64,000 nt of DNA, taken from positions 2,131,001-2,195,000 of the forward strand of contig NZ_CP050699.1 of the NCBI RefSeq assembly GCF_005116675.2. Direction: 5' to 3'. The stretch is from Desulfosediminicola ganghwensis (GTDB lineage: Bacteria > Desulfobacterota > Desulfobulbia > Desulfobulbales > Desulfocapsaceae). Below the pieces are notes generated by a model that searched no databases, was not told the origin of the DNA, and worked only from the letters and a program-made list of their open reading frames with translations. The translations under genes were made by a program, and so were the position numbers. Position 1 is the stretch's first letter, and the number at the start of each line of letters is the position of its first letter. Below, in pieces: positions 1 through 64,000 of this stretch.

Positions 1-81
1 TGGTATGGATTGGTTGGATTGATCGGTTGTTGTCTAGTATTTCTGGTGTATTCAGTGTATCTATCTGAGAATATTACTTGA
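1..81 (+). CDS. C-terminal end of a membrane protein (partial)
   Basis: An open frame runs from the first base to a TGA at 79-81 and encodes 26 residues, mostly hydrophobic (Leu, Val, Ile, Gly, Cys), ending in a short polar tail. It looks like the last transmembrane segment of a gene that begins outside the window. Nothing more can be said about its function. About 106 bases separate it from the next gene. Confidence 0.4.
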   Translation, partial: WYGLVGLIGCCLVFLVYSVYLSENIT

Positions 82-187
82 TTAAAATCAGATTTATATG
101 CGATAGTAGGAAAAAATCCCGATACTTATAAGAGCTACAGGTTTTGTGGGATAATTCTGAGACCGAGAAAAGAAGAGGAAAGTCACG

Positions 188-1030
188 ATGCGTTGTCCTA
201 AATGCGGCTACATATCATTCGATCATCTGGAAACTTGTTTAAAGTGCAATAAGAAAATCAAGGGTATTTCCAAAGACCTGTCTGGTTCTGTTCACAAAGT
301 TGCTGTGCCGGTTTTTTTAAGCTTTGGTGCTGGTTCTGAGGACGCGGATGATTCGTTTGATGCTTCCGGAACATTTGTCGATACCGAGGATATGCTTCTA
401 GATGATGAGATCAGCGATCCGGATCTCGATATCCTGCTGGACGAGGATGATCGACAGGACGAAGAGATCGCTTTCGAGCTCTCCGACGATGAAGAGGACA
501 GTTCTGATGAAATCACGCTCGACCTTGGCCATGATTTTGACCTGGGCTTGCCTGGTGATGATTCCAAGGCCTTGGAGGACGAAGAGGAAGGCGGCATTTC
601 ACTTGATTTCGGCGATTTCGAGTTTGAGAGTGATGAGTTATCCATTGATGAGGGTACAGACGACGAGCTGCCGGCACCCGCCCCTCTAAAAGAATTGCCA
701 TCAGAATTGAGTGACATTTCCGACCTCAAAAAGCCAACACCTGCAGAGGTCGTGGAAGACGAGGACGATCTTGAGCTGAGCCTGGACCTTGATTTTGGCC
801 TCGACGAAAAAGAGGACGTAGTAGATGAATCTCCAGGGCAAAAAAAATCACCTGCTGAACCGGATGAAGAAGAAAGTGAATTGGAAAAACTTTCTCTGGA
901 CGATCTTGACCTGAGCCTGGACCATGATGACCCGGAATCACAGAAAAAACCTGCAGACGATGAGATAGAGGAAGACGAGGAACTCAATTTTGATCTCGAT
1001 CTGGGTGATCTGGATCTTGATCTTAAGTAG
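188..1030 (+). CDS. Acidic zinc-ribbon protein of unknown function
   Basis: A 280-residue protein. It begins with a four-cysteine zinc ribbon (CPKC near residue 3 and CLKC near residue 17). A short basic stretch follows, then about 220 residues dominated by Asp and Glu with repeated L-D-L-D type motifs. A purine-rich GAGGAAAG sits upstream of the ATG. No catalytic domain is visible. Proteins with an N-terminal zinc ribbon and an acidic, probably disordered tail are common hypothetical proteins in delta-proteobacteria; a protein-binding or scaffold role is only a guess. It lies directly upstream of the tRNA-Phe hotspot and is probably core chromosome. A 249-aa Ser/Arg-rich frame on the other strand is only its complement. 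Confidence 0.75.
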   Translation: MRCPKCGYISFDHLETCLKCNKKIKGISKDLSGSVHKVAVPVFLSFGAGSEDADDSFDASGTFVDTEDMLLDDEISDPDLDILLDEDDRQDEEIAFELSDDEEDSSDEITLDLGHDFDLGLPGDDSKALEDEEEGGISLDFGDFEFESDELSIDEGTDDELPAPAPLKELPSELSDISDLKKPTPAEVVEDEDDLELSLDLDFGLDEKEDVVDESPGQKKSPAEPDEEESELEKLSLDDLDLSLDHDDPESQKKPADDEIEEDEELNFDLDLGDLDLDLK

Positions 1031-1067
1031 GGTTTTTGCATAAACTAAAAAGGCAGACAAAAAGCGG

Positions 1068-1096
1068 TTGACACCCTTTCTGATTCTGTGTAAATA
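1068..1096 (+). promoter_or_regulatory. Sigma-70 promoter of tRNA-Phe copy A
   Basis: A -35 box TTGACA at 1068-1073 and a -10 box TAAATA at 1091-1096 are separated by 17 bases, about 33 bases before the tRNA. The same layout (TTGCAT, 17 bases, TAAATA) precedes copy D at 20372, so both complete tRNA genes seem to have their own promoter. Confidence 0.75.
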
Positions 1097-1129
1097 AGCC
1101 TCTCCAAAACGCGATAGCGATTTTGCGGT

Positions 1130-1205
<76 letters not shown>

Positions 1206-1214
1206 TTTAGATAG

Positions 1215-1250
1215 AAAGCCCTTTCAGCAACATGCTGGAAGGGCTTTTTT
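1215..1250 (+). terminator. Rho-independent terminator after tRNA-Phe A
   Basis: The arms AGCCCTTTCAGCA and TGCTGGAAGGGCT pair with one G-T step, with loop ACA, followed by six T. Nearly the same hairpin follows copies C, D and E, so the repeated unit includes the terminator. Confidence 0.9.
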
Positions 1251-1356
1251 CGTTCCTGTCTCTGTCTGGTCGTGTTTGAGACGTTTTGGGTCTACACCAA
1301 AGAAGGGGGATGGTCCTTCCATTCTCAGATCAGATTGATCGAATTTCCAAAGTAGT

Positions 1357-2532
1357 CTAACCGCACAAAAGTCGTACTCTTAACCGATAATTACCAAAAT
1401 TCCTAAACCCATATGCTCTTCTTTGAATAAGTTTCATCTTTCGATGAAAACCCTCGAGAATACCATTGCTTCTATAATATCTGAACATTCTTGCGATTGG
1501 CTCCAGCCAACTTGTAATCGTTTTTCCAAGAGTTCGCATAGGTTTTAAAGGACTCGCCTTCAGCATTTCAACTCGTTCCAGCAGTTCGGGGATAAGTTTT
1601 TTACAAGTTGTATGGTTTTTACCCTTATTTCTGCATAATTCAGCCAAATCCTGAGTAAATTTCCAGAGACTTTCGATCGCCGGTTGCTGTTTAAAGTATT
1701 GTTCGAGTTTCTCGCGTTTCAGAGGTGTAAGATTCTGCTTCCTGGTGCACAACATACGAATCAAGCCACCTCGTCCCCAGGCGAGATTCTCCTCATCTAT
1801 GAGTTTGCAAGCTTTGGCGAAGTGGTGATTTATTAGTTTGATAACGTGAAATCTATCTGTAACTATTTTTGCGTTAGGGAACCACTTTCTGACCATCTTT
1901 CGGTAGGGGGCGTGCATATCCATGCAAACAACCCGTACTCGTTCACGTCCACGAAGAGTCTTGAGAAATGACTCCAATTCAGCTTCACTACGCCCTGGCG
2001 CTACGTCAAAGACACTGTGTTTTTCAAGATTACAAAATGTAGTAACGAACCCCATGCGCTTGGTGAAACGATGTTCGTCCAGACCAAGATATCTGGGACA
2101 AAGCCGTTCGGATCGGTGACTGATGTTCTGCAGGACCATCTGGTGATAAAACCGCTCTACAGTGGCGACGCTGATTCCACTCTCATAGGCCGCGTCCTTA
2201 TTGGAATAGCCGCGATTGCATTTATAATACACGCTGCTTTTGAGTGGTTCTGTGGATCTATTCCATTTTTTGATACCGTCCATACGGCTATTAAAGTATC
2301 TACCGCACTGTTTACAGTGGAATTTGTGGCAGCGAATGTGGAGGGTGACAGGGTGTCCCTGTTGTGGAACACTTTTGATCTCTCGCCAGAAGCTTGCCTT
2401 GATCCTTTTGTTTGAGCTGTTGCACTTGGGGCATAGCGTGTCTTTCTTATAAACAACCTCAAGGCGGGCTGGACGGTAACTGAGCACCTTTTTGATTGAA
2501 AATCCTGCCAGCCCGATTAATAATTTCTCCAT
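1357..2532 (-). CDS. ISL3-family transposase
   Basis: A 391-residue DDE transposase. The N-terminus has a zinc finger (CPKC near residue 34, and C-H-KFHCKQCGRYF near residues 88-102), a helix-turn-helix region follows near residues 110-135, and the catalytic domain begins near LGLDEHRFTKR. The C-terminus ILEGFHRKMKLIQRRAYGFR, carrying the catalytic Glu, is characteristic of the family. Length is near the usual 400-430 residues and the frame is uninterrupted. With intact repeats and an exact target duplication, the element may still be active. Confidence 0.95.
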   Translation of the reverse strand: MEKLLIGLAGFSIKKVLSYRPARLEVVYKKDTLCPKCNSSNKRIKASFWREIKSVPQQGHPVTLHIRCHKFHCKQCGRYFNSRMDGIKKWNRSTEPLKSSVYYKCNRGYSNKDAAYESGISVATVERFYHQMVLQNISHRSERLCPRYLGLDEHRFTKRMGFVTTFCNLEKHSVFDVAPGRSEAELESFLKTLRGRERVRVVCMDMHAPYRKMVRKWFPNAKIVTDRFHVIKLINHHFAKACKLIDEENLAWGRGGLIRMLCTRKQNLTPLKREKLEQYFKQQPAIESLWKFTQDLAELCRNKGKNHTTCKKLIPELLERVEMLKASPLKPMRTLGKTITSWLEPIARMFRYYRSNGILEGFHRKMKLIQRRAYGFRNFGNYRLRVRLLCG

Positions 2533-2576
2533 AAATTGATCTCCTTTCTTTGGTCGGAAATTTGATCAATTTATGA

Positions 2577-2608
2577 GGCATACCATAATAGTTTGGTATG
2601 CCTTTTTT
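2577..2608 (+). terminator. Hairpin terminator inside the ISL3 element
   Basis: GGCATACC and GGTATGCC form a hairpin followed by six T, between the transposase start and the right inverted repeat. It points away from the transposase gene, so it would block plus-strand transcription leaving the element. Insertion sequences often carry such insulators. Confidence 0.6.
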
Positions 2609-2649
2609 ATCTCTGAGGATTTTTTATCCCCCTTCTTTGAGGGAGAGCC

Positions 2650-2890
2650 GACGTTTTTAAATTGCCTGCAGTTATCGTGTGTCGTTCATTAAGTAGGATA
2701 ATCCTCTGTTCCAATGTTGGTGGAGATTCGTTCACGTGTTGGCGCATCTGCTTTTATTGCGTAAGAGTATATCTCTACTCAGTCCGAGCTTTGAAGATCC
2801 TATAACCTACCACAGTTGAAATGATTTAATATCGGAGGAATGAACGACACTGTCGTGGTATGTTGCAAGCTACCTAACAACCTCGTGGCA
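2650..2890. repeat. Diverged repeat, copy 1 (partner at 22009-22285)
   Basis: From the ISL3 right flank onward, about 240 bases match the segment that follows tRNA fragment E, with scattered substitutions. Shared strings include TTGCCTGCAGTTAT, TGGTGGAGATTCG and AGAGTATATCTCTACTC. The similarity also covers 1206-1287 before the ISL3 element. Minus-strand frames in both copies share a short Phe-Ile-Pro-Pro stretch, but no convincing gene is seen. It is either an end of an integrated element or an old tandem duplication of the tRNA locus. Confidence 0.8.
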
Positions 2891-3208
2891 AGTTGAAAGC
2901 TTTCCCCGGCAAAGGTTTTTAGGAGTTGGGTCAACCTGCCGAAATCCCGGGCAGTACCAACTTTATCAGGAAGAAGGTTCATATTTGTAACGTGAGTTCT
3001 GAATGAGGTTAAAAAAAACGGTGGCTATATCCAATTCCACACATTTTGTTGAAGAGCTGGATTTAGTCCAATGCGCTTGTTGAAAACAAAATGGCCAGTT
3101 AGTCCTAAGATCAGCCTACTCATTTGAAAGATGTTCAATCTTGTTGAAAAAATTAACGTAATCTAAATTGTGTTAAAGAAAAGGGAGTAGGTCATGATGA
3201 GGGAAATT
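2891..3208. other. Intergenic, nothing recognised
   Basis: AT-rich spacer between the repeat and the convergent minus-strand gene. I see no credible gene, RNA or terminator. Confidence 0.5.
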
Positions 3209-3766
3209 TTATTTAATATAGGTTCTAAACCCAATATCCCAATCGGACTGGGCACCAAACCCTCCCAACCAACTATTATCACTTGTCCCTTCCATGTATC
3301 TGGTAAAGGTTCTGCCTCCTGCGTATTGGTTTCCAGTGTTTCCATTAAATTTAGCTCTTGCGTAATGGTCACAGCGTAACACCAAGGCTAAGACATCGCC
3401 TTTGGCTACAGGTATTCCATGTTTTCCCAAATCAATCCAAATATAGCCAGATTCGACTGAGGTTAATAAGTTATCCCACGGTATTTTTTTGTGGAACAAT
3501 ACTTTGTCCCAGTCGTTGGTCTCTAGCGGTACACCATTCTCATTAGTTGGCCTTATATCGAATAAGAAAGTACCTGTTCGGTCAAGTAATTGCACATCTA
3601 TATGCACTTCTTTCAATGATCCATTCATGTTGACTGAAAATGTTTGCGCAAGGTCAATTTTGGGATTTATATCTTCAACCGTCCCACTGGCTAAAGACCC
3701 ATCATGCTTAGTATTATGAAACTGGTCGAGCTTCAAAGTGTAGTTTTTATCTTTTTCATGTTCCAT
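3209..3766 (-). CDS. Beta-sandwich protein of unknown function
   Basis: A 185-residue protein without signal peptide or membrane segment. The pattern AQTFSVNMNGSLKEVHIDV ... FDIRPTNENGVPLE ... DVLALVLRCD ... GNQYAGGRTFTRYM ending in DIGFRTYI matches a jelly-roll or carbohydrate-binding-like module often found in secreted proteins, here standing alone. I cannot assign a ligand. The start is supported by an upstream GAGGGAAAAC. The next gene leftward across the repeat is a transposase, so it looks like cargo of an integrated element. Confidence 0.6.
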   Translation of the reverse strand: MEHEKDKNYTLKLDQFHNTKHDGSLASGTVEDINPKIDLAQTFSVNMNGSLKEVHIDVQLLDRTGTFLFDIRPTNENGVPLETNDWDKVLFHKKIPWDNLLTSVESGYIWIDLGKHGIPVAKGDVLALVLRCDHYARAKFNGNTGNQYAGGRTFTRYMEGTSDNSWLGGFGAQSDWDIGFRTYIK

Positions 3767-4002
3767 CGTTTTCCCTCATAGTATTTTGTTAACTTTGCAA
3801 ATTGATTACTTGTTGATTTATTAGCTGCCAAGGGTGCTGCCTTGACGGCCAAGAGTGCGACAAATTATAAGCAATCTGCGGTGGGAGACCTTTTTTGCCC
3901 TGTAAAAATATTTATTTTAGAAGCCGAACACTCCTCGCCTTTAGCCTGAGTTGTTTGCGATGCAGTTCCAACCTTTCTACTTGATTAAAATAAAATTATT
4001 TC

Positions 4003-4698
4003 TCATTTAGAAATTTCGTTCAGTCGAGTAAGGATACGGCACGGATCGTTTAATATCGACCATTTGGATTTCGCTTCTTCCACACTTAGTCCTTTAGCGT
4101 CAGGAGAAAAAACTATTGGACAAATCACTGCGTTTATGCCGGGGGCATTTGCTTCTCCAATCCAATAACCTATATAATCCCCTGCCTCGCTTTCTAAAAA
4201 AGCAACTCCATCATCATGTAGAATCTTTAAAAAATATTTGTTTTTATTTCCAAATGCTAGATATTCAAAGTCATCTGATTTTTTATCAATTATTAATTCA
4301 CCAATAATTTTTCCTTCTATACTCATGTTTTCTGTATCAATTGGTTTTTCTGAATATAAAAATCTGCTGGTGTTACACAATTGATGGTTCTGTGCATCAA
4401 CCGAATACACAAAGTAATTGTATAAGATGCTATCCCTCTTTGAATTGAAAGAAGAGAATGCCGAAGGAGATGATTGTCTTCCTATGTCTACACCAATTGT
4501 TTGAGATATAATCCCTATGACACAAAGCACGACCGAAAAGGACATAAAGAAATATATAGATTTTAGAATATCAGGTCTAGGAGTTTCGTGCTTTTGCTCC
4601 TTGGTAAGCAAGTGGTATGCAAGGGCAGCAAGAAGGAATCCAAGACCAATAACCCCAATCTGCAAAATCTTCAACACGTCCATATTCGTCCATTCCAT
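4003..4698 (-). CDS. Membrane protein of unknown function, two N-terminal TM segments
   Basis: A 231-residue protein. Hydrophobic segments at about residues 10-30 (IGVIGLGFLLAALAYHLL) and 48-68 (YFFMSFSVVLCVIGIISQ) are joined by a short charged loop. A soluble C-terminal domain of about 150 residues follows, with no motif I recognise. It is probably anchored with the large domain on one face of the membrane. Base composition is AT-rich like its neighbours. It lies between the jelly-roll gene and an IS30 remnant and is likely cargo. No function is proposed. Confidence 0.55.
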   Translation of the reverse strand: MEWTNMDVLKILQIGVIGLGFLLAALAYHLLTKEQKHETPRPDILKSIYFFMSFSVVLCVIGIISQTIGVDIGRQSSPSAFSSFNSKRDSILYNYFVYSVDAQNHQLCNTSRFLYSEKPIDTENMSIEGKIIGELIIDKKSDDFEYLAFGNKNKYFLKILHDDGVAFLESEAGDYIGYWIGEANAPGINAVICPIVFSPDAKGLSVEEAKSKWSILNDPCRILTRLNEISK

Positions 4699-4748
4699 TA
4701 TGGAATCTCCAAGTCTAGTGTTCCATTATATAACATCCCAAAACCTAA

Positions 4749-5818
4749 GCTGGAGTCACGTAATAAGTGCAACACGTTGACCAGTAAAAGCTTCCTAAGG
4801 TGTTAAGCCATCCAATACTTTTCTTGGCGGGAGGTTCAGAAGGAAAACCCTTCCTGAATATCCCCATTAGACAGTGTAGTGAGATCAATTTTCTTTGGCC
4901 GCAAACGGCGGAGACGACCGTTTGTGTTTTCATTGGTTCCACGCTGCCAACTTGCATATGGTTTGGCAAAGTACGTAGCCGCTCCAGTCTCCTTTGAAAC
5001 TCGATCATGGTCGGTAAATTCACCGCCATTATACAGTGTTACTGTCAGTGCTGAGTGCACTTTGCCGAGCATGCTAATTAGTGCATCAGCCACAGCTTCT
5101 TTGCTTTTACGAATCATACGTTGAGCTAAGGTAAAGCGACTTATCCGGTCAACCAATGTAACCAGGCTTGCATTGACGGCATGAACAAAATCACCTTCCC
5201 AATCCCCAAGGCGCGATCTTTGTTCGACAACATCTGGCCTTGAACTGATGTCTACTCGATTGGGAATAGCTGCTAAATCAGCCTTTCTGTAACGTTTGCC
5301 ACCCTGCCAGCGCTTTTTCCCATACCGTGGCAAGCGGGTATGGAGCAGGCCACCTTGCAGGCGATCCTCACTGATACGCCTGTAGATTGTCGTGTAACTG
5401 GGTCTGTTTGCCCCTGAGCATTCAACATCCATACGGGCACTGATAGCAGCTGGTGACCAGCCAAGGGCCAGGGTCTCTCGTATGATTGTATCTGTTTCAG
5501 GATCACGTTTATCTGCTTTGACTGCATACCGTTTACGGTCATCGCTGAATACTTGGGCAACTTGGGGATCATAACCCTCTTCGATACTGTTTCTTTTCAG
5601 TTCACGACTGATGGTGCTGCTGCTGACTCCCACTTCTTTGGCTCATGGCAGCTTTACGCAGGCCGTAAATCTGGTATCTTTGCTGTTGGGTGAGTTGGTG
5701 ATAGTGCTTGTTGTGATTGTTCATGACAGACCGTGGTTAAGTGTGAGAGCTGAAACCATATCGTCAACTCATTCACTTTTCAAACTTCAGTCTGTTGCAC
5801 TTATTGTATTACTCCAGC
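4749..5818 (-). mobile_element. IS30-family element, decayed, with both inverted repeats
   Basis: About 1070 bp bounded by 25-bp imperfect inverted repeats at 4749-4773 and 5794-5818, which share GCTGGAGT and AATAAGTGCAAC. The transposase inside is broken. Scraps of close relatives occur at 40798-41060 and 59460-59631, so this family has moved repeatedly here and decayed. Confidence 0.85.
4756..5724 (-). pseudogene. IS30-family transposase pseudogene
   Basis: Read leftward from the ATG at 5724, the N-terminus MNNHNKHYHQLTQQQRYQIY is in one frame. After about 40 residues it shifts into the frame starting near 5633 (helix-turn-helix GVSSSTISRELKRNS). The catalytic core is readable (RLGDWEGDFVHA, TLYNGGEFTDH, QRGTNENTNGRLRR). 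A second frameshift near 4850 leads to the family C-terminal motif LPPRKVLDGLTP, which is followed by a TAG and then the final stop at 4756. At least two frameshifts and one nonsense codon mean it is not functional. Confidence 0.88.
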
Positions 5819-6391
5819 GCTCCTCGACGTTTCAAGTGGATTTCAAAATTGAACCTGCCGGGCTGGCAATCAATGGAGCATGTGGTTCTGAAATCATTGG
5901 ACTAAGAGGAGTATCATCGACCGAAGAATGATCATCATTTCTACGACATTAGGATTCGCAATTCCGGAAATTATCGTGAAACTAGGCGGTTAGAGTTCTA
6001 CGTACATCTTTCTGTTTTTGCTAAAAGTAAGAAGGGACAATGAAAAAAGAGAAAACAAATAGTATACGATAAGTGTTTCGTAGGGAGAATAATCTGTCAA
6101 TGCCACAGAGTGGTGTAAAGAGAGGGCATGGCTTTTTGGGGCTCTTTCGAGGCAACTTCGAAAACGAAGTTAGGAACATTGTAATGCGGAATTGCTGGCT
6201 ACTCTAATTGTCAAAAAAGACAGGATCCTCGACGTTTTGAGTGGAAAGGCGCTAAAACAGTGACATGGCGTCGCCTCATAGCCCAAACATCTCGAATACA
6301 GCCAGTTACCAGCACAAAGCACGAATCTTCTTCCAGGCTGGCTAGAACCTTTTAGCGTAAGTTAGTAAATTCGCAACACCCCGTGCCCTCA
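5819..6391. other. Intergenic, no gene recognised
   Basis: Plus-strand frames are short and lack family signals. The string CCTCGACGTTT-AGTGGA occurs at about 5823 and again near 6230, which hints at an internal direct duplication or IS scraps. Nothing else is supported. Confidence 0.4.
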
Positions 6392-6459
6392 CATGTTTTA
6401 CTCTCTCAATCAACCCTTTTGCCAGATTGAGAAAGGATTGATTGAGAGAGTAAAACATG
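6392..6459. repeat. 68-bp near-perfect palindrome (29-bp arms, 10-nt loop)
   Basis: The left arm 6392-6420 begins CATGTTTTACTCTCTCAATC. The right arm 6431-6459 is its reverse complement except for one mismatch and one G-T step. The loop is GCCAGATTGA. No T run follows and no gene lies next to it, so a terminator is unlikely. It could be a palindromic miniature element, the ends of a lost element, or a structured RNA. Confidence 0.85.
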
Positions 6460-6570
6460 CCTTAATCCACAGGAAATGTCGAAGAACCCAAAAACAATAT
6501 GTTCTAAGTTCAGCAAATGTTTCATTCAGAAAGTTGAATAAGAAAACATTTTGGAATTTTACAGGATAGG

Positions 6571-6602
6571 TCTAAGTGGCCCCGCTTTTAGGGTCACTTA
6601 GA
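6571..6602. repeat. Short inverted repeat
   Basis: TCTAAGTGGCCC and GGGTCACTTAGA are complementary at 11 of 12 positions around an 8-nt loop. There is no T run. It sits just upstream of the IS256-like scrap and may be part of an element end. Confidence 0.5.
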
Positions 6603-6702
6603 TCAGAATAGATAAGGTGGATCATCTACACCACGAATACCATTGACGTGGTGTATTGCCAGTTTCGTATGCTGACCAACCAAGGGCGAGTTCTCGAACT
6701 AG

Positions 6703-6843
6703 GACATCCTGTTCAGGCTCCTGTATCTAGGCATCCAGAACACCCAAAAGAAGTTGACCATGCACATTCGTAACTGGTCGCTGGCCCGTTTTCAATAGGG
6801 TATATTCTTTAAGGGGCGATTCGATAAGGAACTAGGGATATAA
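6703..6843 (+). pseudogene. C-terminal scrap of an IS256/Mutator-type transposase
   Basis: The frame reads LYLGIQNTQKKLTMHIRNW, then a TAG at 6796-6798, then GIFFKGRFDKELGI and a stop at 6841-6843. This matches the C-terminal signature of IS256-family transposases (LYLA-x-N-x-x-KKWTMPI-x-NW ... F-x-GR). An upstream in-frame TAG at 6700-6702 limits it. Only about 45 residues of a protein usually near 400 remain. Confidence 0.75.
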
Positions 6844-7025
6844 GAATATGGAGACTTTAAGTATCAGTATTAAGGTGTTGATCCGTTCCACCGCAAAACT
6901 GCCTCTCGGAGGAGCATTAGTGAGGGGCCCATTCTCAACCATGGCTTTCACCTCCATGCACTGATGGGGTGGCAATAGGGCCGTTGTGGAAGATGATACA
7001 AAATTTTGAATATTACCAACGTGGT
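6844..7025. other. Spacer before tRNA-Phe B
   Basis: No gene is seen. A convincing sigma-70 promoter like those before copies A and D is not visible upstream of copy B. Confidence 0.4.
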
Positions 7026-7101
<76 letters not shown>

Positions 7102-7110
7102 TTTAGATAT

Positions 7111-7148
7111 AAGCCCCCACAACAAGTTAGTTGTGGGGGCTTTTTTTT
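7111..7148 (+). terminator. Rho-independent terminator after tRNA-Phe B
   Basis: AAGCCCCCACAAC and GTTGTGGGGGCTT form a strong stem followed by a run of T. The stem sequence differs from the AGCCCTTTCAGCA hairpin behind the other four copies, so copy B has a different history. Confidence 0.9.
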
Positions 7149-7938
7149 GTTTGCTGTCTTTGTCTGGTCGGTCTTAAAGGTGAAAAGCTAGCCTGGATAT
7201 TTCACGAGTTGAGACGGTCTGCTAGCCGAGGAGACTTGAGATTCACAATAGTTATGCATGTGATTTTCAAAAGCGACGCTGGATAGCGGCCTGTATCGAC
7301 TTGCCCCGAAAGTGTGAAAATCTCAGTACCTATTCTCGATTGACTGGTTGCAAATTGTATCCTTCAAAACTGCCTACAAAATGCCCTCAACGTATTCATT
7401 CTTATAGTTAATTTTCTATCTATCCGCAATTTTCATGAAATATTCGGGCTAGGAGGCGTGGGGGATACAGATGAGATCTTCTGGCTGGCCGGAATACAAG
7501 GAGCCGGCGGTTGACGGCAAATCGCTGCAAAGCCGGTTTTGGGGGAGGTTCGTTCGGAAAATGTCAAAAAAACGAGTGATTATTTAGTAAGCCCACTCCC
7601 GCTGCAACTCTACATGGCAACCACGGAGTGGGAAAGAAAAAAGTTGTCTACAGCGGTACTGATGGGGAAGGAGAGTAGCTATTGCCTGGGTGCCATGGGT
7701 AGGACAGGCTCATTTTTCAGGGTTGCTTGAAAAAACGATTACGTATCACCTCACCTTCGAAACGCTGTTTTGTCCGGATCGTTGTCATTGCATGAATGGA
7801 CAATCCCGATTAGCGCCGTTCCAGTTTCCGGTTTGTGCAGAAATACAGATAGAGCAGTCAACCTCTAATATGGCAGGAGAGGTGTTTGATTTCTATTCAG
7901 GAAAATCGCGCAGAGTGTCATTTTTTCGGCAGTCTGCC
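7149..7938. other. Intergenic, no gene recognised
   Basis: Short plus-strand frames at 7539-7730 and 7690-7950 have no recognisable features and overlap each other. I treat the stretch as non-coding or decayed. Confidence 0.4.
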
Positions 7939-8070
7939 AGGAGCTGTTAGAGAATAATCATTTTTTCTCAGATCAAGGCGTCTTACAAATATAAGCACTG
8001 TTATGAAACTGATATTGCGAGCATTATTTTTCTAAAACAACGAAGAGCTGGAAAAAGGGTATTCTCGGAT
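7939..8070. repeat. MITE-like repeat, diverged copy (partner at 30285-30427)
   Basis: It shares with 30285-30427 the order AGGAG-CTGT-AGAGAATA, AATAAGCAC, ATATTGCGAGCATTATTTT and TCTCGGA, with many substitutions between them. No coding capacity is seen. The terminal repeats are worn in this copy. Confidence 0.6.
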
Positions 8071-8371
8071 AGCATGCTCATGATTTTTTCCTATCCATTA
8101 TGCAAATATGTACCGTGAATTGCAGAAAATTTACATCTCACGGAAAACTACCTCCAACCGGGCAGGTTAGAATATGTTAGGAATAAAGAAGTTCATCAGT
8201 TACATTTTATGCTAACAAACGTACTGCGTTCATATGATGATGAAGGTGGAATCACAATATATGAGGTACTTTGTTTTATCTGTTTCGTAAGTTGTTGAAT
8301 ACATGAGTGTATTCAATTTTGGTGAGTAATAAATATTAATAACCATCACATTGAACACAGAATATATTCAA
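8071..8371. other. Leader of the hybrid kinase gene
   Basis: AT-rich sequence with the small inverted repeat TGAATACA-TGAG-TGTATTCA at about 8296-8315. No strong Shine-Dalgarno lies before either possible start of the following gene. Confidence 0.4.
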
Positions 8372-11300
8372 ATGATATCCCGTCATCGGTTGCACCGCAA
8401 CAAGAGAAGCCCGCAGGTTGTTTGGTCGGTTTTGTTGCTTTTGTTGTTAGTTGTTTTTGCGTTGCCAGTGCAGGCTCGGACTCAACCTGAGAAGAAGGTG
8501 CTTCTCCTGAACTCATACAGTTACAGTCATAAGTGGACACGAAATATTACTGAAGCTGTGAGTAAATCTTATGCCAATGACTCAGGTGTGGACCTGGTGA
8601 TTGAGTTCATGGATACGAAGCGGTATCAATTCCCTCAACATTTTGAAAGCCTATTTAAGCTATATAAAAGCAAATATAAAGATACTGTATTTGATGTAAT
8701 CATCACTTCAGACGATAACGCTGTCAATTTTGCTCTGGAATACCGGCAGGCGCTATTTCCTGAGGTTCCGATCATATTTTGCGGCGTCAATAATATCGCA
8801 CTGCCGGAGAGGCCTGATTTTGTAAATATTACCGGAATGTTGGAAGTAGTGGGTATAGGCGAGACATTAGAGCTGATCTCCAGGCTTCATCCTGATTTGA
8901 CAGGATTATACATAGTGAATGAGCCCAATACTGTCTCTGGTAAGGTAGCACATGGAAGTTTTGACCATCATCTTGCTGGGTTCAGCAACCAATTTACATC
9001 GTTCTGGCTTGAAAATTTATCAGATGAGGAACTGAAGCAAACTCTGGTCGATTTAGACCCAAACAGTGCTGTCCTGCTGCTATCATTTTTCCCTGACGAA
9101 GAAAATAAGACGTTCACCATCGAAGAGGGAGCTCGCTTCATTTCCGCAGCATCACCAAGGCCCATTTATTCGATGTGGGAGTATTTTCTGGGCGAAGGTA
9201 TTGTCGGGGGAATGCTTACCTCTGGCACCTATCAAGGTTTTGCGGCCGCAGAAATGGCTATGGATTTGCTTTCCGGCAAGAAAGCGGACACTATCCCTGT
9301 TGTTTCATCCTCTGTAAATCAATTCATGTTTGATTATACTCAACTCAAACGTTTCGGCATCAACATCGATGAATTGCCCCAAGAGAGCATAATCATAAAC
9401 AAACCTTCAACTACCTTGATGAAATATCGATACCAGTTGCTGATTGCAACTGTCATCATCGCGATGCTGGTTTGTATCTGTTTTGTGCTGGTGATGAATA
9501 TCAAGGCCAGACAAGTGGCGGAGGCAAAGCTGAAGAACGTCAATCTACAGCTTCAAAACCTGCTGACTACACGGGAAGAAGAGCTCGATCAGATCAAGCA
9601 TACAGAGCAGGCTCTTAAGGATTCCCAGCAGGCGACGGAAGAGGCAAATAAGGCGATGCGGTTGAATATGGCCCATCTGCGCACCCTGGTTGAAACAATA
9701 CCGGATCTTGTCTGGCTCAAGGACAAGGATGGGGTATTCCTTTTGTGTAATCAGCGATTTGGGCGTTTATTTGGTGCTTCGGAAGCGGAGATCGTAGGAA
9801 AAACAGACTTCGATTTCGTTGACAAGGACCTGGCCCAGTTTTTCAGAGAAAATGACAATGCAGCGATAGCGGCGGGTAGATCTGTCGTCAATGAAGAGAC
9901 TGTAACGTATAAAGATGACTGTCATATTGAGGAACTTGAGACTATTAAAACACCTATGTACGATGATCAGGGAAACCTTATTGGTGTTTTAGGAGTAGCG
10001 CGCGATATTACGAAAAGAAATCGCATTGCTGAAGAGCTGAAGGAAAGTGAAATGAGGTTCAAGGCTCTTCATAATGCATCGTTTAGCGGAATACTTATTC
10101 ATGACCAAGGAGAGATTATTGACTGCAATCAGGGGTTTGCAGATATTTCAGGATACACGATACAGGAACTTGTCGGTACGAATGCATTGCAGCTCATTGA
10201 TATCCCATTCCGGGATACAGTCATCAGTCACATGCAAACAAGTCACGAAAAACCCTATGAAGCTATGGGTATTCGAAAGAATGGCGAAAAATTTCCTATA
10301 CGGCTGGAAGCGAGAAATATACCCTACCGTGGAAAGACTGCAAGGGTTGTTGAGATACGTGATATTTCCCTTTATAAAAAGGCTGAAGAGCAGCTTCGAG
10401 ACAGTGAGCTCAGACATAGGGTGATATTTGAAAATTCTCCATTAGCAATGGTTCGTTTCAGTGCTGAAGGAAGGATCCTGGACTGCAATGACCATTTCGT
10501 TGAGTTGATGGGGAGTTCCAGAGCGAAGTTGATTGATTTTGATATGGTTGGCAGAACCAACAAAATTATGCGTGATTCCCTGGTAAAAGCTCTTCAAGGA
10601 ACACCGTCTTCCTATGAAGACTACTATACTTCGATCACAGGCAATAAAAAGACCTACCTGCATGTGCAGTTCAATCCTGTGAATATTGACCAGTCGCCGA
10701 CAGAGGTTATTGCAACGTTGGAGGATTTCAGTGATCGTAAAGAAGCACAGGACAAGCTGCGCCAGGCCAAAGAACAGGCCGAAGTGGCAAGCCATGCAAA
10801 ATCCGAGTTTCTGGCGAATATGAGTCATGAAATTCGTACACCACTTAATGGTATCGTCGGCATGTTAAAGCTACTCCACACCACCGATGTCGATGAGGAA
10901 CAGCGTGAATATCTCGACAAGGCTGAAAAATCGTCCAGGCGCTTAACGCAATTACTGTCGAATATTCTCGATCTCTCCCGTATAGAAGCGGAGAAACTTC
11001 AAATAGAGGAAAATGAGTTCAGAATTCAGGATCAAAGGGAGGCGGTACTGGAGACTTTCGGGGGGCTGGCCTGCGAGAAGGGACTGAGTTTGAAATTTGA
11101 AATTGACGATAATATGCCATCTGTTCTGGTGGGGGATGGCATTCGGTTAGGGCAGATTTTCTTTAATTTAGTGGGAAATGCCTTGAAGTTTACAGAAAGT
11201 GGGGGAGTAACGGTTAACGCGTATCAACTGCCTGGTGGAACCGAAGATTCAATTCGTGCCCTGTTTACGATATCTGATACGGGAATAGGGCTTTCCGATG

Positions 11301-11947
11301 AGAATATCAAGACGATATTTGAGTCATTCGAACAAGTCGAAGGGCAGTATGCGCGGCAGTACCAAGGCGCAGGATTAGGCCTTGCCATCGTCAAGAAACT
11401 GGTAGCTTTGATGCAGGGCACCATTGCGATTAGTGATGTTGAGGGTGGCGGCACTTGTTTTTACGTTTCTTTACCATTTCGCTTGTCTTCAGCTAAGGGG
11501 CATAAAATTTCTGAGTCATCATATGATTGGTCATGGGACGTTGACGGAAATCGTAAAATTCTGGTGGCCGAGGATGATGAGATAAGCCTGTTGGTGATGA
11601 AGAGAATCCTGGAAAAGATTGGCTATCAGGTGGCAACTGCAAGCAATGGTGAACAAGCCCTCAAGCATCTTAAAGAACATATAACTGATCTGGTAATCAT
11701 GGATGTGCAGATGCCGGTCCTGGATGGCATAGAGGCAACCCGGGCTATACGATCCGGCAAGGTGGGGGAGAAAAACAAGAATGTGCCAATAGTCACATTA
11801 ACTGCCTATGCGATGAACGGAGATGGACAAAAATTTATGGACGCTGGAATAGACGGATATCTAACCAAACCCGTTGAGGTCGATCAACTCAGTGTGATGC
11901 TCAAAAGGCTTATTGACAAAGAAGAGGCGATGGGGATAGGGGGCTAA
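8372..11947 (+). CDS. Hybrid sensor histidine kinase with ABC-type periplasmic sensor, three PAS domains and receiver
   Basis: About 1191 residues from the ATG at 8372; an in-frame TTG at 8351 would add seven. The order is: signal/TM helix ([20 protein letters not shown]), periplasmic domain of about 300 residues of the ABC-substrate-binding-like type ([33 protein letters not shown]), a second TM near residues 355-378, coiled coil, three PAS domains ([59 protein letters not shown]), HisKA with the phospho-accepting His in [12 protein letters not shown], HATPase_c ([33 protein letters not shown]) and a receiver with DVQMPVLDG as phosphoacceptor and the switch Lys in YLTKPVE. No partner regulator is adjacent. 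It senses an unknown ligand outside the cytoplasm and lies between tRNA-Phe copies B and C. Confidence 0.93.
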
Positions 11948-11973
11948 CCCCGATAAACGGGACTCTTTTTAGT

Positions 11974-11989
11974 CCCCCCTCGAGGGGGG
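11974..11989. repeat. GC-rich perfect palindrome after the kinase gene
   Basis: CCCCCCTCGAGGGGGG follows the kinase stop by about 27 bases. It could form a strong hairpin, but no T run follows on the plus strand, so termination is uncertain. Confidence 0.5.
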
Positions 11990-12334
11990 TAGGTACCTTA
12001 GGTGTATCCCTTAATATATTTGTTTGAAAAACAATTTCAGTATTTTTTTCTTTTGGTAGTGAACATAGATATCTATCGGAGTTAGAACGCCAATCGAGGA
12101 TTGGCAGCATCAACCAGAACATGGTGGTGTCGTGGCTGACGCGGAACAAGGATAAGGGCACCAGCTTCGCCTACACCTTCACCATGCCGAACATTTGCTC
12201 CGGTGCCGTCTCCTTGAAACGTGACCAGCGCAGATGATCTTGTTTTGGGCCTAAGATAGGCTCCTCGATCTGGTCCCCGGTTCGGGCGACCATGGGACCG
12301 TGTAGCGTATGCCAGTCAAGGCCCTCCTCCTTCA

Positions 12335-12445
12335 CCTTGCCGTCTGATCTGTAGCGGATGAAAAAGTAACGATCGAAGCCGACACCATGCTCGCAGGTGC
12401 TATGCAAACGATATCTCGTCCCACATTCTCTGTGTTAAGTGAGAT
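12335..12445 (-). pseudogene. N-terminal scrap of a phage-type tyrosine integrase
   Basis: The minus strand reads TRYRLHSTCEHGVGFDRYFF followed by IRYRSDGKVKEEGL. This matches the arm-binding N-terminus of phage integrases, in which R-Y-R-x-H-x-T-x-x-H-G-V is followed by D-R-Y-F-x-I-R-Y and a K-x-EEGLGW motif. The frame then passes into sequence that does not look like integrase (ending at 12171), so only about 35 residues remain. It lies about 100 bp from tRNA-Phe fragment C, where an integrase gene would be expected. Confidence 0.65.
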
Positions 12446-12541
12446 GAATTTCAGAGAAGATATATACAGATAGTTATCTATTACTGCTGTGGGATAATGG
12501 AGGGTTGAGGAGGCGGGATGAAGTATTATGAGAGTAGAAAA

Positions 12542-12592
12542 AACGGACTGAAAATCCGTGTGTCCCTGGTTCGATTCCTGGTCTCGGCACCA
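12542..12592 (+). pseudogene. 3' fragment of tRNA-Phe, copy C (att-like)
   Basis: 51 bases from the anticodon stem (AACGGACTGAAAATCC) through the encoded CCA are identical to copy A. Everything 5' of the anticodon stem is replaced by unrelated sequence (GAGAGTAGAAA). A 3'-terminal fragment next to an integrase scrap is the expected footprint of site-specific integration into a tRNA gene. Confidence 0.92.
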
Positions 12593-12601
12593 TTTAGATA
12601 G

Positions 12602-12638
12602 AAAGCCCTTTCAGCAACATGCTGGAAGGGCTTTTTTT
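12602..12638 (+). terminator. Terminator copy after tRNA fragment C
   Basis: The same AGCCCTTTCAGCA / TGCTGGAAGGGCT hairpin as behind copy A, with seven T. Downstream the sequence diverges at once from copies A and E. Confidence 0.85.
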
Positions 12639-13180
12639 ATGCCCCTACCTTTTTATTCCCATTCCCACCGATTCTCTCACTGTTGGTATTTTCATCTCCT
12701 AAAGAAATATATGTGCTACCAGCTAACCAGAGCGCCCATTCGTTCAGATTGGGGCAGGTTTAAAGTTTTTGCATTACATCGCAGTGGCTTATCTTTCCCA
12801 CGAAAAAAGTGGAAAGGATTGTGTTTCATCGACACACTCTCCCCCAATGGTTTATTGCTGATAATTGTCAGTTGCCTCGAAAAATAGCGGGCACGTGTGT
12901 TACAAACGTACCGCAACAAGTTGTTAGATATCATGAATTTGTCGAGATGGCGGAGTGGCCTAGTAGCGTTGTACTTGAGCTTTGGTCTTTTTTTGAGAAT
13001 TGGAAACTAAAAACCTAACCGGATGTTATTTTTGACTTGACAACCAGGCTGGCTTGTGAGAAAGAAAAGAGGAATTGCTAAAGTGTCGACATTCGGCATT
13101 ATGAAGTTAAGGTCGGGTTTGAGATGTGGTGTCTGAAAGCCGACGGTAAAATAGTCCATGGTGGATATATGAGCGCCTAA
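12639..13180. other. Intergenic, no gene recognised
   Basis: Overlapping short frames on both strands (about 12716-13018) lack family signals. AAGGAG at 13179-13184 is the only site of note, a possible ribosome binding site for the RidA gene. Confidence 0.4.
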
Positions 13181-13567
13181 GGAGTTGAAAAGAAAGTAGT
13201 TGAAACAAGCAAAGCACCGGGAGCAGTTGGCCAGTATTCACAGGCTGTACAGGCTGGAAATCTTCTGTTCACATCGGGTCAGTTGCCAATTGATCCGGCA
13301 TCTGGATTGTTTCCCGAGGGGCCGATTGCTTTGCGGGCGCATCAGGTTCTGAAAAACCTTAAAGCCGTTGTGCAGGCAGCTGGAGCAAGCTTGAACGATG
13401 TGATTAAAACTACCGTATTCCTTTCTGATATCTCAGATTTTAAAGAAGTGAACGAGGTGTACGCGCAGTACTTCAATGAACCATTTCCGGCACGCAGTGC
13501 TGTGCAGGTGGCAGCGCTTCCTCTGGGAGCGGATATAGAAATTGAAGCGGTTGTTCTTGTTAAGTGA
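13181..13567 (+). CDS. RidA (YjgF/UK114) family enamine/imine deaminase without a canonical start codon
   Basis: RidA proteins hydrolyse reactive 2-aminoacrylate and related imines released by PLP enzymes. The conserved core is complete: SKAPGAVGQYSQAVQAGN near the start, FTSGQLPID, then FPARSAVQVAALPLGADIEI with the key Arg and Glu. Homology runs back to about 13187 just after an in-frame TAA (13178-13180), but no ATG, GTG or TTG lies in that stretch. The first canonical start, TTG at 13283, would drop about 33 conserved residues. Either a rare start is used, or the start codon has been lost. The next gene is a D-cysteine desulfhydrase, whose aminoacrylate product is the RidA substrate, so a working partnership is likely. 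Confidence 0.8.
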   Translation, partial: GVEKKVVETSKAPGAVGQYSQAVQAGNLLFTSGQLPIDPASGLFPEGPIALRAHQVLKNLKAVVQAAGASLNDVIKTTVFLSDISDFKEVNEVYAQYFNEPFPARSAVQVAALPLGADIEIEAVVLVK

Positions 13568-13630
13568 GCAACCATACATATAATTATTTTTGTTAGGTAA
13601 CCACCCAACCATACATATACGAGGTGTCAG

Positions 13631-14629
13631 ATGAATCTCACCAAATTCCCTAAAAGAAATTACGTTATTGAGCCAACCCCAATCGAAGCTTTACCAGCCT
13701 TTTCAAGGGCACTTGGCGGTAAAGTGAATGTTTTTATTAAGCGCGATGACTTGCTGCCCGGTTGCAGTGGTGGCAATAAAACCAGAAAACTCGACTTCTG
13801 CATTGCAGACGCTATTGCCAATGGAGCGGACACCATTATTACCTGTGGTGCAGTACAATCCAATCACTGTCGTCTTACCCTATCCTGGGCAGTAAAAGAA
13901 GAAATGGATTGTCATCTCATTCTCGAAGAGCGTGTTCCCGGTAGTTATAAGGAAGCTGGGTCTGGTAATAACTTTCTTTTCCAGCTCATGGGTGTAAAGA
14001 GCACTACCGTTGTGCCCGGTGGTTCCAATATGCCCGGCGAGATGGAAAAACTTGCTGAAAAACTGAAAGCTGAGGGCAAAAAGCCGTATATCATCCCGGG
14101 CGGTGCATCCAATGCGATCGGTGCCACCGGCTATGTCGCTTGTGCTCAGGAAATTCAGCAGCAGCTTTTCGAGCAGGATTTAAACATTGACCACATTGTC
14201 GTGCCGAGTGGCAGTGCTGGTACACACGCCGGAATGGTGGTTGGTTTCTATGGCACAAACTCTGGTATACCCGTGACCGGTATCAATGTCAGCCGCCCTA
14301 AATCTGTTCAGGAAGAGATTGTTCATAAGCTGGCCGTTGAAACTGCGGAGCGGCTTGGTGTTCGTGGAGAGCTGCCAGCAAGTGAGATCTCCTGCTTTGA
14401 TAACTATGTTGGCCCAGGCTACTCCCTGCCAACCGATGGTATGATTGAGGCTGTGAAGCTTCTCGCTCGGACGGAAGCGATCCTGCTCGATCCGGTTTAT
14501 TCAGGTAAAGCAATGGCTGGGCTTATAGATCTGGTACGAAATGACCATTTTGCTTCCGGTTCGAACGTGATGTTTCTACATACCGGCGGCTCTCCAGCAC
14601 TCTATGCATACCTCGATACGTTTATGTAA
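13631..14629 (+). CDS. dcyD: D-cysteine desulfhydrase-type PLP enzyme
   Basis: A 332-residue fold-type II PLP enzyme of the ACC deaminase/D-cysteine desulfhydrase group. It would convert D-cysteine to pyruvate, sulfide and ammonia. The PLP lysine is in SGGNKTRKLDF (near residue 56) and QSNHCR follows near residue 78; the phosphate-binding loop SGSAGTHAG is near residue 196. Length fits the family. The related L-cysteate sulfo-lyase cannot be excluded from sequence alone and would suit a sulfite-producing organism. It sits between RidA and a TRAP transporter, so the likely pathway is uptake of a small amino or sulfonated acid followed by beta-elimination. An ATG with GAGGTG upstream supports the start. 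Confidence 0.85.
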   Translation: MNLTKFPKRNYVIEPTPIEALPAFSRALGGKVNVFIKRDDLLPGCSGGNKTRKLDFCIADAIANGADTIITCGAVQSNHCRLTLSWAVKEEMDCHLILEERVPGSYKEAGSGNNFLFQLMGVKSTTVVPGGSNMPGEMEKLAEKLKAEGKKPYIIPGGASNAIGATGYVACAQEIQQQLFEQDLNIDHIVVPSGSAGTHAGMVVGFYGTNSGIPVTGINVSRPKSVQEEIVHKLAVETAERLGVRGELPASEISCFDNYVGPGYSLPTDGMIEAVKLLARTEAILLDPVYSGKAMAGLIDLVRNDHFASGSNVMFLHTGGSPALYAYLDTFM

Positions 14630-14635
14630 ACCGCG

Positions 14636-14676
14636 ATACCCTGCCTTGGTGGTACCTTTTCTCTATGGCAGGGTAT
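14636..14676 (+). promoter_or_regulatory. Intercistronic hairpin between dcyD and dctP
   Basis: ATACCCTGCC (14636-14645) and GGCAGGGTAT (14667-14676) are exact complements around a 21-nt loop, with no T run. It may stabilise or partly end the upstream transcript. About 90 bases remain to the dctP start. Confidence 0.5.
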
Positions 14677-14768
14677 GGCTTATAGAAAGTGTGTAATTCA
14701 GGCTTACACACATGATCCGAAAGCATTCGGAGTTGTTTTCGGAACAATAAAATCTTCAGGAGGAGAAC

Positions 14769-15764
14769 ATGAAAACCTTAAAGTCCATTTTTACCGCAGT
14801 AACGCTCTGTCTGTGCATGGGAGTGACTTCCGCTCTTGCAGGACCGACAGTTATCAAACTCGCCCACCCTAACGTGCCGCAACATCCAATGGGCCAGGCG
14901 TTTATCAAATTCAAAGAGTTGATAGAAGAAAGAAGTAATGGTGCATTCCGGGTTGATATTTTTGACAGCTCAAAGTTTGGTAACTTTGACAGTGTTGTCC
15001 AGGGACTTCAGCTGAATATGCTGCAAATGGGTTCTGCTTCAACGCCAAACCTTTCACCATTTTCGAATGAATTCCTTATCTTTGATCTGCCGTTTCTCTT
15101 TCCTGATTATCCTTCAACAGATAAAATCACCGATGGTCCCATTGGTATGAATGCCACAAAAGCGCTGGAAAGTAGTGGTATTATCGGACTGGGATATATT
15201 GAAATCGGCTTTCGTAATCTCTGGAACAACAATAGAGCAATTACGACCCTCGAGGACGCAAAAGGGTTAAAGATCCGTTCAACACCCTCCAAGGCACATA
15301 TCGCCACACTCAAAGCTCTTGGAATCAACCCTACCCCAATTTCCTGGGGTGAAGTCTATACCGCGATGCAGCAAAAGACCGTTGATGGAATTGACATCGA
15401 TCTGAACCTCGCCTGGCACAATAACTTTCCGGAAGTGAACAATCATGTGACCATCGTCAACAGTCTCTTCAGTCCGCACCTTGTGATGATTTCGAAACGA
15501 TTCCTTGACAGCCAGTCGCCTGAGGACCAAGAGCTTATCATTACCACTTTTGAAGAGGTGAAGCTCTATGAGCGCAAGCTCATTCGTGACGGTGAAAAGG
15601 AAATCATGAAAAAACTTGCCGACCAAGGTGTAACCGTTACTGTTCTCTCTCCTGAAGAGCGACAGCGCTGGGCTGATGCAACTGCTGGGGTCTACGCTCA
15701 ATTTGAAGAGAAAATTGGGAAAGAACTGATCGAAAAAGCCAAAGCTACCATTGCCGGTGAATAA
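14769..15764 (+). CDS. dctP: TRAP transporter solute-binding protein (DctP family)
   Basis: A 331-residue periplasmic binding protein. The signal peptide (KSIFTAVTLCLCMGVTSALA, cleavage near residue 25) is followed by the DctP fold: IKLAHPNVPQHPMGQAF, the carboxylate-binding Arg in GLKIRSTPSK, and TYTAMQQKTVDGID-like sequence at EVYTAMQQKTVDGID. The start has a strong AGGAGGA ribosome site. It would capture a carboxylate or sulfonate substrate for the DctQM membrane pair that follows. The substrate is not given by sequence; the neighbouring desulfhydrase suggests a cysteine-like acid. Confidence 0.93.
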   Translation: MKTLKSIFTAVTLCLCMGVTSALAGPTVIKLAHPNVPQHPMGQAFIKFKELIEERSNGAFRVDIFDSSKFGNFDSVVQGLQLNMLQMGSASTPNLSPFSNEFLIFDLPFLFPDYPSTDKITDGPIGMNATKALESSGIIGLGYIEIGFRNLWNNNRAITTLEDAKGLKIRSTPSKAHIATLKALGINPTPISWGEVYTAMQQKTVDGIDIDLNLAWHNNFPEVNNHVTIVNSLFSPHLVMISKRFLDSQSPEDQELIITTFEEVKLYERKLIRDGEKEIMKKLADQGVTVTVLSPEERQRWADATAGVYAQFEEKIGKELIEKAKATIAGE

Positions 15765-15775
15765 GCGCATTTGAT

Positions 15776-15804
15776 ATACCGGATGGTGAAATGCCATCCG
15801 GTAT
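15776..15804 (+). promoter_or_regulatory. Hairpin between dctP and dctQ
   Basis: Exact 11-bp arms ATACCGGATGG and CCATCCGGTAT with a 7-nt loop and no T run. Such hairpins between a binding-protein gene and its permease genes commonly give higher expression of the binding protein by protecting its mRNA. Confidence 0.7.
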
Positions 15805-15828
15805 TACGAGACAATGGAGAGTTTGACC

Positions 15829-16329
15829 ATGAAGAATAAGCCAAAATCGATGCTTCCCAGTGTCGAGATGATTATTGCATCTGTATCACTGGTAATGATG
15901 ACAGGCATAACCGCAGTCCAAGTATTTAACCGATACGTTCTTCAAAGTTCCCTTGACTGGTCTGAAGAACTTGCCCGCTATCTTTTCATCTGGTCCGTAT
16001 ATGTCGGATGCAGCTACGCGACACAAATGGACAGACATTTGGAAGTAACCATATTACGAACTGCCTTCAAGGGGAAATTTGCTCGACCGATAACCATTCT
16101 CGCTTCAATTTTCACCTGCATATTTTGTTTCTTTACCACCGTTCTCGGGGTGAAATTTATCATCTTCCTGGCCGGTACCGGACAAAAAACTCCGGCTCTT
16201 GAAGTAAGTGCCTACTGGGTATTCCTCTGTCTGCCTCTTGGCCTTGGATTTATGGGACTCAGGACATTAGAGAGATTGTATTGGTTATTAACAGGAAAGA
16301 TCAATCCTGCAGAAATAGAGATTAATTAA
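15829..16329 (+). CDS. dctQ: TRAP transporter small permease (DctQ family)
   Basis: About 166 residues with four hydrophobic segments. The family motif is readable as Q-x-x-x-RY ... S-x-DWSEELARYLFIW (residues about 30-60), with the conserved WSEE-A-R and the W-x-x-x-x-G-C-x-x-A motif after it. The ATG at 15829 is chosen because GGAGA lies seven bases before it; an in-frame ATG at 15814 overlaps that site. It forms the membrane complex with DctM, eight bases downstream in effect, and takes solute from DctP. Confidence 0.9.
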   Translation: MKNKPKSMLPSVEMIIASVSLVMMTGITAVQVFNRYVLQSSLDWSEELARYLFIWSVYVGCSYATQMDRHLEVTILRTAFKGKFARPITILASIFTCIFCFFTTVLGVKFIIFLAGTGQKTPALEVSAYWVFLCLPLGLGFMGLRTLERLYWLLTGKINPAEIEIN

Positions 16330-16342
16330 GGAGTAGTTGACA

Positions 16343-17626
16343 ATGGACTTAGCCATCATATTGACCTTTATTGCCTTGGCAACATTTCTCCTCTTAAGCG
16401 TCCCCATAGGCGTCGCTATTGGCTTAAGTGTTGTTGTCGGAATGACTTTCAGCGACATGCTGCCGTATGAATTTCTTATACAGAAAATGATTACATCCCT
16501 GGATGTATTCCCTCTTATGGCTGTGCCATTTTTTATCATGGCAGGTGAAATAATGCAGAAGGGGAGCATGGCTCAAAGGCTCCTTGCAGTATCCCGCTCC
16601 CTGGTCGGCCACTTAACTGGCGGCATGGCTCATATTTCTGTTTTAACAAGCTTGTTTTACGGATCCCTGTCAGGTTCTGCACCCGCCACAGTGGCAGCAG
16701 TCGGCGGCATTATGATTCCTGCCATGGAAAAAGAGAAATATTCGAGGTCTTTTGCCACTGCCGTGAATACCGCGGCAGGATGCCTTGGAGTTATCATTCC
16801 TCCGAGTGTACCACTCATCATTTACGGAACCACTGCCGGAGTTTCGGTTGGCGATCTCTTCATCGCCGGTATAATTCCAGGGCTTTTTATCGGTTTTTGC
16901 CTCATGGTTTGCAGCTATTTCCTGGCGAAAAAATATGGCTTTACCGGTACTGGAAAACGAGCCCCTCTAAAAGAGGTTGTTACCACTTTCCGTGATGCAC
17001 TTCCTGCTCTTATGGTTCCGATTATTGTTCTTGGAGGGATCTATGGCGGGCTGACCACCCCGACAGAAGCCGGTGTTATTGCTGTGGTCTATTCTTTGAT
17101 TGTGGAAGGTCTTTTCTTACGTACACTTAGTTGGCAGAAAGTCATTGATGTTTTTAAGGGAACCGCGTTGACAACTTCGTCTATTTTTCTCGTCGTTGCG
17201 ACAGCCACCGCCCTCGGCCAGATTCTGCTCTTTTACAACCTCCCGAATATGCTGGTGGAGATCCTCGTAAGCATCTCTGACAATAAATACATCTTATTGC
17301 CGATAATCCTCATATTCCTGCTTGTCATGGGAACATTTATGGATGCCTTGGCAAACATCCTGATCCTGACACCACTGCTCCTGCCAGTAGTTAAAGTGCT
17401 TGGTGTTGATCCGATCCATTTTGGTATCGTCATGATCATCTGCTCATCAATGGGTTTTTTAACACCGCCTGTAGGAGTGAATCTCTTTGTCGGTTGCAGT
17501 ATTGCAAATATATCAATCGAGAAGCTGAGTGCTGCAGTAATGCCATTTCTGGCAACCATGGTCATGGCGTTGCTGATCCTCACCTTTATTCCAGAGATTA
17601 CCCTGTGGTTGCCGGGCCTGAAGTAG
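16343..17626 (+). CDS. dctM: TRAP transporter large permease (DctM family)
   Basis: About 427 residues with 12 or more hydrophobic segments, the Na+-driven transport subunit. Typical signatures are PFFIMAGEIMQKG, GSLSGSAPATVAAVGGIMIPAM, AAGCLGVIIPPSVPLIIYG and GGLTTPTEAGVIAVVY. The ATG at 16343 is preceded by AAGGAG at a 9-base spacing and is preferred over TTG at 16337. It ends 74 bases before the next gene, consistent with one operon dctPQM plus the 416-aa gene. Confidence 0.93.
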   Translation: MDLAIILTFIALATFLLLSVPIGVAIGLSVVVGMTFSDMLPYEFLIQKMITSLDVFPLMAVPFFIMAGEIMQKGSMAQRLLAVSRSLVGHLTGGMAHISVLTSLFYGSLSGSAPATVAAVGGIMIPAMEKEKYSRSFATAVNTAAGCLGVIIPPSVPLIIYGTTAGVSVGDLFIAGIIPGLFIGFCLMVCSYFLAKKYGFTGTGKRAPLKEVVTTFRDALPALMVPIIVLGGIYGGLTTPTEAGVIAVVYSLIVEGLFLRTLSWQKVIDVFKGTALTTSSIFLVVATATALGQILLFYNLPNMLVEILVSISDNKYILLPIILIFLLVMGTFMDALANILILTPLLLPVVKVLGVDPIHFGIVMIICSSMGFLTPPVGVNLFVGCSIANISIEKLSAAVMPFLATMVMALLILTFIPEITLWLPGLK

Positions 17627-17699
17627 TAGCCTGTGCGATTGCTACGTGCGAGATTCAGTTACGCTCGCTGTTGTACGAAAGACGAAATGTAAGGGATAA

Positions 17700-18950
17700 A
17701 TGATGGATGTGAAGAGAAGCAAGAAAAAAGTAGGAATTATTGGGGTTATGGGTCACGCGGGGGCTGGTCATGTGCATAGTCATGCAGGCTTTGTACAGGA
17801 CGATACGGCCGGTTTCGCTGTTGCCTCATGTCTTCTTCGCCGGGCTTTTCCTGTATGCACAACCATCTCCTCGGTAGTGGCAGACATCGACACCGGTACA
17901 ATAATCGTCAGGACTCAGGATGGTGGTACCGGTGTTGCCCATGCTCGTCGAGGTATCACTCCTTACGAAGAGACGCTATCGCGCCGGGCTCTCGGCTTTG
18001 ATGCGGTCTACAGTCAGAATGCTGCCTTTGCTGCTTTTGGCAGGATTTATGGTCAGGGCTGTATGGAGTTGCCGGTTGCCTTGCAGACGGCAACGTGCCT
18101 TGCGGTAATTGATACCTTTGAAAAGCGCTATCCCGGACATTTTGTGACAGCTGATGAAGACATGCCCGGAAAAGTCGGAAAATGTATTGGAGCTGTTGTT
18201 GATATAGATGGTATTCCGGTTTCAGTTATGGCAACCCTGAACGCTAATGATGGTGGTCTTGGCCCGGATGAGGATCTAGAAGGGAATATCATGCTTGGCG
18301 AGAAAGGCCGGGCTATGAAAGAACTCGGGCTTGATCAGCTGCCTACCATAGTGCTGGAGGCCAAAGCGTATGCACCCCCGGTATGTAAAGGGGCTACTGA
18401 AAACAGGTTGTGGATACGCATAAATGAAGAGGTTGATAACCGGGTGGTGTTTAATGCCTTGTCCGACGGTGTGAAAGCAGCATCTATTCCGCACATATGT
18501 AGTGATAAGGCTTATGGGCGCGGTCAGCAGGAAATGGCCAGGACCACAAGATTGCTTGGAGAGAAAATTGCCCAACTTGGCCAGGAACTGGCTGCAGCTG
18601 AAAAGGCACATGACAAAGTTCGAATTGTTGGTGAACTTGCTGTGCTGATAAGTCAGGATGCCGGTGGTGTAACGTTCATGTCATCGGCGCTACATGATGT
18701 GGTCGGTGGTGGTGGCCTTATTCCTGGCGGGACAGCTGTACTTTCAATGGTGATTTCGGAGTCGGCTTTTCATATATGGAAAATCCCTGCTTTTACTGCG
18801 CAGGATTCAGATCTGTACCTTGCGGCATTACAAAAATCCCTGCCTATCCTGGCTGCAAATATTGATGAAGCCAGAAAAGAACTGCAGGGTAGGCGTAATT
18901 TTTTAGAGCAGGATTATGAAAATCTGTTTACTCACCATAGCTCAGTCTAG
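17700..18950 (+). CDS. Conserved-looking 416-aa protein, function not recognised
   Basis: A soluble 416-residue protein with no signal peptide or membrane span. Gly-rich, well-ordered motifs (GVMGHAGAGHVHSHAGFVQD near residue 15, TQDGGTGVAHARRG near 72, NANDGGLGPDEDLEGN near 180, VVGGGGLIPGGTAVLSMV near 340) suggest an enzyme or nucleotide/metal-binding fold, but I cannot name a family. Several His residues at the N-terminus could bind metal. It directly follows dctM and precedes the GntR regulator, so a role in processing the imported substrate is the best contextual guess. AAGGG precedes the ATG. Confidence 0.6.
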   Translation: MMDVKRSKKKVGIIGVMGHAGAGHVHSHAGFVQDDTAGFAVASCLLRRAFPVCTTISSVVADIDTGTIIVRTQDGGTGVAHARRGITPYEETLSRRALGFDAVYSQNAAFAAFGRIYGQGCMELPVALQTATCLAVIDTFEKRYPGHFVTADEDMPGKVGKCIGAVVDIDGIPVSVMATLNANDGGLGPDEDLEGNIMLGEKGRAMKELGLDQLPTIVLEAKAYAPPVCKGATENRLWIRINEEVDNRVVFNALSDGVKAASIPHICSDKAYGRGQQEMARTTRLLGEKIAQLGQELAAAEKAHDKVRIVGELAVLISQDAGGVTFMSSALHDVVGGGGLIPGGTAVLSMVISESAFHIWKIPAFTAQDSDLYLAALQKSLPILAANIDEARKELQGRRNFLEQDYENLFTHHSSV

Positions 18951-19587
18951 AATGTGTTGATTCGCTATAATTATTTATAACCTGGTGGTTCCAGGAGGCG
19001 ATGCGGTCTGTTAACCTGAAGGCTTGCAGTTCACAATATATGGGCATGTGAACTGCTCGACCGATATTGGATAACGGACCGTCGGTGTTTATAGTCGCCG
19101 TATGTGAGTGTGGAAGGGCAACCACTTATAAGATACAGCAGATCTGGGGCAATTATGCAGGCGGCTTTAAAAGAAGCTTTTCAGATATTAAATTTTCCAA
19201 ACAATCATATGCTGTTACCATCACCTAATCTTGTTTGTTTTCAGTGTGGTTCTTGCAATTAGAAACTGTTTACGTGGCAAGCTGGTGACAATGCATGTAT
19301 CAATAGTGTGTAGTTCACTTTGCCTTGCCAGCAGTGGCATCAAAAAGACAATCTGATTCTCCCTAATCTTCAGTTTGCAAAGGTGAGGAGAGAGGTGTGA
19401 GGCGTGGCAGATTGGCAAATGGCCCTCCCGGAATCGATGTATTATATCGAGTTGTTGTGAATATTTCTTTAGGTTTAGGCTATTACTCCTCCCCCCTAAC
19501 TCTTTGCCTCTCACGCCTCGATTCGTAAAGCTGAGCTTGAGGAATAATCAGAAAAGACAAAGTAATAAGGGGAAGTAGGCAACTATT
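18951..19587. other. Intergenic, no gene recognised
   Basis: A 637-bp spacer between the 416-aa gene and the GntR gene. The frames present are short and unconvincing. It presumably contains the GntR promoter; no clear operator palindrome was found. Confidence 0.4.
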
Positions 19588-20268
19588 TTGGATTTTGAAA
19601 AAGAAACGTATACTAATCGTGTCGAAAGTTACATAAAACAATCAATTCTCGATGGCACATATAAACCCGGGCAGAAGGTCAAGGAACTGACTATTGCCCA
19701 AAAACTCTCAATCAGTCGGGCACCGGTTAGGGAAGCGCTACAGGTTTTGATCAAGGAAGGCCTGGTAGTATGGATCCCGCAGAAAGGGAAGTTCATAAAA
19801 GAACTGAGCCCCAAGCAGATCAGAGATAGCTATTTTACCGGCGGGGTGCTTGAGGCTGCTGCTGTCTGTTCGGTCATTGATGAGTATACCGAAGATGATA
19901 TTCGCAGGCTTAAAGAGATTGCAGAGCAGATGCAGGTTGTTGCTGGAGGCGCAGAGCAACCTGCACAACTTGCCGAGTTGGATGATAAGTTTCACAAGAT
20001 TCTGGCCGCAAGGGTCGACAATGAATTGTTGTTTGAATTTTTTCGCAGGTCATGCCAGGGGCTCTCAAAGTTTTTGTTGCATCAGTACTGGATAAATCTT
20101 TACCCGCCGGAAGATGTTTATTTACGGCATATGAGTATCATTTATGCTTTAGAAATTGGCCAGGTAACTGAATTGGAATGTTGTATCAGGGAGCATTACT
20201 GCGATTCAGGTAAAAGGATATCGATTGCCTGTCAGGCGGAAGAGGACAAAAAAAATAGAAGTCGTTGA
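19588..20268 (+). CDS. GntR-family regulator (FadR/FCD type)
   Basis: A 226-residue repressor or activator. The N-terminal winged helix reads KLSISRAPVREALQVLIKEG (residues about 37-58) with the wing WIPQKGKFIKELS. The C-terminal all-helical FCD ligand domain shows the metal-site pattern D-x-x-x-H in ELDDKFHKILA and a later His near HYCDSG. The start is a TTG at 19588 after GGGGAAG. FCD regulators usually respond to small organic acids, so it most likely controls the upstream desulfhydrase/TRAP genes, which face the same way. Confidence 0.88.
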   Translation: MDFEKETYTNRVESYIKQSILDGTYKPGQKVKELTIAQKLSISRAPVREALQVLIKEGLVVWIPQKGKFIKELSPKQIRDSYFTGGVLEAAAVCSVIDEYTEDDIRRLKEIAEQMQVVAGGAEQPAQLAELDDKFHKILAARVDNELLFEFFRRSCQGLSKFLLHQYWINLYPPEDVYLRHMSIIYALEIGQVTELECCIREHYCDSGKRISIACQAEEDKKNRSR

Positions 20269-20315
20269 AAGACTGTGCAAAGGGCGACCGCCTGAAAATA
20301 AATGAAAAACAACCC

Positions 20316-20344
20316 TTGCATTTCTCAGACAATCTTTGTAAATA
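20316..20344 (+). promoter_or_regulatory. Sigma-70 promoter of tRNA-Phe copy D
   Basis: TTGCAT at 20316-20321 and TAAATA at 20339-20344 with 17-bp spacing. The leader after it (ACGCGCTAACGCGG) resembles that of copy A. Confidence 0.7.
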
Positions 20345-20371
20345 GTCTCCCACACAACGCGCTAACGCGGT

Positions 20372-20447
<76 letters not shown>

Positions 20448-20456
20448 TTTAGATAT

Positions 20457-20492
20457 AAAGCCCTTTCAGCAACATGCTGGAAGGGCTTTTTT
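20457..20492 (+). terminator. Terminator after tRNA-Phe D
   Basis: The AGCCCTTTCAGCA / TGCTGGAAGGGCT hairpin and six T, as behind copy A. Confidence 0.9.
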
Positions 20493-20655
20493 CGTTTCCT
20501 GTCCTGTTCTTGTATTGTAGCAAAGCAGAGCTGCAAAATTCAGATCACCAGCGCAGTGGTTTCAGGGTAGATCTCCACTTTCAGGGGACCTATAAGTGTC
20601 TTTGTGGTTACCCAACAAGTGTCAAGATCAGGAGACACAATCAATAATCATGCTG

Positions 20656-21696
20656 CTAGTCCGGTTGATTGTTTCTCTTCTGAATACGAACATATTTTTT
20701 ACCTTGAGCGACCTTGCCTTTTACAGCCTTAGGCAGTTTTGTTTTGCTGAGCTCAAATACCAGGCTGCCAACAACATCGGCTGTCAATTCAAGCTTTTCG
20801 ATGCTGGCATAATCAATGTTGTCACGGCAGGTATGCATGATCCACCCAAATTCTTCGGTCTCAACACCACCATCCGGTTCTATATCCCAGTTCATCCATT
20901 CAAAATATGCTATGGGGATGCCAAGAAGCCTGAAAGGGACATGATCACTCCAGTCTCCAGTAGTGCCATATTCGAAATAGTCTGAACCTGGACTTGTCCT
21001 CAAATCGTAGCCAATTCGATTACCTATGCTGAGGGCCAAATCTCTAACCCAGCCTGGATTATCATCCACCCCTGAGTAAACATAGAAGTAGTCTCCTGAA
21101 CTCACCGAATCCAGATTGATCATAGCGGCAGTATTCTCGATTTCCTCTTCTGTCATCTGATTTGCATAATATTGTGATCCGTGAAGCCCCATTTCCTCGC
21201 CACCAAATGCAATGAATCTGATGGTACCTAGGGTTTTGTACTCCGTAAGGGTCTCGGCAACTTCTAGCATTACACCAACACCTGATGCATTGTCTCCAGC
21301 ACCGGTAGATATTTCACCGGTATCACAAATCCTCTCAGAAACTGAATCGTAGTGCGCACCAAGAATGACAGCCTGATCGAACTTTCCTTCTCTGGTTGCA
21401 ACGATATTAGCCGATTCGTAGGTTTCCCCTCCTCGCTCATAAGTGAAAGGTTGAACTTCAACGTCATAGCCCATGCTCTCAAACTCCATAATCACATAGA
21501 ATCTTGCTTCCAGTTCTGCAGGTGTACCCGTAACCCTGGCTCCTAGCCCTTCAGCGAGGTTCTGGACATGTCTATATGCCGACTCACCTGTAATCTGTAC
21601 CGGAATTTCAAGGCCGGATTGGTTTGCAGATAATGGTGAGCTAATGCTAAATATTGCTAACGAAACTGCCAGAATTCCCCAAACGGTTTTTCTCAT
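20656..21696 (-). CDS. Secreted M28-family zinc peptidase
   Basis: A 346-residue protein with a signal peptide (MRKTVWGILAVSLAIFSISS, cleavage near residue 24). The M28 metal ligands are all visible: His in GAHYDS, bridging Asp in GAGDNASGVG, catalytic Glu pair in FGGEEMGLHGS, Asp in MINLDSV and the final His in WIMHTCRDNIDY. It would act in the periplasm or outside as an aminopeptidase on peptides. The C-terminal 25 residues are basic. The gene is alone between tRNA-Phe copy D and fragment E, so it is probably the cargo left from one integration. Confidence 0.92.
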   Translation of the reverse strand: MRKTVWGILAVSLAIFSISSPLSANQSGLEIPVQITGESAYRHVQNLAEGLGARVTGTPAELEARFYVIMEFESMGYDVEVQPFTYERGGETYESANIVATREGKFDQAVILGAHYDSVSERICDTGEISTGAGDNASGVGVMLEVAETLTEYKTLGTIRFIAFGGEEMGLHGSQYYANQMTEEEIENTAAMINLDSVSSGDYFYVYSGVDDNPGWVRDLALSIGNRIGYDLRTSPGSDYFEYGTTGDWSDHVPFRLLGIPIAYFEWMNWDIEPDGGVETEEFGWIMHTCRDNIDYASIEKLELTADVVGSLVFELSKTKLPKAVKGKVAQGKKYVRIQKRNNQPD

Positions 21697-21921
21697 GTTT
21701 GCTCTCCTTTCAGATGTAATGGGTTGTAAATTGTGTATTTAGAATGCAATTGGCTGTCTTTTAGAACAAGTGAGTGGCGGCATTCTAAGAGCAAGTGCGA
21801 GGTGTTAGATTGTTAGGATCCAAACATGATTCTTCAATATTGTAAAGAGATACATTGTTACTATCAGATATAACCCATCGGAACTTGATAAAGCAGAGAC
21901 AGCCGATAGGGTATTGGAGCA

Positions 21922-21963
21922 AAAATCCGTGTGTCGCTGGTTCGATTCCTGGTCTCGGCACCA
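21922..21963 (+). pseudogene. 3' fragment of tRNA-Phe, copy E (att-like, slightly degraded)
   Basis: 42 bases from the anticodon loop to CCA match copy A with one change (GTGTCGCTGG for GTGTCCCTGG). Just upstream, GCCGATAGGGTATTGGAGCAA resembles a tRNA 5' half with internal deletions, so this may be a decayed complete gene rather than a simple att fragment. Confidence 0.85.
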
Positions 21964-21972
21964 TTTAGATAG

Positions 21973-22008
21973 AAAGCCCTTTCAGCAACATGCTGGAAGG
22001 GCTTTTTT
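21973..22008 (+). terminator. Terminator copy after tRNA fragment E
   Basis: The same hairpin and six T as behind copy A. Confidence 0.85.
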
Positions 22009-22285
22009 CGTTTCTGCCTCTGTCTGGTCGTGTTTGCAGACCTTTTTCAATTGCCTGCAGTTATTCTGTGTCGCTCATTAGGTAGGATAATCCTTTGCGC
22101 CAATGATGGTGGAGATTCGCTCATGTGTTGGTACATCTGCTTTTATTGCGTCAGAGTATATCTCTACTCGGTACGAACTTTGAAGATCCCATACTCTACC
22201 CCGGTTGAGATGATTTATTGTTAGAGGAGGAATGAACGATACTGCCGTGATATTTTGCGAGTTGCCTAACACTCTCGCTAAACAT
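22009..22285. repeat. Diverged repeat, copy 2 (partner at 1251-1287 plus 2650-2890)
   Basis: Uninterrupted version of the segment downstream of tRNA-Phe A that is split by the ISL3 element. Similarity is clear but far from identical, so the duplication is old. With the tRNA 3' ends it brackets about 20.8 kb of mosaic DNA. Confidence 0.8.
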
Positions 22286-22496
22286 AATCTGGAATCATCT
22301 CGCAAGGCAGTGAGTCAAATTGTGATAGGCATTCAACCACTGGCTAGTAATAACCAGTTTCATCCCGAACGGGACTCCCAAGGTTGTGGATTTAGCTCGG
22401 TGCGACCGGAGTTATCTGGCTAAAATAATATCAAAAGATGTATATCTATTGTGATGGTTAATCAGTGAGGTGTGAAAACGACTAAGGAGAAAAATA

Positions 22497-22655
22497 ATGG
22501 ATAAATGGGTGTGTGCAATTTGCGGTTACGTCTATGATCTGACTGAAGGAGACCCCGATAAAGGCGTAGATCCCGGCACAGTTTGGGAAGATGTGCCGAA
22601 TGACTGGGTATGCCCGATTTGTGGGGCCTCCAAGGGCGATTTTGAAAAAGAATAA
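22497..22655 (+). CDS. Rubredoxin
   Basis: A 52-residue one-iron electron carrier. Both Cys knuckles are present, W-V-C-A-I-C-G-Y near residues 4-11 and W-V-C-P-I-C-G-A near residues 37-44, with the usual [10 protein letters not shown] loop between them. AAGGAG lies eight bases before the ATG. In anaerobes rubredoxin passes electrons to oxygen- or superoxide-reducing enzymes. Here it faces a molybdenum sulfite-oxidase-family enzyme convergently, with 42 bases between the stops. Confidence 0.95.
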
Positions 22656-22697
22656 AGATTGTGACGACGGTAATTATTAGTGTTGCGACATAAAGGG

Positions 22698-23741
22698 CTA
22701 TTGAACCCGAAATGTTATGCCGTGCTCTCTTATACCGTTATTACCGTAGCCCAACTTATTCCAGGTAGCTTGCATTGGCTGTTTTTCACCATTGCGATCT
22801 GTTGCTCGGGACAAAATCGTATAGCTTCCCGGTTGGGAAATGCTATACACATATTGCCATTGCCTCCATGCGAATGGTTCATCTGGACCTATGAAAGTTG
22901 CAAGTTGCCAGGTATTTCCGTTGTCCGTTGAAATCTCAACTTTATCTACGTCTGTTTCACCTGCATAAGCAGCACCCAAAATCGTGACTGTACCAATTGG
23001 TAAAATTTCATCTATTTCCGGCTGAGTAATTATGGATTTTATGGTGATTGCGTCTACGGTGCTCCCGGTTTTCGGGTTTTGTCCCTTGTCATGTATGCGG
23101 TAGACATCATCCATGTAGAACCCCCTGAAAGGTTCGCTCAGAAGAGTTATTCTTCTCAACCATTTGACGCAGTTGGCACCAGTCCATCCAAGAGCCAACG
23201 CGCGAAGAGGAAAGCCATGTTTAAGTGGAAGTGGATCTCCATTCATTTCGTATGCAAGTAATGTGGAGGACATAGCTTTTTTCAGTGGAATGCTGCGGAT
23301 AAACTTGATCTGAGCTTTGCCCAATGGCTTATCGAATCCTTCGAATGCGACATGATGGGCATTTGACGCGACACCTGCTTTTTCTAAAAGATCTTTCAAC
23401 CAGACACCACCCCATACAGCGTTCCCTACACCGCCTATTGTCCATGGATTGCCTGAAGCTTTTTGCGTAAGCAGGGATCGGCTGTTGCCCGAACATTCCA
23501 TCGTATTTGCTGCAATTGCTTTTGGCATACGCAACAGAGTTTCGAAATCGATAGTCAGAGGCGCTTCAACATCCCCATCAATGGTGAGTCTCCATTCAGA
23601 CAGTTCAATCGCCTTTTCAGGTATTTGGCCCTGATTTCTGTCAAAGAACACATTATTTGCGGTTATCCAAGATTTCAAATAATGTCTAGGTGTCTCAGCA
23701 TTTAAAGGTCTTTCACTCATTACACGCATTGATTTGTTCAT
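22698..23741 (-). CDS. Sulfite oxidase-family molybdopterin enzyme (no signal peptide)
   Basis: About 347 residues. The Mo-binding domain has the ligand Cys in NTMECSGNSRSLL (near residue 86), the cofactor-contacting GGVGNAVWGGVWLKDLLE, and H-G-FPLRALALGWTGANCVKWL. A C-terminal dimerisation domain (GAAYAGETDVDKVEISTDNG ... QPGSYTILSRATD) follows. The ATG at 23741 is chosen because GGAGG precedes it at the right distance; the longer frame to 23783 lacks one. No Tat or Sec signal is seen, unlike most bacterial sulfite dehydrogenases, so a cytoplasmic location is inferred. The electron acceptor is unknown; nearby rubredoxin is a candidate only by position. Confidence 0.88.
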   Translation of the reverse strand: MNKSMRVMSERPLNAETPRHYLKSWITANNVFFDRNQGQIPEKAIELSEWRLTIDGDVEAPLTIDFETLLRMPKAIAANTMECSGNSRSLLTQKASGNPWTIGGVGNAVWGGVWLKDLLEKAGVASNAHHVAFEGFDKPLGKAQIKFIRSIPLKKAMSSTLLAYEMNGDPLPLKHGFPLRALALGWTGANCVKWLRRITLLSEPFRGFYMDDVYRIHDKGQNPKTGSTVDAITIKSIITQPEIDEILPIGTVTILGAAYAGETDVDKVEISTDNGNTWQLATFIGPDEPFAWRQWQYVYSISQPGSYTILSRATDRNGEKQPMQATWNKLGYGNNGIREHGITFRVQ

Positions 23742-23982
23742 CTTAGAACCTCCGCTGAGTTTGACAAATGAAGACTGTTTCAAATTATCTGTTTTTTAGA
23801 GGATATGTTGTTCTCGTATCGCAATCAAGGGGTGTCAACCTAAAGACCACAGGACTGGTTCTCAAAATTTCCGATAAATCACCAGTGAAAAGATAATTCG
23901 AGATTATCAATCGAGAGGAATGCTCTATTCTTCCAACATCGAACTGCTGTGAGGCCGGTCGGCAATAGCGGACACCAAAATA

Positions 23983-24882
23983 TTACGCTGTATTTTGCTC
24001 TTTGAAAAATTGTTGTTCATAAGCGGCAGGTGAAAGGTAATCCAATCTCTTCTGACGCCTTTGGCGGTTATAGAAAATTTCGATGTACTCCGTGATTTCC
24101 TTTATCGCTTCATTTCTGGTGACGTAGCGACGATGGTGGACCAACTCATTTTTCAATACTCCCCAGAAGCTTTCGATGGGTGCGTTATCATAACAGTTAC
24201 CGCGACGACTCATAGAAGCGCGCATACCGAATTGGTCGAGCAATCTTCGATACTCCAGAGCACAATACTGACTGCCTCGGTCCGAATGATGGATCAAGCC
24301 TTCGGGTGGGCGCTTGGAAGCAACAGCACGAAAAAGTGACTGGCTGACCAAGTTCTTTGTCATTCGCTCACCCATTGCATAGCCGACGATCTCCCCTGTG
24401 AACAGATCTTTATGACCAGCGAGATACAACCAGCCTTCGGCAGTGGAAATGTACGTCAGATCAGTAACCCAGACCTGGTTGGGGGCCTTGGCTTCAAACT
24501 TCTGTTCAAGAACATTCTCGGCAATCGGCAAGCGATGATTTGAGTTTGTAGTTGCCTTGAACTTTTTCACCTGTTTGCAGCGAATACCGTGTTCCTTGCG
24601 GATGCGTTTGATCCTATGCACTCCTACATGAACACCATGCTCGGCCAGGTCACTCTGCAAGCGTTCAGGGCCATACGTTTCTCTATTTCTTTTGTGAGCC
24701 GCTTTGATCTCGATGACAAGCCGTGTCTCTTCTTGCCGTCGTGGTGATTCCGGGCGTTTCAGCCAAGCATAATAGCCGCTTGAAGAAACAGCTAGAACCT
24801 GGCAGAGCAAAGGCACTGCATACTCAGGTCGAAGCTCTGTAATTATCGCGTACTGTGCAGCGACTCCTTGGCAAAGTACGCG
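23983..24882 (-). pseudogene. IS3-family transposase orfB, separated from orfA
   Basis: The frame encodes the rve-type DDE catalytic domain: HTH_21 region RNRETYGPERLQSDLAEHGV, first Asp in VWVTDLTYIST, second in LIHHSDRGSQYCA, and Glu in NAPIESFWGVLKNEL, ending in the usual YNRQRRQKRLDYLSPAAYE. The catalytic domain is complete from about 24816. The upstream part that would be joined to orfA by programmed frameshifting is cut by the IS30 insertion at 24887, so the fusion transposase cannot be made. Confidence 0.9.
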
Positions 24883-24886
24883 GTTG

Positions 24887-26112
24887 TAGATTCAATAGGT
24901 CAATGCAACACTCTATAATGAGATTTTATAGGGAGGTGGTTGTGATGACCCAAAAGAGACGAAACGAATTCTCATCGATAGAAATGGATGAAGTCTGGAG
25001 AAGATGGCGTAAAGGAGAGTCTTTCAGTGAGATTGGACGAGCTGTAGGCAGGGCCCCCGGTACAATCCATGGTATGCTTCAGCTGCATGGTGGAATCTCA
25101 CCACCAAAAAGAAAGCGATCCATGCATGTCCTTACCTTATTCGAGCGGGAGGAGATATCTCGTGGAATAGCTGCTAGCCATTCCATTAGGTGTATTGCTC
25201 GTCACCTAGGGCGACCTGCTTCAACGGTGAGCAGAGAAATTAAACGGCATGGAGGATCTCAGGCATATCGAGCTGTCAACGCTGATAAAAATGCATGGGA
25301 CAGTGCTCGGCGTCCGAAACCATGTAAGCTTGGGCAATCTCCAACATTGCTCGAGGTTATTACTGATAAAATCTTACTTCAGTGGTCACCAGAACAGATA
25401 TCTGGCTGGTTAAAAAAGACGTATCCAGCTGATGATTCGATGCAAATTTCTCATGAAACCATCTATCGGAGTTTATTCATTCAGGCGCGTGGAGTGTTGA
25501 AAAAAGAGTTGCTCAAGCACCTTCGAACGGGTCGAAAGATGCGCCAATCAAAGCAATTCAATACAAAAGGAGTCACCCGTGGTCAAATCATTGATGGACT
25601 CTCCATCCGTGAACGTCCAAAGGAAGTTGAAGATAGATCCGTGCCTGGCCATTGGGAAGGTGATTTAATAGCTGGCTCCCATAACACTCATATCGCAACA
25701 TTAGTTGAACGTCAGAGTAGATTTACAATGCTTGTGAAGGTGTTTGGTAAAGATACCCTGTCTGTCACTAATGCAATACGCAAGCAGATACTACATTTGC
25801 CTGAAAATCTCAGGAAAACAATCACCTGGGATCGAGGAATGGAATTGGCATATCACAAGAAATTCACGGTGGCTACTGGTGTTAAAGTCTATTTTTGCGA
25901 CCCTCAAAGCCCCTGGCAGCGTGGCACAAATGAGAATACGAATAGTTTAATAAGACAATATTTACCTAAAAAGACAGATTTATCTGTGTATTCTCAAACA
26001 GAGTTAAATGAGTTAGCATTACGTTTAAATCAACGACCACGAAAAACGCTAGGTTACTTGACACCGGCTGATATGTTTTGGGGGAGTGTTGCATTGACCT
26101 ATTGAATCCAGA
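24887..26112 (+). mobile_element. IS30-family insertion sequence, apparently intact
   Basis: 1226 bp with perfect 25-bp inverted repeats at 24889-24913 and 26084-26108 (GATTCAATAGGTCAATGCAA and onward). It is flanked by GTTG at 24883-24886 and 26113-26116, consistent with the short target duplication of this family. Its single transposase gene is complete. Confidence 0.9.
24945..26105 (+). CDS. IS30-family transposase, intact
   Basis: About 386 residues from the ATG at 24945, which follows GGGAGGT; the open frame extends back to 24855 but that part lies across the element end. The N-terminal helix-turn-helix has HLGRPASTVSREIKRHGG. The catalytic core shows VPGHWEGDLIAG (Asp), TWDRGMELAYH (Asp) and SPWQRGTNENTNSLIRQYLP (Glu), ending in RLNQRPRKTLGYLTPADMFW. 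All three acidic residues are present, so it is probably active. It differs from the decayed IS30-type scraps elsewhere in the window. Confidence 0.95.
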   Translation: MTQKRRNEFSSIEMDEVWRRWRKGESFSEIGRAVGRAPGTIHGMLQLHGGISPPKRKRSMHVLTLFEREEISRGIAASHSIRCIARHLGRPASTVSREIKRHGGSQAYRAVNADKNAWDSARRPKPCKLGQSPTLLEVITDKILLQWSPEQISGWLKKTYPADDSMQISHETIYRSLFIQARGVLKKELLKHLRTGRKMRQSKQFNTKGVTRGQIIDGLSIRERPKEVEDRSVPGHWEGDLIAGSHNTHIATLVERQSRFTMLVKVFGKDTLSVTNAIRKQILHLPENLRKTITWDRGMELAYHKKFTVATGVKVYFCDPQSPWQRGTNENTNSLIRQYLPKKTDLSVYSQTELNELALRLNQRPRKTLGYLTPADMFWGSVALTY

Positions 26113-26387
26113 GTTGCTTTTTTTAGGATGTCGCGCTCCTGCTTGACCTGAGCCAGCTCTCGTTTAACACGATTGAGTTCTAACTCGATTTCGGTTAATG
26201 GCTGTTGGTGGCCACCTATATTGCCTAGTTTACCGGCCCTGAATGCTCTTACCCAATTCTCCAGGGTAGATTTTGGCAATTTGAGCTGACGTGATGCCTC
26301 GTAGGCAGAAAGACCGCCTTCAACCACTAATTTTGCGGCTTCATCACGAAATTCTTTTGAGTAGCGGCCGTTAGTTCGTTTGCTCAT
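26113..26387 (-). pseudogene. IS3-family transposase orfA, cut at its 3' end
   Basis: The first about 92 residues of orfA: helix-turn-helix KEFRDEAAKLVVEGGLSAYE with RQLKLPKSTLENWV, then the leucine zipper LTEIELELNRVKRELAQVKQ ending ERDILKKAT. After that the frame enters the IS30 element and ends at 26049. GGAGGT precedes the ATG at 26387. Confidence 0.9.
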
Positions 26388-26504
26388 TAGGACACCTCCA
26401 TGTCGTGGGCTTTATTAACATTGGTGTCCGATTTATTCAACTTACCCCACCTCGAGTCAGTTGATATGCCCCTGTTTTCATACCATAGTCATTCAAAGCG
26501 CTGG

Positions 26505-26951
26505 TTATGGATTGATAACCATCACAGGGCATTGGGCCTTCCTGAGAACTTGTTCAGAAATACTGCCGAGAACAATTTTTTTCTGTGTCTGTTTGCCATG
26601 GGTCCCCATAATTATCAAGTCACCCTTGTTGGTCTCTGCGCAAGCCATAATTTCACTGACAATATCACCAGCTACCACACTAATCTGATAATTCTGGCAT
26701 TCACTGGCAGCATCTTTGATGAAATTTTGAATAGCCTGTTCTGCATGAAGGATTTTCTTTGCCATGTAATCTTCATACGAAAATTTCATTATTGCCATCT
26801 CCCACATGGATGCGGACTCGACAAATTCAACACAATGGAAAAAGCAGATTTCGCTTTCATGTCTGTTCGCCATGAATATTGCGAGGTCAACGATATTTCT
26901 CGTATGTTCGACAAGATCAACCGGAACAATGATATGTTTGATTTCTTTCAT
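26505..26951 (-). CDS. Universal stress protein (UspA family)
   Basis: A 148-residue Usp domain. The N-terminal strand is KHIIVPVDLVEHTRNIVDLA, and the ATP-binding loop is MGTHGKQTQKKIVLGSISEQ (G-2x-G-9x-G-S), followed by VLRKAQCPVMVI, so it is of the nucleotide-binding class. It lies 51 bases after hflC in the same direction and is the last gene of the sigma-54 operon that begins at 29835. A C-terminal remnant of a close paralogue is at 55527-55755. Confidence 0.93.
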   Translation of the reverse strand: MKEIKHIIVPVDLVEHTRNIVDLAIFMANRHESEICFFHCVEFVESASMWEMAIMKFSYEDYMAKKILHAEQAIQNFIKDAASECQNYQISVVAGDIVSEIMACAETNKGDLIIMGTHGKQTQKKIVLGSISEQVLRKAQCPVMVINP

Positions 26952-27002
26952 ATGCCCTCCTGCGACACCATCTCAAGCCCCTGGTTTTCGGATGGAAACC
27001 AT

Positions 27003-27965
27003 CTACGGCACTTTCTCAGGGTTGGCCTTTTTGATGTACTGATAAAAATCACTCTCTGTAGTGAGGATGAGTACGGAGTTTTGGTTCGGTTTCTCCCTGT
27101 AGCTTTCAAGGGTCTGCAGGAAACCATAGAAATCCGGATTGTTATTATAAGCCGTACCATATATTGCAGTGGCACGCGCATCGGCGGCTCCCTGAATTTC
27201 CTGAACCCGGCGATAGGCCGTTGAGCGGATCTGACGCAGCTCTTTTTCCATCTCACCGAGAATCTCGGCACTTCGCCCCTCACCTTCCGAACGAAACTGG
27301 GCGGCGATGCGTTTACGTTCTGAGATCATCCGCTCGTACACTTTCTCCCGAACACTTTCCACATAGTCGAGACGCTTTATCCGCACATCAACCAGCTCAA
27401 TACCATATTGCGGGATGATCCTTCGTGCCTCGGTCAGTATCGTTCGGGTTATTTCCTCCCTTCCTCGTGCGATTTCCCTTTTAAGTTCCTCTTCTCTCTC
27501 CTTGGGAATATCCTGCAGATCCTCCTGCTCCGGGAGCTCCCACGAAGCTGAACGGACAAGCTCAACGAGTTCGCTGCTTGACACCTGATCCCGCACTACG
27601 GAGTCGAGGATATCGTTTAGACGGGACTGGGCACCTTCCTCACTGGCGACATTCTCCAGAAACTTTCTGGCATCCGCTATCCGCCATCGGGCAGTAGTGT
27701 CAACCCAGATGAATTCCCGTCCCTTGGTAGGAATCTGGTTCGGATCACCATCCCAGATGAGCAATCGTTTTTCAAACCGCCGGACCTCCTGCACAAAGGG
27801 GAGTTTCATATGCAGACCAGCCTCTGTTATCGGCTCGCCCACCGGTCGACCAAACTGCACGACAATTGCCTGCTGCCCCTCCTGAAGAGTATAGAAGACT
27901 CCGGATAGACCGAAAAATGCCAGCAATACGACTACAACAGCAATTACTCGTAATTGAATGTTCAT
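27003..27965 (-). CDS. hflC: HflC-like SPFH/band 7 membrane protein
   Basis: 320 residues: one N-terminal membrane anchor (VIAVVVVLLAFFGLSGVFYT), then the SPFH domain (EGQQAIVVQFGRPVGEPITE, VDTTARWRIADARKFLENV) and a coiled-coil C-terminal part with RSEGEGRSAEILGEMEKELR. HflC pairs with HflK to form a cage that surrounds FtsH in the membrane and regulates its proteolysis. It starts two bases after hflK stops, so the two are translationally coupled. An ftsH gene lies in the neighbouring sigma-54 operon, which fits the known complex. Confidence 0.92.
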   Translation of the reverse strand: MNIQLRVIAVVVVLLAFFGLSGVFYTLQEGQQAIVVQFGRPVGEPITEAGLHMKLPFVQEVRRFEKRLLIWDGDPNQIPTKGREFIWVDTTARWRIADARKFLENVASEEGAQSRLNDILDSVVRDQVSSSELVELVRSASWELPEQEDLQDIPKEREEELKREIARGREEITRTILTEARRIIPQYGIELVDVRIKRLDYVESVREKVYERMISERKRIAAQFRSEGEGRSAEILGEMEKELRQIRSTAYRRVQEIQGAADARATAIYGTAYNNNPDFYGFLQTLESYREKPNQNSVLILTTESDFYQYIKKANPEKVP

Positions 27966-27967
27966 GG

Positions 27968-29008
27968 TTACTCTCCTCCGGCTGTTGCACCATCGACAGA
28001 CTTCAGCGGAAGCCAGGGAACCATCGCCTTCTGATCTGTGTCGACGATATAGAGCCCTTTCATCTCTGCCAGAAAGTCGGTCATTGTTTCGAGATAGAGT
28101 CGTCTGCGCGTAACCTGTGGTGCTTTCTGATATTCGGCCAGTATTGCAGTAAATCGGGTTGCCTCACCTTCTGCCCGGTTGATCCGCTCAAGAGCATAGC
28201 CCTCTGCTTCACTGATACTCTGGGTTGCAACACCCCGAGCTTTCGGGATTTCGCGATTGGCCCGCTCCTGAGCGATATTGATAGTCCGTTCCTTGTCCTG
28301 TCGTGATTCGTTCACTTCATTGAAGGCTGGTTTCACTCTGTCAGGGGGAGTTACATCCTGCAGTTCGACGGTAACCAGGCGTACACCGCTCTGGTAGCTT
28401 GTCAGGACTTTTTGAATCTCCACTTTGGCTTCACTGGCGACGGCGACACGACCGGTCGTCAGAACATCACTGCCAAGGCGATTGCCTACAGCCCTTCGCA
28501 TTATTGCCTCGGTGGTATCACGAATGGTCTTTGCTGTATTACGTACTTTGAACAGATAGAGTATTGGATCTTCAATGCGATACTGGATAATCCATTGCAC
28601 ATCTATCACATTGAGATCGCCGGTCAGCATCAGCGATTCCTCTACATGTGTCCCGCTTGGTGCATAGCGGGTTTTCATACCCGGCAAAGAGGACATTGTT
28701 CTGAAACCGAACTCCTCCTTCAAGACACGGGCTGTCGGCAATCGCCGGACCGTTTCAATGCTAAGCGGAAATTTAAAATGCAACCCAGGACTGGCCGTAC
28801 GTACAACCTTGCCAAACCGCTGCACAATTCCCGTCTCTTCCGGCTGCACTGTAAACCAGGAAGAGCCAAGAAGCACTACCACGAGGAGAACTGCGATAAA
28901 CAGAAGGCTCTCTTTAGGTTTGAAATTACCCAGCTTCAATTTAAAATTTTCCAGCACATCAAGGGCAGGTTTCAATGATTTTCGAATGTTATCTTCCTGT
29001 TCAGACAT
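27968..29008 (-). CDS. hflK: HflK-like SPFH/band 7 membrane protein
   Basis: 346 residues. A short cytoplasmic N-terminus is followed by one TM segment (SLLFIAVLLVVVLLGSSWFT), then the SPFH domain with QPEETGIVQRFGKVVRTASP and the HflK-type stretch VTPPDRVKPAFNEVNESRQD, and helices with RIN-RAEGEATRF. An AAGGAG site precedes the ATG. It is the larger partner of HflC. The two genes follow a 150-bp gap after the monooxygenase-like gene but remain on the same strand and probably the same transcript. Confidence 0.92.
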   Translation of the reverse strand: MSEQEDNIRKSLKPALDVLENFKLKLGNFKPKESLLFIAVLLVVVLLGSSWFTVQPEETGIVQRFGKVVRTASPGLHFKFPLSIETVRRLPTARVLKEEFGFRTMSSLPGMKTRYAPSGTHVEESLMLTGDLNVIDVQWIIQYRIEDPILYLFKVRNTAKTIRDTTEAIMRRAVGNRLGSDVLTTGRVAVASEAKVEIQKVLTSYQSGVRLVTVELQDVTPPDRVKPAFNEVNESRQDKERTINIAQERANREIPKARGVATQSISEAEGYALERINRAEGEATRFTAILAEYQKAPQVTRRRLYLETMTDFLAEMKGLYIVDTDQKAMVPWLPLKSVDGATAGGE

Positions 29009-29158
29009 GGTCTGCTCCTTTTGTCTCCTGGTAGATCATTGCGCACATCCAGAGACTGTGTACGGAATCGACGTGTTGCCTCTCCGCTAGTGAACACTTT
29101 GCGCTTCGCGGCCGACTGGATGAGAATACCATCAGCCGTTCAACAACAGTTCCCATAG

Positions 29159-29488
29159 CTACCCCTTCGCTTTCCGGGCCGCATAGACGGCCTCGATGCC
29201 CTCAATGCTGGAAACATTAAGGATCTGGATTTCTATTGGCTTTAGCAGCAGGCTTTGTGTGCCAAGCAATACACTGAACGTATCAGAATTCAGATGATCG
29301 TTCATATGACCACGGGTTTCCCACTCAGAAATCAGATTGAAAATATTGTTATTTCCGATATCTGTGTATATTCCGTAGCTGAGCAGCCCATTGTCGTTTG
29401 CAGGTGCTTCAACCATCGCAAGGAGCGTTTGTAAAACTTCTCTTTTCTTCTCTGGTAAAGTGTTCAGTATAGTCCTTATGATGATCAT
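29159..29488 (-). CDS. Antibiotic biosynthesis monooxygenase (ABM)-domain protein
   Basis: About 109 residues from the ATG at 29488, preceded by GAGGTG; six more residues are possible from 29506. The ferredoxin-like ABM fold is suggested by IIIRTILNTLPEKKREVLQT, NDNGLLSYGIYTD and FNLISEWETRGHMNDHLNSD. Members act as quinol or heme-type monooxygenases or as small stress proteins; the substrate is unknown. It is the second gene of the sigma-54 operon, 51 bases after the coiled-coil gene, among membrane-protease and stress genes. Confidence 0.75.
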   Translation of the reverse strand: MIIIRTILNTLPEKKREVLQTLLAMVEAPANDNGLLSYGIYTDIGNNNIFNLISEWETRGHMNDHLNSDTFSVLLGTQSLLLKPIEIQILNVSSIEGIEAVYAARKAKG

Positions 29489-29538
29489 AACTTGGGCACC
29501 TCGCATCCAGGTAAATCATGGAAAGTCATCCAGGTAGG

Positions 29539-29835
29539 TTACTGTTCCCCTTCGAAGGTTGAGACGGCATCCTGAAGCGAATCCTGCAGTGCACTCCAGG
29601 AATCCTCCACCCCTTTAACGATTTGCTCCGGTACACTGCCCTGACTCAGATTCAATTCGTGCAACCGCTGCTTGGCCTCTTCAATTCTCTGTTCAAGCAC
29701 CTCGATATGGATGCTATCTGTGGCCCGAACGGCAATGGCTTTGCTTTCAATCTTCGCTTTGAGCTCAGCAAGTTTGATTTGTGCCAGCTCCACGTCCTTT
29801 TCCAGCTTTGTCTGTAAAAGTTTTTTATCACTCAT
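29539..29835 (-). CDS. 98-aa coiled-coil stress-type protein, first gene of a sigma-54 operon
   Basis: 98 residues, nearly all predicted helix: KLEKDVELAQIKLAELKAKI, then VLEQRIEEAKQRLHELN, then VEDSWSALQDSLQDAVSTF. It lacks Cys and membrane spans. It resembles small helical stress-response proteins such as the Sll1863-like group, but I am not certain of that link. AGGAGGAG precedes the ATG. A sigma-54 promoter lies about 70 bases upstream. A paralogue with one in-frame stop is at 55741-56037, behind an equivalent promoter, so the promoter-gene pair is a conserved unit. Confidence 0.75.
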   Translation of the reverse strand: MSDKKLLQTKLEKDVELAQIKLAELKAKIESKAIAVRATDSIHIEVLEQRIEEAKQRLHELNLSQGSVPEQIVKGVEDSWSALQDSLQDAVSTFEGEQ

Positions 29836-29905
29836 TGACTCCTCCTGAATTGTAGTGAAAGGCCTGGCTACTCCAATAAGTCAGATGTAGCCCACACTCT
29901 TATTT

Positions 29906-29922
29906 AAGCAATCCCCATGCCA
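29906..29922 (-). promoter_or_regulatory. Sigma-54 (-24/-12) promoter, operon 1
   Basis: The minus strand reads TGGCATGGGGATTGCTT, matching TGGCAC-N5-TTGCW at all but one of the key positions. It drives the coiled-coil gene, ABM gene, hflK, hflC and uspA. The palindromic activator site lies about 118 bases upstream. Confidence 0.9.
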
Positions 29923-30021
29923 CGGCCCCACAACCGGTCAACAAGGTTTCATGGTCATGATTTTATGTAAATTGTTCCCATCATGTATGTTCTCAACAGG
30001 TGTCTCAACCCACAGTCGCGC

Positions 30022-30053
30022 GGTCATATATGGCCAAGTGGTCAAATACGACC
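30022..30053. promoter_or_regulatory. Palindromic enhancer (UAS), operon 1
   Basis: Imperfect palindrome with outer arms GGTCATATATGGCCA and TGGTCAAATACGACC around a 2-base centre. Its sequence and spacing match the sites at 34104-34137 and 56313-56352. It is followed by CATAGCCGGTTTG, which is also shared with the site at 34104. Confidence 0.85.
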
Positions 30054-30284
30054 TGTGCATAGCCGGTTTGTATTCGCGCAGCTCTAACTTGAGAGGATGT
30101 TCTCGTCTTTTTCGTGCGATGAATCAGGAAAGAATTATGGAAGAATAGACAGATACGCAGAGAAAGTGGTTTTATGACAAGATGAATTGCGAAACAATGG
30201 AGAATATCGAGAAGTGGAATGCTTAACCGGGTCTTGGTGAAGAGGATTACAAGCATTTGAAGATGTGTTCTCGGACAACCTCCT

Positions 30285-30427
30285 AGGAGGCTGTCCGAGA
30301 ATAGGAAATTTGCTCAAACTCGAGAAGTTTTCAGAAAATAAGCACAGCCATATATTTAATATTGCGAGCATTATTTTCTGAAAAATCCGAAGATTTTGGG
30401 TAAAGAGCCATCCTCGGACAACCTCCT
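30285..30427. repeat. MITE-like element inserted at the end of cbpM
   Basis: 143 bp bounded by inverted repeats AGGAGGCTGTCCGAG (30285-30299) and, inverted, CTCGGACAACCTCCT (30413-30427), one mismatch apart. It has no coding capacity. A further copy of the right end lies at 30269-30284, back to back with the left end. A worn relative is at 7939-8070. The cbpM stop codon overlaps its last two bases. Confidence 0.8.
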
Positions 30428-30740
30428 AGCGCCTCTCTTTTCGAATGTGTTGCAGCTGCGCCTCTAAATCAGATATCTGTTCAAGAAGGTCCATCACAAG
30501 ACCGCATCCCATCAGATTGAGTCCCAGATCGTTTTTCAATCTCTCAATTTTTTGAACCCTTGCGACAATAGTATCCTCAAAAAGCGGTTCAGGGCTTTCA
30601 ACCGCTGGATCAATCAGTCCATAGACGATATATCTTCTTAATACTGCAGGATGCTTTCCAACCAGCCGGCCAAGTTCATCTAATGTTATAAGTCTCGTTT
30701 CGAGGTGTTGCGCATATATTATTAGATCATGTCTTTTCAT
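30426..30740 (-). CDS. cbpM: CbpM-like chaperone modulator (MerR-type HTH)
   Basis: About 104 residues from the ATG at 30740; the frame extends to 30779 but that would overlap cbpA further. A winged-helix start (ISLDELG-type LITLDELGRLVGKHPAVLRR) and a C-terminal helix (VMDLLEQISDLEAQLQHIRK) match CbpM, the partner that regulates the DnaJ-like protein CbpA. It overlaps the cbpA end by 14 bases, as usual for the pair. The C-terminal codons abut a MITE-like insertion that supplies part of the stop codon; a few original residues may have been lost. Confidence 0.85.
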   Translation of the reverse strand: MKRHDLIIYAQHLETRLITLDELGRLVGKHPAVLRRYIVYGLIDPAVESPEPLFEDTIVARVQKIERLKNDLGLNLMGCGLVMDLLEQISDLEAQLQHIRKERR

Positions 30741-31740
30741 ACGGTTTCGCCCTTTGCGTCTTTTCCTCTCTCGGGTCAAAGTCGGAAATATTCAACAGTT
30801 CCTCAAACAACTGCTTTTCTTTGTCAGTCAGAGATCGGGGTATTCGAATATCTATTTCAACGATGATATTTCCGGCGGAAGCTCCTTTCTTTGGTATGCC
30901 AAATCCTTTTAACCGAAATTGTTTTCCATTTTGAGTACCGGCCGGCAAGGAGAGCATTACTGTACCATTGACAGTCTTTACAGGTATTTTCGCACCAAGA
31001 GCAGCCTCCCATGGAGACACCGAAACCGATGTATGCAGATTATGACCGACAACATGGAACCTCTGGTCTGGAGAGATGGATATCCTGAGCAGCAAATCGC
31101 CGTCTTTACCACTTCCGATCCCTTTTTCTCCCTGACCGGCCAGCCGAATAATGGAACCGTTTGTTACCCCTTTAGGTATTTTGACCTGGAGTTTTTTTTC
31201 CTTGGGTATCACCTTCCCATCAACACTTGCCTCGAAAACCTGAAATGTAATGATACGTGTTGCGCCGGAAAACACCTCAGGTAATTCAACTTCTATTTCA
31301 GCCTCATGAGAGCTTCCCGCAGCACTGAAGAAATTTTCATACCTCCCCCCTGACGATTCACGGGTAGCACGATCGCCGAAAAGATTGTTGAAGAACTCGC
31401 TAAAATCGTCAGTTCCTTGAAAACCATTCGCATTGTTTGAATGCTGATACGATTGGTAACGGAATTTTCCGTCATTTGCTGCTCCCCTGTTCCATCCTGG
31501 TGGAGGCTGCTGACCTGCTTTCTCCGAATCTTTGCCATACATGTCATAGAGTTTTCGCTTCTCAGGGTCGTTTAACACCTCTTTTGCTTCATTAATCTCT
31601 CTGAATTTTAATTCAGCATCATGGTCTTTACTGACATCAGGATGGTATTTACGGGCAAGCTTCCTGTAGGCTCGGTGTATGTCATCTTTCCCCGCGTCCT
31701 TGGAAACACCAAGAATTTTATAATAATCTTTGTATTTCAT
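30727..31740 (-). CDS. cbpA: CbpA/DnaJ-type co-chaperone
   Basis: 337 residues. The J domain at about 1-68 has the HPD motif in LARKYHPDVSKD; a Gly/Phe-rich linker follows (residues about 75-130), then two C-terminal substrate-binding domains (ITFQVFEASVDGKVIPKEKK; LHTSVSVSPWEAALGAKIPV; LKGFGIPKKGASAGNIIVEI). There is no Cys-rich zinc domain, which makes it CbpA/DjlA-type rather than DnaJ proper. It would deliver substrates to a DnaK encoded elsewhere. It lies 194 bases after ftsH and overlaps cbpM, forming a protein-quality-control operon. Confidence 0.93.
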   Translation of the reverse strand: MKYKDYYKILGVSKDAGKDDIHRAYRKLARKYHPDVSKDHDAELKFREINEAKEVLNDPEKRKLYDMYGKDSEKAGQQPPPGWNRGAANDGKFRYQSYQHSNNANGFQGTDDFSEFFNNLFGDRATRESSGGRYENFFSAAGSSHEAEIEVELPEVFSGATRIITFQVFEASVDGKVIPKEKKLQVKIPKGVTNGSIIRLAGQGEKGIGSGKDGDLLLRISISPDQRFHVVGHNLHTSVSVSPWEAALGAKIPVKTVNGTVMLSLPAGTQNGKQFRLKGFGIPKKGASAGNIIVEIDIRIPRSLTDKEKQLFEELLNISDFDPREEKTQRAKPYEKT

Positions 31741-31934
31741 AAACGTATCATGATCTGTTGTTGCCCGTGACTTTTGGTCCTCTATAGGGCCGAACCTGTT
31801 TCTTTCAATATCTCCAATAGATTATGTTTTCGTAACACGTCAGCTCCATGGCTCGGATGTACTCAGGAAAGAGCCTGATATACGAGGCGAAGTGTCTTTA
31901 GCTGCACTCTATTCCAATTGTCAGTAAGTGTTGC

Positions 31935-33836
31935 TTATACACTCGATTCGTCTTTTGTTTTTTGTTGTTTCAGTATCCTTCTGAGTTCATCTCCTGATAT
32001 GCTTTCTTTTACTGAGAGGAGTTCAGCCAGTTCATCCAGAACGTCTCGTCGTTCCGAGAGAATTGCCTGTACCCTCTTGTGAGCTTCATCGATCAATTTA
32101 CTAATTTCACTATCAATTTCGGCACTTTTGGCTTCACTGTAGTTTTTTGCAGACGGAAATCCTTCTGGCATAAACATTACCTGCCGTGGCTGTTCATAGC
32201 AGACCAATCCAAGACGATCACTCATGCCATACTGAGTGACCATGGTGCGGGCAATATCTGAGGCCCGCTGTAAATCATTCTGGGCACCGGTCGATATTTC
32301 GTTAAAAACAAGCTCTTCTGCTACTCTGCCGCCAAGGAGAATAGCAAGGCGATCAAGCAACTCAGAACGGGTCATGAGATAACGGTCTTCGGTTGGCTGC
32401 TGCTGGGTGTATCCAAGGGCCGATATTCCACGCGGAATAATGGAAATCTTATGCACCGGGTCAGCATGTTCAACAGATTCCGCGACTATCGCGTGTCCTG
32501 ACTCATGGTAGGTGACAATCTCCTTCTCCTGGGCACTCATAACCCGGTTCTTCTTTTGCAGACCGGCGACGACCCGTTCGATTGCTTCATCAAAATCAAT
32601 CAATTCCACCGTTTCTTTCTCATTCCGGGCTGCAAGCAGCGCAGCTTCATTGATGATGTTGGCCAGATCCGCGCCAACAAATCCGGGAGTTCGTCCTGCG
32701 AGCTTGCCAAGGTCTACATCTGGGCTCAGCACCACATTCTTTGTATGAATTTCCAGAATAGCCTTGCGACCGTTAATATCTGGTCGGTCAACCAATACCT
32801 GACGGTCAAAACGGCCAGGTCGCAGCAGGGCGGGGTCAAGAATCTCGGGACGGTTGGTAGCAGCCATGATGATGACGCCCTTGTTGGTCTCAAACCCATC
32901 CATCTCAACCAGTAGTTGATTGAGTGTCTGTTCCCGCTCGTCATGTCCGCCCATGGTATTCACACCACGGGCTTTGCCAATTGCATCGAGTTCATCAATA
33001 AAAATAATGCAGGGAGCCTGAGAAGCTGCCTGGGAGAAAAGATCGCGAACGCGAGCCGCACCTACGCCAACAAACATCTCAACAAATTCAGAACCGCTGA
33101 TGCTAAAAAAAGGCACTTTCGCTTCCCCGGCCACAGCCCGGGCCAGGAGTGTTTTCCCTGTGCCCGGCGGACCGACCAGAAGCACACCTTTAGGTATCCT
33201 GCCGCCTAGTTTTTGTGATTTTTCCGGAGAGCTTAAGAACTCAACAACTTCTTCAAGCTCTTCCTGCGCTTCATCAATCCCTGCCACATCAGCAAAGGAT
33301 ACATTGGTATCACTCTCTGCAAAAATCTTGGCCTTATTCTTGGAAAAAGACATAACCCCAGCCCCAGGCCCCATCTTTTTCATGGCGTAGAAATAGAAGA
33401 GAAAAAAAATGCCGAGCGGCAGCAGCCAGGAAAGGATAGTGCTCAGCAATCTATTCTGGTATTTACCGGAATAGCTGACTTTGCTGTCAGCGAGTTCCTT
33501 CACTAATCCTGGATCATCAACCCGAATGGTGGAAATCTGTCGATCCGGGACTCCTTTAAGCGTCGCCGTAATATATTCAGGACCGATGATCAAGTTGTCC
33601 AGCGTGCCTTCAGTAAGATGCTGCTTGAACTGACTGTAAGGAATTGTCTCAACTTTATCGGAAAAGAAAAATGGCTGCAGATAAGAGAATAGTAATATGG
33701 CGATAAACACATACCAGATATTCAATCGTTGCTTTGGGAATTTACCATTCTCGTCTTTGGGGGAGTGGTTAAGTCCTAACATTGAGCGAAGCCTGTCTCC
33801 TGAGTTCTCATTTTCGTTTTTGTTTGAATCGGACAT
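31935..33836 (-). CDS. ftsH: FtsH ATP-dependent zinc metalloprotease
   Basis: 633 residues. Two TM helices ([18 protein letters not shown] near residue 42 and [18 protein letters not shown] near 135) flank a periplasmic domain. The AAA module has Walker A GPPGTGKT (near 222), Walker [12 protein letters not shown] and the second region of homology [20 protein letters not shown]. The protease domain has the zinc motif HESGH (near 447) and a downstream acidic ligand region. It degrades misfolded membrane proteins, and with HflKC nearby the whole complex is encoded here. It is the first gene behind the second sigma-54 promoter. A housekeeping ftsH is expected elsewhere in the genome. Confidence 0.96.
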
Positions 33837-33976
33837 CTTTCCACCACCTCTTCTATCGGGCTTACTCCTGGCCCGGATTTCTCATCAATTCAGGCGGTGT
33901 AAGGTTCGAAGTTTATGGCATTGAACAGGGAGCACTATCCACATGATGCAGAGCAGGTGTACCTGCAATCTCATTT

Positions 33977-33993
33977 AAGCAATCCCTGTGCCA
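33977..33993 (-). promoter_or_regulatory. Sigma-54 (-24/-12) promoter, operon 2 (ftsH-cbpA-cbpM)
   Basis: The minus strand reads TGGCACAGGGATTGCTT, a full match to TGGCAC-N5-TTGCT. It sits about 140 bases before the ftsH start. The flanking TTAAAT is shared with the operon 1 promoter. Confidence 0.93.
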
Positions 33994-34103
33994 GGATCCT
34001 TTTACCTGCTATCGACGCGTCTTATCCTCCTGCCTTGATTCAGAATATCCACTCATGCAGGTTGTCTTAAGTACATTCAAATATTCACAACGGTAAAGTC
34101 CTG

Positions 34104-34137
34104 AGGTCATATATGACCAAGTGGTCATATACGACCT
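34104..34137. promoter_or_regulatory. Palindromic enhancer (UAS), operon 2
   Basis: A 34-bp palindrome with arms AGGTCATATATGACCA and TGGTCATATACGACCT around AG, one mismatch per half. It lies about 130 bases upstream of the -24 element. It also lies upstream of the divergent phospholipase gene, but I found no convincing -24/-12 on the plus strand. Confidence 0.9.
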
Positions 34138-34433
34138 CCACATAGCCGGTTTGCTTATTGCCTGGTCTTATGCCAAAAACAGTTTTTGTCTCTTTGGTGC
34201 GCTGTATTGAAAAATAGTGTTCAGGCACATAGGGTATGGATAGGCATCTGCAAAAAATTTCTCACCGAAAAGTCGTTCTGTGAGAGGCTGATTTGTGAGA
34301 CAATAGAGAACATCAGGAAATGTTCAACTTTGCCGGATTTTTATGAAGGGAAAGACAGGTTTTTGATAATGAGAACCCATCCGCAGAAGATATATGTGGG
34401 CAATACCCTATTGATGTTCATGATAATCCAGCC
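34138..34433. other. Leader of the phospholipase D gene
   Basis: An 83-aa frame at 34186-34437 has no recognisable motif. Part of it (CETIENIRK) resembles a frame after the operon 1 enhancer (CETMENIEK at about 30183-30210), so the two stretches may be remnants of one ancestral small gene or just a duplicated leader. Confidence 0.4.
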
Positions 34434-35621
34434 ATGAAAGAAATATATTCACAGAACCACATAACACTGCTGCACAACGGCGAAGCCCTTTTTACTTCCA
34501 TCGAAGCTTCACTGGATGAAGCGGTGCATGAAATTTATATCCTGAGTTATATTTTTAAAAATGATCACATTGGACGACGCATTGCGGAAGCCCTCAGGAG
34601 GGCGGCTTTACGCGGGGTAAGAACGCATCTCCTGATCGATGGATTCGGCTCGAAGAATTTGCCGCACACCATGATTGACTACATGAAAGCTGGAGGGATC
34701 ATGGTGCGAAAGTTCCGACCTAAGATATCACCCTGGACTTTTCGGCGTAGAAGACTTCGGCGCCTGCACAGGAAAATAGTGGTGGTTGATCTAAAAATTG
34801 CCTTTGTCGGGGGCATGAATATTCAAGACCAGAAGATAACGTCTGATCAGGCTGAATCTTTTTATGACTTTGCCGTGAGCGTAGAGGGGCCGCTGGTTAG
34901 ATCAATTTACTCGTCATGCGTACAGGTCTGGACGCATGTAACCAGAAACCGTTTACGTTTTGCCCTGAGTCGGAAGAGGAAAAGTGACCTTCCAAGACCG
35001 CAATCACCTGGCACTATGCGCGTAGCGTTTCTCGAAAGGGATAACTTCCACCATCGTCGTGACATTGAAAACGCCTACCTGCAGGCAATTAATCAAGCCG
35101 ACACCGAAATCATCATAGCCAATGCCTATTTTTTACCTGGTATGAATTTTCGTCATGCCCTCTGTGCTGCTGCCAGGCGTGGTGTCCGCGTGGTTTTACT
35201 GTTGCAGGGAAAGATGGATCATCGTTTGTTTCATTTCGCAGCAGAGGCGCTCTATGGAAGTTTTCTTGATGCGGGAATTGAGATCTATGAGCACCACAAA
35301 GCTTTTCTGCATGCCAAAGTCGCTGTGATCGATTCATATTGGGCGACCTTCGGATCCTCAAATCTTGATCCTTTCAGTCTGCTGCTTTCCCTTGAAGCGA
35401 ATGTCGTTGTTCTGAACCACACCTTTGCCACAGCATTGAAGGCCAGTCTGGACCAGGCTATCAGCAATGAAGCACGACGGATATGGGGAAATGCATGGAA
35501 ATTACAGCCACTAGCGTTGCGGTTGGTGAGCTGGTTCAGTTACGGGTTGGTCAGGTTTATGGTCGGTATAGCAGGGTATGCCCCCAATAACTGGCCTGAG
35601 AGGATTGCCCGGAGATTGTAG
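34434..35621 (+). CDS. Phospholipase D-family protein, cardiolipin synthase-like
   Basis: 395 residues with two HKD motifs: HRKIVVVDLKIAFVGGMN (near residue 118) and HAKVAVIDSYWATFGSSNLD (near residue 285). This spacing is typical of ClsB-type cardiolipin synthases, which condense phospholipids. Long N-terminal membrane helices are absent, as in ClsB. The gene diverges from ftsH and shares the 600-bp regulatory region with its enhancer. Remodelling of the membrane alongside FtsH-HflKC would fit a membrane-stress island. Confidence 0.88.
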   Translation: MKEIYSQNHITLLHNGEALFTSIEASLDEAVHEIYILSYIFKNDHIGRRIAEALRRAALRGVRTHLLIDGFGSKNLPHTMIDYMKAGGIMVRKFRPKISPWTFRRRRLRRLHRKIVVVDLKIAFVGGMNIQDQKITSDQAESFYDFAVSVEGPLVRSIYSSCVQVWTHVTRNRLRFALSRKRKSDLPRPQSPGTMRVAFLERDNFHHRRDIENAYLQAINQADTEIIIANAYFLPGMNFRHALCAAARRGVRVVLLLQGKMDHRLFHFAAEALYGSFLDAGIEIYEHHKAFLHAKVAVIDSYWATFGSSNLDPFSLLLSLEANVVVLNHTFATALKASLDQAISNEARRIWGNAWKLQPLALRLVSWFSYGLVRFMVGIAGYAPNNWPERIARRL

Positions 35622-35751
35622 AACTGCCCCCAATCAAACAGCCTGTCTCTACCTGACAAAAAAAAGAATAATAGCGCTCAAAGCTACCATCCCCGTTAGA
35701 ATGTAACTGTTAAGGATAACTGCAAATTTTTCCGGACTGGTTTGTAAGAAT

Positions 35752-35835
35752 CTACAGAGGCCGACCAACAATTTTCGTATAACGGTCGAATACGTCATCA
35801 AGTTCTCGCCGTGGATCCCATTTTGCTAATGTCAT
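35752..35835 (-). pseudogene. N-terminal remnant of an Hsp20 gene
   Basis: The minus strand reads MTLAKWDPRRELDDVFDRYT and seven more residues before a TAG. This aligns with the start of the intact Hsp20 at 57116 (MAIVRWDPWREIEDMVERYT). The alpha-crystallin domain is gone. It shows that the first island once carried an hsp20 gene too. Confidence 0.85.
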
Positions 35836-36164
35836 ACTACACCTCACTTGGAGTGATTGAATTAATCTTGCCCCAATGGTTTCAAATTCAGATCACCATT
35901 GGGCCTTGCCCTGCACACCATCTCCTGATGTTACCTGAACCGATGAACATCCCGGATCAATACTGCTTCCCGGCAATATTTTTTAATCAACTGATCAATA
36001 TCAAGGGGAATTGAGACGCATTAAGCAACAACCTGACCGGCCGTAGAAGGCGCCACGAAACAAGTCTGAACCTCAATTGTTGGCGAGAAAAAAAATACAA
36101 TAATTCTAAATACTTTTTAATCGTGCTTATAGTTTGATCTGTATCCTTAGCAAAGGAGTAAATT
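35836..36164. other. Intergenic, no gene recognised
   Basis: A 329-bp stretch before the 92-aa gene. TATAGT at about 36127 could be a -10 element. Nothing else is supported. Confidence 0.4.
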
Positions 36165-36443
36165 ATGCAAAAAGGTGACAGTGTTATGACTGACCACCCC
36201 GATAGCAGATCAAGGGAGTTTGTTCGATCTTACGGAATCGTACACGAAATCACAAAAGCGGGTGGTGTAATCATCCAAATGGCAGATGGTTCAATGATCA
36301 AGCGGGAGTTCAACTCGGTTGCGGTATACACCCATCCACCATCAAACTGGGATGAATTATTCAAGCAACAAACGATCGCATTTTCCCAGCCAAATAAGCA
36401 GATGATGAATCGCAGATCATCTCAGAAGAAACGACAGATTTGA
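36165..36443 (+). CDS. 92-aa protein of unknown function
   Basis: 92 residues. A beta-strand-rich core (VRSYGIVHEITKAGGVIIQM, then ADGSMIKREFNSVAVY) is followed by a basic tail ending RRSSQKKRQI. It may be a small nucleic-acid-binding protein, but no family is recognised. AAGGAG lies eight bases before the ATG, so it is probably translated. A degenerate copy lies at 56466-56625, at the corresponding place in the second island, which shows it belongs to the island rather than being a chance frame. Confidence 0.65.
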   Translation: MQKGDSVMTDHPDSRSREFVRSYGIVHEITKAGGVIIQMADGSMIKREFNSVAVYTHPPSNWDELFKQQTIAFSQPNKQMMNRRSSQKKRQI

Positions 36444-36596
36444 TAGCGCACAAAACAAACCTATAACCATTTTGACGGGTTACTATTCACGATTTTTCCA
36501 GTACTCTTATTGATCTGTACGTTTGAAGTAGTATTTGTGACAAGGCGGATTGAACATATCCATTTAGCAAAGTACGTTTCACGACGTGTTCTGTAG

Positions 36597-38078
36597 CTAC
36601 ACTTTACGGATATTGAGCTTACGCATTCGGGCGCGCAAGGTACTGCGTTCAAGTCCAAGAATCTCGGCTGCACTGTTTTTTCCGCTTACTTTCCAGTGGG
36701 TCTGTTCGAGCACCCGCGTAATATAGTCTCGTTCGACCGCTGCAAGTGTCTGCAATTCATCCGAACCATGTCGTGAAGCATGCTTAAGCTCATCAAAGAT
36801 GTTTAGCTTGGATCCGGAAGAGCTGATCACCGCCCGCTCAAGAACATTTTCAAGTTCACGGACGTTTCCCGGCCAGGGATAGTTCTGCAGACTGGTCATG
36901 ACGGTGGTCGGTATTATATCGATAGCCTTGCCTAATCGTTTGGAAATTTTCTGAACGAAGTATTTCACCAGAAGTGGAATGTCATCCAGGCGATCTCTAA
37001 GCGGAGGCATCGTTATGGGGAAAATATTCAATCTATACCAGAGATCTTCCCTGAATCGCCCTTCTTCAACCTCTTTTTCGAGATTACGATTAGTAGCGGC
37101 AATAATTCTGACATCAACACTCTGGGTTTGAGAACTGCCCAACCTCTCAAATCTGCCACTCTCTATCACCTGCAACAGTTTTGATTGTAACTCCAAAGGC
37201 AATTCTCCAATTTCATCAAGAAAGAGGGTCGTGCCGTTGGCAAGCTCAAATCGTCCTATCCTTCTAGCGTTGGCTCCCGTGAATGCACCTTTTTCATGTC
37301 CGAACAACTCACTCTCAACCAGGTTTGCAGGGAGAGCTGCACAATTCATCTTAACCATTGCGCGCCCCTTACGTTGACTCAAGTCGTGTATAGCCCGGGC
37401 AACAAGCTCTTTACCTGTCCCCGTTTCCCCCAAAATCAGGACAGTTGTATCAGAGTGTGCAATCTGCTCAATTTTATAAAAAACATATTTGATCTCATTG
37501 CTTTGGCCAATAATATTGTCGTAGTTGAGTTCGAGTTTTATCTCTTCAAGCAGGTACGCTCGCTCAGCCTCAAGCTGATCCTTGAGCTTTTTTATCTCTT
37601 CCAGAGCATCTTCGGCAATGCGTCTGCTTTCCTCTGCATTTTTCCGGGAAATCCGCAGTTCAGCAGTGCGTTGCTTTACAAGTTCATCAAGATTTCGTTT
37701 GCTGTATTCCCGATCTGTCACATCCTCAATTGCCAGAAGAATCAACTGATTTTCTTCTTTTTCGCTTGCAATGCGCCTGGCATTCAGATGCATGATCTTG
37801 AAACCGATGTCAGTAAAGGTATGTTCAACTTCAAAATCATTGAATTCTGAATTCTGGGGGAGGATCGTCTCCAGCAGCTCTCTCAGCCCGGGAATATCCC
37901 ATTGACCATTGCCAAGATTATAGATTATCACGCCTTCGGTCTGATGAGGCTCAATAGCAAAAAAACGGTAAAATGAGCTGTTAGCCTTGACGACCCTGAA
38001 CTCACTATCAAGGGCGACCAGAGGCTCACGAACGGCCCCAAGGATATCATCAAAAATGAGTAGAAAATTTTTCTTCAT
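36597..38078 (-). CDS. Sigma-54-dependent activator with PAS domain; candidate regulator of the stress island
   Basis: 493 residues. An N-terminal PAS domain (residues about 10-125), a coiled coil ([20 protein letters not shown]) and the AAA+ activator domain with Walker A GETGTGKE (near 218), the sigma-54 contact loop KGAFTGA, Walker [13 protein letters not shown] and [10 protein letters not shown]. The C-terminal Fis-type helix-turn-helix is [20 protein letters not shown]. No receiver domain is present, so control is by ligand or redox sensing through PAS. It is the only specific activator inside the island, and three promoters here have a common palindrome at enhancer distance, so it is the likely binder. 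GAFTGA is intact. Confidence 0.93.
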
Positions 38079-38206
38079 ATGCGTCTCTACTCGCCGTTTT
38101 TCTTTTTACATCTTCATGCTTATCTGGTCACTACCTGTTAGGTGAAAACATTATTATATCTGTTATATGGAGTGTTATTGAATGGGACCATCGGAGAGGA
38201 AAATGA

Positions 38207-38560
38207 TTAGCAGCAAGCGCTGACAACTTTGTTCTTACCTCCACACTTCGCTTTATAGAGAGCAATGTCAGCAATGTATACCAGGTCATTGGCAGATGCC
38301 AGGAGATCTGAAGCGACAATGCTGGAAACTTCTATACTCACTGTTATTGGTGGTCCAGCCTCCTGAAAGCAGTGAGCCAGATCTTCACGTAACGTATCCG
38401 CCTTTTGGGTAGCTTGAGTACTTGTTGTTTCCGGTAAAATGATAGCGATCTCCTCATCTCCGTAACGTGCAGGAAAATCAGCCTTCCATAGACTGCCAAG
38501 AATGGTATTTCCTATTCTTCTAAGCACATCATCCCCGAGCTGTTTACTGTAAAAAACCTA
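38207..38560 (-). pseudogene. Truncated GGDEF-domain gene
   Basis: The C-terminal about 115 residues of a diguanylate cyclase: FYSKQLGDDVLRRIGNTILG, then ARYGDEEIAIILPET in place of the GGDEF signature (RYGDEE), and ADIALYKAKCGGKNKV. The first open ATG/CTG is internal and the upstream frame is closed near 38565. The altered active-site motif and missing N-terminus argue against enzyme activity. Confidence 0.8.
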
Positions 38561-38565
38561 TAATC

Positions 38566-39014
38566 TGACAACGTCTGAACTTATGAGAAATTCGAGCTAA
38601 ATTTTACATCTGCACTTCAATATCCGAGATATTAAAGAGTATAGAACAACCTTTTTCTACCCTTCGCAGTTCCAACATCTTCACCTACAAATGTATCGCC
38701 TCTATCATTTCTTCTCCAGAAAAATTATTATTTCCTGGCGTTGACAAAGATGATGCTCAGTGGATTGTGTGGCTGACCCGAGAGCCGCTCTGCAGTAAAG
38801 GGATTTTTGAGACAACTTGCTGAATGTATCCTGGTTCTTGACCTTGAACAATGCACTCGCGACCAGAAGAAAACAGAAGTTGCCAGGCGGGGAGAGTCGT
38901 ATCAACTACCCAAAGATGAGTCTATTAAGCAGATAATATACAGGATAAAAAAAGCTGTTTTGTTGATGATATATTTCGACATCGACAATGCCATCTAATC
39001 CTATAACTCGCCGT
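38566..39014. other. Intergenic, no gene recognised
   Basis: Short frames on both strands (38705-38905, 38807-38998) have no family signal. Confidence 0.4.
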
Positions 39015-40364
39015 TCATTCGTGACCCGCTTCAGGAGTTGCCCCACTCTTTGATACCCACATCAGAAATGCAATTCCCGCCAGTGCAGAAAAAGCAGACG
39101 CAAGAAAGATTCCCATCTTAGCACTTCCGATCAGACTCTTGCTGAATGCCATGTTCGCAATAAACAGCGCCATGGTAAAGCCGATTCCTGCAAGCAGGCT
39201 CCCCCCGATCATTAATCTCCAGGTGAGCTCATGGGGTCGGATTGCAATGTGCAATCGTATAGCCAACCAGCTGAAAAACAGAATGCCAATTGGCTTACCC
39301 AAAACAAAACCTAAGAAAATCGTCAGGGTGACCGAGTTTCCCAGATCGTTTAGAGTGAGTGCTATCCCAGCATTGGCCAATGCAAACAGGGGCATGATGA
39401 CAAAACCGACCCAAGGATGTAGTGCAATCTCCAGGCGCTCAACCGGAGACAGTGCTTCACGGGCGGCAATTTCAGCAATTTGCAATGTTTGTCGATCTTT
39501 CGTGTCTTCACTGCTTTCGCTGGTGACCGGATGTGCAATAACCTGGCCCAATATGGCGTATAACCGATCGTCGCTAACCCATCGGCGCGCCGGAGTCATC
39601 AGGCCGAGTATCACACCTGTGATGGTGGCGTGGATCCCTGACGCATCCATTGCCAGCCAGATGCCCACTCCCATCAGCACATAGAGCGGAAAACCACGAA
39701 AACCGAGCTTTGCCAAGGCTCGCAAAACCACTAACCCAAGCGCAGCTATCACCAACGGCCACCAGGCAATGTGGCTACTATAGCTGATCGCTACGACCAT
39801 AATAGCGCCAAGATCATCAACAATTGCTAAAGACAGCATAAACACACGTAAGCTCTGAGGGATGCGCGAGCCGAGCAGTGCCAGGCAGCCAATAACAAAC
39901 GCTGTGTCAGTTGCCATGACAGTGCCCCACCCATGATGGCCTGGTTGTCCTGATTGTAATGACAGGTAAATCGCGGCGGGGACGATCATACCTCCCAGAG
40001 CGGCGGCTATGGATAGCGCAGCCATACGAGGTTTGTTCAACTCTCCGAGAACCAACTCCCGCTTGAGCTCCAATGCGACAATAAAGAAAAACAGGGTCAT
40101 CAGGCCATCGTTGATCCACTCTCGCAGCGAGCGGGCAAATTCAAACGAACCAAACTGGAGACCTAGCTTTGTCTCCCAGGCGTGTTCAAATGATTCGGCC
40201 CATGGGGAGTTTGAGAAAACGAGGGCCGCAACAGTGAATAATAGCAGAATCGCACCACCAGCAGACTGAATGCGCAAGAAACGCACAAAGGGGTTCGTCA
40301 GCCGATCAACTAACTCAGTCGGCAACCGGGTTGCTTCGGAATTTACTTGTTGATCTCTACTCAT
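39015..40364 (-). CDS. nhaA: NhaA-type Na+/H+ antiporter
   Basis: 449 residues, 11-12 TM helices. NhaA hallmarks are FIVALELKRELVLGEL near residue 95, MATDTAFVIGCLALLG with the ion-binding Asp near 155, SLAIVDDLGAIMVVAI with the second Asp pair near 185, and GKPIGILFFSWLAIRL. The C-terminal end GIFLASAFSALAGIAFL is also typical. It exports Na+ in exchange for protons and supports pH and salt tolerance, in line with the stress theme. It closes the first island at its right side. Confidence 0.95.
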   Translation of the reverse strand: MSRDQQVNSEATRLPTELVDRLTNPFVRFLRIQSAGGAILLLFTVAALVFSNSPWAESFEHAWETKLGLQFGSFEFARSLREWINDGLMTLFFFIVALELKRELVLGELNKPRMAALSIAAALGGMIVPAAIYLSLQSGQPGHHGWGTVMATDTAFVIGCLALLGSRIPQSLRVFMLSLAIVDDLGAIMVVAISYSSHIAWWPLVIAALGLVVLRALAKLGFRGFPLYVLMGVGIWLAMDASGIHATITGVILGLMTPARRWVSDDRLYAILGQVIAHPVTSESSEDTKDRQTLQIAEIAAREALSPVERLEIALHPWVGFVIMPLFALANAGIALTLNDLGNSVTLTIFLGFVLGKPIGILFFSWLAIRLHIAIRPHELTWRLMIGGSLLAGIGFTMALFIANMAFSKSLIGSAKMGIFLASAFSALAGIAFLMWVSKSGATPEAGHE

Positions 40365-40797
40365 AAGAAACCTTCCCGACTGCCAAACACTAACAGATGT
40401 TTACAGATAAACTGAAGACACATACTGCAAAGAGTATACAATCACAACGTGTGTTAGGCAAATTGCCAGATACCACAGAGATATCTCGGTATGATGAATG
40501 ACTCAGGTAACCGTTCACCGCTGTGTGGAAAACATGCCCGATACCCGAACATGTAAGCGTTTACCAGTGCACAATATGCGTACAAGCAGGCCGCAGGGCT
40601 ATAGCCTATCTATGCAGGAAGCTATGACCACTCAAAAATGGGGGGGCGTGTAAGAAGTGACCCACCGTTTTCATTAAATAAACATAGAAACAGTACAGTC
40701 AGGCCAACATAAAATGGTTTCATGATCTCTTTTTACGAATCCACGTATTGGACCATCTTGAGAAATAACAAAGACGATTGTGTTTTCATTTTCGCTA
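40365..40797. other. Intergenic, no gene recognised
   Basis: Upstream region of nhaA on the minus strand. It probably contains the nhaA promoter, but no site stands out. Confidence 0.4.
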
Positions 40798-41060
40798 TAT
40801 TCGATTAATAAGTGCAACATTCTTACCTAAAAGGTTTTCCAGAGGAGTTTGTTCTCCGGGTATCCTTCTTAGGCCAGAAACGTTGAATCCTACCATTTGC
40901 ATTCACGTTCATGCCTCGCTGCCACTGTGCTGTGGCCTAGATTTACGTAGCCTTGAGATCTGATATCTTTGTTCCTGAGTGAGTTGTCGATAGTGTTTGT
41001 GCTGTTTCATGCAGTGCAGACCTTGGTTAAGTGAAGGAGCTAACACTATACCGTAAATAA
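40798..41060 (-). mobile_element. IS30-family scrap
   Basis: AATAAGTGCAACA at the left matches the inner part of the IS30 end at 4749. GGCCAGAAACG through CGCTGCCAC matches the catalytic region at about 4895-4950, and the segment 40970-41045 matches the N-terminal coding end near 5690-5760. It is a heavily deleted copy of the same element. Confidence 0.75.
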
Positions 41061-41288
41061 GAAGTCAAAACAGCACGTTAACGGCAAGGTGCATGAGATG
41101 TCAACTTGTATCTCGGATTATCTATGCGAATTGCGTTATGAACGGCTCATGAACAGAATCATCTCTGATTGAATGAAAAATTTTATCTCCAGGACCTCTG
41201 CAAAATAGCAAGATACAATCATGCAAAAGATATTGAAGATGTATCTCGGCAATCTAATGGTGTTCGCGGATTAGGGAACTGAAGATTA
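41061..41288. other. Spacer before the 800-bp repeat
   Basis: No gene recognised between the IS30 scrap and the repeat. Confidence 0.4.
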
Positions 41289-42088
41289 TTCCTGATAATG
41301 TCCAGATCCTTCTCGCTGGAAAATTGCTCCATTTTCGATCAGAGGCGGTGAAAGAAACTACTTTCGTATCAACCACCCTGATCAAGCCTAAACAGCCCCT
41401 CTGTCGGAAAAGCTATACCTGAGAATGTTCCAGCCTGTCAGGAGAATCTTCACCGCATGGATTGCAGTTTTTTCAAATAGCCGAGGGGATAGATTGTTTC
41501 TCTGCTTGGAGAATGTTACGGTTATAGAACTGACTCAAGAAAACGGTTGGGCAACCTATGCTATTGCAGATGTGTGGAAGATCTGCAGAAATATAATTGG
41601 TGAGAAGAGGGGTGGGCTATGATAATTCTTGATACTGGCGGAATTAAGGAGCTGATGTTAGGAAGTTTCGTTGCTGCAGTATGTTTTGGTGCTCCCGTAT
41701 TAATGAAATATACGTTTCCTGAACCTACGGCAATACACGAAGTGGTTAATGAAATGCCGTTTCTCGGCTGTCTGATTGTTGGTTTAACGTTTATCAGACT
41801 GTTGCAGCGCAAGAAGAATCTCGAAAAAGATGCATAAAACTAATTAATATGATTACGTTTTTGGCGACCCCACATTGAGTGAGAATAACCAGCACTCTTT
41901 AAAGGATTGAAGAGACTACTTTACTGTCAGGCATTACAACAGTGTTGCCTCCCAAGTAAGATACCGGAATGTTTTCCCCAAATTATGTAATGTTCCTGTA
42001 AGAACATACATTCATCAAAGCAAAATAGCAGTACAGTTATATCAAACAGAAGTGGGTGCGGTAAATTGGACCATTAGCTAAGGTGGAG
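41289..42088. repeat. 800-bp direct repeat, copy 1 (partner 58493-59293)
   Basis: Nearly identical over about 800 bp to 58493-59293 with few substitutions and small indels, so the duplication is recent. It carries the 72-aa membrane protein gene. Its right edge GGTAAATTGGACCATTAGCT resembles an IS3-type end; in copy 2 an IS3-type orfA scrap follows immediately. The two copies bracket the amino-acid catabolism cluster and the second stress island. Confidence 0.9.
41619..41837 (+). CDS. 72-aa small membrane protein, copy 1
   Basis: 72 residues with two hydrophobic stretches (LGSFVAAVCFGAPVLMKYTF and FLGCLIVGLTFIRLL) and a charged C-terminus. The plus-strand frame MIILDTGGIKEL has GGTGGG near the ATG. 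It is preserved between the two 800-bp repeats with a single residue difference at the end (Asp-Ala versus Asp-Thr). Conservation could simply reflect a recent duplication. Function unknown. Confidence 0.5.
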   Translation: MIILDTGGIKELMLGSFVAAVCFGAPVLMKYTFPEPTAIHEVVNEMPFLGCLIVGLTFIRLLQRKKNLEKDA

Positions 42089-42128
42089 ATCTGGCTATAG
42101 TATCTGTTACTCCATACTATTCTACCGG

Positions 42129-42863
42129 CTAACCTATCTCTTCCGTAATTATTTGTGACACATTTTTTAATTTATCAGCTACCCCTGGAATTACATCACT
42201 GGCAATTTGCAGACCAGATAAAGTCATTGCTGCGATAACTTTTTTATGGATAAAGATTGGTACCGAAACACAAGTAACTAAGTCATTCCATTCACGATCA
42301 TCTACCCCATAACCACGTTTTAGGGTTGTTTTCAATTCTTCAATGAAGGCGTCTTTTGATGTGATCGTGTTATCGGTAAACGGTGAAAATTTAAGTTTTG
42401 ATAGAACCTTTTTTTGTTTTGCATCTGTCATATAGCTCAACAACACCTTGCCTGAGGCAGATGCATGCAAAAAGTCTTTTGTGTTCGATGAAGCAGGGGT
42501 TATTATTGCTCCCTTCGGGGTATGTTCAAAAACATAATTTAAGACGATCCCTTCAAAAACAACTAAAGAGCTTGCCATCTTCATCTGATCTGAAAGTTTT
42601 AAGATGTGTGGCTTTGCAACACCATAGAGTTCTTTATCCCCCGCATACGCCGTGCCAACTTCATTAGCCATAAAACCAATATAATATCGATTGCTTGATT
42701 CCCTCAGGAAAAGTGCCATTTTAAGGGTTCGCACGATATCAAATGTACTGGTTTTGGGTAATTTCAGCCTCTCTCCAATTTCCGTAACGGTTAACCCTTC
42801 AGGACACTGTGCCAGCAGTTTCAATATTTCAGTAGCTCTATGCGTGGTTCTGTTAATTTTCAT
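42129..42863 (-). CDS. IclR-family transcriptional regulator
   Basis: 244 residues. An N-terminal winged helix (ATEILKLLAQCPEGLTVTEI, RLKLPKSTSFDIVRTLKM) is followed by an IclR effector domain (LVVFEGIVLNYVFEHTPKGA; FLHASASGKVLLSYM; GYGVDDREWNDLVTCVSVPI). Members sense small organic acids. It is divergent from the oxidoreductase operon at 43185 and about 320 bases of shared control region lie between them, with a pair of direct repeats. It most likely regulates that operon. Confidence 0.92.
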   Translation of the reverse strand: MKINRTTHRATEILKLLAQCPEGLTVTEIGERLKLPKTSTFDIVRTLKMALFLRESSNRYYIGFMANEVGTAYAGDKELYGVAKPHILKLSDQMKMASSLVVFEGIVLNYVFEHTPKGAIITPASSNTKDFLHASASGKVLLSYMTDAKQKKVLSKLKFSPFTDNTITSKDAFIEELKTTLKRGYGVDDREWNDLVTCVSVPIFIHKKVIAAMTLSGLQIASDVIPGVADKLKNVSQIITEEIG

Positions 42864-42951
42864 TGTAATTGTTTAGTAACTTTATCTGTCATGATTTTCC
42901 ACTTCTATTTATAAAAGATATTCCCTGAATTGTCTATAGCAACCCCTTGTC

Positions 42952-42983
42952 GATCGCATATACGAACGACAGATCGCATATAC
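42952..42983. promoter_or_regulatory. Pair of 12-bp direct repeats, candidate IclR operator
   Basis: GATCGCATATAC occurs at 42952-42963 and 42972-42983, start to start 20 bp, i.e. two helical turns on one face of DNA. It lies just upstream of a possible -35 (TTGACT, 42993-42998) for the rightward operon. Confidence 0.65.
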
Positions 42984-42992
42984 ATTTTTGTA

Positions 42993-43021
42993 TTGACTCG
43001 TTTTTATTCTTGGTATATGTC
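42993..43021 (+). promoter_or_regulatory. Possible promoter of the 2-oxoacid oxidoreductase operon
   Basis: TTGACT at 42993-42998 and TATGTC about 17 bases later. The -10 is a weak match. The position next to the direct repeats fits a regulated promoter. Confidence 0.4.
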
Positions 43022-43184
43022 TATGCCAAGTTCAACGCGATTCACTTTTTTCAAATGATGGTTCCTTAATCAGTTCTACTTAAAAACTATTTAGGTAGGA
43101 CTGGTTTTAAATGCAATATCGCAATGAAACCATGTTTCATCTGTAGACAATTGGCTGCATTAAATCTCACCAGGAGCTCAAACT

Positions 43185-43409
43185 GTGACCAAGACAAAGA
43201 AGAAAGCACGCATGGTGCAACATTATGAGAGATGCAAAGGATGCGGATTTTGCGTTCTGGAGTGTCCCAAAGATGCATTGTCGTTTTCTCAGAACGTTAA
43301 CAAAAAAGGATACACCACTGTTGTTCTCGATATTGAGCGTTGTATAGCCTGTGCAATTTGCTACACAGTATGTCCGGATTACGTATTTGAAAAAAAGGAG
43401 GCCTGCTGA
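43185..43409 (+). CDS. 2-oxoacid:ferredoxin oxidoreductase, delta (ferredoxin) subunit
   Basis: 74 residues from a GTG. Two [4Fe-4S] motifs are complete: CKGCGFCVLECPKDAL and CIACAICYTVCPDYVF. It is the electron-transferring subunit of the four-subunit enzyme. The order delta-alpha-beta-gamma is that of VOR/KOR-type enzymes. GAGCTC lies upstream of the GTG as a modest ribosome site. The gene ends one base before the alpha-subunit ATG. Confidence 0.93.
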   Translation: MTKTKKKARMVQHYERCKGCGFCVLECPKDALSFSQNVNKKGYTTVVLDIERCIACAICYTVCPDYVFEKKEAC

Positions 43410-43410
43410 T

Positions 43411-44478
43411 ATGTCACGCCGTCTCATGAAAGGAAATGATGCCCTTGCCGAAGCCGCAGTTCGAGCAGGTTGCCGCTTTTTCGGCGGATATCCGATCACT
43501 CCTCAGAGTGAAATTCTTGAATATCTCTCAGCACGTCTTCCTGAAGTTGGAGGAACTTTCCTTCAAGCAGAATCAGAACTTGCCGGGATCAATATGGTCT
43601 ACGGAGCAGCAGCAGCAGGATTCAGGGCTATGACCAGTTCTTCCGGTCCGGGTTTCAGTCTGTTGCAGGAAGGAATTTCCTATATCGCATCAGCTGAACT
43701 TCCTGCCGTTATAGTTGACGTTCAGCGCTATGGCAGTGGGCTTGGCGACATCTTCCAGGCCCAAAGCGATTACCATATGGCAACCACCGGCGGAGGACAC
43801 GGGGACTACCATATGCTGGTTTACGCACCGGCATCCGCTCAGGAAAGTGTTGACCTGATGTGTCTTGCTTTTAATAAAGCCGAAGAGTATCGCAACCCTT
43901 GTCTGATCCTCACCGATGCATCCATCGCCCAGATGATGGAGCCTGTCGAACTGCCCGAGATGAAAGAAGTAAATCCTGATAAACCTTGGGCAGTACGAGG
44001 CAAGAGCGGACAGGATTTCAAGAAAATCACCTCAACTATGTATTATATCGATGACTTCGATACATACATAAAAGAAAAATATGATGCAATGGCAGAGAAG
44101 GAGCAGCGTTGGGAAGCTCTCCATATTGCCGATGCAGACGTTGTACTTGTCGCTTACGGAATCAGCTCCCGAATCTGCAAAGAAGCAGTTGCTACTGCGA
44201 GGGAGCAGGGTATCCGTCTTGGTCTCTTACGTCCAATTACCGTCTGGCCTTTTCCTGTAGACGGTTTCAAGGAAGTAAATCCGGATGTCAAAGCGTATCT
44301 TACCGTTGAGCTTAGCTCTCTGCCAAAACTTGATATAGACGTCAAGCTCGCCTGCAAAATGAAATCACCCGTTGAAAATTTCCTTGGTGGTGCTGTTATT
44401 CCGGAATCTCAACAGATTATAGAAAAAGCTGTTTCTGTTCTCGAAAAAGTGGAGGCGACATCATGTCTGAAAAATTAA
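43411..44478 (+). CDS. 2-oxoacid:ferredoxin oxidoreductase, alpha subunit
   Basis: About 355 residues from the ATG at 43411, which follows AAAGGAGG; an upstream ATG at 43351 lies inside the delta gene. Family motifs are FFGGYPITPQSEILEYLS, FLQAESELAGINMVYGAAAA, MTSSSGPGFSLLQEGISY and VDVQRYGSGLGD. It pairs with the beta subunit to oxidise a 2-oxoacid to the acyl-CoA, reducing ferredoxin. Specificity (branched-chain, aryl or 2-oxoglutarate) is not clear from the sequence. It overlaps the beta gene by 16 bases. Confidence 0.93.
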   Translation: MSRRLMKGNDALAEAAVRAGCRFFGGYPITPQSEILEYLSARLPEVGGTFLQAESELAGINMVYGAAAAGFRAMTSSSGPGFSLLQEGISYIASAELPAVIVDVQRYGSGLGDIFQAQSDYHMATTGGGHGDYHMLVYAPASAQESVDLMCLAFNKAEEYRNPCLILTDASIAQMMEPVELPEMKEVNPDKPWAVRGKSGQDFKKITSTMYYIDDFDTYIKEKYDAMAEKEQRWEALHIADADVVLVAYGISSRICKEAVATAREQGIRLGLLRPITVWPFPVDGFKEVNPDVKAYLTVELSSLPKLDIDVKLACKMKSPVENFLGGAVIPESQQIIEKAVSVLEKVEATSCLKN

Positions 44479-45206
44479 TTCCTAACCTCCTTGTTGAAGA
44501 CAATAAATTCTGTCCAGGATGTGGCCACGGCATCATTAACAGAGTTGTTGCCGAAGTCCTTGAAGAGATGGATCTTGCAGACAAGGCAGTTGGTTCACTT
44601 GCTGTCGGTTGCGCATGTCTGATGATGGATACCTTTGGAACCGACTGGATTCAAGCACCCCACGGACGGGCTGCCGCTGTTGCTGTCGGCGTTAAACGTG
44701 TCCGCCCTGAATGTTGTGTTTTCACCTATCAAGGAGATGGAGACTCTCTGGCGATAGGTTTTTCTGAGACGATGTATGCAGCTCTTAGAAATGAAAATAT
44801 TACCGCCATCATCGTCAACAACGGCATATTCGGAATGACCGGTGGCCAAATGGCGCCAACCACATTGCCAGGACAACGCACGACCACCTCACCTCAAGGA
44901 AGAAACGCTGATACAACAGGCCAACCCGTAAATATCATCAACCAAATTAAGGAAGTACCAGTCGGATATTTAGCACGAGGTTCGGTGGATACTGCCAAAG
45001 AAATCAACAAGCTGAAAAAATATATACGCACCGCAATCGAAACCCAGATGTCCGGGGGGGGGTACTCTCTGGTCGAAATATTATCCCCCTGTCCCACAAA
45101 CTGGAAGATGACCCTTGAGGCAAGTCTTGATCATATCAAAACAAAAGTCAAGGAAACCTACCCATTGGGTGAATATGTCAAAAATGGAGAGAGAGTCGAT
45201 GCTTAG
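44463..45206 (+). CDS. 2-oxoacid:ferredoxin oxidoreductase, beta subunit (TPP-binding)
   Basis: 247 residues. The Cys motif FCPGCGHGIINRVVAE and the TPP/Mg motif in YQGDGDSLAIGFSETMYA, followed by NNGIFGMTGGQMAPTTLPGQ, define the TPP-binding subunit. It performs decarboxylation of the 2-oxoacid. It is translationally coupled to its neighbours by overlaps on both sides. Confidence 0.93.
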   Translation: MSEKLIPNLLVEDNKFCPGCGHGIINRVVAEVLEEMDLADKAVGSLAVGCACLMMDTFGTDWIQAPHGRAAAVAVGVKRVRPECCVFTYQGDGDSLAIGFSETMYAALRNENITAIIVNNGIFGMTGGQMAPTTLPGQRTTTSPQGRNADTTGQPVNIINQIKEVPVGYLARGSVDTAKEINKLKKYIRTAIETQMSGGGYSLVEILSPCPTNWKMTLEASLDHIKTKVKETYPLGEYVKNGERVDA

Positions 45207-45735
45207 TATTACTTGTGCAGGTTTTGGCGGCCAGGGAGTGCTTACTGCAGGGATGCTGCTTGCCCATGTATCCATGGTTTCCGGCAAAGAGTTAACCTGG
45301 GTTCCTTCTTATGGCTCGGAAATGAGAGGAGGAACGGCAAGCTGCCATCTGCGGATAGATGATCGGGAAATATTAAATCCATTTTTTAAAACCCGCGATG
45401 CCCTGATCGGTATGAACGAAGAGTCCGTTAAGGACTTCCAGGAGAGTATTATTCCGGGGGGAGTTTTGATTTCCAATGCAACGATGGTAAAGGATGTTTC
45501 CTTCAGGGAAGATATCAAGGTCATAGAGGTACCGGCCACCTCGATTGCTGCTGATCTGCAGAATCCAAGAGGGGCCAATATCGTTATGCTTGGTGCGGCA
45601 ATTGAAGCAACCGGACTCTTTCCGCCTGAAGAATTCGCAGATGGTATTGACGCCTATTTCAGAAAGAAAGGCCGTAACAACCCGCTCAACCGCGAATGCT
45701 TTATTCACGGCGTCAAAATTGCTACAAGAGCATAG
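45199..45735 (+). CDS. 2-oxoacid:ferredoxin oxidoreductase, gamma subunit
   Basis: 178 residues from the ATG at 45199, overlapping the beta stop by eight bases. Typical gamma-subunit motifs are CAGFGGQGVLTAGMLLAH, TWVPSYGSEMRGGTASCHL and GANIVMLGAAIEATGLF. It completes the heterotetramer and helps bind CoA. Confidence 0.93.
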   Translation: MLSITCAGFGGQGVLTAGMLLAHVSMVSGKELTWVPSYGSEMRGGTASCHLRIDDREILNPFFKTRDALIGMNEESVKDFQESIIPGGVLISNATMVKDVSFREDIKVIEVPATSIAADLQNPRGANIVMLGAAIEATGLFPPEEFADGIDAYFRKKGRNNPLNRECFIHGVKIATRA

Positions 45736-45744
45736 GGGAATGGG

Positions 45745-47838
45745 ATGAACATTACGAAACTCCTTGCCCCACGAGCCGTCGCTATTATCGGAGCGAGTGA
45801 AAAAGAAGGTTTTGGCGGCGATACCTGCCGAAATGTCATATCCTATGCGGATAAAGAGAAGGTCTATTTCGTCAATCCAAAACGATCGACTGTCTTCGGC
45901 AACAAGTGTTATCCATCATTAGCCGAGATACCAACAGAAATCGATCTGGTTGTTCTCTGCACACCCCAGAAAACCATTGAACCTCTACTGCGAGAAGCTG
46001 CGGTTACCGGTGTTAAAGCCGCAGTGGTTTATGCTTCAGGCTACTCTGAAACTGGAACAGAAGAAGGGCGTAGAGCCGAGGAAGACCTTAAACAGTTGTG
46101 TAAAGAGTTGGATATTCTCCTGATGGGGCCCAACTGTGCAGGTTTCATGAATTATGTCGATGAGGTAACTGCTTTCGCTTTTATCTCACAGGAGCGGGAC
46201 AGAAAAGGTTCTGTAGGACTTGTTTCACAGAGCGGTCAACTTTGCCTTTCATTCATGGATCATCCTGCGATGCGGTTTTCCTACGCGATTTCCGCCGGCA
46301 ACTGTTCTGTTGTCAGTATGGAAGATTACCTCCATTATCTCGTTGACGACGATCAAACCAAGGTTATCGGGATTTACTTGGAAGGGGTAACCCAACCGGA
46401 TAAATTCAGCCAGGCTTTAAAAAAGGCTGCTGAAAAGCGAAAGTCGGTTGTTGTTCTCAAGACAGGCAGAAGCGAAAAGGGCAAATTGGTTGCAGCATCG
46501 CATACCGGTTCACTTGCAGGAGCCGATGCGATGTATGACGGTATCTTCAGAAAGTTTGGCGTAATCAGAGTCAATGATGCTGAAGAGCTTCTTGCAACAA
46601 CCCAGCTTTTTGCCACTCTGCCATATATTCCTGAAAAAACAGGCTTTGCTTCAATCAATCTCTCAGGAGGCGAAACCGGAATCTGTGCCGACATGGGGGA
46701 ATTGCATGGAATTGATTATCCGGACTTTCAGGAAGATACTCTAGCCCGACTGAGAAAACTTCTACCATCGTATGCAAATCCGGCCAATCCCCTGGATACT
46801 ACTGCCACAATTTCCTACGATGCAGACATCTATGCGCAGGTATTGCAAGCTGTAATGGATGACCCAGGTATAGGTCTGGTAGTTATAGGATATACTCTGC
46901 TTCATGAAATTGCCGACCCGTGCATTCATTACATGGCCAAGGGAATTGAACAGGTTGTAGAAAACGGTAACGCAAAGCCGATGGTAATGCTGCCGTTTTT
47001 TGAGAATACCAGAAATCCTGAATATGAAATTAAATTGGCCAAAGCGGGTGTGCCCGTACTACCACCTCCTGCCTATGGCTTTGCCGTCCTTAATCATCTC
47101 AAAAGTTTTATCGAATATAAGCCTGAAAACCATACCCTCGAACTTGCGATTCCAAAATCTGAGCAGGCTACCCAGCGTAGAACCCTATCAGAGTATGAGA
47201 GTTGCAAGGTCCTTGCTGATTACAACATTCCTACTCCAAAAGGGTATATAGCAAAAGACCAGGGTGAGGCTGTCAAAATTGCCAGGGAAGTCGGATTCCC
47301 TGTAGTAATGAAGATTGCATCTGCTGATATTGCTCACAAATCCGATATTGGGGGAGTTGCTCTTGGCCTTCGTGATGAAGCAGAGGTGCGCACTACCTTT
47401 GATCGTCTTCTGGAAAATGGGAAGAAACATGCCCCGGAGGCAGAGGTGGACGGTGTCTTTGTCCAGCAAATGTTATCTCCCGGCCTTGAGGTAATTATAG
47501 GCGTAAATAATGACCCGCAGTTTGGTCCTGCAGTCCTGGTTGGGCTAGGGGGAGTATTTGTTGAAATTTTCAAGGATACCGCCCTGCTCCCAGCACCTCT
47601 CACCAAGCCGGAAGCACTGCAGATGATTCAAAGTTTAAAGGGCTTCCCTCTTTTTACAGGATATCGCGGAGCCAAAGAGCTTGACATTGATGCTTTGGCA
47701 GAAATTATCGCCCAAGTGTCATTGCTTGCCCAGGACCATAAGGAGAGTCTGGTTGAATTGGATATCAACCCCGTTTTTGTCTACGAAAAAGGGCAGGGAG
47801 TCTGTGCTGCTGACGGACTGATTGTAATGAATAACTGA
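45745..47838 (+). CDS. ADP-forming acyl-CoA synthetase (fused alpha-beta)
   Basis: 697 residues. The N-terminal CoA-binding domain has PRAVAIIGASEKEGFGGD; the ligase domain has the phospho-His region VAASHTGSLAGADAMYDGIF; the C-terminal ATP-grasp domain has GFPVVMKIASADIAHKSDIG and VGLGGVFVEIFKD. It converts acyl-CoA, ADP and phosphate to the free acid, CoA and ATP. It starts nine bases after the gamma subunit of the oxidoreductase and so makes ATP from that enzyme's product. Confidence 0.9.
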   Translation: MNITKLLAPRAVAIIGASEKEGFGGDTCRNVISYADKEKVYFVNPKRSTVFGNKCYPSLAEIPTEIDLVVLCTPQKTIEPLLREAAVTGVKAAVVYASGYSETGTEEGRRAEEDLKQLCKELDILLMGPNCAGFMNYVDEVTAFAFISQERDRKGSVGLVSQSGQLCLSFMDHPAMRFSYAISAGNCSVVSMEDYLHYLVDDDQTKVIGIYLEGVTQPDKFSQALKKAAEKRKSVVVLKTGRSEKGKLVAASHTGSLAGADAMYDGIFRKFGVIRVNDAEELLATTQLFATLPYIPEKTGFASINLSGGETGICADMGELHGIDYPDFQEDTLARLRKLLPSYANPANPLDTTATISYDADIYAQVLQAVMDDPGIGLVVIGYTLLHEIADPCIHYMAKGIEQVVENGNAKPMVMLPFFENTRNPEYEIKLAKAGVPVLPPPAYGFAVLNHLKSFIEYKPENHTLELAIPKSEQATQRRTLSEYESCKVLADYNIPTPKGYIAKDQGEAVKIAREVGFPVVMKIASADIAHKSDIGGVALGLRDEAEVRTTFDRLLENGKKHAPEAEVDGVFVQQMLSPGLEVIIGVNNDPQFGPAVLVGLGGVFVEIFKDTALLPAPLTKPEALQMIQSLKGFPLFTGYRGAKELDIDALAEIIAQVSLLAQDHKESLVELDINPVFVYEKGQGVCAADGLIVMNN

Positions 47839-47889
47839 ATTGTTCCATCTCATCGTTATTGAAAAGTTGACAGTAAGGAGAAAAAGCAA

Positions 47890-49071
47890 ATGGCTGAAAA
47901 CAAACCGTATATTCTCGTCGAATGGAATGACACTGAAACCGATGCCAAGGGATGGCTATGTGCCTACAATTTTGTGAACAACTACTGTGGTGGTGGAACA
48001 AGGATGCATCCAACGGTTACTGCAGAAGAAGTCGTCCGCTTAGCAACTGCAATGGGCTACAAGTATAATGCTTGCGAATCCAAAACAACTGGAGGCTGTA
48101 AAGGCGGAATTGCCTATGACTACAAGGCACCGGACGCCAAGGATGTCTTGCGCCGATACCTCAGGGCAATGATTCCATATATCAACAGCGGGGTTTCTAT
48201 CGGTGGAGATCTTGGCGTTGATTATGGTGATGTCCTCGAAATTTTAGATGATTTCGGGATCGGTCTTCCACAGACAAACTCAATGCGTAACGATCCGGTA
48301 CAGCAAAAACGCATTCAGGACCATGACGATGTCTGCAAGATGACCTATGACGGTTTTCTCATGTATGACATGATTACCGGTTACGGTTGTGCTGCCGCTC
48401 TTGATGAAGCATGGAAATTCAAAGGAAACGTGGCGACCGGTACCCGTGTCGTATTGCAGGGTTTTGGTTGTGCCGGTGCAAGTATGGCCAACTGTCTCGA
48501 TAAATGGGGTTACAAAGTTGTAGGTATAGCTGATGCCAACTGTCTGGTTACCTGTGAAGAGGGACTGGATGTCAAGAAACTCGTGGCAACACGTAAGCCA
48601 AAAGGAGAGCTCGATCCGGCAGCATTTGAAGAGAATTACACCGTTTTCTCGAATGACAAATGGCTCGATATCGACTGCGATATTTTAGTTCCTGCTGCCC
48701 TGGAAGACGTAATCAACGAACAGAACGTGGACAAAGTAAAAGCCTCCCTCATCGTGGAAGCAGCCAACATCCCGGTAACTTTCCAGGCTGATAACGTGCT
48801 GGCGGAAAGGGGTATTGATGTTTGTGTCGACTTTGTTACCAACATGGGTGGTATCCGAATCTATGAAGTTGTTGTTTTTGGACTCGTTAACCCGGAACCC
48901 AACGCAATAGCGGAGGATACCATGGATATCATACGTAAACAGACAAGAAAGGTTTTTGAAGAAGCCAAAAGAACCGGAGAAAGCACAAGGGAAGTTGCCC
49001 GCAGATTGTTCGCTCCCAACAAGTCAGACTTTCCAGATATGCCTGTTAATACTGAAAATATTGCCAATTGA
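47890..49071 (+). CDS. Glu/Leu/Phe/Val dehydrogenase family enzyme
   Basis: 393 residues. The substrate Lys region GGGTRMHPTVTAEEVVRLAT and SKTTGGCKGGIAYD give the dehydrogenase N-domain; the Rossmann domain has VVLQGFGCAGASMANCLDKW. It deaminates an amino acid to the 2-oxoacid using NAD(P). AAGGAG precedes the ATG. Placed directly after the oxidoreductase and acyl-CoA synthetase genes, it supplies the first step of an amino-acid oxidation route. Which amino acid is used cannot be read from the sequence. Confidence 0.92.
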   Translation: MAENKPYILVEWNDTETDAKGWLCAYNFVNNYCGGGTRMHPTVTAEEVVRLATAMGYKYNACESKTTGGCKGGIAYDYKAPDAKDVLRRYLRAMIPYINSGVSIGGDLGVDYGDVLEILDDFGIGLPQTNSMRNDPVQQKRIQDHDDVCKMTYDGFLMYDMITGYGCAAALDEAWKFKGNVATGTRVVLQGFGCAGASMANCLDKWGYKVVGIADANCLVTCEEGLDVKKLVATRKPKGELDPAAFEENYTVFSNDKWLDIDCDILVPAALEDVINEQNVDKVKASLIVEAANIPVTFQADNVLAERGIDVCVDFVTNMGGIRIYEVVVFGLVNPEPNAIAEDTMDIIRKQTRKVFEEAKRTGESTREVARRLFAPNKSDFPDMPVNTENIAN

Positions 49072-49088
49072 GTCAATAAATCAATGAG

Positions 49089-49117
49089 TGTCACGTCACC
49101 TCATTATTGACGTGACA
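49089..49117 (+). promoter_or_regulatory. Hairpin between dehydrogenase and MFS genes
   Basis: Exact 10-bp arms TGTCACGTCA and TGACGTGACA around CCTCATTAT, no T run. It may modulate expression of the downstream transporter genes or be an operator palindrome. Confidence 0.55.
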
Positions 49118-49166
49118 TAAACTGTTCACAGTTTACAAATGACGATTGCTTTATCAGGAGGTTGTT

Positions 49167-50420
49167 ATGAGTCCATTCTTTAGAAAGTACTTGTGTATTC
49201 TGGCATTGTCCATAGCCGGAGGTTCCATATATACCCTTCCTTATCTCAAATACGTTTTTTATGATACGCAACTGCAAGTGATGGGGATAACCAATGCTCA
49301 ATCCGGGTTCTTGCTGAGTATGTATGCAATTGGCTGCATGTTGTCATATATCCCAGGTGGGTTGATTACAGACCGAATCTCGCCTCGAAAAGCTATAGCA
49401 TATTCCCTCTTGGGCACTTCGGGCCTGGGATTTTTGTATGGCTTCACCTTCAGCTACTCTATGGCACTTGTTATCTGGTTTCTCTTTGCTTTGACTACAG
49501 CATTTGTCTTCTGGACTTCGCTGATCAAGGCGATAGGGATGGCCGGAAACCGTAATGAGCAGGCACGGTTATATGGCATCTACTATGCCGGGAATGGCGT
49601 AACCGCTGCCATCGTCAATAGTATAGCCCTAAAGGCGTTTACTTTTGGTCAGGACCCCAAGCAGAGCCTCTTCTATGCAGTGGTAGCAATGTCGATTTGT
49701 ATTCTTCTTTCTGCTGTGATGGTGATGTTTCTTGTAACTGACGAGAAAGTTCAAACAGCCGAAGAAGACAAATTTGATTTTTCTGTCATAAAGGATCTTG
49801 TTAAGAGCCCGATGCTGTGGTGTTTTTCTTTTATTGTTTTTGCGGGATATGCTATTTACTCAAGTACATCCTATTTTACCCCATATCTCACCCAGGTTGT
49901 CGGTTTGTCTGTGGAGGAATCTGGTGCATTCTCCATTATCAGAAGCTACCTGTTCTATCTGCTTGCACCATTAGGCGGGTATCTGGCTGACCGAGTCCTG
50001 CACTCAACCTCCAAACTTTTTACTGTTCTTTTTTCACTTCTTGCTATCAGCATATTCGGAGTAATGTTCCTGCCTTCAACGATGAGTACATTATCCATTA
50101 GTATCTATACCCTTATTCCGGGAGCTATAGGCTTAATGCTTTACGGCATCGTGTTCTCGGTAATTCAAGAGTCTGGAATACCTGTCAAAGTTGCAGGTAC
50201 AGCCATAGGACTGGCTTCGATCATAGGGTACACTCCGGATTTCTTCTTTTCACCAATGTTTGGTCATTGGCTCGACACCCACGGGAACGACGGTTACACC
50301 ATCATTTTTTACTTTTTAACTGGTGTTGCCGTTATGGGTGCGATTATGTCGTTCATCGTTTATAGACGTAACTTTGCAAAACCGGTCTTTGATGCTGATA
50401 CTGTAGCCCAAAGTGCATAA
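49167..50420 (+). CDS. MFS transporter
   Basis: About 417 residues with 12 TM segments. ATG at 49167 follows CAGGAGG at the proper distance; an upstream TTG at 49146 is less likely. The MFS A-type motif is GGLITDRISPRKAIAY after the second helix, with a second copy GGYLADRVLHSTSK in the C-terminal half. Its position in the amino-acid operon suggests amino-acid or organic-acid transport. The substrate is unknown. Confidence 0.9.
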   Translation: MSPFFRKYLCILALSIAGGSIYTLPYLKYVFYDTQLQVMGITNAQSGFLLSMYAIGCMLSYIPGGLITDRISPRKAIAYSLLGTSGLGFLYGFTFSYSMALVIWFLFALTTAFVFWTSLIKAIGMAGNRNEQARLYGIYYAGNGVTAAIVNSIALKAFTFGQDPKQSLFYAVVAMSICILLSAVMVMFLVTDEKVQTAEEDKFDFSVIKDLVKSPMLWCFSFIVFAGYAIYSSTSYFTPYLTQVVGLSVEESGAFSIIRSYLFYLLAPLGGYLADRVLHSTSKLFTVLFSLLAISIFGVMFLPSTMSTLSISIYTLIPGAIGLMLYGIVFSVIQESGIPVKVAGTAIGLASIIGYTPDFFFSPMFGHWLDTHGNDGYTIIFYFLTGVAVMGAIMSFIVYRRNFAKPVFDADTVAQSA

Positions 50421-50434
50421 CCGCGTTTTTTTCT

Positions 50435-50471
50435 CACCAGCAAGCCGCTCTTTATTGACGGTTTGCTGGTG
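50435..50471 (+). promoter_or_regulatory. Hairpin between MFS and SSS genes
   Basis: 13-bp arms CACCAGCAAGCCG and CGGTTTGCTGGTG (one G-T step) around an 11-nt loop; no T run downstream. Possible attenuator or mRNA stabiliser. Confidence 0.55.
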
Positions 50472-50506
50472 CTCCTGCAACTCGTATCAGATTCGAGCAG
50501 AGTTCC

Positions 50507-51958
50507 ATGCAATCATTTGATTACCTCATTCTTCTTCTCTACTTCTGTTTACTGTTAGTCATTGGCTATTTTGCCAACAAAAAGCAGAAAAATACCGATG
50601 ATTACTATGTTGGCGGCAGAAACGTTGGAACACTGTCACTAGGAGCATTGTGGATGTCTTCCTGGGTCGGTGGGGCCTGCATTTTGGGTACTGCAGAAAA
50701 ATCCTATGAAATGGGAATTTCCTCACTCTGGTATTCAATTGCCATGTTTATTGGTTTTATTGTCTTCTCACTTACATTTGCAGGGCGAGTTAAAGAGATG
50801 GGAGACAAGTTTCGCCATATTACCTATCCGGACCTGATAGAAGAACGGTACGATACAAGGAGCAGATTAGTCAGTACTGTTACAACAATTGTTGCATACA
50901 TTGGATATACCGCGACTCAACTCCTTGCGGCAGCACATATAATAACAACCATAACCAACATATCCCTTGGTTATTCGTTTGTCATAGCAACTGTTATAAC
51001 CATCAGTTATACGTCTTTTGGTGGTTTTTTCGCTGTTGAGAAAACGGATAGGTTTCAGGCTCTTCTGGTGCTTTTGGGAATTTCACTGTTCGCTGTCCCA
51101 CTCACCTGGAATAAGGTGGGAGGTCTAAGTCAGCTTACCACCAATCTCTCTCCGACCTTTTTTGAACTCGACACATGGGGTGTAAGTACTATTTTTGCAA
51201 TGATTACAAGTATTATACTCACCTTTTTCACTTCCATGGACAGTTATACACGCTGTTACGCCGCTAAATCTAAAAAGAGTGCAAGAAACGGAACATTGAT
51301 AGCAGGATTTGCTGTACTTTGTATTGCCTTCTCCGTTTGTTTTCTAGGCATGAGTGCCAGATTGTTATTTCCGGATCAGCCTGGTGGAGAAGCGGCCCTG
51401 GTTCAACTTATCATCACAGTTTTTCCTATCGGTATTAAAGGGCTGATGCTGGTAGCCATCTTATCAGCCATTATGTCAACTGCAGACGCCTGTATTTTGA
51501 GTGCTTCGGCAAATATAACACGAGACATTTACCAACGTTTCATTAACCCTGAAGCGGATTCTCAAAAAGTATTGCGTTTAGGTATATTCAGTTCTGTGAT
51601 GGTAGGTACAACAGGAGCACTAATCGCATGGTACTCGGAAAGTATTATTTCACTCTTGGTCATGACTTTCACAATCAACTCTGCCGGGCTCTTTTTCCCA
51701 ACAATAGGGGCTTTTTTCTGGAAGCGTGCGAATAGTCAGGCAGCATTCTGGAGCATGACAATTTCCCTGGCGATTGTTTGTGTCTGGTACCTTGGGCAAT
51801 ACCTGCATTTTAATTCCACAGTTTTCAACATAGATCCTTTGTGGCCGGGACTTATTGTTTCGTTTACTGTTTTTAGTCTTATGTCGGCACTTTCTACGGA
51901 TTCTTCAACAGAAATGGATTTGACCAAAGGTATTCTTAATGTCTCTGACAATCGTTAG
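50507..51958 (+). CDS. Sodium:solute symporter (SSS family)
   Basis: 483 residues with about 13 TM segments. Family marks are NTDDYYVGGRNVGTLSLGAL, GTAEKSYEMGISSLWYSIAM and AILSAIMSTADACILSASAN (sodium-site helix). It would import an organic solute with Na+. It overlaps the SMR gene by 20 bases, so the two are co-translated. In this context the solute is probably an amino acid or a related acid. Confidence 0.92.
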   Translation: MQSFDYLILLLYFCLLLVIGYFANKKQKNTDDYYVGGRNVGTLSLGALWMSSWVGGACILGTAEKSYEMGISSLWYSIAMFIGFIVFSLTFAGRVKEMGDKFRHITYPDLIEERYDTRSRLVSTVTTIVAYIGYTATQLLAAAHIITTITNISLGYSFVIATVITISYTSFGGFFAVEKTDRFQALLVLLGISLFAVPLTWNKVGGLSQLTTNLSPTFFELDTWGVSTIFAMITSIILTFFTSMDSYTRCYAAKSKKSARNGTLIAGFAVLCIAFSVCFLGMSARLLFPDQPGGEAALVQLIITVFPIGIKGLMLVAILSAIMSTADACILSASANITRDIYQRFINPEADSQKVLRLGIFSSVMVGTTGALIAWYSESIISLLVMTFTINSAGLFFPTIGAFFWKRANSQAAFWSMTISLAIVCVWYLGQYLHFNSTVFNIDPLWPGLIVSFTVFSLMSALSTDSSTEMDLTKGILNVSDNR

Positions 51959-52277
51959 CTGGATCTATCTTTACGCCGCAATACTACTTGAGGTTACAGG
52001 AACATATTTCATAAAGCTCTCGGAAGGCTTTTCAAGGCCGCTTCCGTCTCTTTGTGTTCTACTCTTCTATGGCATCTCTTTTTGGTTGATGAGCCTTGCT
52101 GTAAGAAAAATAGATCTTGGTATAGCTTATGCCATCTGGTCTGGCATAGGAATTACCGCAATCACAATCATTGGAACTGTAATTTTCAAGGAACCTATTA
52201 CCATTAAAAAAATTATCAGCATCGGTATTATCATGATTGGTGTGATTTCTCTCAACCTTGATCCAATGAGCAGCTAA
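51939..52277 (+). CDS. Small multidrug resistance (SMR/EmrE) family transporter
   Basis: 112 residues, four TM helices. The essential Glu is in AAILLEVTGTYFIKLSEGF, and AYAIWSGIGI carries the conserved aromatic of helix 3. SMR proteins are proton-driven exporters of cations such as guanidinium or amines. Its overlap with the SSS symporter gene suggests a metabolic export role rather than drug resistance. Start ATG at 51939 is inside the previous gene. Confidence 0.9.
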   Translation: MSLTIVSWIYLYAAILLEVTGTYFIKLSEGFSRPLPSLCVLLFYGISFWLMSLAVRKIDLGIAYAIWSGIGITAITIIGTVIFKEPITIKKIISIGIIMIGVISLNLDPMSS

Positions 52278-52837
52278 CGAGTATACAATGAGCTTCCTTT
52301 GGTTTTATTAAGGAGTACGTTGATTACCCGACATAGGCCTGGGATTATATGACGCTAATTCATCACTATAGCTCTCCAGAACGCCTATGCAATGTCGGCT
52401 AATCAGGTTCCGTCTTAATAGTATGCAGTAGTTGCCTATATGGGGTATCAAATTCAAGATTTGTTCTGGCAATAACAGGCCATTGACAGATCCATTATTA
52501 AGAGATGTTTCCTGATGCTCTTCAGGTGGACGGAGGTGGAAAGCCGATCCCAGGCTTTTGCGGATCAGAACCGGCGATGCACAGTAGCCATTTCAACTTC
52601 AAGATTCGGTGGAATCTTCAGTCATTCGGAATGGCTATATTAATCGCGTTATTGGATGGAGCATCTTGTCCCAGCACAAGCCACTTGGAACAGGGGTAAT
52701 AACGATGTCAGTACAGCCATTATCGGCCACTATTTAACCGATAATTTAGGCATCCTTAGCATGCCCACAGTATGTCATATTGAAGCAAGCAATGCTGCAC
52801 CCAGAATGGCCCCAGTATTCAACTTCTTATGGAAGCA
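52278..52837. other. Intergenic with a wide inverted repeat
   Basis: TGATTACCCGACAT (52321-52334) and ATGTCGGCTAATCA (52392-52405) are complementary with one mismatch, about 57 bases apart; they may be ends of a small element. Two short frames (52505-52699, 52656-52892) are not convincing genes. Confidence 0.45.
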
Positions 52838-55363
52838 TCATTCCCGCCAGAGAATAAAATTGATTTCTACAGGCACTGAGGCATCCGCATGATATGGTAT
52901 CACTCTCGGAGTGTAGTCTTGTGCAGATCGCCCTTTTGATACAACTGCATGATATTGATAGCCGATAACAGACCCTGATAGCCTCTCACCACGATCCATG
53001 GTTATGCGGACGGGATTCGAATCAGGTGACAGCGGGTCAGCATACAATTCAACCCTAACTGCTGACGGATGCACCTCACCCAGATAGACTTCAACGAGAA
53101 ACAGGTTTCGCACGGAAGACTCATCGACAGTGCATTGCCCAAAACGCAGCTGCTGCCAGTGACTAAGAAGAGTAAGATGCCACTCATCCAGGGCGGTTGC
53201 AAGACTACCATTGTCTGCGGCCCTCCGTTGATACGCCGCTGCTGCCGGCACATAGTAATCGCTGGTGTACTCTCGCACCATCCGATTGCAGGAAAATAGT
53301 GGCGTCAGTCGTGCCATGCTATGCCGCATTCTGGTCACCCATGCCGTGGGAATGCCGCGTTCGTCGCGGGTGTAGAATGCCGGTACCACTTCCTCCTCCA
53401 GCAGCATATACAATTCTTCAGCCTCTTTGGCATCCCAGGCGGGATCGTGATCGTGCTCCTTTCCATCACCAAGTGACCAACCTACTCCAGGTTCATAGGC
53501 CTCGGCCCACCAGCCATCAAGTTCGGACAAGTTGAGCCCTCCGTTAACCAGCACCTTCATTCCACTGGTACCGCAGGCTTCCCAGGGCCGGCGAGGTGTA
53601 TTCAACCACAGATCAACACCCTGGACCAGTTCAGCAGCAAGGCCCATATCATAATCCTCAAGGAAAACTCCATGCTCACGCACTTCCGGTCGGCGCAAAT
53701 ACTCACTCCATTCGCGGACCAGCCTTTTTCCTTCTTCATCCTGAGGATGTGCCTTACCGGCAATAATAAGCTGAACAGGATGCTGTGGGTGCGTGAGTAG
53801 GTGGGTCAATCGTTCCGGGTCGGTAAGTAGCAACCCTGGTCTCTTGTAACTGGCAAAGCGGCGAGCGAAGCCGATTGTCAGCACATGCGGATCAAGCGTC
53901 TCACGGCATTGCCGAAGATCTTTTTCAGACAGGCGGCAAGCTTCCTGCTGGCAAATTAGACGACGGCGCACCGCTGTAATGAGCGGTTGGCGTGCCTCAT
54001 TGCGCATAGTCCACAATTTTTCATCGTCAACGTTTTTCAAGGCATACTCGACGGTTTCCAGGGTGCTGAACCAGCTGCCCTTGCCGCACCGTTCAGTCCA
54101 GAGCGTATCGGCAGCCGCAGAATCCCACGATGGCACGTGCACACCGTTTGTGACATGTCCTATGGGGATTTCCTGTTGGGGCCAACGGGGAAAGAGGGGA
54201 CGAAAAATTTGACGGCTCACCTCTCCGTGCAAGCGACTGACGCCGTTTGTCCTACCGCAGCCCCGGAGTGCGAGATATGCCATGTTAAAGGAATCATGGT
54301 TCTCGGCCTCCCGTGAACATCCCAACGAGAGTAGAGCTTCCATGGATATGCCGAGCGTCTTCGTATATTCGGAAAAATATTGCGTCATAAGCCCTGGTGG
54401 GAAACGATCAAAACCTGCTGCTACGGGCGTATGGGTTGTAAATATATTGCCAGCCCTGGTTGCCTGAAAAGAAATACTGAATGAACGATCATGCTGATCC
54501 ATAAACCGGCGGGCTCGCTCCAGCACGACGAAAGCGGCATGCCCTTCATTGAGATGACATACCGAAGGTGATATCTTCAGTGCGTCCAGCAACCGCCAGC
54601 CGCCGATACCCAAAACGATTTCCTGTCGCAGGCGCATTTCGGTTCCGCCACCATACAATTCACCGGTGATGCCACGGTCGCCCGGCGCATTGAGCAGATC
54701 GTTACTGTCGAGCAAATACAGAGGAACTCTTCCAACCTGCGCCAGCCAGCCACGTAAATGCAGTGTCCGGCCGGGCAGTTCGACACTGACCCGTAGCCAT
54801 TCGCCATCCGGGCCCTGGAGAGGGAGCACCGGCAGCATGGTGGGATTGTTGAACGGAAAAAATGCCAGCTGTACCCCATTGGTGTCAAGCGCCTGACGAA
54901 AATACCCCTGCTGATAGAGCAGTCCAATACCCACCACGGGAATACCCAGATCACTTGCAGTCTTGAGGAAATCCCCTGCGAGCACACCCAAACCGCCCGA
55001 ATAGATGGGCAGTGCATCACTTAAACCGAATTCCATGCTGAAGTAGACCACAGATCCCAGGCGATCACTTCCATACCTCTCATCATACCATGTGGGCTGT
55101 CTCATATACGCCTGTCGATACGCCAGCTGGTTCCGAAGTTCCTCCATAAAGGCTGGATCGGCAGCCAACGTTTCCAACCGCATTCTCGAAACACTTTCCA
55201 GAATCAGCCATGGATCTTCCGTACCTTCCCAGATCTCCGGATCAATTGCCCGCCATAGAACATCGGCACAATGATTCCAGTTCCATCGCAGATCCAGCGC
55301 CAAGTCCGTCAGCCCTTTAAGCGAAGCTGGTAGAGACCGGGGCAGGTATCGTTCGGGGTTCAT
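52838..55363 (-). CDS. glgP: Alpha-glucan (glycogen) phosphorylase, short DUF3417 type
   Basis: 841 residues. N-terminal DUF3417-type domain (LPASLKGLTDLALDLRWNWN), then the phosphorylase core: VVYFSMEFGLSDALPIYSGG, LNEGHAAFVVLERARRFM, and the PLP-lysine region GTSGMKVLVNGGLNLSELDG (Lys near residue 605). It releases glucose-1-phosphate from alpha-glucans without using ATP. It lies to the left of the decayed stress operon in the same direction, with 163 bp between, so a shared transcript is possible. Composition is richer in G+C than the surrounding spacers. Confidence 0.95.
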   Translation of the reverse strand: MNPERYLPRSLPASLKGLTDLALDLRWNWNHCADVLWRAIDPEIWEGTEDPWLILESVSRMRLETLAADPAFMEELRNQLAYRQAYMRQPTWYDERYGSDRLGSVVYFSMEFGLSDALPIYSGGLGVLAGDFLKTASDLGIPVVGIGLLYQQGYFRQALDTNGVQLAFFPFNNPTMLPVLPLQGPDGEWLRVSVELPGRTLHLRGWLAQVGRVPLYLLDSNDLLNAPGDRGITGELYGGGTEMRLRQEIVLGIGGWRLLDALKISPSVCHLNEGHAAFVVLERARRFMDQHDRSFSISFQATRAGNIFTTHTPVAAGFDRFPPGLMTQYFSEYTKTLGISMEALLSLGCSREAENHDSFNMAYLALRGCGRTNGVSRLHGEVSRQIFRPLFPRWPQQEIPIGHVTNGVHVPSWDSAAADTLWTERCGKGSWFSTLETVEYALKNVDDEKLWTMRNEARQPLITAVRRRLICQQEACRLSEKDLRQCRETLDPHVLTIGFARRFASYKRPGLLLTDPERLTHLLTHPQHPVQLIIAGKAHPQDEEGKRLVREWSEYLRRPEVREHGVFLEDYDMGLAAELVQGVDLWLNTPRRPWEACGTSGMKVLVNGGLNLSELDGWWAEAYEPGVGWSLGDGKEHDHDPAWDAKEAEELYMLLEEEVVPAFYTRDERGIPTAWVTRMRHSMARLTPLFSCNRMVREYTSDYYVPAAAAYQRRAADNGSLATALDEWHLTLLSHWQQLRFGQCTVDESSVRNLFLVEVYLGEVHPSAVRVELYADPLSPDSNPVRITMDRGERLSGSVIGYQYHAVVSKGRSAQDYTPRVIPYHADASVPVEINFILWRE

Positions 55364-55526
55364 GGTCCGCCTCCTTCAGTCAGTTTGAATACTCCAGTTA
55401 TCATCTCATAGTCTTTCAAAAAGCTAGTTTTCAGTTTCTGGATCCGCATCCGTTTACGGTTAGCTGGATTACTTGTAGTTTGTCCTGAGTGACATTCAAG
55501 GCAGCTCTTGCTCTCTCAGCACTTGA

Positions 55527-55755
55527 CTACCTATATGGATTTATAACCAATACCGGGCATGGAGCCTTTCTGAGAAATTGTTCGGAGATACTGCCGAGAA
55601 CAATTTCACCCTGTGTCTGTTGGCCATGGGTCCCGACAATGATCATATCGGCCTTCTGGCTCTCTGCATGGGTGAGAATTTCACTGACAATATCACCAGC
55701 TACCACAATTATGTGATATTTTCGGCATTCACGGGCAGCATTAATGATGCCCTTC
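55527..55755 (-). pseudogene. C-terminal remnant of a UspA gene
   Basis: About 75 residues, from AARECRKYHIIVVAGDIVSE through the ATP loop VGTHGQQTQGEIVLGSISEQ to the stop. It matches the second half of the intact UspA at 26505. The N-terminal half is absent; upstream sequence is the 3' end of the coiled-coil gene copy. This is the scar of a deletion that removed ABM, hflK, hflC and half of uspA. Confidence 0.9.
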
Positions 55756-56037
55756 AAAAGTGGAGATGACATCTTGAAGGGAATCCTGCAATGCTTTCCA
55801 GGTATCCTCAACCCCTTCCATAATTTGCTCCGACACACTGTCCTGAGTCCGATTCAATTCGAGCAACCGCTGCTTTGCTTCTTCAATTCTCTGTTCCAGC
55901 AAATCAATACGTCCGACATTTTCGGATCAAACACTACCTGCTACGCTTTTGATGTTAGCTTTGAACTCAGCAAGTTTGACTTGTGCCAGTTCAACATCGT
56001 TTTTAAGCTTTTCCTGTAATTTTTTTTTATCACTCAT
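55741..56037 (-). pseudogene. Paralogue of the 98-aa coiled-coil gene with one in-frame TGA
   Basis: The frame from the ATG at 56037 reads MSDKKKLQEKLKNDVELAQV and onward to KSVAGSV, then TGA, then continues without shift as LLEQRIEEAKQRLLELNRTQ to DSLQDVISTFEGHH and TAA at 55741. Apart from the TGA it is full length and highly similar to the 29539-29835 gene. GAGGAG precedes the ATG and a sigma-54 promoter lies about 160 bases upstream. Truncation to 36 residues is expected unless the TGA is read through. Confidence 0.85.
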
Positions 56038-56198
56038 TGTATTCTCCTCAAATAAAGAAAGGTGAGACGATCGTATGCGTTCAGCAGCACCCCATCTTCG
56101 CACGATCAGGCTGTCGTGCAGAGGACTCATCTGAATACTCATGGCAGAACCTGTCTTCCACATGAGATGCAGCAGAAGTGTACCTATAATCTTAGTTC

Positions 56199-56214
56199 AG
56201 CAATTCCCATGCTA
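56199..56214 (-). promoter_or_regulatory. Sigma-54 (-24/-12) promoter, decayed operon
   Basis: The minus strand reads TAGCATGGGAATTGCT, keeping one of the two G of -24 and the invariant GC of -12. It is the third member of the set at 29906 and 33977; the loss of one G may weaken it. Confidence 0.75.
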
Positions 56215-56312
56215 AGTGCCCGATACCAGCTCTCTCTACACCCCATCACTCTGCATTTTTAGTATAATTCACTTATGCCGCCTCCTCTGAATGTGTGTCG
56301 TCACCCACAGGC

Positions 56313-56352
56313 TAAAGGTCATATTTAACCACTTGGGCAAATATGACCTTTA
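56313..56352. promoter_or_regulatory. Palindromic enhancer (UAS), decayed operon
   Basis: Perfect 14-bp arms TAAAGGTCATATTT and AAATATGACCTTTA around a 12-nt centre containing ACCACTTGG. It lies about 120 bases upstream of the -24 element, like the other two sites. Confidence 0.85.
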
Positions 56353-56465
56353 GACCCTCACTGTCGATGCAGCCATTCCCATTTTATTGGAGCATCTTGT
56401 ATGCGACGCAATGCTTAGTGCTCACTGTTGTGCTTCACTTCAAGCTCTCGCAAAGGGAATAAAAT

Positions 56466-56625
56466 ATGCGAAAAGCTGACAATGTCATGGCTGTCCTGTA
56501 ATGCTTCAGTTGGAAATGGAGAATCCATTGTTTTGAGTTGGTTGGCCATCCTGATAGCTGGACAAGAGAGTTTATATGATCTTACGTTATCGGCTTGTAA
56601 ACGTTCAGCAGTGAACCGGCTGGGA
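56466..56625 (+). pseudogene. Degenerate copy of the 92-aa island gene
   Basis: AAAGGGAATAAAATATGCG resembles the ribosome site and start at 36151-36170, but a TAA-type stop comes after about ten codons. After an inserted stretch of about 60 bases, GGCCATCCTGATAGCTGGAC onward matches the frame of the 36165 gene again (HPDS-x-REF), with further stops. It keeps the same position relative to the sigma-54 promoter and hsp20 as in the first island. Confidence 0.7.
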
Positions 56626-56675
56626 AAAGCAAGTGCTTTTCCCAGGTCCTATTGATAGTTAGAATTCATTTCTTG

Positions 56676-57116
56676 TTACTCTACTTTAATCTCAATGGCT
56701 TTTTGCTTTACCTCCTCAGTCTTCAGAATCTGCAGGTTCAGCATGCCATCCTTGAACGAAGCCTTGATGTTCTTTTCATCGACATTGTCGGGCAAGGTAA
56801 AACTCCGGGTGAAGATTCCGAAAGATCGTTCGATTCGATGGATTTTTTTTCCTTTCTCCTCTATCTCCTGTTTTCTCTCCCCCCGAATCGTCAAGATACC
56901 ATTGTCTACTGTAACCTTGACATCTTCTCTATTTACCTCGGGAATTTCTGCTTTGATTACGAATGCCTTATCGGTCTCAATGATGTCTACACGGGGAGCC
57001 CAATCCCCTGCAGCAATAACCTCTTGGCTTCCCGCTCGAGGTTGCCCTACAGCTCTCGTGTAGCGTTCGACCATATCCTCAATTTCTCGCCATGGATCCC
57101 ATCGTACTATTGCCAT
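56676..57116 (-). CDS. Small heat-shock protein Hsp20
   Basis: 146 residues from the ATG at 57116, which follows GGAGG; a longer frame to 57170 is not supported. N-terminal MAIVRWDPWREIEDMVERY, then the alpha-crystallin domain (WAPRVDIIETDKAFVIKAEI; VDNGILTIRGERKQE) and the C-terminal I-x-I type motif in AIEIKVE. It binds unfolding proteins without ATP. It is intact, whereas the first island has only an N-terminal scrap at 35752. It lies 70 bases after the gpmA-ftsH chimera on the same strand. Confidence 0.95.
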   Translation of the reverse strand: MAIVRWDPWREIEDMVERYTRAVGQPRAGSQEVIAAGDWAPRVDIIETDKAFVIKAEIPEVNREDVKVTVDNGILTIRGERKQEIEEKGKKIHRIERSFGIFTRSFTLPDNVDEKNIKASFKDGMLNLQILKTEEVKQKAIEIKVE

Positions 57117-57186
57117 AATGAACCTCCATATTTGCGGGCATTTGTTTTCCCAACTGGACGATTCCCGCATTCAGCCCATCAGGGGG

Positions 57187-57783
57187 TTACGTGGATTTCT
57201 CTGTGTTTCCAGAATGGTCAACATTTTCATTATCGCTTTTTCCGGCGCTGTTCGAGGATGGCTGCTCGGGAGATATGTTCGCCATTCCCGATGGGGCTAC
57301 TGACAGCATCTTCCTCAGCTCCTCTCCCTGCACGCTTTCCTTTTCAAAAAGGATATGGGCCAGATCATTCAAGACACCCTGCGCTCTGAGAGAAGCTTCA
57401 TTGATAATGTTGGCCAGGTCCGCCCCGACAAAACCCGGTGTGCGACCGGCGATTTTGCCGAGGTCGACATCGGGACCAAAAATCACATTTCTGGAATGGA
57501 TCTTCAGGATGGCTTCACGTCCATGGATATCCGGTCGGTCGACCAGGACCTGCCGATCGAGTTCGTCCAAAACGATCCATAGCGTTCGAATAGCTCGCTT
57601 GAGTAAAGAGGTGTAGGCGACATCGAACCGGTATCCCGCCTCGCGCAAGGCAGCACCAGCCTTATGTGCCTCGGCGATTCCGGCTTCGGCAAGGTCTACG
57701 TCTTGCCAACCGGTAAAGCGGTTCTGCTGGTTCCAGTCACTTAACCCGTGCCGCAGGAGTACAAGTTTGTGCCTGCTCTCCAT
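57187..57783 (-). pseudogene. gpmA-ftsH chimeric open reading frame
   Basis: One uninterrupted 198-residue frame made of three pieces. Residues 1-75 are the N-terminal part of a BPG-dependent phosphoglycerate mutase, with the active-site [12 protein letters not shown] and [14 protein letters not shown]. Residues about 76-133 are from FtsH just after the AAA region ([34 protein letters not shown]). The rest is the FtsH C-terminal end ([20 protein letters not shown]) with a new tail. Walker motifs and the HEXXH protease site are missing and the mutase is half length, so neither activity is expected. Deletions joined at LDR and after the Leu-Arg of NEASLRAQ. Confidence 0.9.
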
Positions 57784-58492
57784 AATTGGCTCCCCTGATC
57801 CAGGAGATAAGAATTCAAGATTTTGGGATATTGAGCTTTCACTCTGTCAGTTGATCCTGGCCTGCATGCGAGTCATGTGTAGTCATATGCGTCCACCACG
57901 AACATGTTGTGCACCAGCATTCACTATCTGGGATATTGAATTTTTAGAGCCACCTTTTCGGCCTTTCGCAATTATTAAGCCGAAACCTGATTGGCGGACA
58001 TGAATCGATGATTTCTAGTTGGGTAAATATCGTATTATCGGATAGATGCACTTTCGAGCAATGTTCGCTAATTACCCTTCGGCCTAATACACCACAGTCG
58101 TTAAAATTATATAGCCTCTTCTGTATGTTCTCAAAGAAAAATTCTGATTTCTAGGCTTTAATAAAAGTTGGCCATTGGGTGAAAACTCGACCAACAGCCC
58201 TGCTGCATTAGGACTGCTAAGACAGTTTGCTAAAGCTATTAGCTGCGTACGACCAAAGAGATGGGGGGCGCCGATCCGGACCATCTTCAAACAGTTTGAA
58301 GTAGACTCAAGCTTGAAAAGTGATGTATATCCCCTGCACAACAGGGTGTGTCTCGTTGGCTTTGGAGCAGTATCATCAGCTCGAACCACCCCGGAACGAT
58401 TGAAGGAGATGGGGCAGCCATCCTCGATGGAGACAGCAATAGATTTATCCTGGCAATACATTGCCGTGGATTCTTCACCTCGGTTTACCTTG
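57784..58492. other. No confident gene
   Basis: Overlapping frames on both strands (58084-58536 minus; 58175-58555 and 58348-58626 plus) compete and none has a clear family match. The last one runs into the 800-bp repeat. I regard the stretch as decayed. No sigma-54 promoter like the other three is seen upstream of the chimera. Confidence 0.4.
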
Positions 58493-59293
58493 TTCCTGAT
58501 AATGTCCAGATCCTTCTCGCTGGAAAATTGCTCCATTTTCGATCAGAGGCGGTGAAAGAAACTACTTTCGTATCAACCACCCTGATCAAGCCTAAACAGC
58601 CCCTCTGTCGGAAAAGCTATACCTGAGAATGTTCCAGCCTGTCAGGAGAATCTTCACCGCATGAATGCAGTTTTTTCAAATAGCCGAGGGGATAGATTGT
58701 TTCTCTGCTTGGAGAATGTTACGGTTATAGAACTGACTCAAGAAAACGGTTGGGCAACCTATGCTATTGCAGATGTGTGGAAGATCTGCAGAAATATAAT
58801 TGGTTAGAAGAGGGGCGGGCTATGATAATTCTTGATACTGGCGGAATTAAGGAGCTGATGTTAGGAAGTTTCGTTGCTGCAGTATGTTTTGGTGCTCCCG
58901 TATTAATGAAATATACGTTTCCTGAACCTACGGCAATACACGAAGTGGTTAATGAAATGCCGTTTCTCGGTTGTCTGATTGTTGGTTTAACGTTTATCAG
59001 ACTGTTGCAGCGCAAGAAGAATCTCGAAAAAGATACATAAAACTAATTAGTATGATTACGTTTTTGGCGACCCCACATTGAGTGAGAATAACCAGCACTC
59101 TTTAAAGGATAGAAGAGACAGTACTTTACTGTCAGGCATTACAACAGTGTTGCCTCCCAAGTAAGATACCGGAATGTTTTCCCCAAATTATGTAATGTTC
59201 CTGTAAGAACATACATTCATCAAAGCAAAATAGCAGTACAGTTATAACAAACAGAAGTGGGTGCGGAAAATTGGACCAGTAGTTAAGGTGGAG
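58493..59293. repeat. 800-bp direct repeat, copy 2 (partner 41289-42088)
   Basis: Almost identical to copy 1, including the 72-aa gene. It ends at GGAAAATTGGACCAGTAGTT, followed in this copy by an IS3-type orfA scrap. Confidence 0.9.
58822..59040 (+). CDS. 72-aa small membrane protein, copy 2
   Basis: Same as the protein at 41619-41837 except for the last residue (Thr for Ala). Two hydrophobic segments. The upstream frame from 58750 is open in this copy because a TGA is changed to TAG/GAG context, but the ATG at 58822 corresponds to the start in copy 1. Function unknown. Confidence 0.5.
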   Translation: MIILDTGGIKELMLGSFVAAVCFGAPVLMKYTFPEPTAIHEVVNEMPFLGCLIVGLTFIRLLQRKKNLEKDT

Positions 59294-59319
59294 TCAAAAC
59301 ATCAAAAAGGACTTCACTC

Positions 59320-59385
59320 ATGACCAAGAGAAGGAAATTTCAGCCGAATTTAAAGCAAAGGTTACCCTCGAAGCCCTGGTGTATC
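59320..59385 (+). pseudogene. IS3-type orfA scrap
   Basis: ATGACCAAGAGAAGGAAATT starts MTKRRKF; after one missing base the other frame continues SAEFKAKVTLEALV, the usual start of IS3-family OrfA. The rest is gone, replaced by IS30-type sequence. Confidence 0.7.
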
Positions 59386-59459
59386 GCTTCTTTTTCATTG
59401 AAATCTCCTGTGTCCAAGTATGTTAACTCGGACTCCGGAAATTTCCAATTCACGCTGAG

Positions 59460-59631
59460 CCTATATATACCCAAGCCGTAAATTCGGCATCTTTGCTCTT
59501 GAGTGAGTTGGTGATAGTGTTTGTTGTGATTGTTCATGAAATACCGTGGTTAGGTGTGAGAGCTGAAACCATATCGTCAACTCACTCACTTTTCACCCTT
59601 CAGTCTGTTGCACTTATTGTATTACCCCAGC
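59460..59631 (-). mobile_element. IS30-family scrap with one inverted repeat
   Basis: The minus strand encodes MNNHNKHYHQLTQEQRCRIY from 59537, the N-terminus of the same transposase as at 4756-5724. The inverted repeat GTTGCACTTATTGTATTACC (to 59631) matches 5794-5818 with one change. The rest of the element is missing. Confidence 0.85.
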
Positions 59632-59804
59632 GATGAGCATAACAACAGTCGATCTGTTCTATTTGCCTCTCTTTCTCTGTCCGTGTTTCCGAGCGTAGAA
59701 TCGATATTTGACCTTTTTCTTAAATTGGTGTTACTTAGCCGGAAAGGGCGTGGGGAAACAGTTTGGGAACTGACCTGCCGGTTCGCTTAGTGAAGGAGGG
59801 AGGG

Positions 59805-61895
59805 ATGGATGTTCTTGATATTATGCATGACAGGATAGTGTTCCTGTCTGCTGATGCAACACTTCGGGATGCTGCGAAAAAGTGTGACCAAAACCGGGAT
59901 AGGGAGATTGTTGTCAAAACGAGCGATGGCATCCCGGTAGGAGTTGTCACGCGCGATGATGTTGTCGCGGCGCTGGCGGCTGGGGCCATGCCTGACGCTA
60001 ATGTCGGCAGCATGACCCGAAGTTCTGTCGGCAGTACTCTCTCGAATGTACCGATCGACTCACTTGTCAATGAACCATTTGATCGCTGGGTGGTGTATGA
60101 TGAAGACCAAATTGCCGGCCTGCTGAGGCGTTCTGACTTCGATGTATTTCTCCTCAATACTCCCGATCATATTTTTGCTCTGCTCGACCCGCTGCTTGAC
60201 TGTGTCGATGAGCCAATCGTCATAATCAACAATCAGTGCCGGGTGGTTGTTGTTAACGCTGCGGCCTGCAAAGAGTTCAAGGCCAAAAGAGAAGACGTTC
60301 TCGGGCAAGCAATAACAAACATGTTTGGGCCGACCTCGCCCAAAACCCTCCTTAAGAACAATGATTTCAAGCTGATTCAGAAGTTCAGGCAAAGCGACAC
60401 CATCTATGTGGCAAATTGGACCTCCATTCGTCATGACGGGAGAATGATCGGAGGTTTTGCTATATTGCGTGACATAACCGACTACGAGTCGATGTCCACA
60501 GAGTTGGATCGAATAACTGATATTTCCAAGGAACTCAAGGCGATCATTGATTCTTCCTTTGATGGCATTTTTGTGACCGACGGGGAGAGTACAACTCTGA
60601 AAGTCAATACGGCCTATGAGCGCATAACAGGTGTCACCAGAGAAGAAGTCGTTGGCAGGACCATGAGTAGCCTGGTTGAGGAGGGCATTTATGATGAATC
60701 TGTCACCTTAAGGGTTCTTCGGGAAAAAATGCCTGTCACAATCGTACAGCATATCATGAAGACTGGCAAGACGGTCGTGGTGACAGGAAATCCGGTCTTT
60801 GACGGTGATGGCAACATCTTTCGGGTGGTGACCAACGTACGAGATGTAACCGAGTTGAATCAGTTGCAGAAAAAGATTAGCAAGATGGAACAGCTGCAGT
60901 CGCAATATGAGATAGAAATCCAGCAGCTGCGTATGCACGCTGATGATCAGAAGGATTTTGTCATAAAGTCGAAGAAAATGAAGGAGGTGTATACACTCGC
61001 TTTAAAGCTTGCCGAGGTGGACTCCACCGTTTTGATCCAAGGGGATTCCGGTGTTGGCAAAGAGGTCGTTTCCGAGATTATTCACCGCCACGGAGCGCGG
61101 CGGAATAGGCCTTTTGTCAAGCTCAGTTGTGCGGCAATCCCAGAAAATCTCTTGGAGTCGGAGCTGTTTGGGTATGCGCCGGGAGCCTTCACCGGAGCGA
61201 GCAAGGAGGGCAGGGCTGGTGTTTTTGAACTCGCTCACGGAGGAACCATCTTTCTTGATGAAATAGGGGAGATGCCGATGGGGCTGCAGGTAAAATTGTT
61301 ACGCGTGCTGCAGGAGAGGGAGGTCGTCCGTATAGGTGGAGCCAAGCCCAAGAAAGTTGATATTCGCATCATGGCAGCAACGAACCGGGATCTGGAGCAG
61401 ATGGTCCGTGAGAAGCTCTTTAGAAAAGATCTCTTCTACAGGCTCAATGTGGTGCCGGTTGTTATTCCTCCCCTCTGTGAAAGGAAAGAGGCCATTAGTC
61501 ACTTTGTCTATTTCTTTCTCCGCAAGCACAACAAAAAACAGGGGTTGAGCAAGCAGATCACCACGGAGGCGCTGGAGGTCCTGGTCGGTTACGATTGGCC
61601 GGGAAATGTGCGGGAACTTGAAAATATGGTGGAGCAGCTGCTTATTATGGCACAGGGAGAGGTGATAACGGTCGAAGCCCTGCCAACCCGGCTGAGAACT
61701 CTGCTTTCACCAGTTGCCTCCGTGGCCCACGGGGAGAAACCATTCAAGGTGGCGCTTGAGGAGTTTGAGTGCAGGCTGCTTAAAGGTGCCATAGACAAGC
61801 ACGGCAGTTCCCGTAAGGTAGCGAAAGCGCTGGGTATCAACCAGTCGACGGTGGTCCGCAAGGCCAACCGTTTCGGGATACAGTTTTGCGGGTGA
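59805..61895 (+). CDS. Sigma-54-dependent activator with CBS and two PAS domains
   Basis: About 696 residues from the ATG at 59805, which follows AAGGAGGGAGG; the frame is open from 59763. CBS pair at residues about 1-110 (VLDIMHDRIVFLSADATLRD, DGIPVGVVTRDDVVAALA), PAS 1 (EPIVIINNQCRVVVVNAAAC), PAS 2 (FDGIFVTDGESTTLKVNTAY), AAA+ domain with GDSGVGKE, the GAFTGA loop in APGAFTGASKEG, and GGTIFLDEIGEMP. The C-terminal TyrR-like helix-turn-helix is SSRKVAKALGINQSTVVRKA. CBS domains often sense adenine nucleotides. It faces the small ORF and permease downstream and probably controls them. Confidence 0.94.
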   Translation: MDVLDIMHDRIVFLSADATLRDAAKKCDQNRDREIVVKTSDGIPVGVVTRDDVVAALAAGAMPDANVGSMTRSSVGSTLSNVPIDSLVNEPFDRWVVYDEDQIAGLLRRSDFDVFLLNTPDHIFALLDPLLDCVDEPIVIINNQCRVVVVNAAACKEFKAKREDVLGQAITNMFGPTSPKTLLKNNDFKLIQKFRQSDTIYVANWTSIRHDGRMIGGFAILRDITDYESMSTELDRITDISKELKAIIDSSFDGIFVTDGESTTLKVNTAYERITGVTREEVVGRTMSSLVEEGIYDESVTLRVLREKMPVTIVQHIMKTGKTVVVTGNPVFDGDGNIFRVVTNVRDVTELNQLQKKISKMEQLQSQYEIEIQQLRMHADDQKDFVIKSKKMKEVYTLALKLAEVDSTVLIQGDSGVGKEVVSEIIHRHGARRNRPFVKLSCAAIPENLLESELFGYAPGAFTGASKEGRAGVFELAHGGTIFLDEIGEMPMGLQVKLLRVLQEREVVRIGGAKPKKVDIRIMAATNRDLEQMVREKLFRKDLFYRLNVVPVVIPPLCERKEAISHFVYFFLRKHNKKQGLSKQITTEALEVLVGYDWPGNVRELENMVEQLLIMAQGEVITVEALPTRLRTLLSPVASVAHGEKPFKVALEEFECRLLKGAIDKHGSSRKVAKALGINQSTVVRKANRFGIQFCG

Positions 61896-61898
61896 TCA

Positions 61899-61938
61899 CC
61901 TGATGCCGGTCGGCATCAGGCGATGCGGATAAGCATCG
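61899..61938 (+). terminator. Two tandem hairpins after the activator gene
   Basis: CCTGATGCCG-GT-CGGCATCAGG (61899-61920) is a perfect 10-bp stem, followed directly by CGATGC-GGATAA-GCATCG. No long T run follows, so termination is probable but not proven. Confidence 0.55.
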
Positions 61939-62304
61939 GTGTCTTGGCATTCCTTTCGATAGAAGGGAAAACCAAATTGTTTGATAGCTGTTTAGAGTGA
62001 AAAATGAGTGTGGTTGATGCGAAACAGCATCAATTTTGTGGTGAATTGCTATGGTTGTCGAATATTCTTCCTCTGTTGAAAGCCATCTCCTTTCGATATT
62101 TCACTGTTCCCTTTCACCTCCTCCTGACAAAACATGTTTCTCATCGAAAACGGTGGGGTGGAACGTGGATGATGTCACTTTTATCCAGTTATGGCAAATG
62201 ATTGCCAATCTGCTGGATATTCCCTTTCTGAATGACCATTCAAGGGATCCGTGTATCAGGTTGGTTGGGCCAAATCCAGTCTCATTTTCAAGGAATGACT
62301 GAAA
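61939..62304. other. Upstream region of the small ORF and permease
   Basis: Contains GGCAAATGATTGCC at about 62194-62207, a palindrome that resembles a -24/-12 site but has one base too few between the elements. No gene is seen. Confidence 0.4.
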
Positions 62305-62433
62305 ATGACAAAAATGTACACTCCGGGCGCGCTTCTTGCTTTACTTGTAACCACCGGCACGATAGCCGGGTTCTCTGCGCGGAGAATTGATGAAATTCAA
62401 GCAGGACAATTATTCACGTTTAACCAGGAGTGA
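62305..62433 (+). CDS. 42-aa single-span membrane peptide
   Basis: 42 residues: MTKMYTPGALLALLVTTGTI and onward, one TM segment at about residues 8-26, then a charged tail (ARRIDEIQAGQLFTFNQE). AAGGA lies before the ATG. The stop is six bases before the permease ATG, and AGGAG near its end serves as that gene's ribosome site, so the two are coupled. It is too short for routine gene calling; it may be an accessory subunit of the permease. Function unknown. Confidence 0.55.
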   Translation: MTKMYTPGALLALLVTTGTIAGFSARRIDEIQAGQLFTFNQE

Positions 62434-62439
62434 TTGTAC

Positions 62440-63876
62440 ATGAAAGCAAAGAGAGAATATGGTGCATGCCAACCGGGCATACGTATGGGGTCGTTAACCT
62501 TCCGTTTGCCTTTCATCCACTACCGATTCGAAATAGCCGATTATCTGCAGGGGCTGCTGATGTGCACGGTTTGCCTTGCGATTATACCGGTACTGACGGG
62601 TAAACTGGGGATGTCCTTCGAGGTCGCACTGGCAATCGTCATTATCAACGGAACGCTGTACCTGGCTCATGTAACTTTCGGTGATCCCGTGATTCCGGGC
62701 TGGATAACCCCCGCAATTCCACTGCTGATTGCCTACGTTGAAACCTTCGCGCCCGGGGCTGCGCGGATGCAGGCACTTATTGCCTTTCAGCTCACCTTCG
62801 GAGTGTTTTGTGTCTTTCTCGGGGTGACCGGTCTGGCGAAGCGTTTTGTCTCCCTTATTCCCAATGCCGTGCAGTCAGCCATCTTGCTGGGGGCCGGCTT
62901 TTCCGCGGTCATGCTGGTCTTTAAGCCGGGCGAGGGCTTGAAGAGTTTTGACTCCAATCCATGGACCATTACCATCTGCATAGGTATCGCCTTTTATCTG
63001 TTGTTTTCAGAGCATTTCAAGAAGCTCAGGCGTAAGAACAAGTTCATGTATTACCTTGGTAACCTCGGCATGATGCCTGCGCTTGCCCTGGCAATTTTCG
63101 TCGGACCACTGCTTGGCGAGCTACCGTGGCCGACTTACGACGGCAGCATCATCACCCACCCTGATTTTGCAGGCCTGTTCAGGGACTTCACCGTATTTGG
63201 CAATATCCCGTTTCCCCCACTGGAGATGTTCATTACCGGTCTGCCCATGGTGATCAGCTGCTATATAGTTGTTTTCGGTGATGTAATTCAGTCACAGGCT
63301 CTGCTCGATGACGCCCAGAAATATCGTCCCGATGAGAATGTCGACTACAATCCCAACAGGTCCCACATCATTTTTGGTGTCCGTAACAGCATTATGAGTT
63401 TCCTCGGACCGGATATTTCCATGTGTGGCCCTCTCTGGGCGGCAATGCAGGTTGTGGTGTGTGAGCGGTACAAGCATGGTCCGAGAGCGATGGACTCCAT
63501 CAATGGCGGCGCCGGTTCCTTCCGCATGGGAACCTGGACCGGTTATTTTCTTGCCCCGATCGTCTCCACAGTGAAACCGATCCTCGGAGTCGGTCTGGCC
63601 TCCACCATGCTGATTCAAGGCTATGTGAGTGTACGGGTTGGTGTGCTGAAGTCGCGGGGATTCAACGACCTCGGCATTGCCGGCGTCGCTGGCGCAATCC
63701 TTGCCACCCGAGGCGCCGCCTGGGGATTGGGCTCAGCAATTCTTCTTACTTTCTTGATTTACCTCAGCAGTTTTCCCAAGGCGTACGAGAAGGAAGATCC
63801 GATCTTTCCCTGCGATTCACCTGAGAATATTGAAAAGCAAGTCGCTGAAGCATTGAAAGGAAACATGAGGAACTGA
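62440..63876 (+). CDS. Multi-span permease, NCS2/SulP-like
   Basis: About 478 residues with 12 or more TM segments. ATG at 62440 follows AGGAG. IADYLQGLLMCTVCLAIIPV, ITPAIPLLIAYVETFAPGAA, VSLIPNAVQSAILLGAGFSA and MVISCYIVVFGDVIQSQALL suggest the 7+7 inverted-repeat fold shared by the uracil/xanthine and SulP families. The exact family and substrate are not certain. It follows the activator and the 42-aa peptide, and another membrane-protein gene begins four bases later. Confidence 0.75.
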   Translation: MKAKREYGACQPGIRMGSLTFRLPFIHYRFEIADYLQGLLMCTVCLAIIPVLTGKLGMSFEVALAIVIINGTLYLAHVTFGDPVIPGWITPAIPLLIAYVETFAPGAARMQALIAFQLTFGVFCVFLGVTGLAKRFVSLIPNAVQSAILLGAGFSAVMLVFKPGEGLKSFDSNPWTITICIGIAFYLLFSEHFKKLRRKNKFMYYLGNLGMMPALALAIFVGPLLGELPWPTYDGSIITHPDFAGLFRDFTVFGNIPFPPLEMFITGLPMVISCYIVVFGDVIQSQALLDDAQKYRPDENVDYNPNRSHIIFGVRNSIMSFLGPDISMCGPLWAAMQVVVCERYKHGPRAMDSINGGAGSFRMGTWTGYFLAPIVSTVKPILGVGLASTMLIQGYVSVRVGVLKSRGFNDLGIAGVAGAILATRGAAWGLGSAILLTFLIYLSSFPKAYEKEDPIFPCDSPENIEKQVAEALKGNMRN

Positions 63877-63880
63877 TCGA

Positions 63881-64000
63881 ATGGCACAAATTGTCGGGTA
63901 TCAACAGGGCAAGGAGCAGAAGGTTCCGCTCACCCAGGTAGCCCTGATAGTCATAGTTGGGTTTTCCCTCATCGGTTTCATGCTGGTGTCTGATCAGAAG
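63881..64000 (+). CDS. Start of a membrane protein (partial)
   Basis: The first 40 residues are in the window: a polar N-terminus, then TQVALIVIVGFSLIGFMLVS, a TM helix. It begins four bases after the permease stop, so it is probably part of the same operon. The rest lies outside the window. Confidence 0.6.
   Translation, partial: MAQIVGYQQGKEQKVPLTQVALIVIVGFSLIGFMLVSDQK

Follow-up and report, generated by a model that had tools for sequence, protein, structure and literature searches.

Two operons in the 64,000-nucleotide stretch of DNA analysed here (the window), one encoding an FtsH-like protease with DnaJ-type and MerR_2 proteins and the other a coiled-coil/ABM/HflKC/Usp set, are each preceded by a perfect sigma-54 promoter and a pair of palindromes (Table 1). 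Judging from sequence comparisons, it is likely that they form a sigma-54 regulon under the PAS-type enhancer-binding protein encoded at 36597-38078, which would operate by the mechanism proposed below. The initial annotation had described two -24/-12 promoters with near-identical palindromes before two operons, and this is what the DNA contains: both promoters combine a -24 GG and a -12 GC at a spacing of 10 nt, and they are the only zero-mismatch matches in the window. It had drawn one palindrome per promoter; the palindromic site is confirmed, but every element consists of two paired 14-bp palindromes, and the distance to the promoter, given as 120-130 bp, is 99, 111 and 102 bp in the three sets when counted from the near edge of the element to the -24 box, the value depending on the reference point. 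The palindrome pattern (≤3 mismatches) has 9 matches in the window versus 0.54 expected, with none of 100 shuffles reaching 9. At the same stringency the element occurs five times in the whole genome, namely the three of the window and two further copies of the third set; a single Sigma54_DBD gene (rpoN) scores above the cut-off.

Table 1. Features of the window, with positions counted from its first nucleotide
Feature	Position	Strand	Remarks
Usp-family protein, operon 1	26505..26951	-	
HflC-like Band_7/SPFH protein, operon 1	27003..27965	-	domain match
HflK-like Band_7/SPFH protein, operon 1	27968..29008	-	domain match
ABM-domain protein, operon 1	29159..29506	-	ABM
Small protein, first gene of operon 1	29539..29835	-	no Pfam hit; coiled coil according to the initial annotation
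Sigma-54 promoter TGGCATGGGGATTGCT	29907..29922	-	0 mismatches; 99 bp from UAS 1
IHF-like element	29950..29962	-	begins at -40 from the -24 box of 29907; 2 mismatches to WATCARNNNNTTR
UAS 1, pair of 14-bp palindromes	30021..30054	.	18 bp centre to centre
MerR_2 protein, CbpM-like	30426..30779	-	MerR_2
DnaJ/CbpA-type co-chaperone	30727..31740	-	DnaJ, DnaJ_C
ftsH-like membrane AAA+ protease	31935..33836	-	FtsH_ext, AAA, Peptidase_M41
Sigma-54 promoter TGGCACAGGGATTGCT	33978..33993	-	0 mismatches; 111 bp from UAS 2; precedes ftsH
UAS 2, pair of 14-bp palindromes, GGTCATATATGACC-AAGT-GGTCATATACGACC	34104..34137	.	18 bp centre to centre
Candidate activator	36597..38078	-	PAS-type N-terminus, sigma-54 AAA+ (GAFTGA), Fis-type HTH
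Glycogen-phosphorylase-type gene	52838..55363	-	downstream of UAS 3
Truncated Usp frame	55527-55838		between UAS 3 and the glycogen-phosphorylase-type gene
Short frame without Pfam hit	55927-56163		between UAS 3 and the glycogen-phosphorylase-type gene
Degenerate sigma-54 promoter TAGCATGGGAATTGCT	56199..56214	-	102 bp from UAS 3; -24 GG changed to AG
UAS 3, intact palindrome pair	56316..56349	.	18 bp centre to centre; within a triplicated segment

This genome has two M41 genes, of which the ftsH-like gene is one. We assume the names CbpA and CbpM for the DnaJ-type co-chaperone and the MerR_2 protein, and likewise the Hfl names for the two Band_7/SPFH proteins. The Usp-family gene probably closes operon 1, and the frame after it (26049-26387) encodes a transposase HTH. 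Both the protein cluster to which the small first protein of operon 1 belongs and ABM proteins recur behind the element at other loci. The pairing of ftsH with dnaJ was not found again in genome G020, where the operon reads DUF1207-ftsH-PLD. A plasmid-borne heat-resistance island was rejected as the source: not one of 194 matching plasmid records reaches 80% query coverage, and the 20 of these that were listed reach 20-22%, corresponding to the ftsH part. Given that ftsH, dnaJ and hsp20 are classical heat-shock genes, sigma-32 or HrcA/CIRCE could instead drive the genes of the island, with sigma-54 in a minor role; we regard this as unlikely, and its CIRCE component was rejected, as the window contains no match to the CIRCE operator at ≤3 mismatches.

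The third set, which had been listed alongside the other two, retains its paired palindromes, but its -24 GG has lost one G and it was rejected as an intact promoter; the set is probably impaired. It lies in a segment of ~5,992 bp (window ~52508-58499) with three genomic copies, whose main pieces are 99.8-99.9% identical. The regulon of this genome is accordingly small, three of its five sites being copies with a damaged -24 box.

A search of related genomes for the palindrome, as proposed in the initial annotation, showed that the element recurs, Desulfosarcina being among the named kin. We counted 125 paired palindromes in 62 stretches (the window and 61 loci, 1.09 Mb) and none in the reversed control; the loci had been picked for the element or the activator, which makes element and adjacency counts conditional on that choice but not the promoter distance. 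A sigma-54 promoter (≤2 mismatches) lies 97-103 bp from 81 of these pairs, while for random positions the figures were 24 and 32 in 20,000; the remaining 44 have no such promoter at that distance, and seven pairs are flanked by promoters on either side (gaps 96-112, ≤3 mismatches). This spacing bears on the reading that the palindromes bind a repressor or nucleoid protein and that the sigma-54-like boxes are there by chance. An ordinary dimeric regulator could indeed use such a pair as its operator, and the window shows no excess of sigma-54-like boxes in general (41 versus 42.7 expected at ≤2 mismatches); nevertheless, with only ~0.1-0.2% of random positions having a promoter at this distance, that reading is most improbable. 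The reversed control gave one match in each of three scans, including the scan of named genomes. In the latter, a reach into other phyla was rejected, the element accompanying only three Desulfosarcina/Desulfobacteraceae loci among the 80 retained from at least 591 matches; the activators of these three loci are 68-73% identical.

Most of the promoters share a further positional feature, in that the best IHF-like match begins at -41/-40 in 48 of 68 and falls between -48 and -36 in 56 of 68 (200 shuffles: mean 20.5, maximum 32). The IHF-like element of operon 1 draws its support from this recurring position rather than from the single match by itself. The ftsH promoter has no such element at -40/-41, its best match (2 mismatches) being at -47, and the third promoter has none at the usual place. 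Six HU/IHF-family matches were recovered in this genome, none of them above the himA cut-off, and the best IHF-alpha-type match lies below its curated cut-off.

The protein encoded at 36597-38078 has Sigma54_activat and HTH_8 domains above cut-off, a GAFTGA motif and the recognition helix ERSTLRARM. Three PAS-family matches in its N-terminus all fall slightly under their cut-offs, and a structure model of residues 1-160 (pLDDT 87.5) resembles PAS/LOV structures. LOV domains need a cysteine, and since the first 130 residues contain none, the idea of a LOV photosensor, suggested by the fold matches, was rejected. Three lines of evidence support the earlier proposal that this protein acts on the palindromes, and mark it as the best candidate for the activator that would bind them: 1) Among 97 genomes the element is present in all 21 with a close ortholog of the activator versus 5 of the 76 others (Fisher 7e-17), the score threshold for orthologs having been chosen once it was apparent that scores drop from 548 bits to 475 in the next genome. 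These five hold one or two sites each, and one of them has a variant beside its own paralog. In a second set, which took all 17 new element-positive genomes and 24 of 143 new negatives, hand-picked mostly from the same genera, an ortholog occurs in 11-13 of the 17 and in none of the 24 (Fisher 4e-6 to 1e-7); the range arises because 11 genomes pass the first threshold, a twelfth has an ortholog at 540 bits and a thirteenth has a fragment cut by a contig end. The four element-positive genomes without an ortholog are G193, G198, G206 and G167, and a GGT-type site is also present in G172, one of the 24 others, which likewise lacks an ortholog. 2) Of the 38 such activator genes at the loci examined, 19 have the element no more than 700 bp away on their 3' side. 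3) The recognition helix and the site covary: palindromes of the GGCY form adjoin RAK-helix activators in 4/4 cases, and GGT-type sites adjoin RAR-helix activators in 15 of the 16 that have a neighbouring site, the exception being locus L073 with a GGCC-like site beside an RAR activator.

These data also weigh on the possibility that another enhancer-binding protein acts on the palindromes and that the gene at 36597-38078 is merely linked to the island. The genome does encode at least 16 related activator loci (16 of 77 candidates were scored), and no element adjoins the activator's own gene, the nearest, UAS 2, being ~2.5 kb away. Against this, the next match in the genome reaches ~303 bits versus 1073 among the matches listed, and the full co-occurrence in the first set and the helix-site covariation in all four RAK cases leave the other-activator reading rather improbable.

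Under the preferred reading, the PAS-type protein would respond to a signal, possibly stress, and its Fis-type HTH would bind the paired palindromes. An IHF-like protein may then bend the DNA ~40 bp upstream of the -24 box at most such promoters, and the AAA+ ring, held ~100 bp upstream, or at 111 bp roughly a turn of the helix farther out, would open RNA polymerase-sigma-54. The predicted targets here are ftsH-cbpA-cbpM and the coiled-coil/ABM/hflKC/usp operon. Their joint switching, as put forward in the initial annotation, remains the best reading of the sequence, and its scope appears wider, with many stress-type genes, beyond those of protein quality control, behind the same switch in relatives.

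The relatives' genes were predicted with a simple caller, which gave a downstream gene for 75 of 98 composites. The tally covered 130 of 170 called regulon proteins, after short ones, fragments encoded behind the third set and a small number of great length had been set aside; Pfam domains of the 130 include BON 17, ABM 5, Band_7 4, YflT 3, Transgly_assoc 3, XFP 3, M41 2 and DnaJ_C 2. In a tally of 84 of 98 control proteins only ABM (2) of these families appears among the 25 listed. The Pfam counts include mutual orthologs. We take BON/OsmY, YflT, Transgly_assoc, Usp and the trehalose and glycogen enzymes to be typical of general-stress regulons, and content of this kind is found among the targets when set against the control tally. 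On these domain counts the targets look like a general-stress set, and because the same switch precedes many stress-type genes in related Desulfobacterales, the regulon probably fills some of the role that RpoS, SigB or EcfG has elsewhere. The promoters are of the sigma-54 type, and the RpoS model scored above cut-off in none of the 97 genomes. A sigma-70 relative of ~450 aa stands alongside RpoD in many genomes among the matches listed, and it could be a stress sigma factor.

We lean, by a small margin of confidence, towards the broader proposal that in part of the Desulfobacterales a sigma-54-run general stress response replaces a factor of the RpoS/SigB/EcfG type. In this proposal a clade of activators with differing N-termini would read one stereotyped module, composed of a paired palindrome, a bend near -40 and a promoter at 100 bp. 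Sister activators with two recognition-helix changes would read an orthogonal site, GGCY in place of GGTY, giving insulated enhancer circuits. It is also possible, if less probable, that the sigma-54 regulon is real and serves envelope or membrane stress rather than general stress. In favour of this, numerous targets belong to the membrane or envelope (FtsH, Band_7, DUF2254, Transgly_assoc, OEP, HlyD, ShlB/POTRA, AI-2E transporter), and in the available text of one study Desulfovibrio vulgaris has phage-shock and envelope-stress regulons under sigma-54 (PMC4641369). Envelope genes do not, however, account for phosphoketolase, trehalose synthase, glycogen phosphorylase, phosphoglucomutase, DnaJ, MCRA and YflT.

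Thus, in these sulfate reducers one activator family and a DNA switch of fixed spacing appear to drive stress-protection genes through sigma-54, which is not normally used for such genes. It suggests, in testable form, how bacteria that lack the usual stress sigma factor might protect themselves; among the open-access literature matches listed, we found no general-stress master circuit for this group. With its defined site and the dozens of promoters predicted for it, the activator supplies a regulator, a motif and a gene list for experiment, and the near-constant spacing together with the helix-site covariation provides a natural setting in which to examine DNA choice by enhancer-binding proteins.

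The general stress regulons of RpoS, SigB and EcfG resemble the present one in the style of their content (BON/OsmY, YflT, Transgly_assoc, trehalose/glycogen enzymes, Usp), but they use a dedicated sigma-70-type factor whereas sigma-54 and an activator are predicted to serve here. The initial annotation had called sigma-54 control of such genes unusual; unusual it is, though not unheard of, because of three precedents. The first is DVU3305 of D. vulgaris, likewise a sigma-54 activator of a sulfate reducer with stress-type targets, which include UspA-type domains and a Lon-domain regulator; its regulon, which is induced by heat, by high pH and in stationary phase, was proposed to be part of a general stress response (PMC3333781, PMC4641369). 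Four operons are named in the available portions of these papers, which describe no architecture of paired palindromes. In the second, HsfBA of Myxococcus xanthus, an NtrC-like activator directly controls the heat-shock protease gene lonD, which parallels the predicted protease target here, the other targets of HsfA named in the accessible text being secondary-metabolite genes (PMC9109919). DVU3305 is a two-component response regulator and HsfA a phosphorelay response regulator, whereas a Pfam domain search gave no Response_reg hit in the 36597-38078 protein. The third comprises sigma-54 promoters predicted by matrices before IbpA, DnaJ and GroEL genes in other phyla, Planctomycetota and Bacteroidota, in a study whose main text, as available, does not contain "FtsH" and which finds activator genes most numerous in Desulfobacteria, with 69 in Desulfosarcina ovata (PMC12316311). 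As to architecture, the order of enhancer, IHF bend and -24/-12 promoter is that of known IHF-assisted sigma-54 promoters, for which the consulted part of one source gives 100-140 bp as usual (PMC7962754) and which include the D. vulgaris orp operons (PMC3897727, likewise in part). Compared with what these sources describe there, the module seen here differs in keeping its spacing near-constant over dozens of promoters of varied function.

Perfect sigma-54 boxes are present, as the initial annotation had claimed, ahead of both protein-quality-control operons. Sigma-54-like boxes per se are not enriched within the window, and hence the argument depends on the distance from box to palindrome. 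The palindrome described upstream of each promoter is present too, its pattern standing far above chance with 9 matches in the window against 0.54 expected (9 was reached in 0 of 100 shuffles), but each element consists of two 14-bp palindromes with centres 18 bp apart rather than of a single one. Operon 1 opens with the gene of a small protein that gave no Pfam hit; an ABM-protein gene, two genes for HflK/HflC-like Band_7 proteins and a Usp gene follow. The transposase HTH frame after the Usp gene probably lies outside the operon. In operon 2, FtsH is followed by a DnaJ/CbpA-type and a MerR_2 (CbpM-like) protein, the names CbpA, CbpM and Hfl being our presumptive readings of the Pfam domains DnaJ, MerR_2 and Band_7. 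The genome carries one other M41 (FtsH) gene.

Predicted regulatory features and the triplicated segment (L-handles are loci from relatives)
Feature	Position	Strand	Sequence or remark
Sigma-54 promoter, operon 1	29907-29922	minus	TGGCATGGGGATTGCT, perfect match
Sigma-54 promoter, operon 2 (ftsH)	33978-33993	minus	TGGCACAGGGATTGCT, perfect match
Palindrome pairs upstream of operon 1 and operon 2 promoters	30021-30054; 34104-34137		consensus GGTCATATATGACC
Triplicated segment	52508-58499 (~6 kb)		3 copies in genome
GGCY-type paired palindromes beside RAK-helix activators	L172 8925; L173 8071; L193 4551; L040 914

Several other features were noted in this region. By eye, a palindromic stretch ctcggacaacctcctaggaggctgtccgag lies between the two operons at 30272-30302, with a half copy at ~30413-30430. 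Two integrase-core (rve) domain genes and a transposase HTH frame adjoin operon 1 (23983-26387), and a PLD-domain gene (34434-35621) adjoins ftsH on the opposite strand; in the related genome G020 a PLD gene (L177 13273-14442) lies inside the ftsH operon. Three genes for tRNA-Phe (gaa), at 1130-1205, 7026-7101 and 20372-20447 and thus all inside 20 kb, are possibly traces of repeated island integration.

In the window and 61 loci (1.09 Mb) we found 125 non-overlapping palindrome pairs, against 0 in reversed sequences (a looser, earlier count gave 92 and 1). A sigma-54 promoter with at most 2 mismatches lies 97-103 bp away in 81 of the 125, compared with 24/20,000 and 32/20,000 random positions; among promoter distances detected at 60-160 bp, 64 of 76 in a first set and 22 of 25 in a second fall in this range. 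Seven pairs are flanked by a promoter on each side (gaps of 96-112 bp, at most 3 mismatches). The gap of the ftsH promoter, 111 bp, exceeds the usual one by about one helical turn. Alignment of the DNA between element and promoter revealed a third conserved stretch, which is IHF-like. PMC7962754 describes the IHF consensus, WATCARNNNNTTR, and the part that IHF plays in the DNA separating an enhancer from its promoter. Of 68 promoters, 48 have their best match to this consensus starting at -41/-40 relative to the -24 box, and 56 have it between -48 and -36 (200 shuffles: mean 20.5, maximum 32). In the window the best match lies at -40 for 29907, -63 for 56199 and -47 for 33978, which makes the ftsH promoter an exception to the positional rule. 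The genome has 6 HU/IHF-family matches, 0 of them over the himA cut-off. As read from sequence, the predicted module is rigid: paired palindrome, IHF-like stretch and sigma-54 promoter.

The third promoter-palindrome set that had been claimed is preserved in part: its palindrome pair (56316-56349) is intact, but the promoter, TAGCATGGGAATTGCT, is without a complete -24 GG. It sits in a segment of ~5,992 bp whose main pieces are 99.8-99.9% identical among the copies, and is followed by a short frame without a Pfam hit and a Usp frame covering only the domain end. We take this set to be a decayed, amplified copy. The segment also encodes a glycogen-phosphorylase-type protein, Hsp20 and, besides the truncated Usp, a frame with histidine-phosphatase and AAA-lid parts joined together; no transposase was found among the frames searched.

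At up to 3 mismatches the genome has 5 element copies, namely the three in the window and 2 copies of the third. The strict pattern matches in 8 of 97 related genomes, and looser patterns with a 3-nt or 4-nt spacer between the palindromes in 21 and 15 (union 26), reversed patterns giving 0 and 1. A class-wide scan with the 3-nt-spacer pattern recovered 38 of 257 genomes, 5 of them from a second family (reversed pattern, 0). Sites are clustered, as in G059 (one contig, 594-644 kb) and G001 (2,767-2,795 kb, with a single additional site at 3,588 kb).

The candidate activator (36597-38078) combines a sigma-54 AAA+ domain with GAFTGA, a Fis-type HTH and a PAS-type N-terminus, which has three PAS hits, each slightly under cut-off, and a model (pLDDT 87.5) matching PAS/LOV structures; the domain search gave no receiver-domain hit. 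With a threshold of 548 bits, set after the gap to the next genome's best (475 bits) was seen, 21 of the 97 genomes have a close ortholog, and the element is present in all 21 versus 5 of the other 76 (1-2 sites each; Fisher 7e-17). Among 17 previously unused element-positive genomes, 11 reached 548 bits, one had 540 bits and one a fragment ended by the contig end; the ortholog is absent in G193, G198, G206 and G167. It was found in 0 of 24 genomes negative for the 3-nt-spacer pattern, our own pick from 143 (best 483 bits), giving Fisher values of 4e-6, 8e-7 or 1e-7 with 11, 12 or 13 counted. Four of these 24 have a 4-nt-spacer site, which stands beside a more distant activator in G168, G169 and G192; no activator was found beside that of G172. 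The activator's nearest named relatives are 73% identical in a Desulfosarcina sp. and 72% and 68% identical in two Desulfobacteraceae metagenome genomes; these are the only 3 with the element among 80 named loci kept of at least 591 matches.

Further, for 19 of 38 activators of this type (loci from relatives plus the window) a paired palindrome follows the gene on its 3' side at no more than 700 bp; none lies within that distance 3' of the window's own. In a helix-site rule that covers few cases and was noticed post hoc, all 4 activators with the helix (K/Q)RSTLRAK adjoin GGCY-type palindromes, and where an RSTLRAR activator has a site close by (16 cases), this is GGT-type in 15 and GGCC-like in one, L073. 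Such covariation is expected if this activator clade binds these palindromes. The GGCY palindromes and RAK-helix activators apparently form an orthogonal sister circuit.

Genes downstream of the element in relatives, some of them several genes deep in predicted operons, encode BON-domain (OsmY-like), YflT, Transgly_assoc, DUF2254, MCRA, GGDEF and CheB/CheR-PAS proteins, phosphoketolase, phosphoglucomutase, glycogen phosphorylase, trehalose synthase and the activators themselves, a content resembling that of the regulons through which RpoS, SigB and EcfG systems run general stress responses. BON domains occur in 17 of 130 regulon proteins; for the 84 controls the list of 25 families lacks BON, so that at most 2 controls carry one. 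In G020 ftsH again lies behind the element, between DUF1207 and PLD-domain genes and without DnaJ, and G001 again groups ABM with two Band_7 genes, a radical-SAM gene standing in between. DsrD (dissimilatory sulfite reductase D family) matches in 4 of the 130 proteins are unexpected for a stress regulon. As the genome's own regulon is small, the general-stress reading leans on relatives. RpoS was above cut-off in 0 of the 97 genomes; a sigma-70 relative of ~450 aa, under that cut-off and present in many of them among the matches listed (e.g. G000:C1:3268626-3269321), could serve as a stress sigma factor. We infer that the activator would bind the palindromes and activate these promoters upon an inducing signal, with IHF bending the intervening DNA and the regulon serving in stress.

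Sigma-54 control of stress genes is less unusual than had been supposed: DVU3305 of D. vulgaris, whose targets include UspA-type ones, has been proposed to belong to a general stress response (PMC3333781, PMC4641369), HsfA and lonD provide a precedent in Myxococcus (PMC9109919), and sigma-54 chaperone promoters are predicted in Planctomycetota and Bacteroidota (PMC12316311). The open-access literature gave no match to the palindrome sequence words and, among the matches listed, no description of this regulon. DVU3305 and HsfA are, in these texts, response regulators, unlike the present activator with its lack of a receiver-domain hit.
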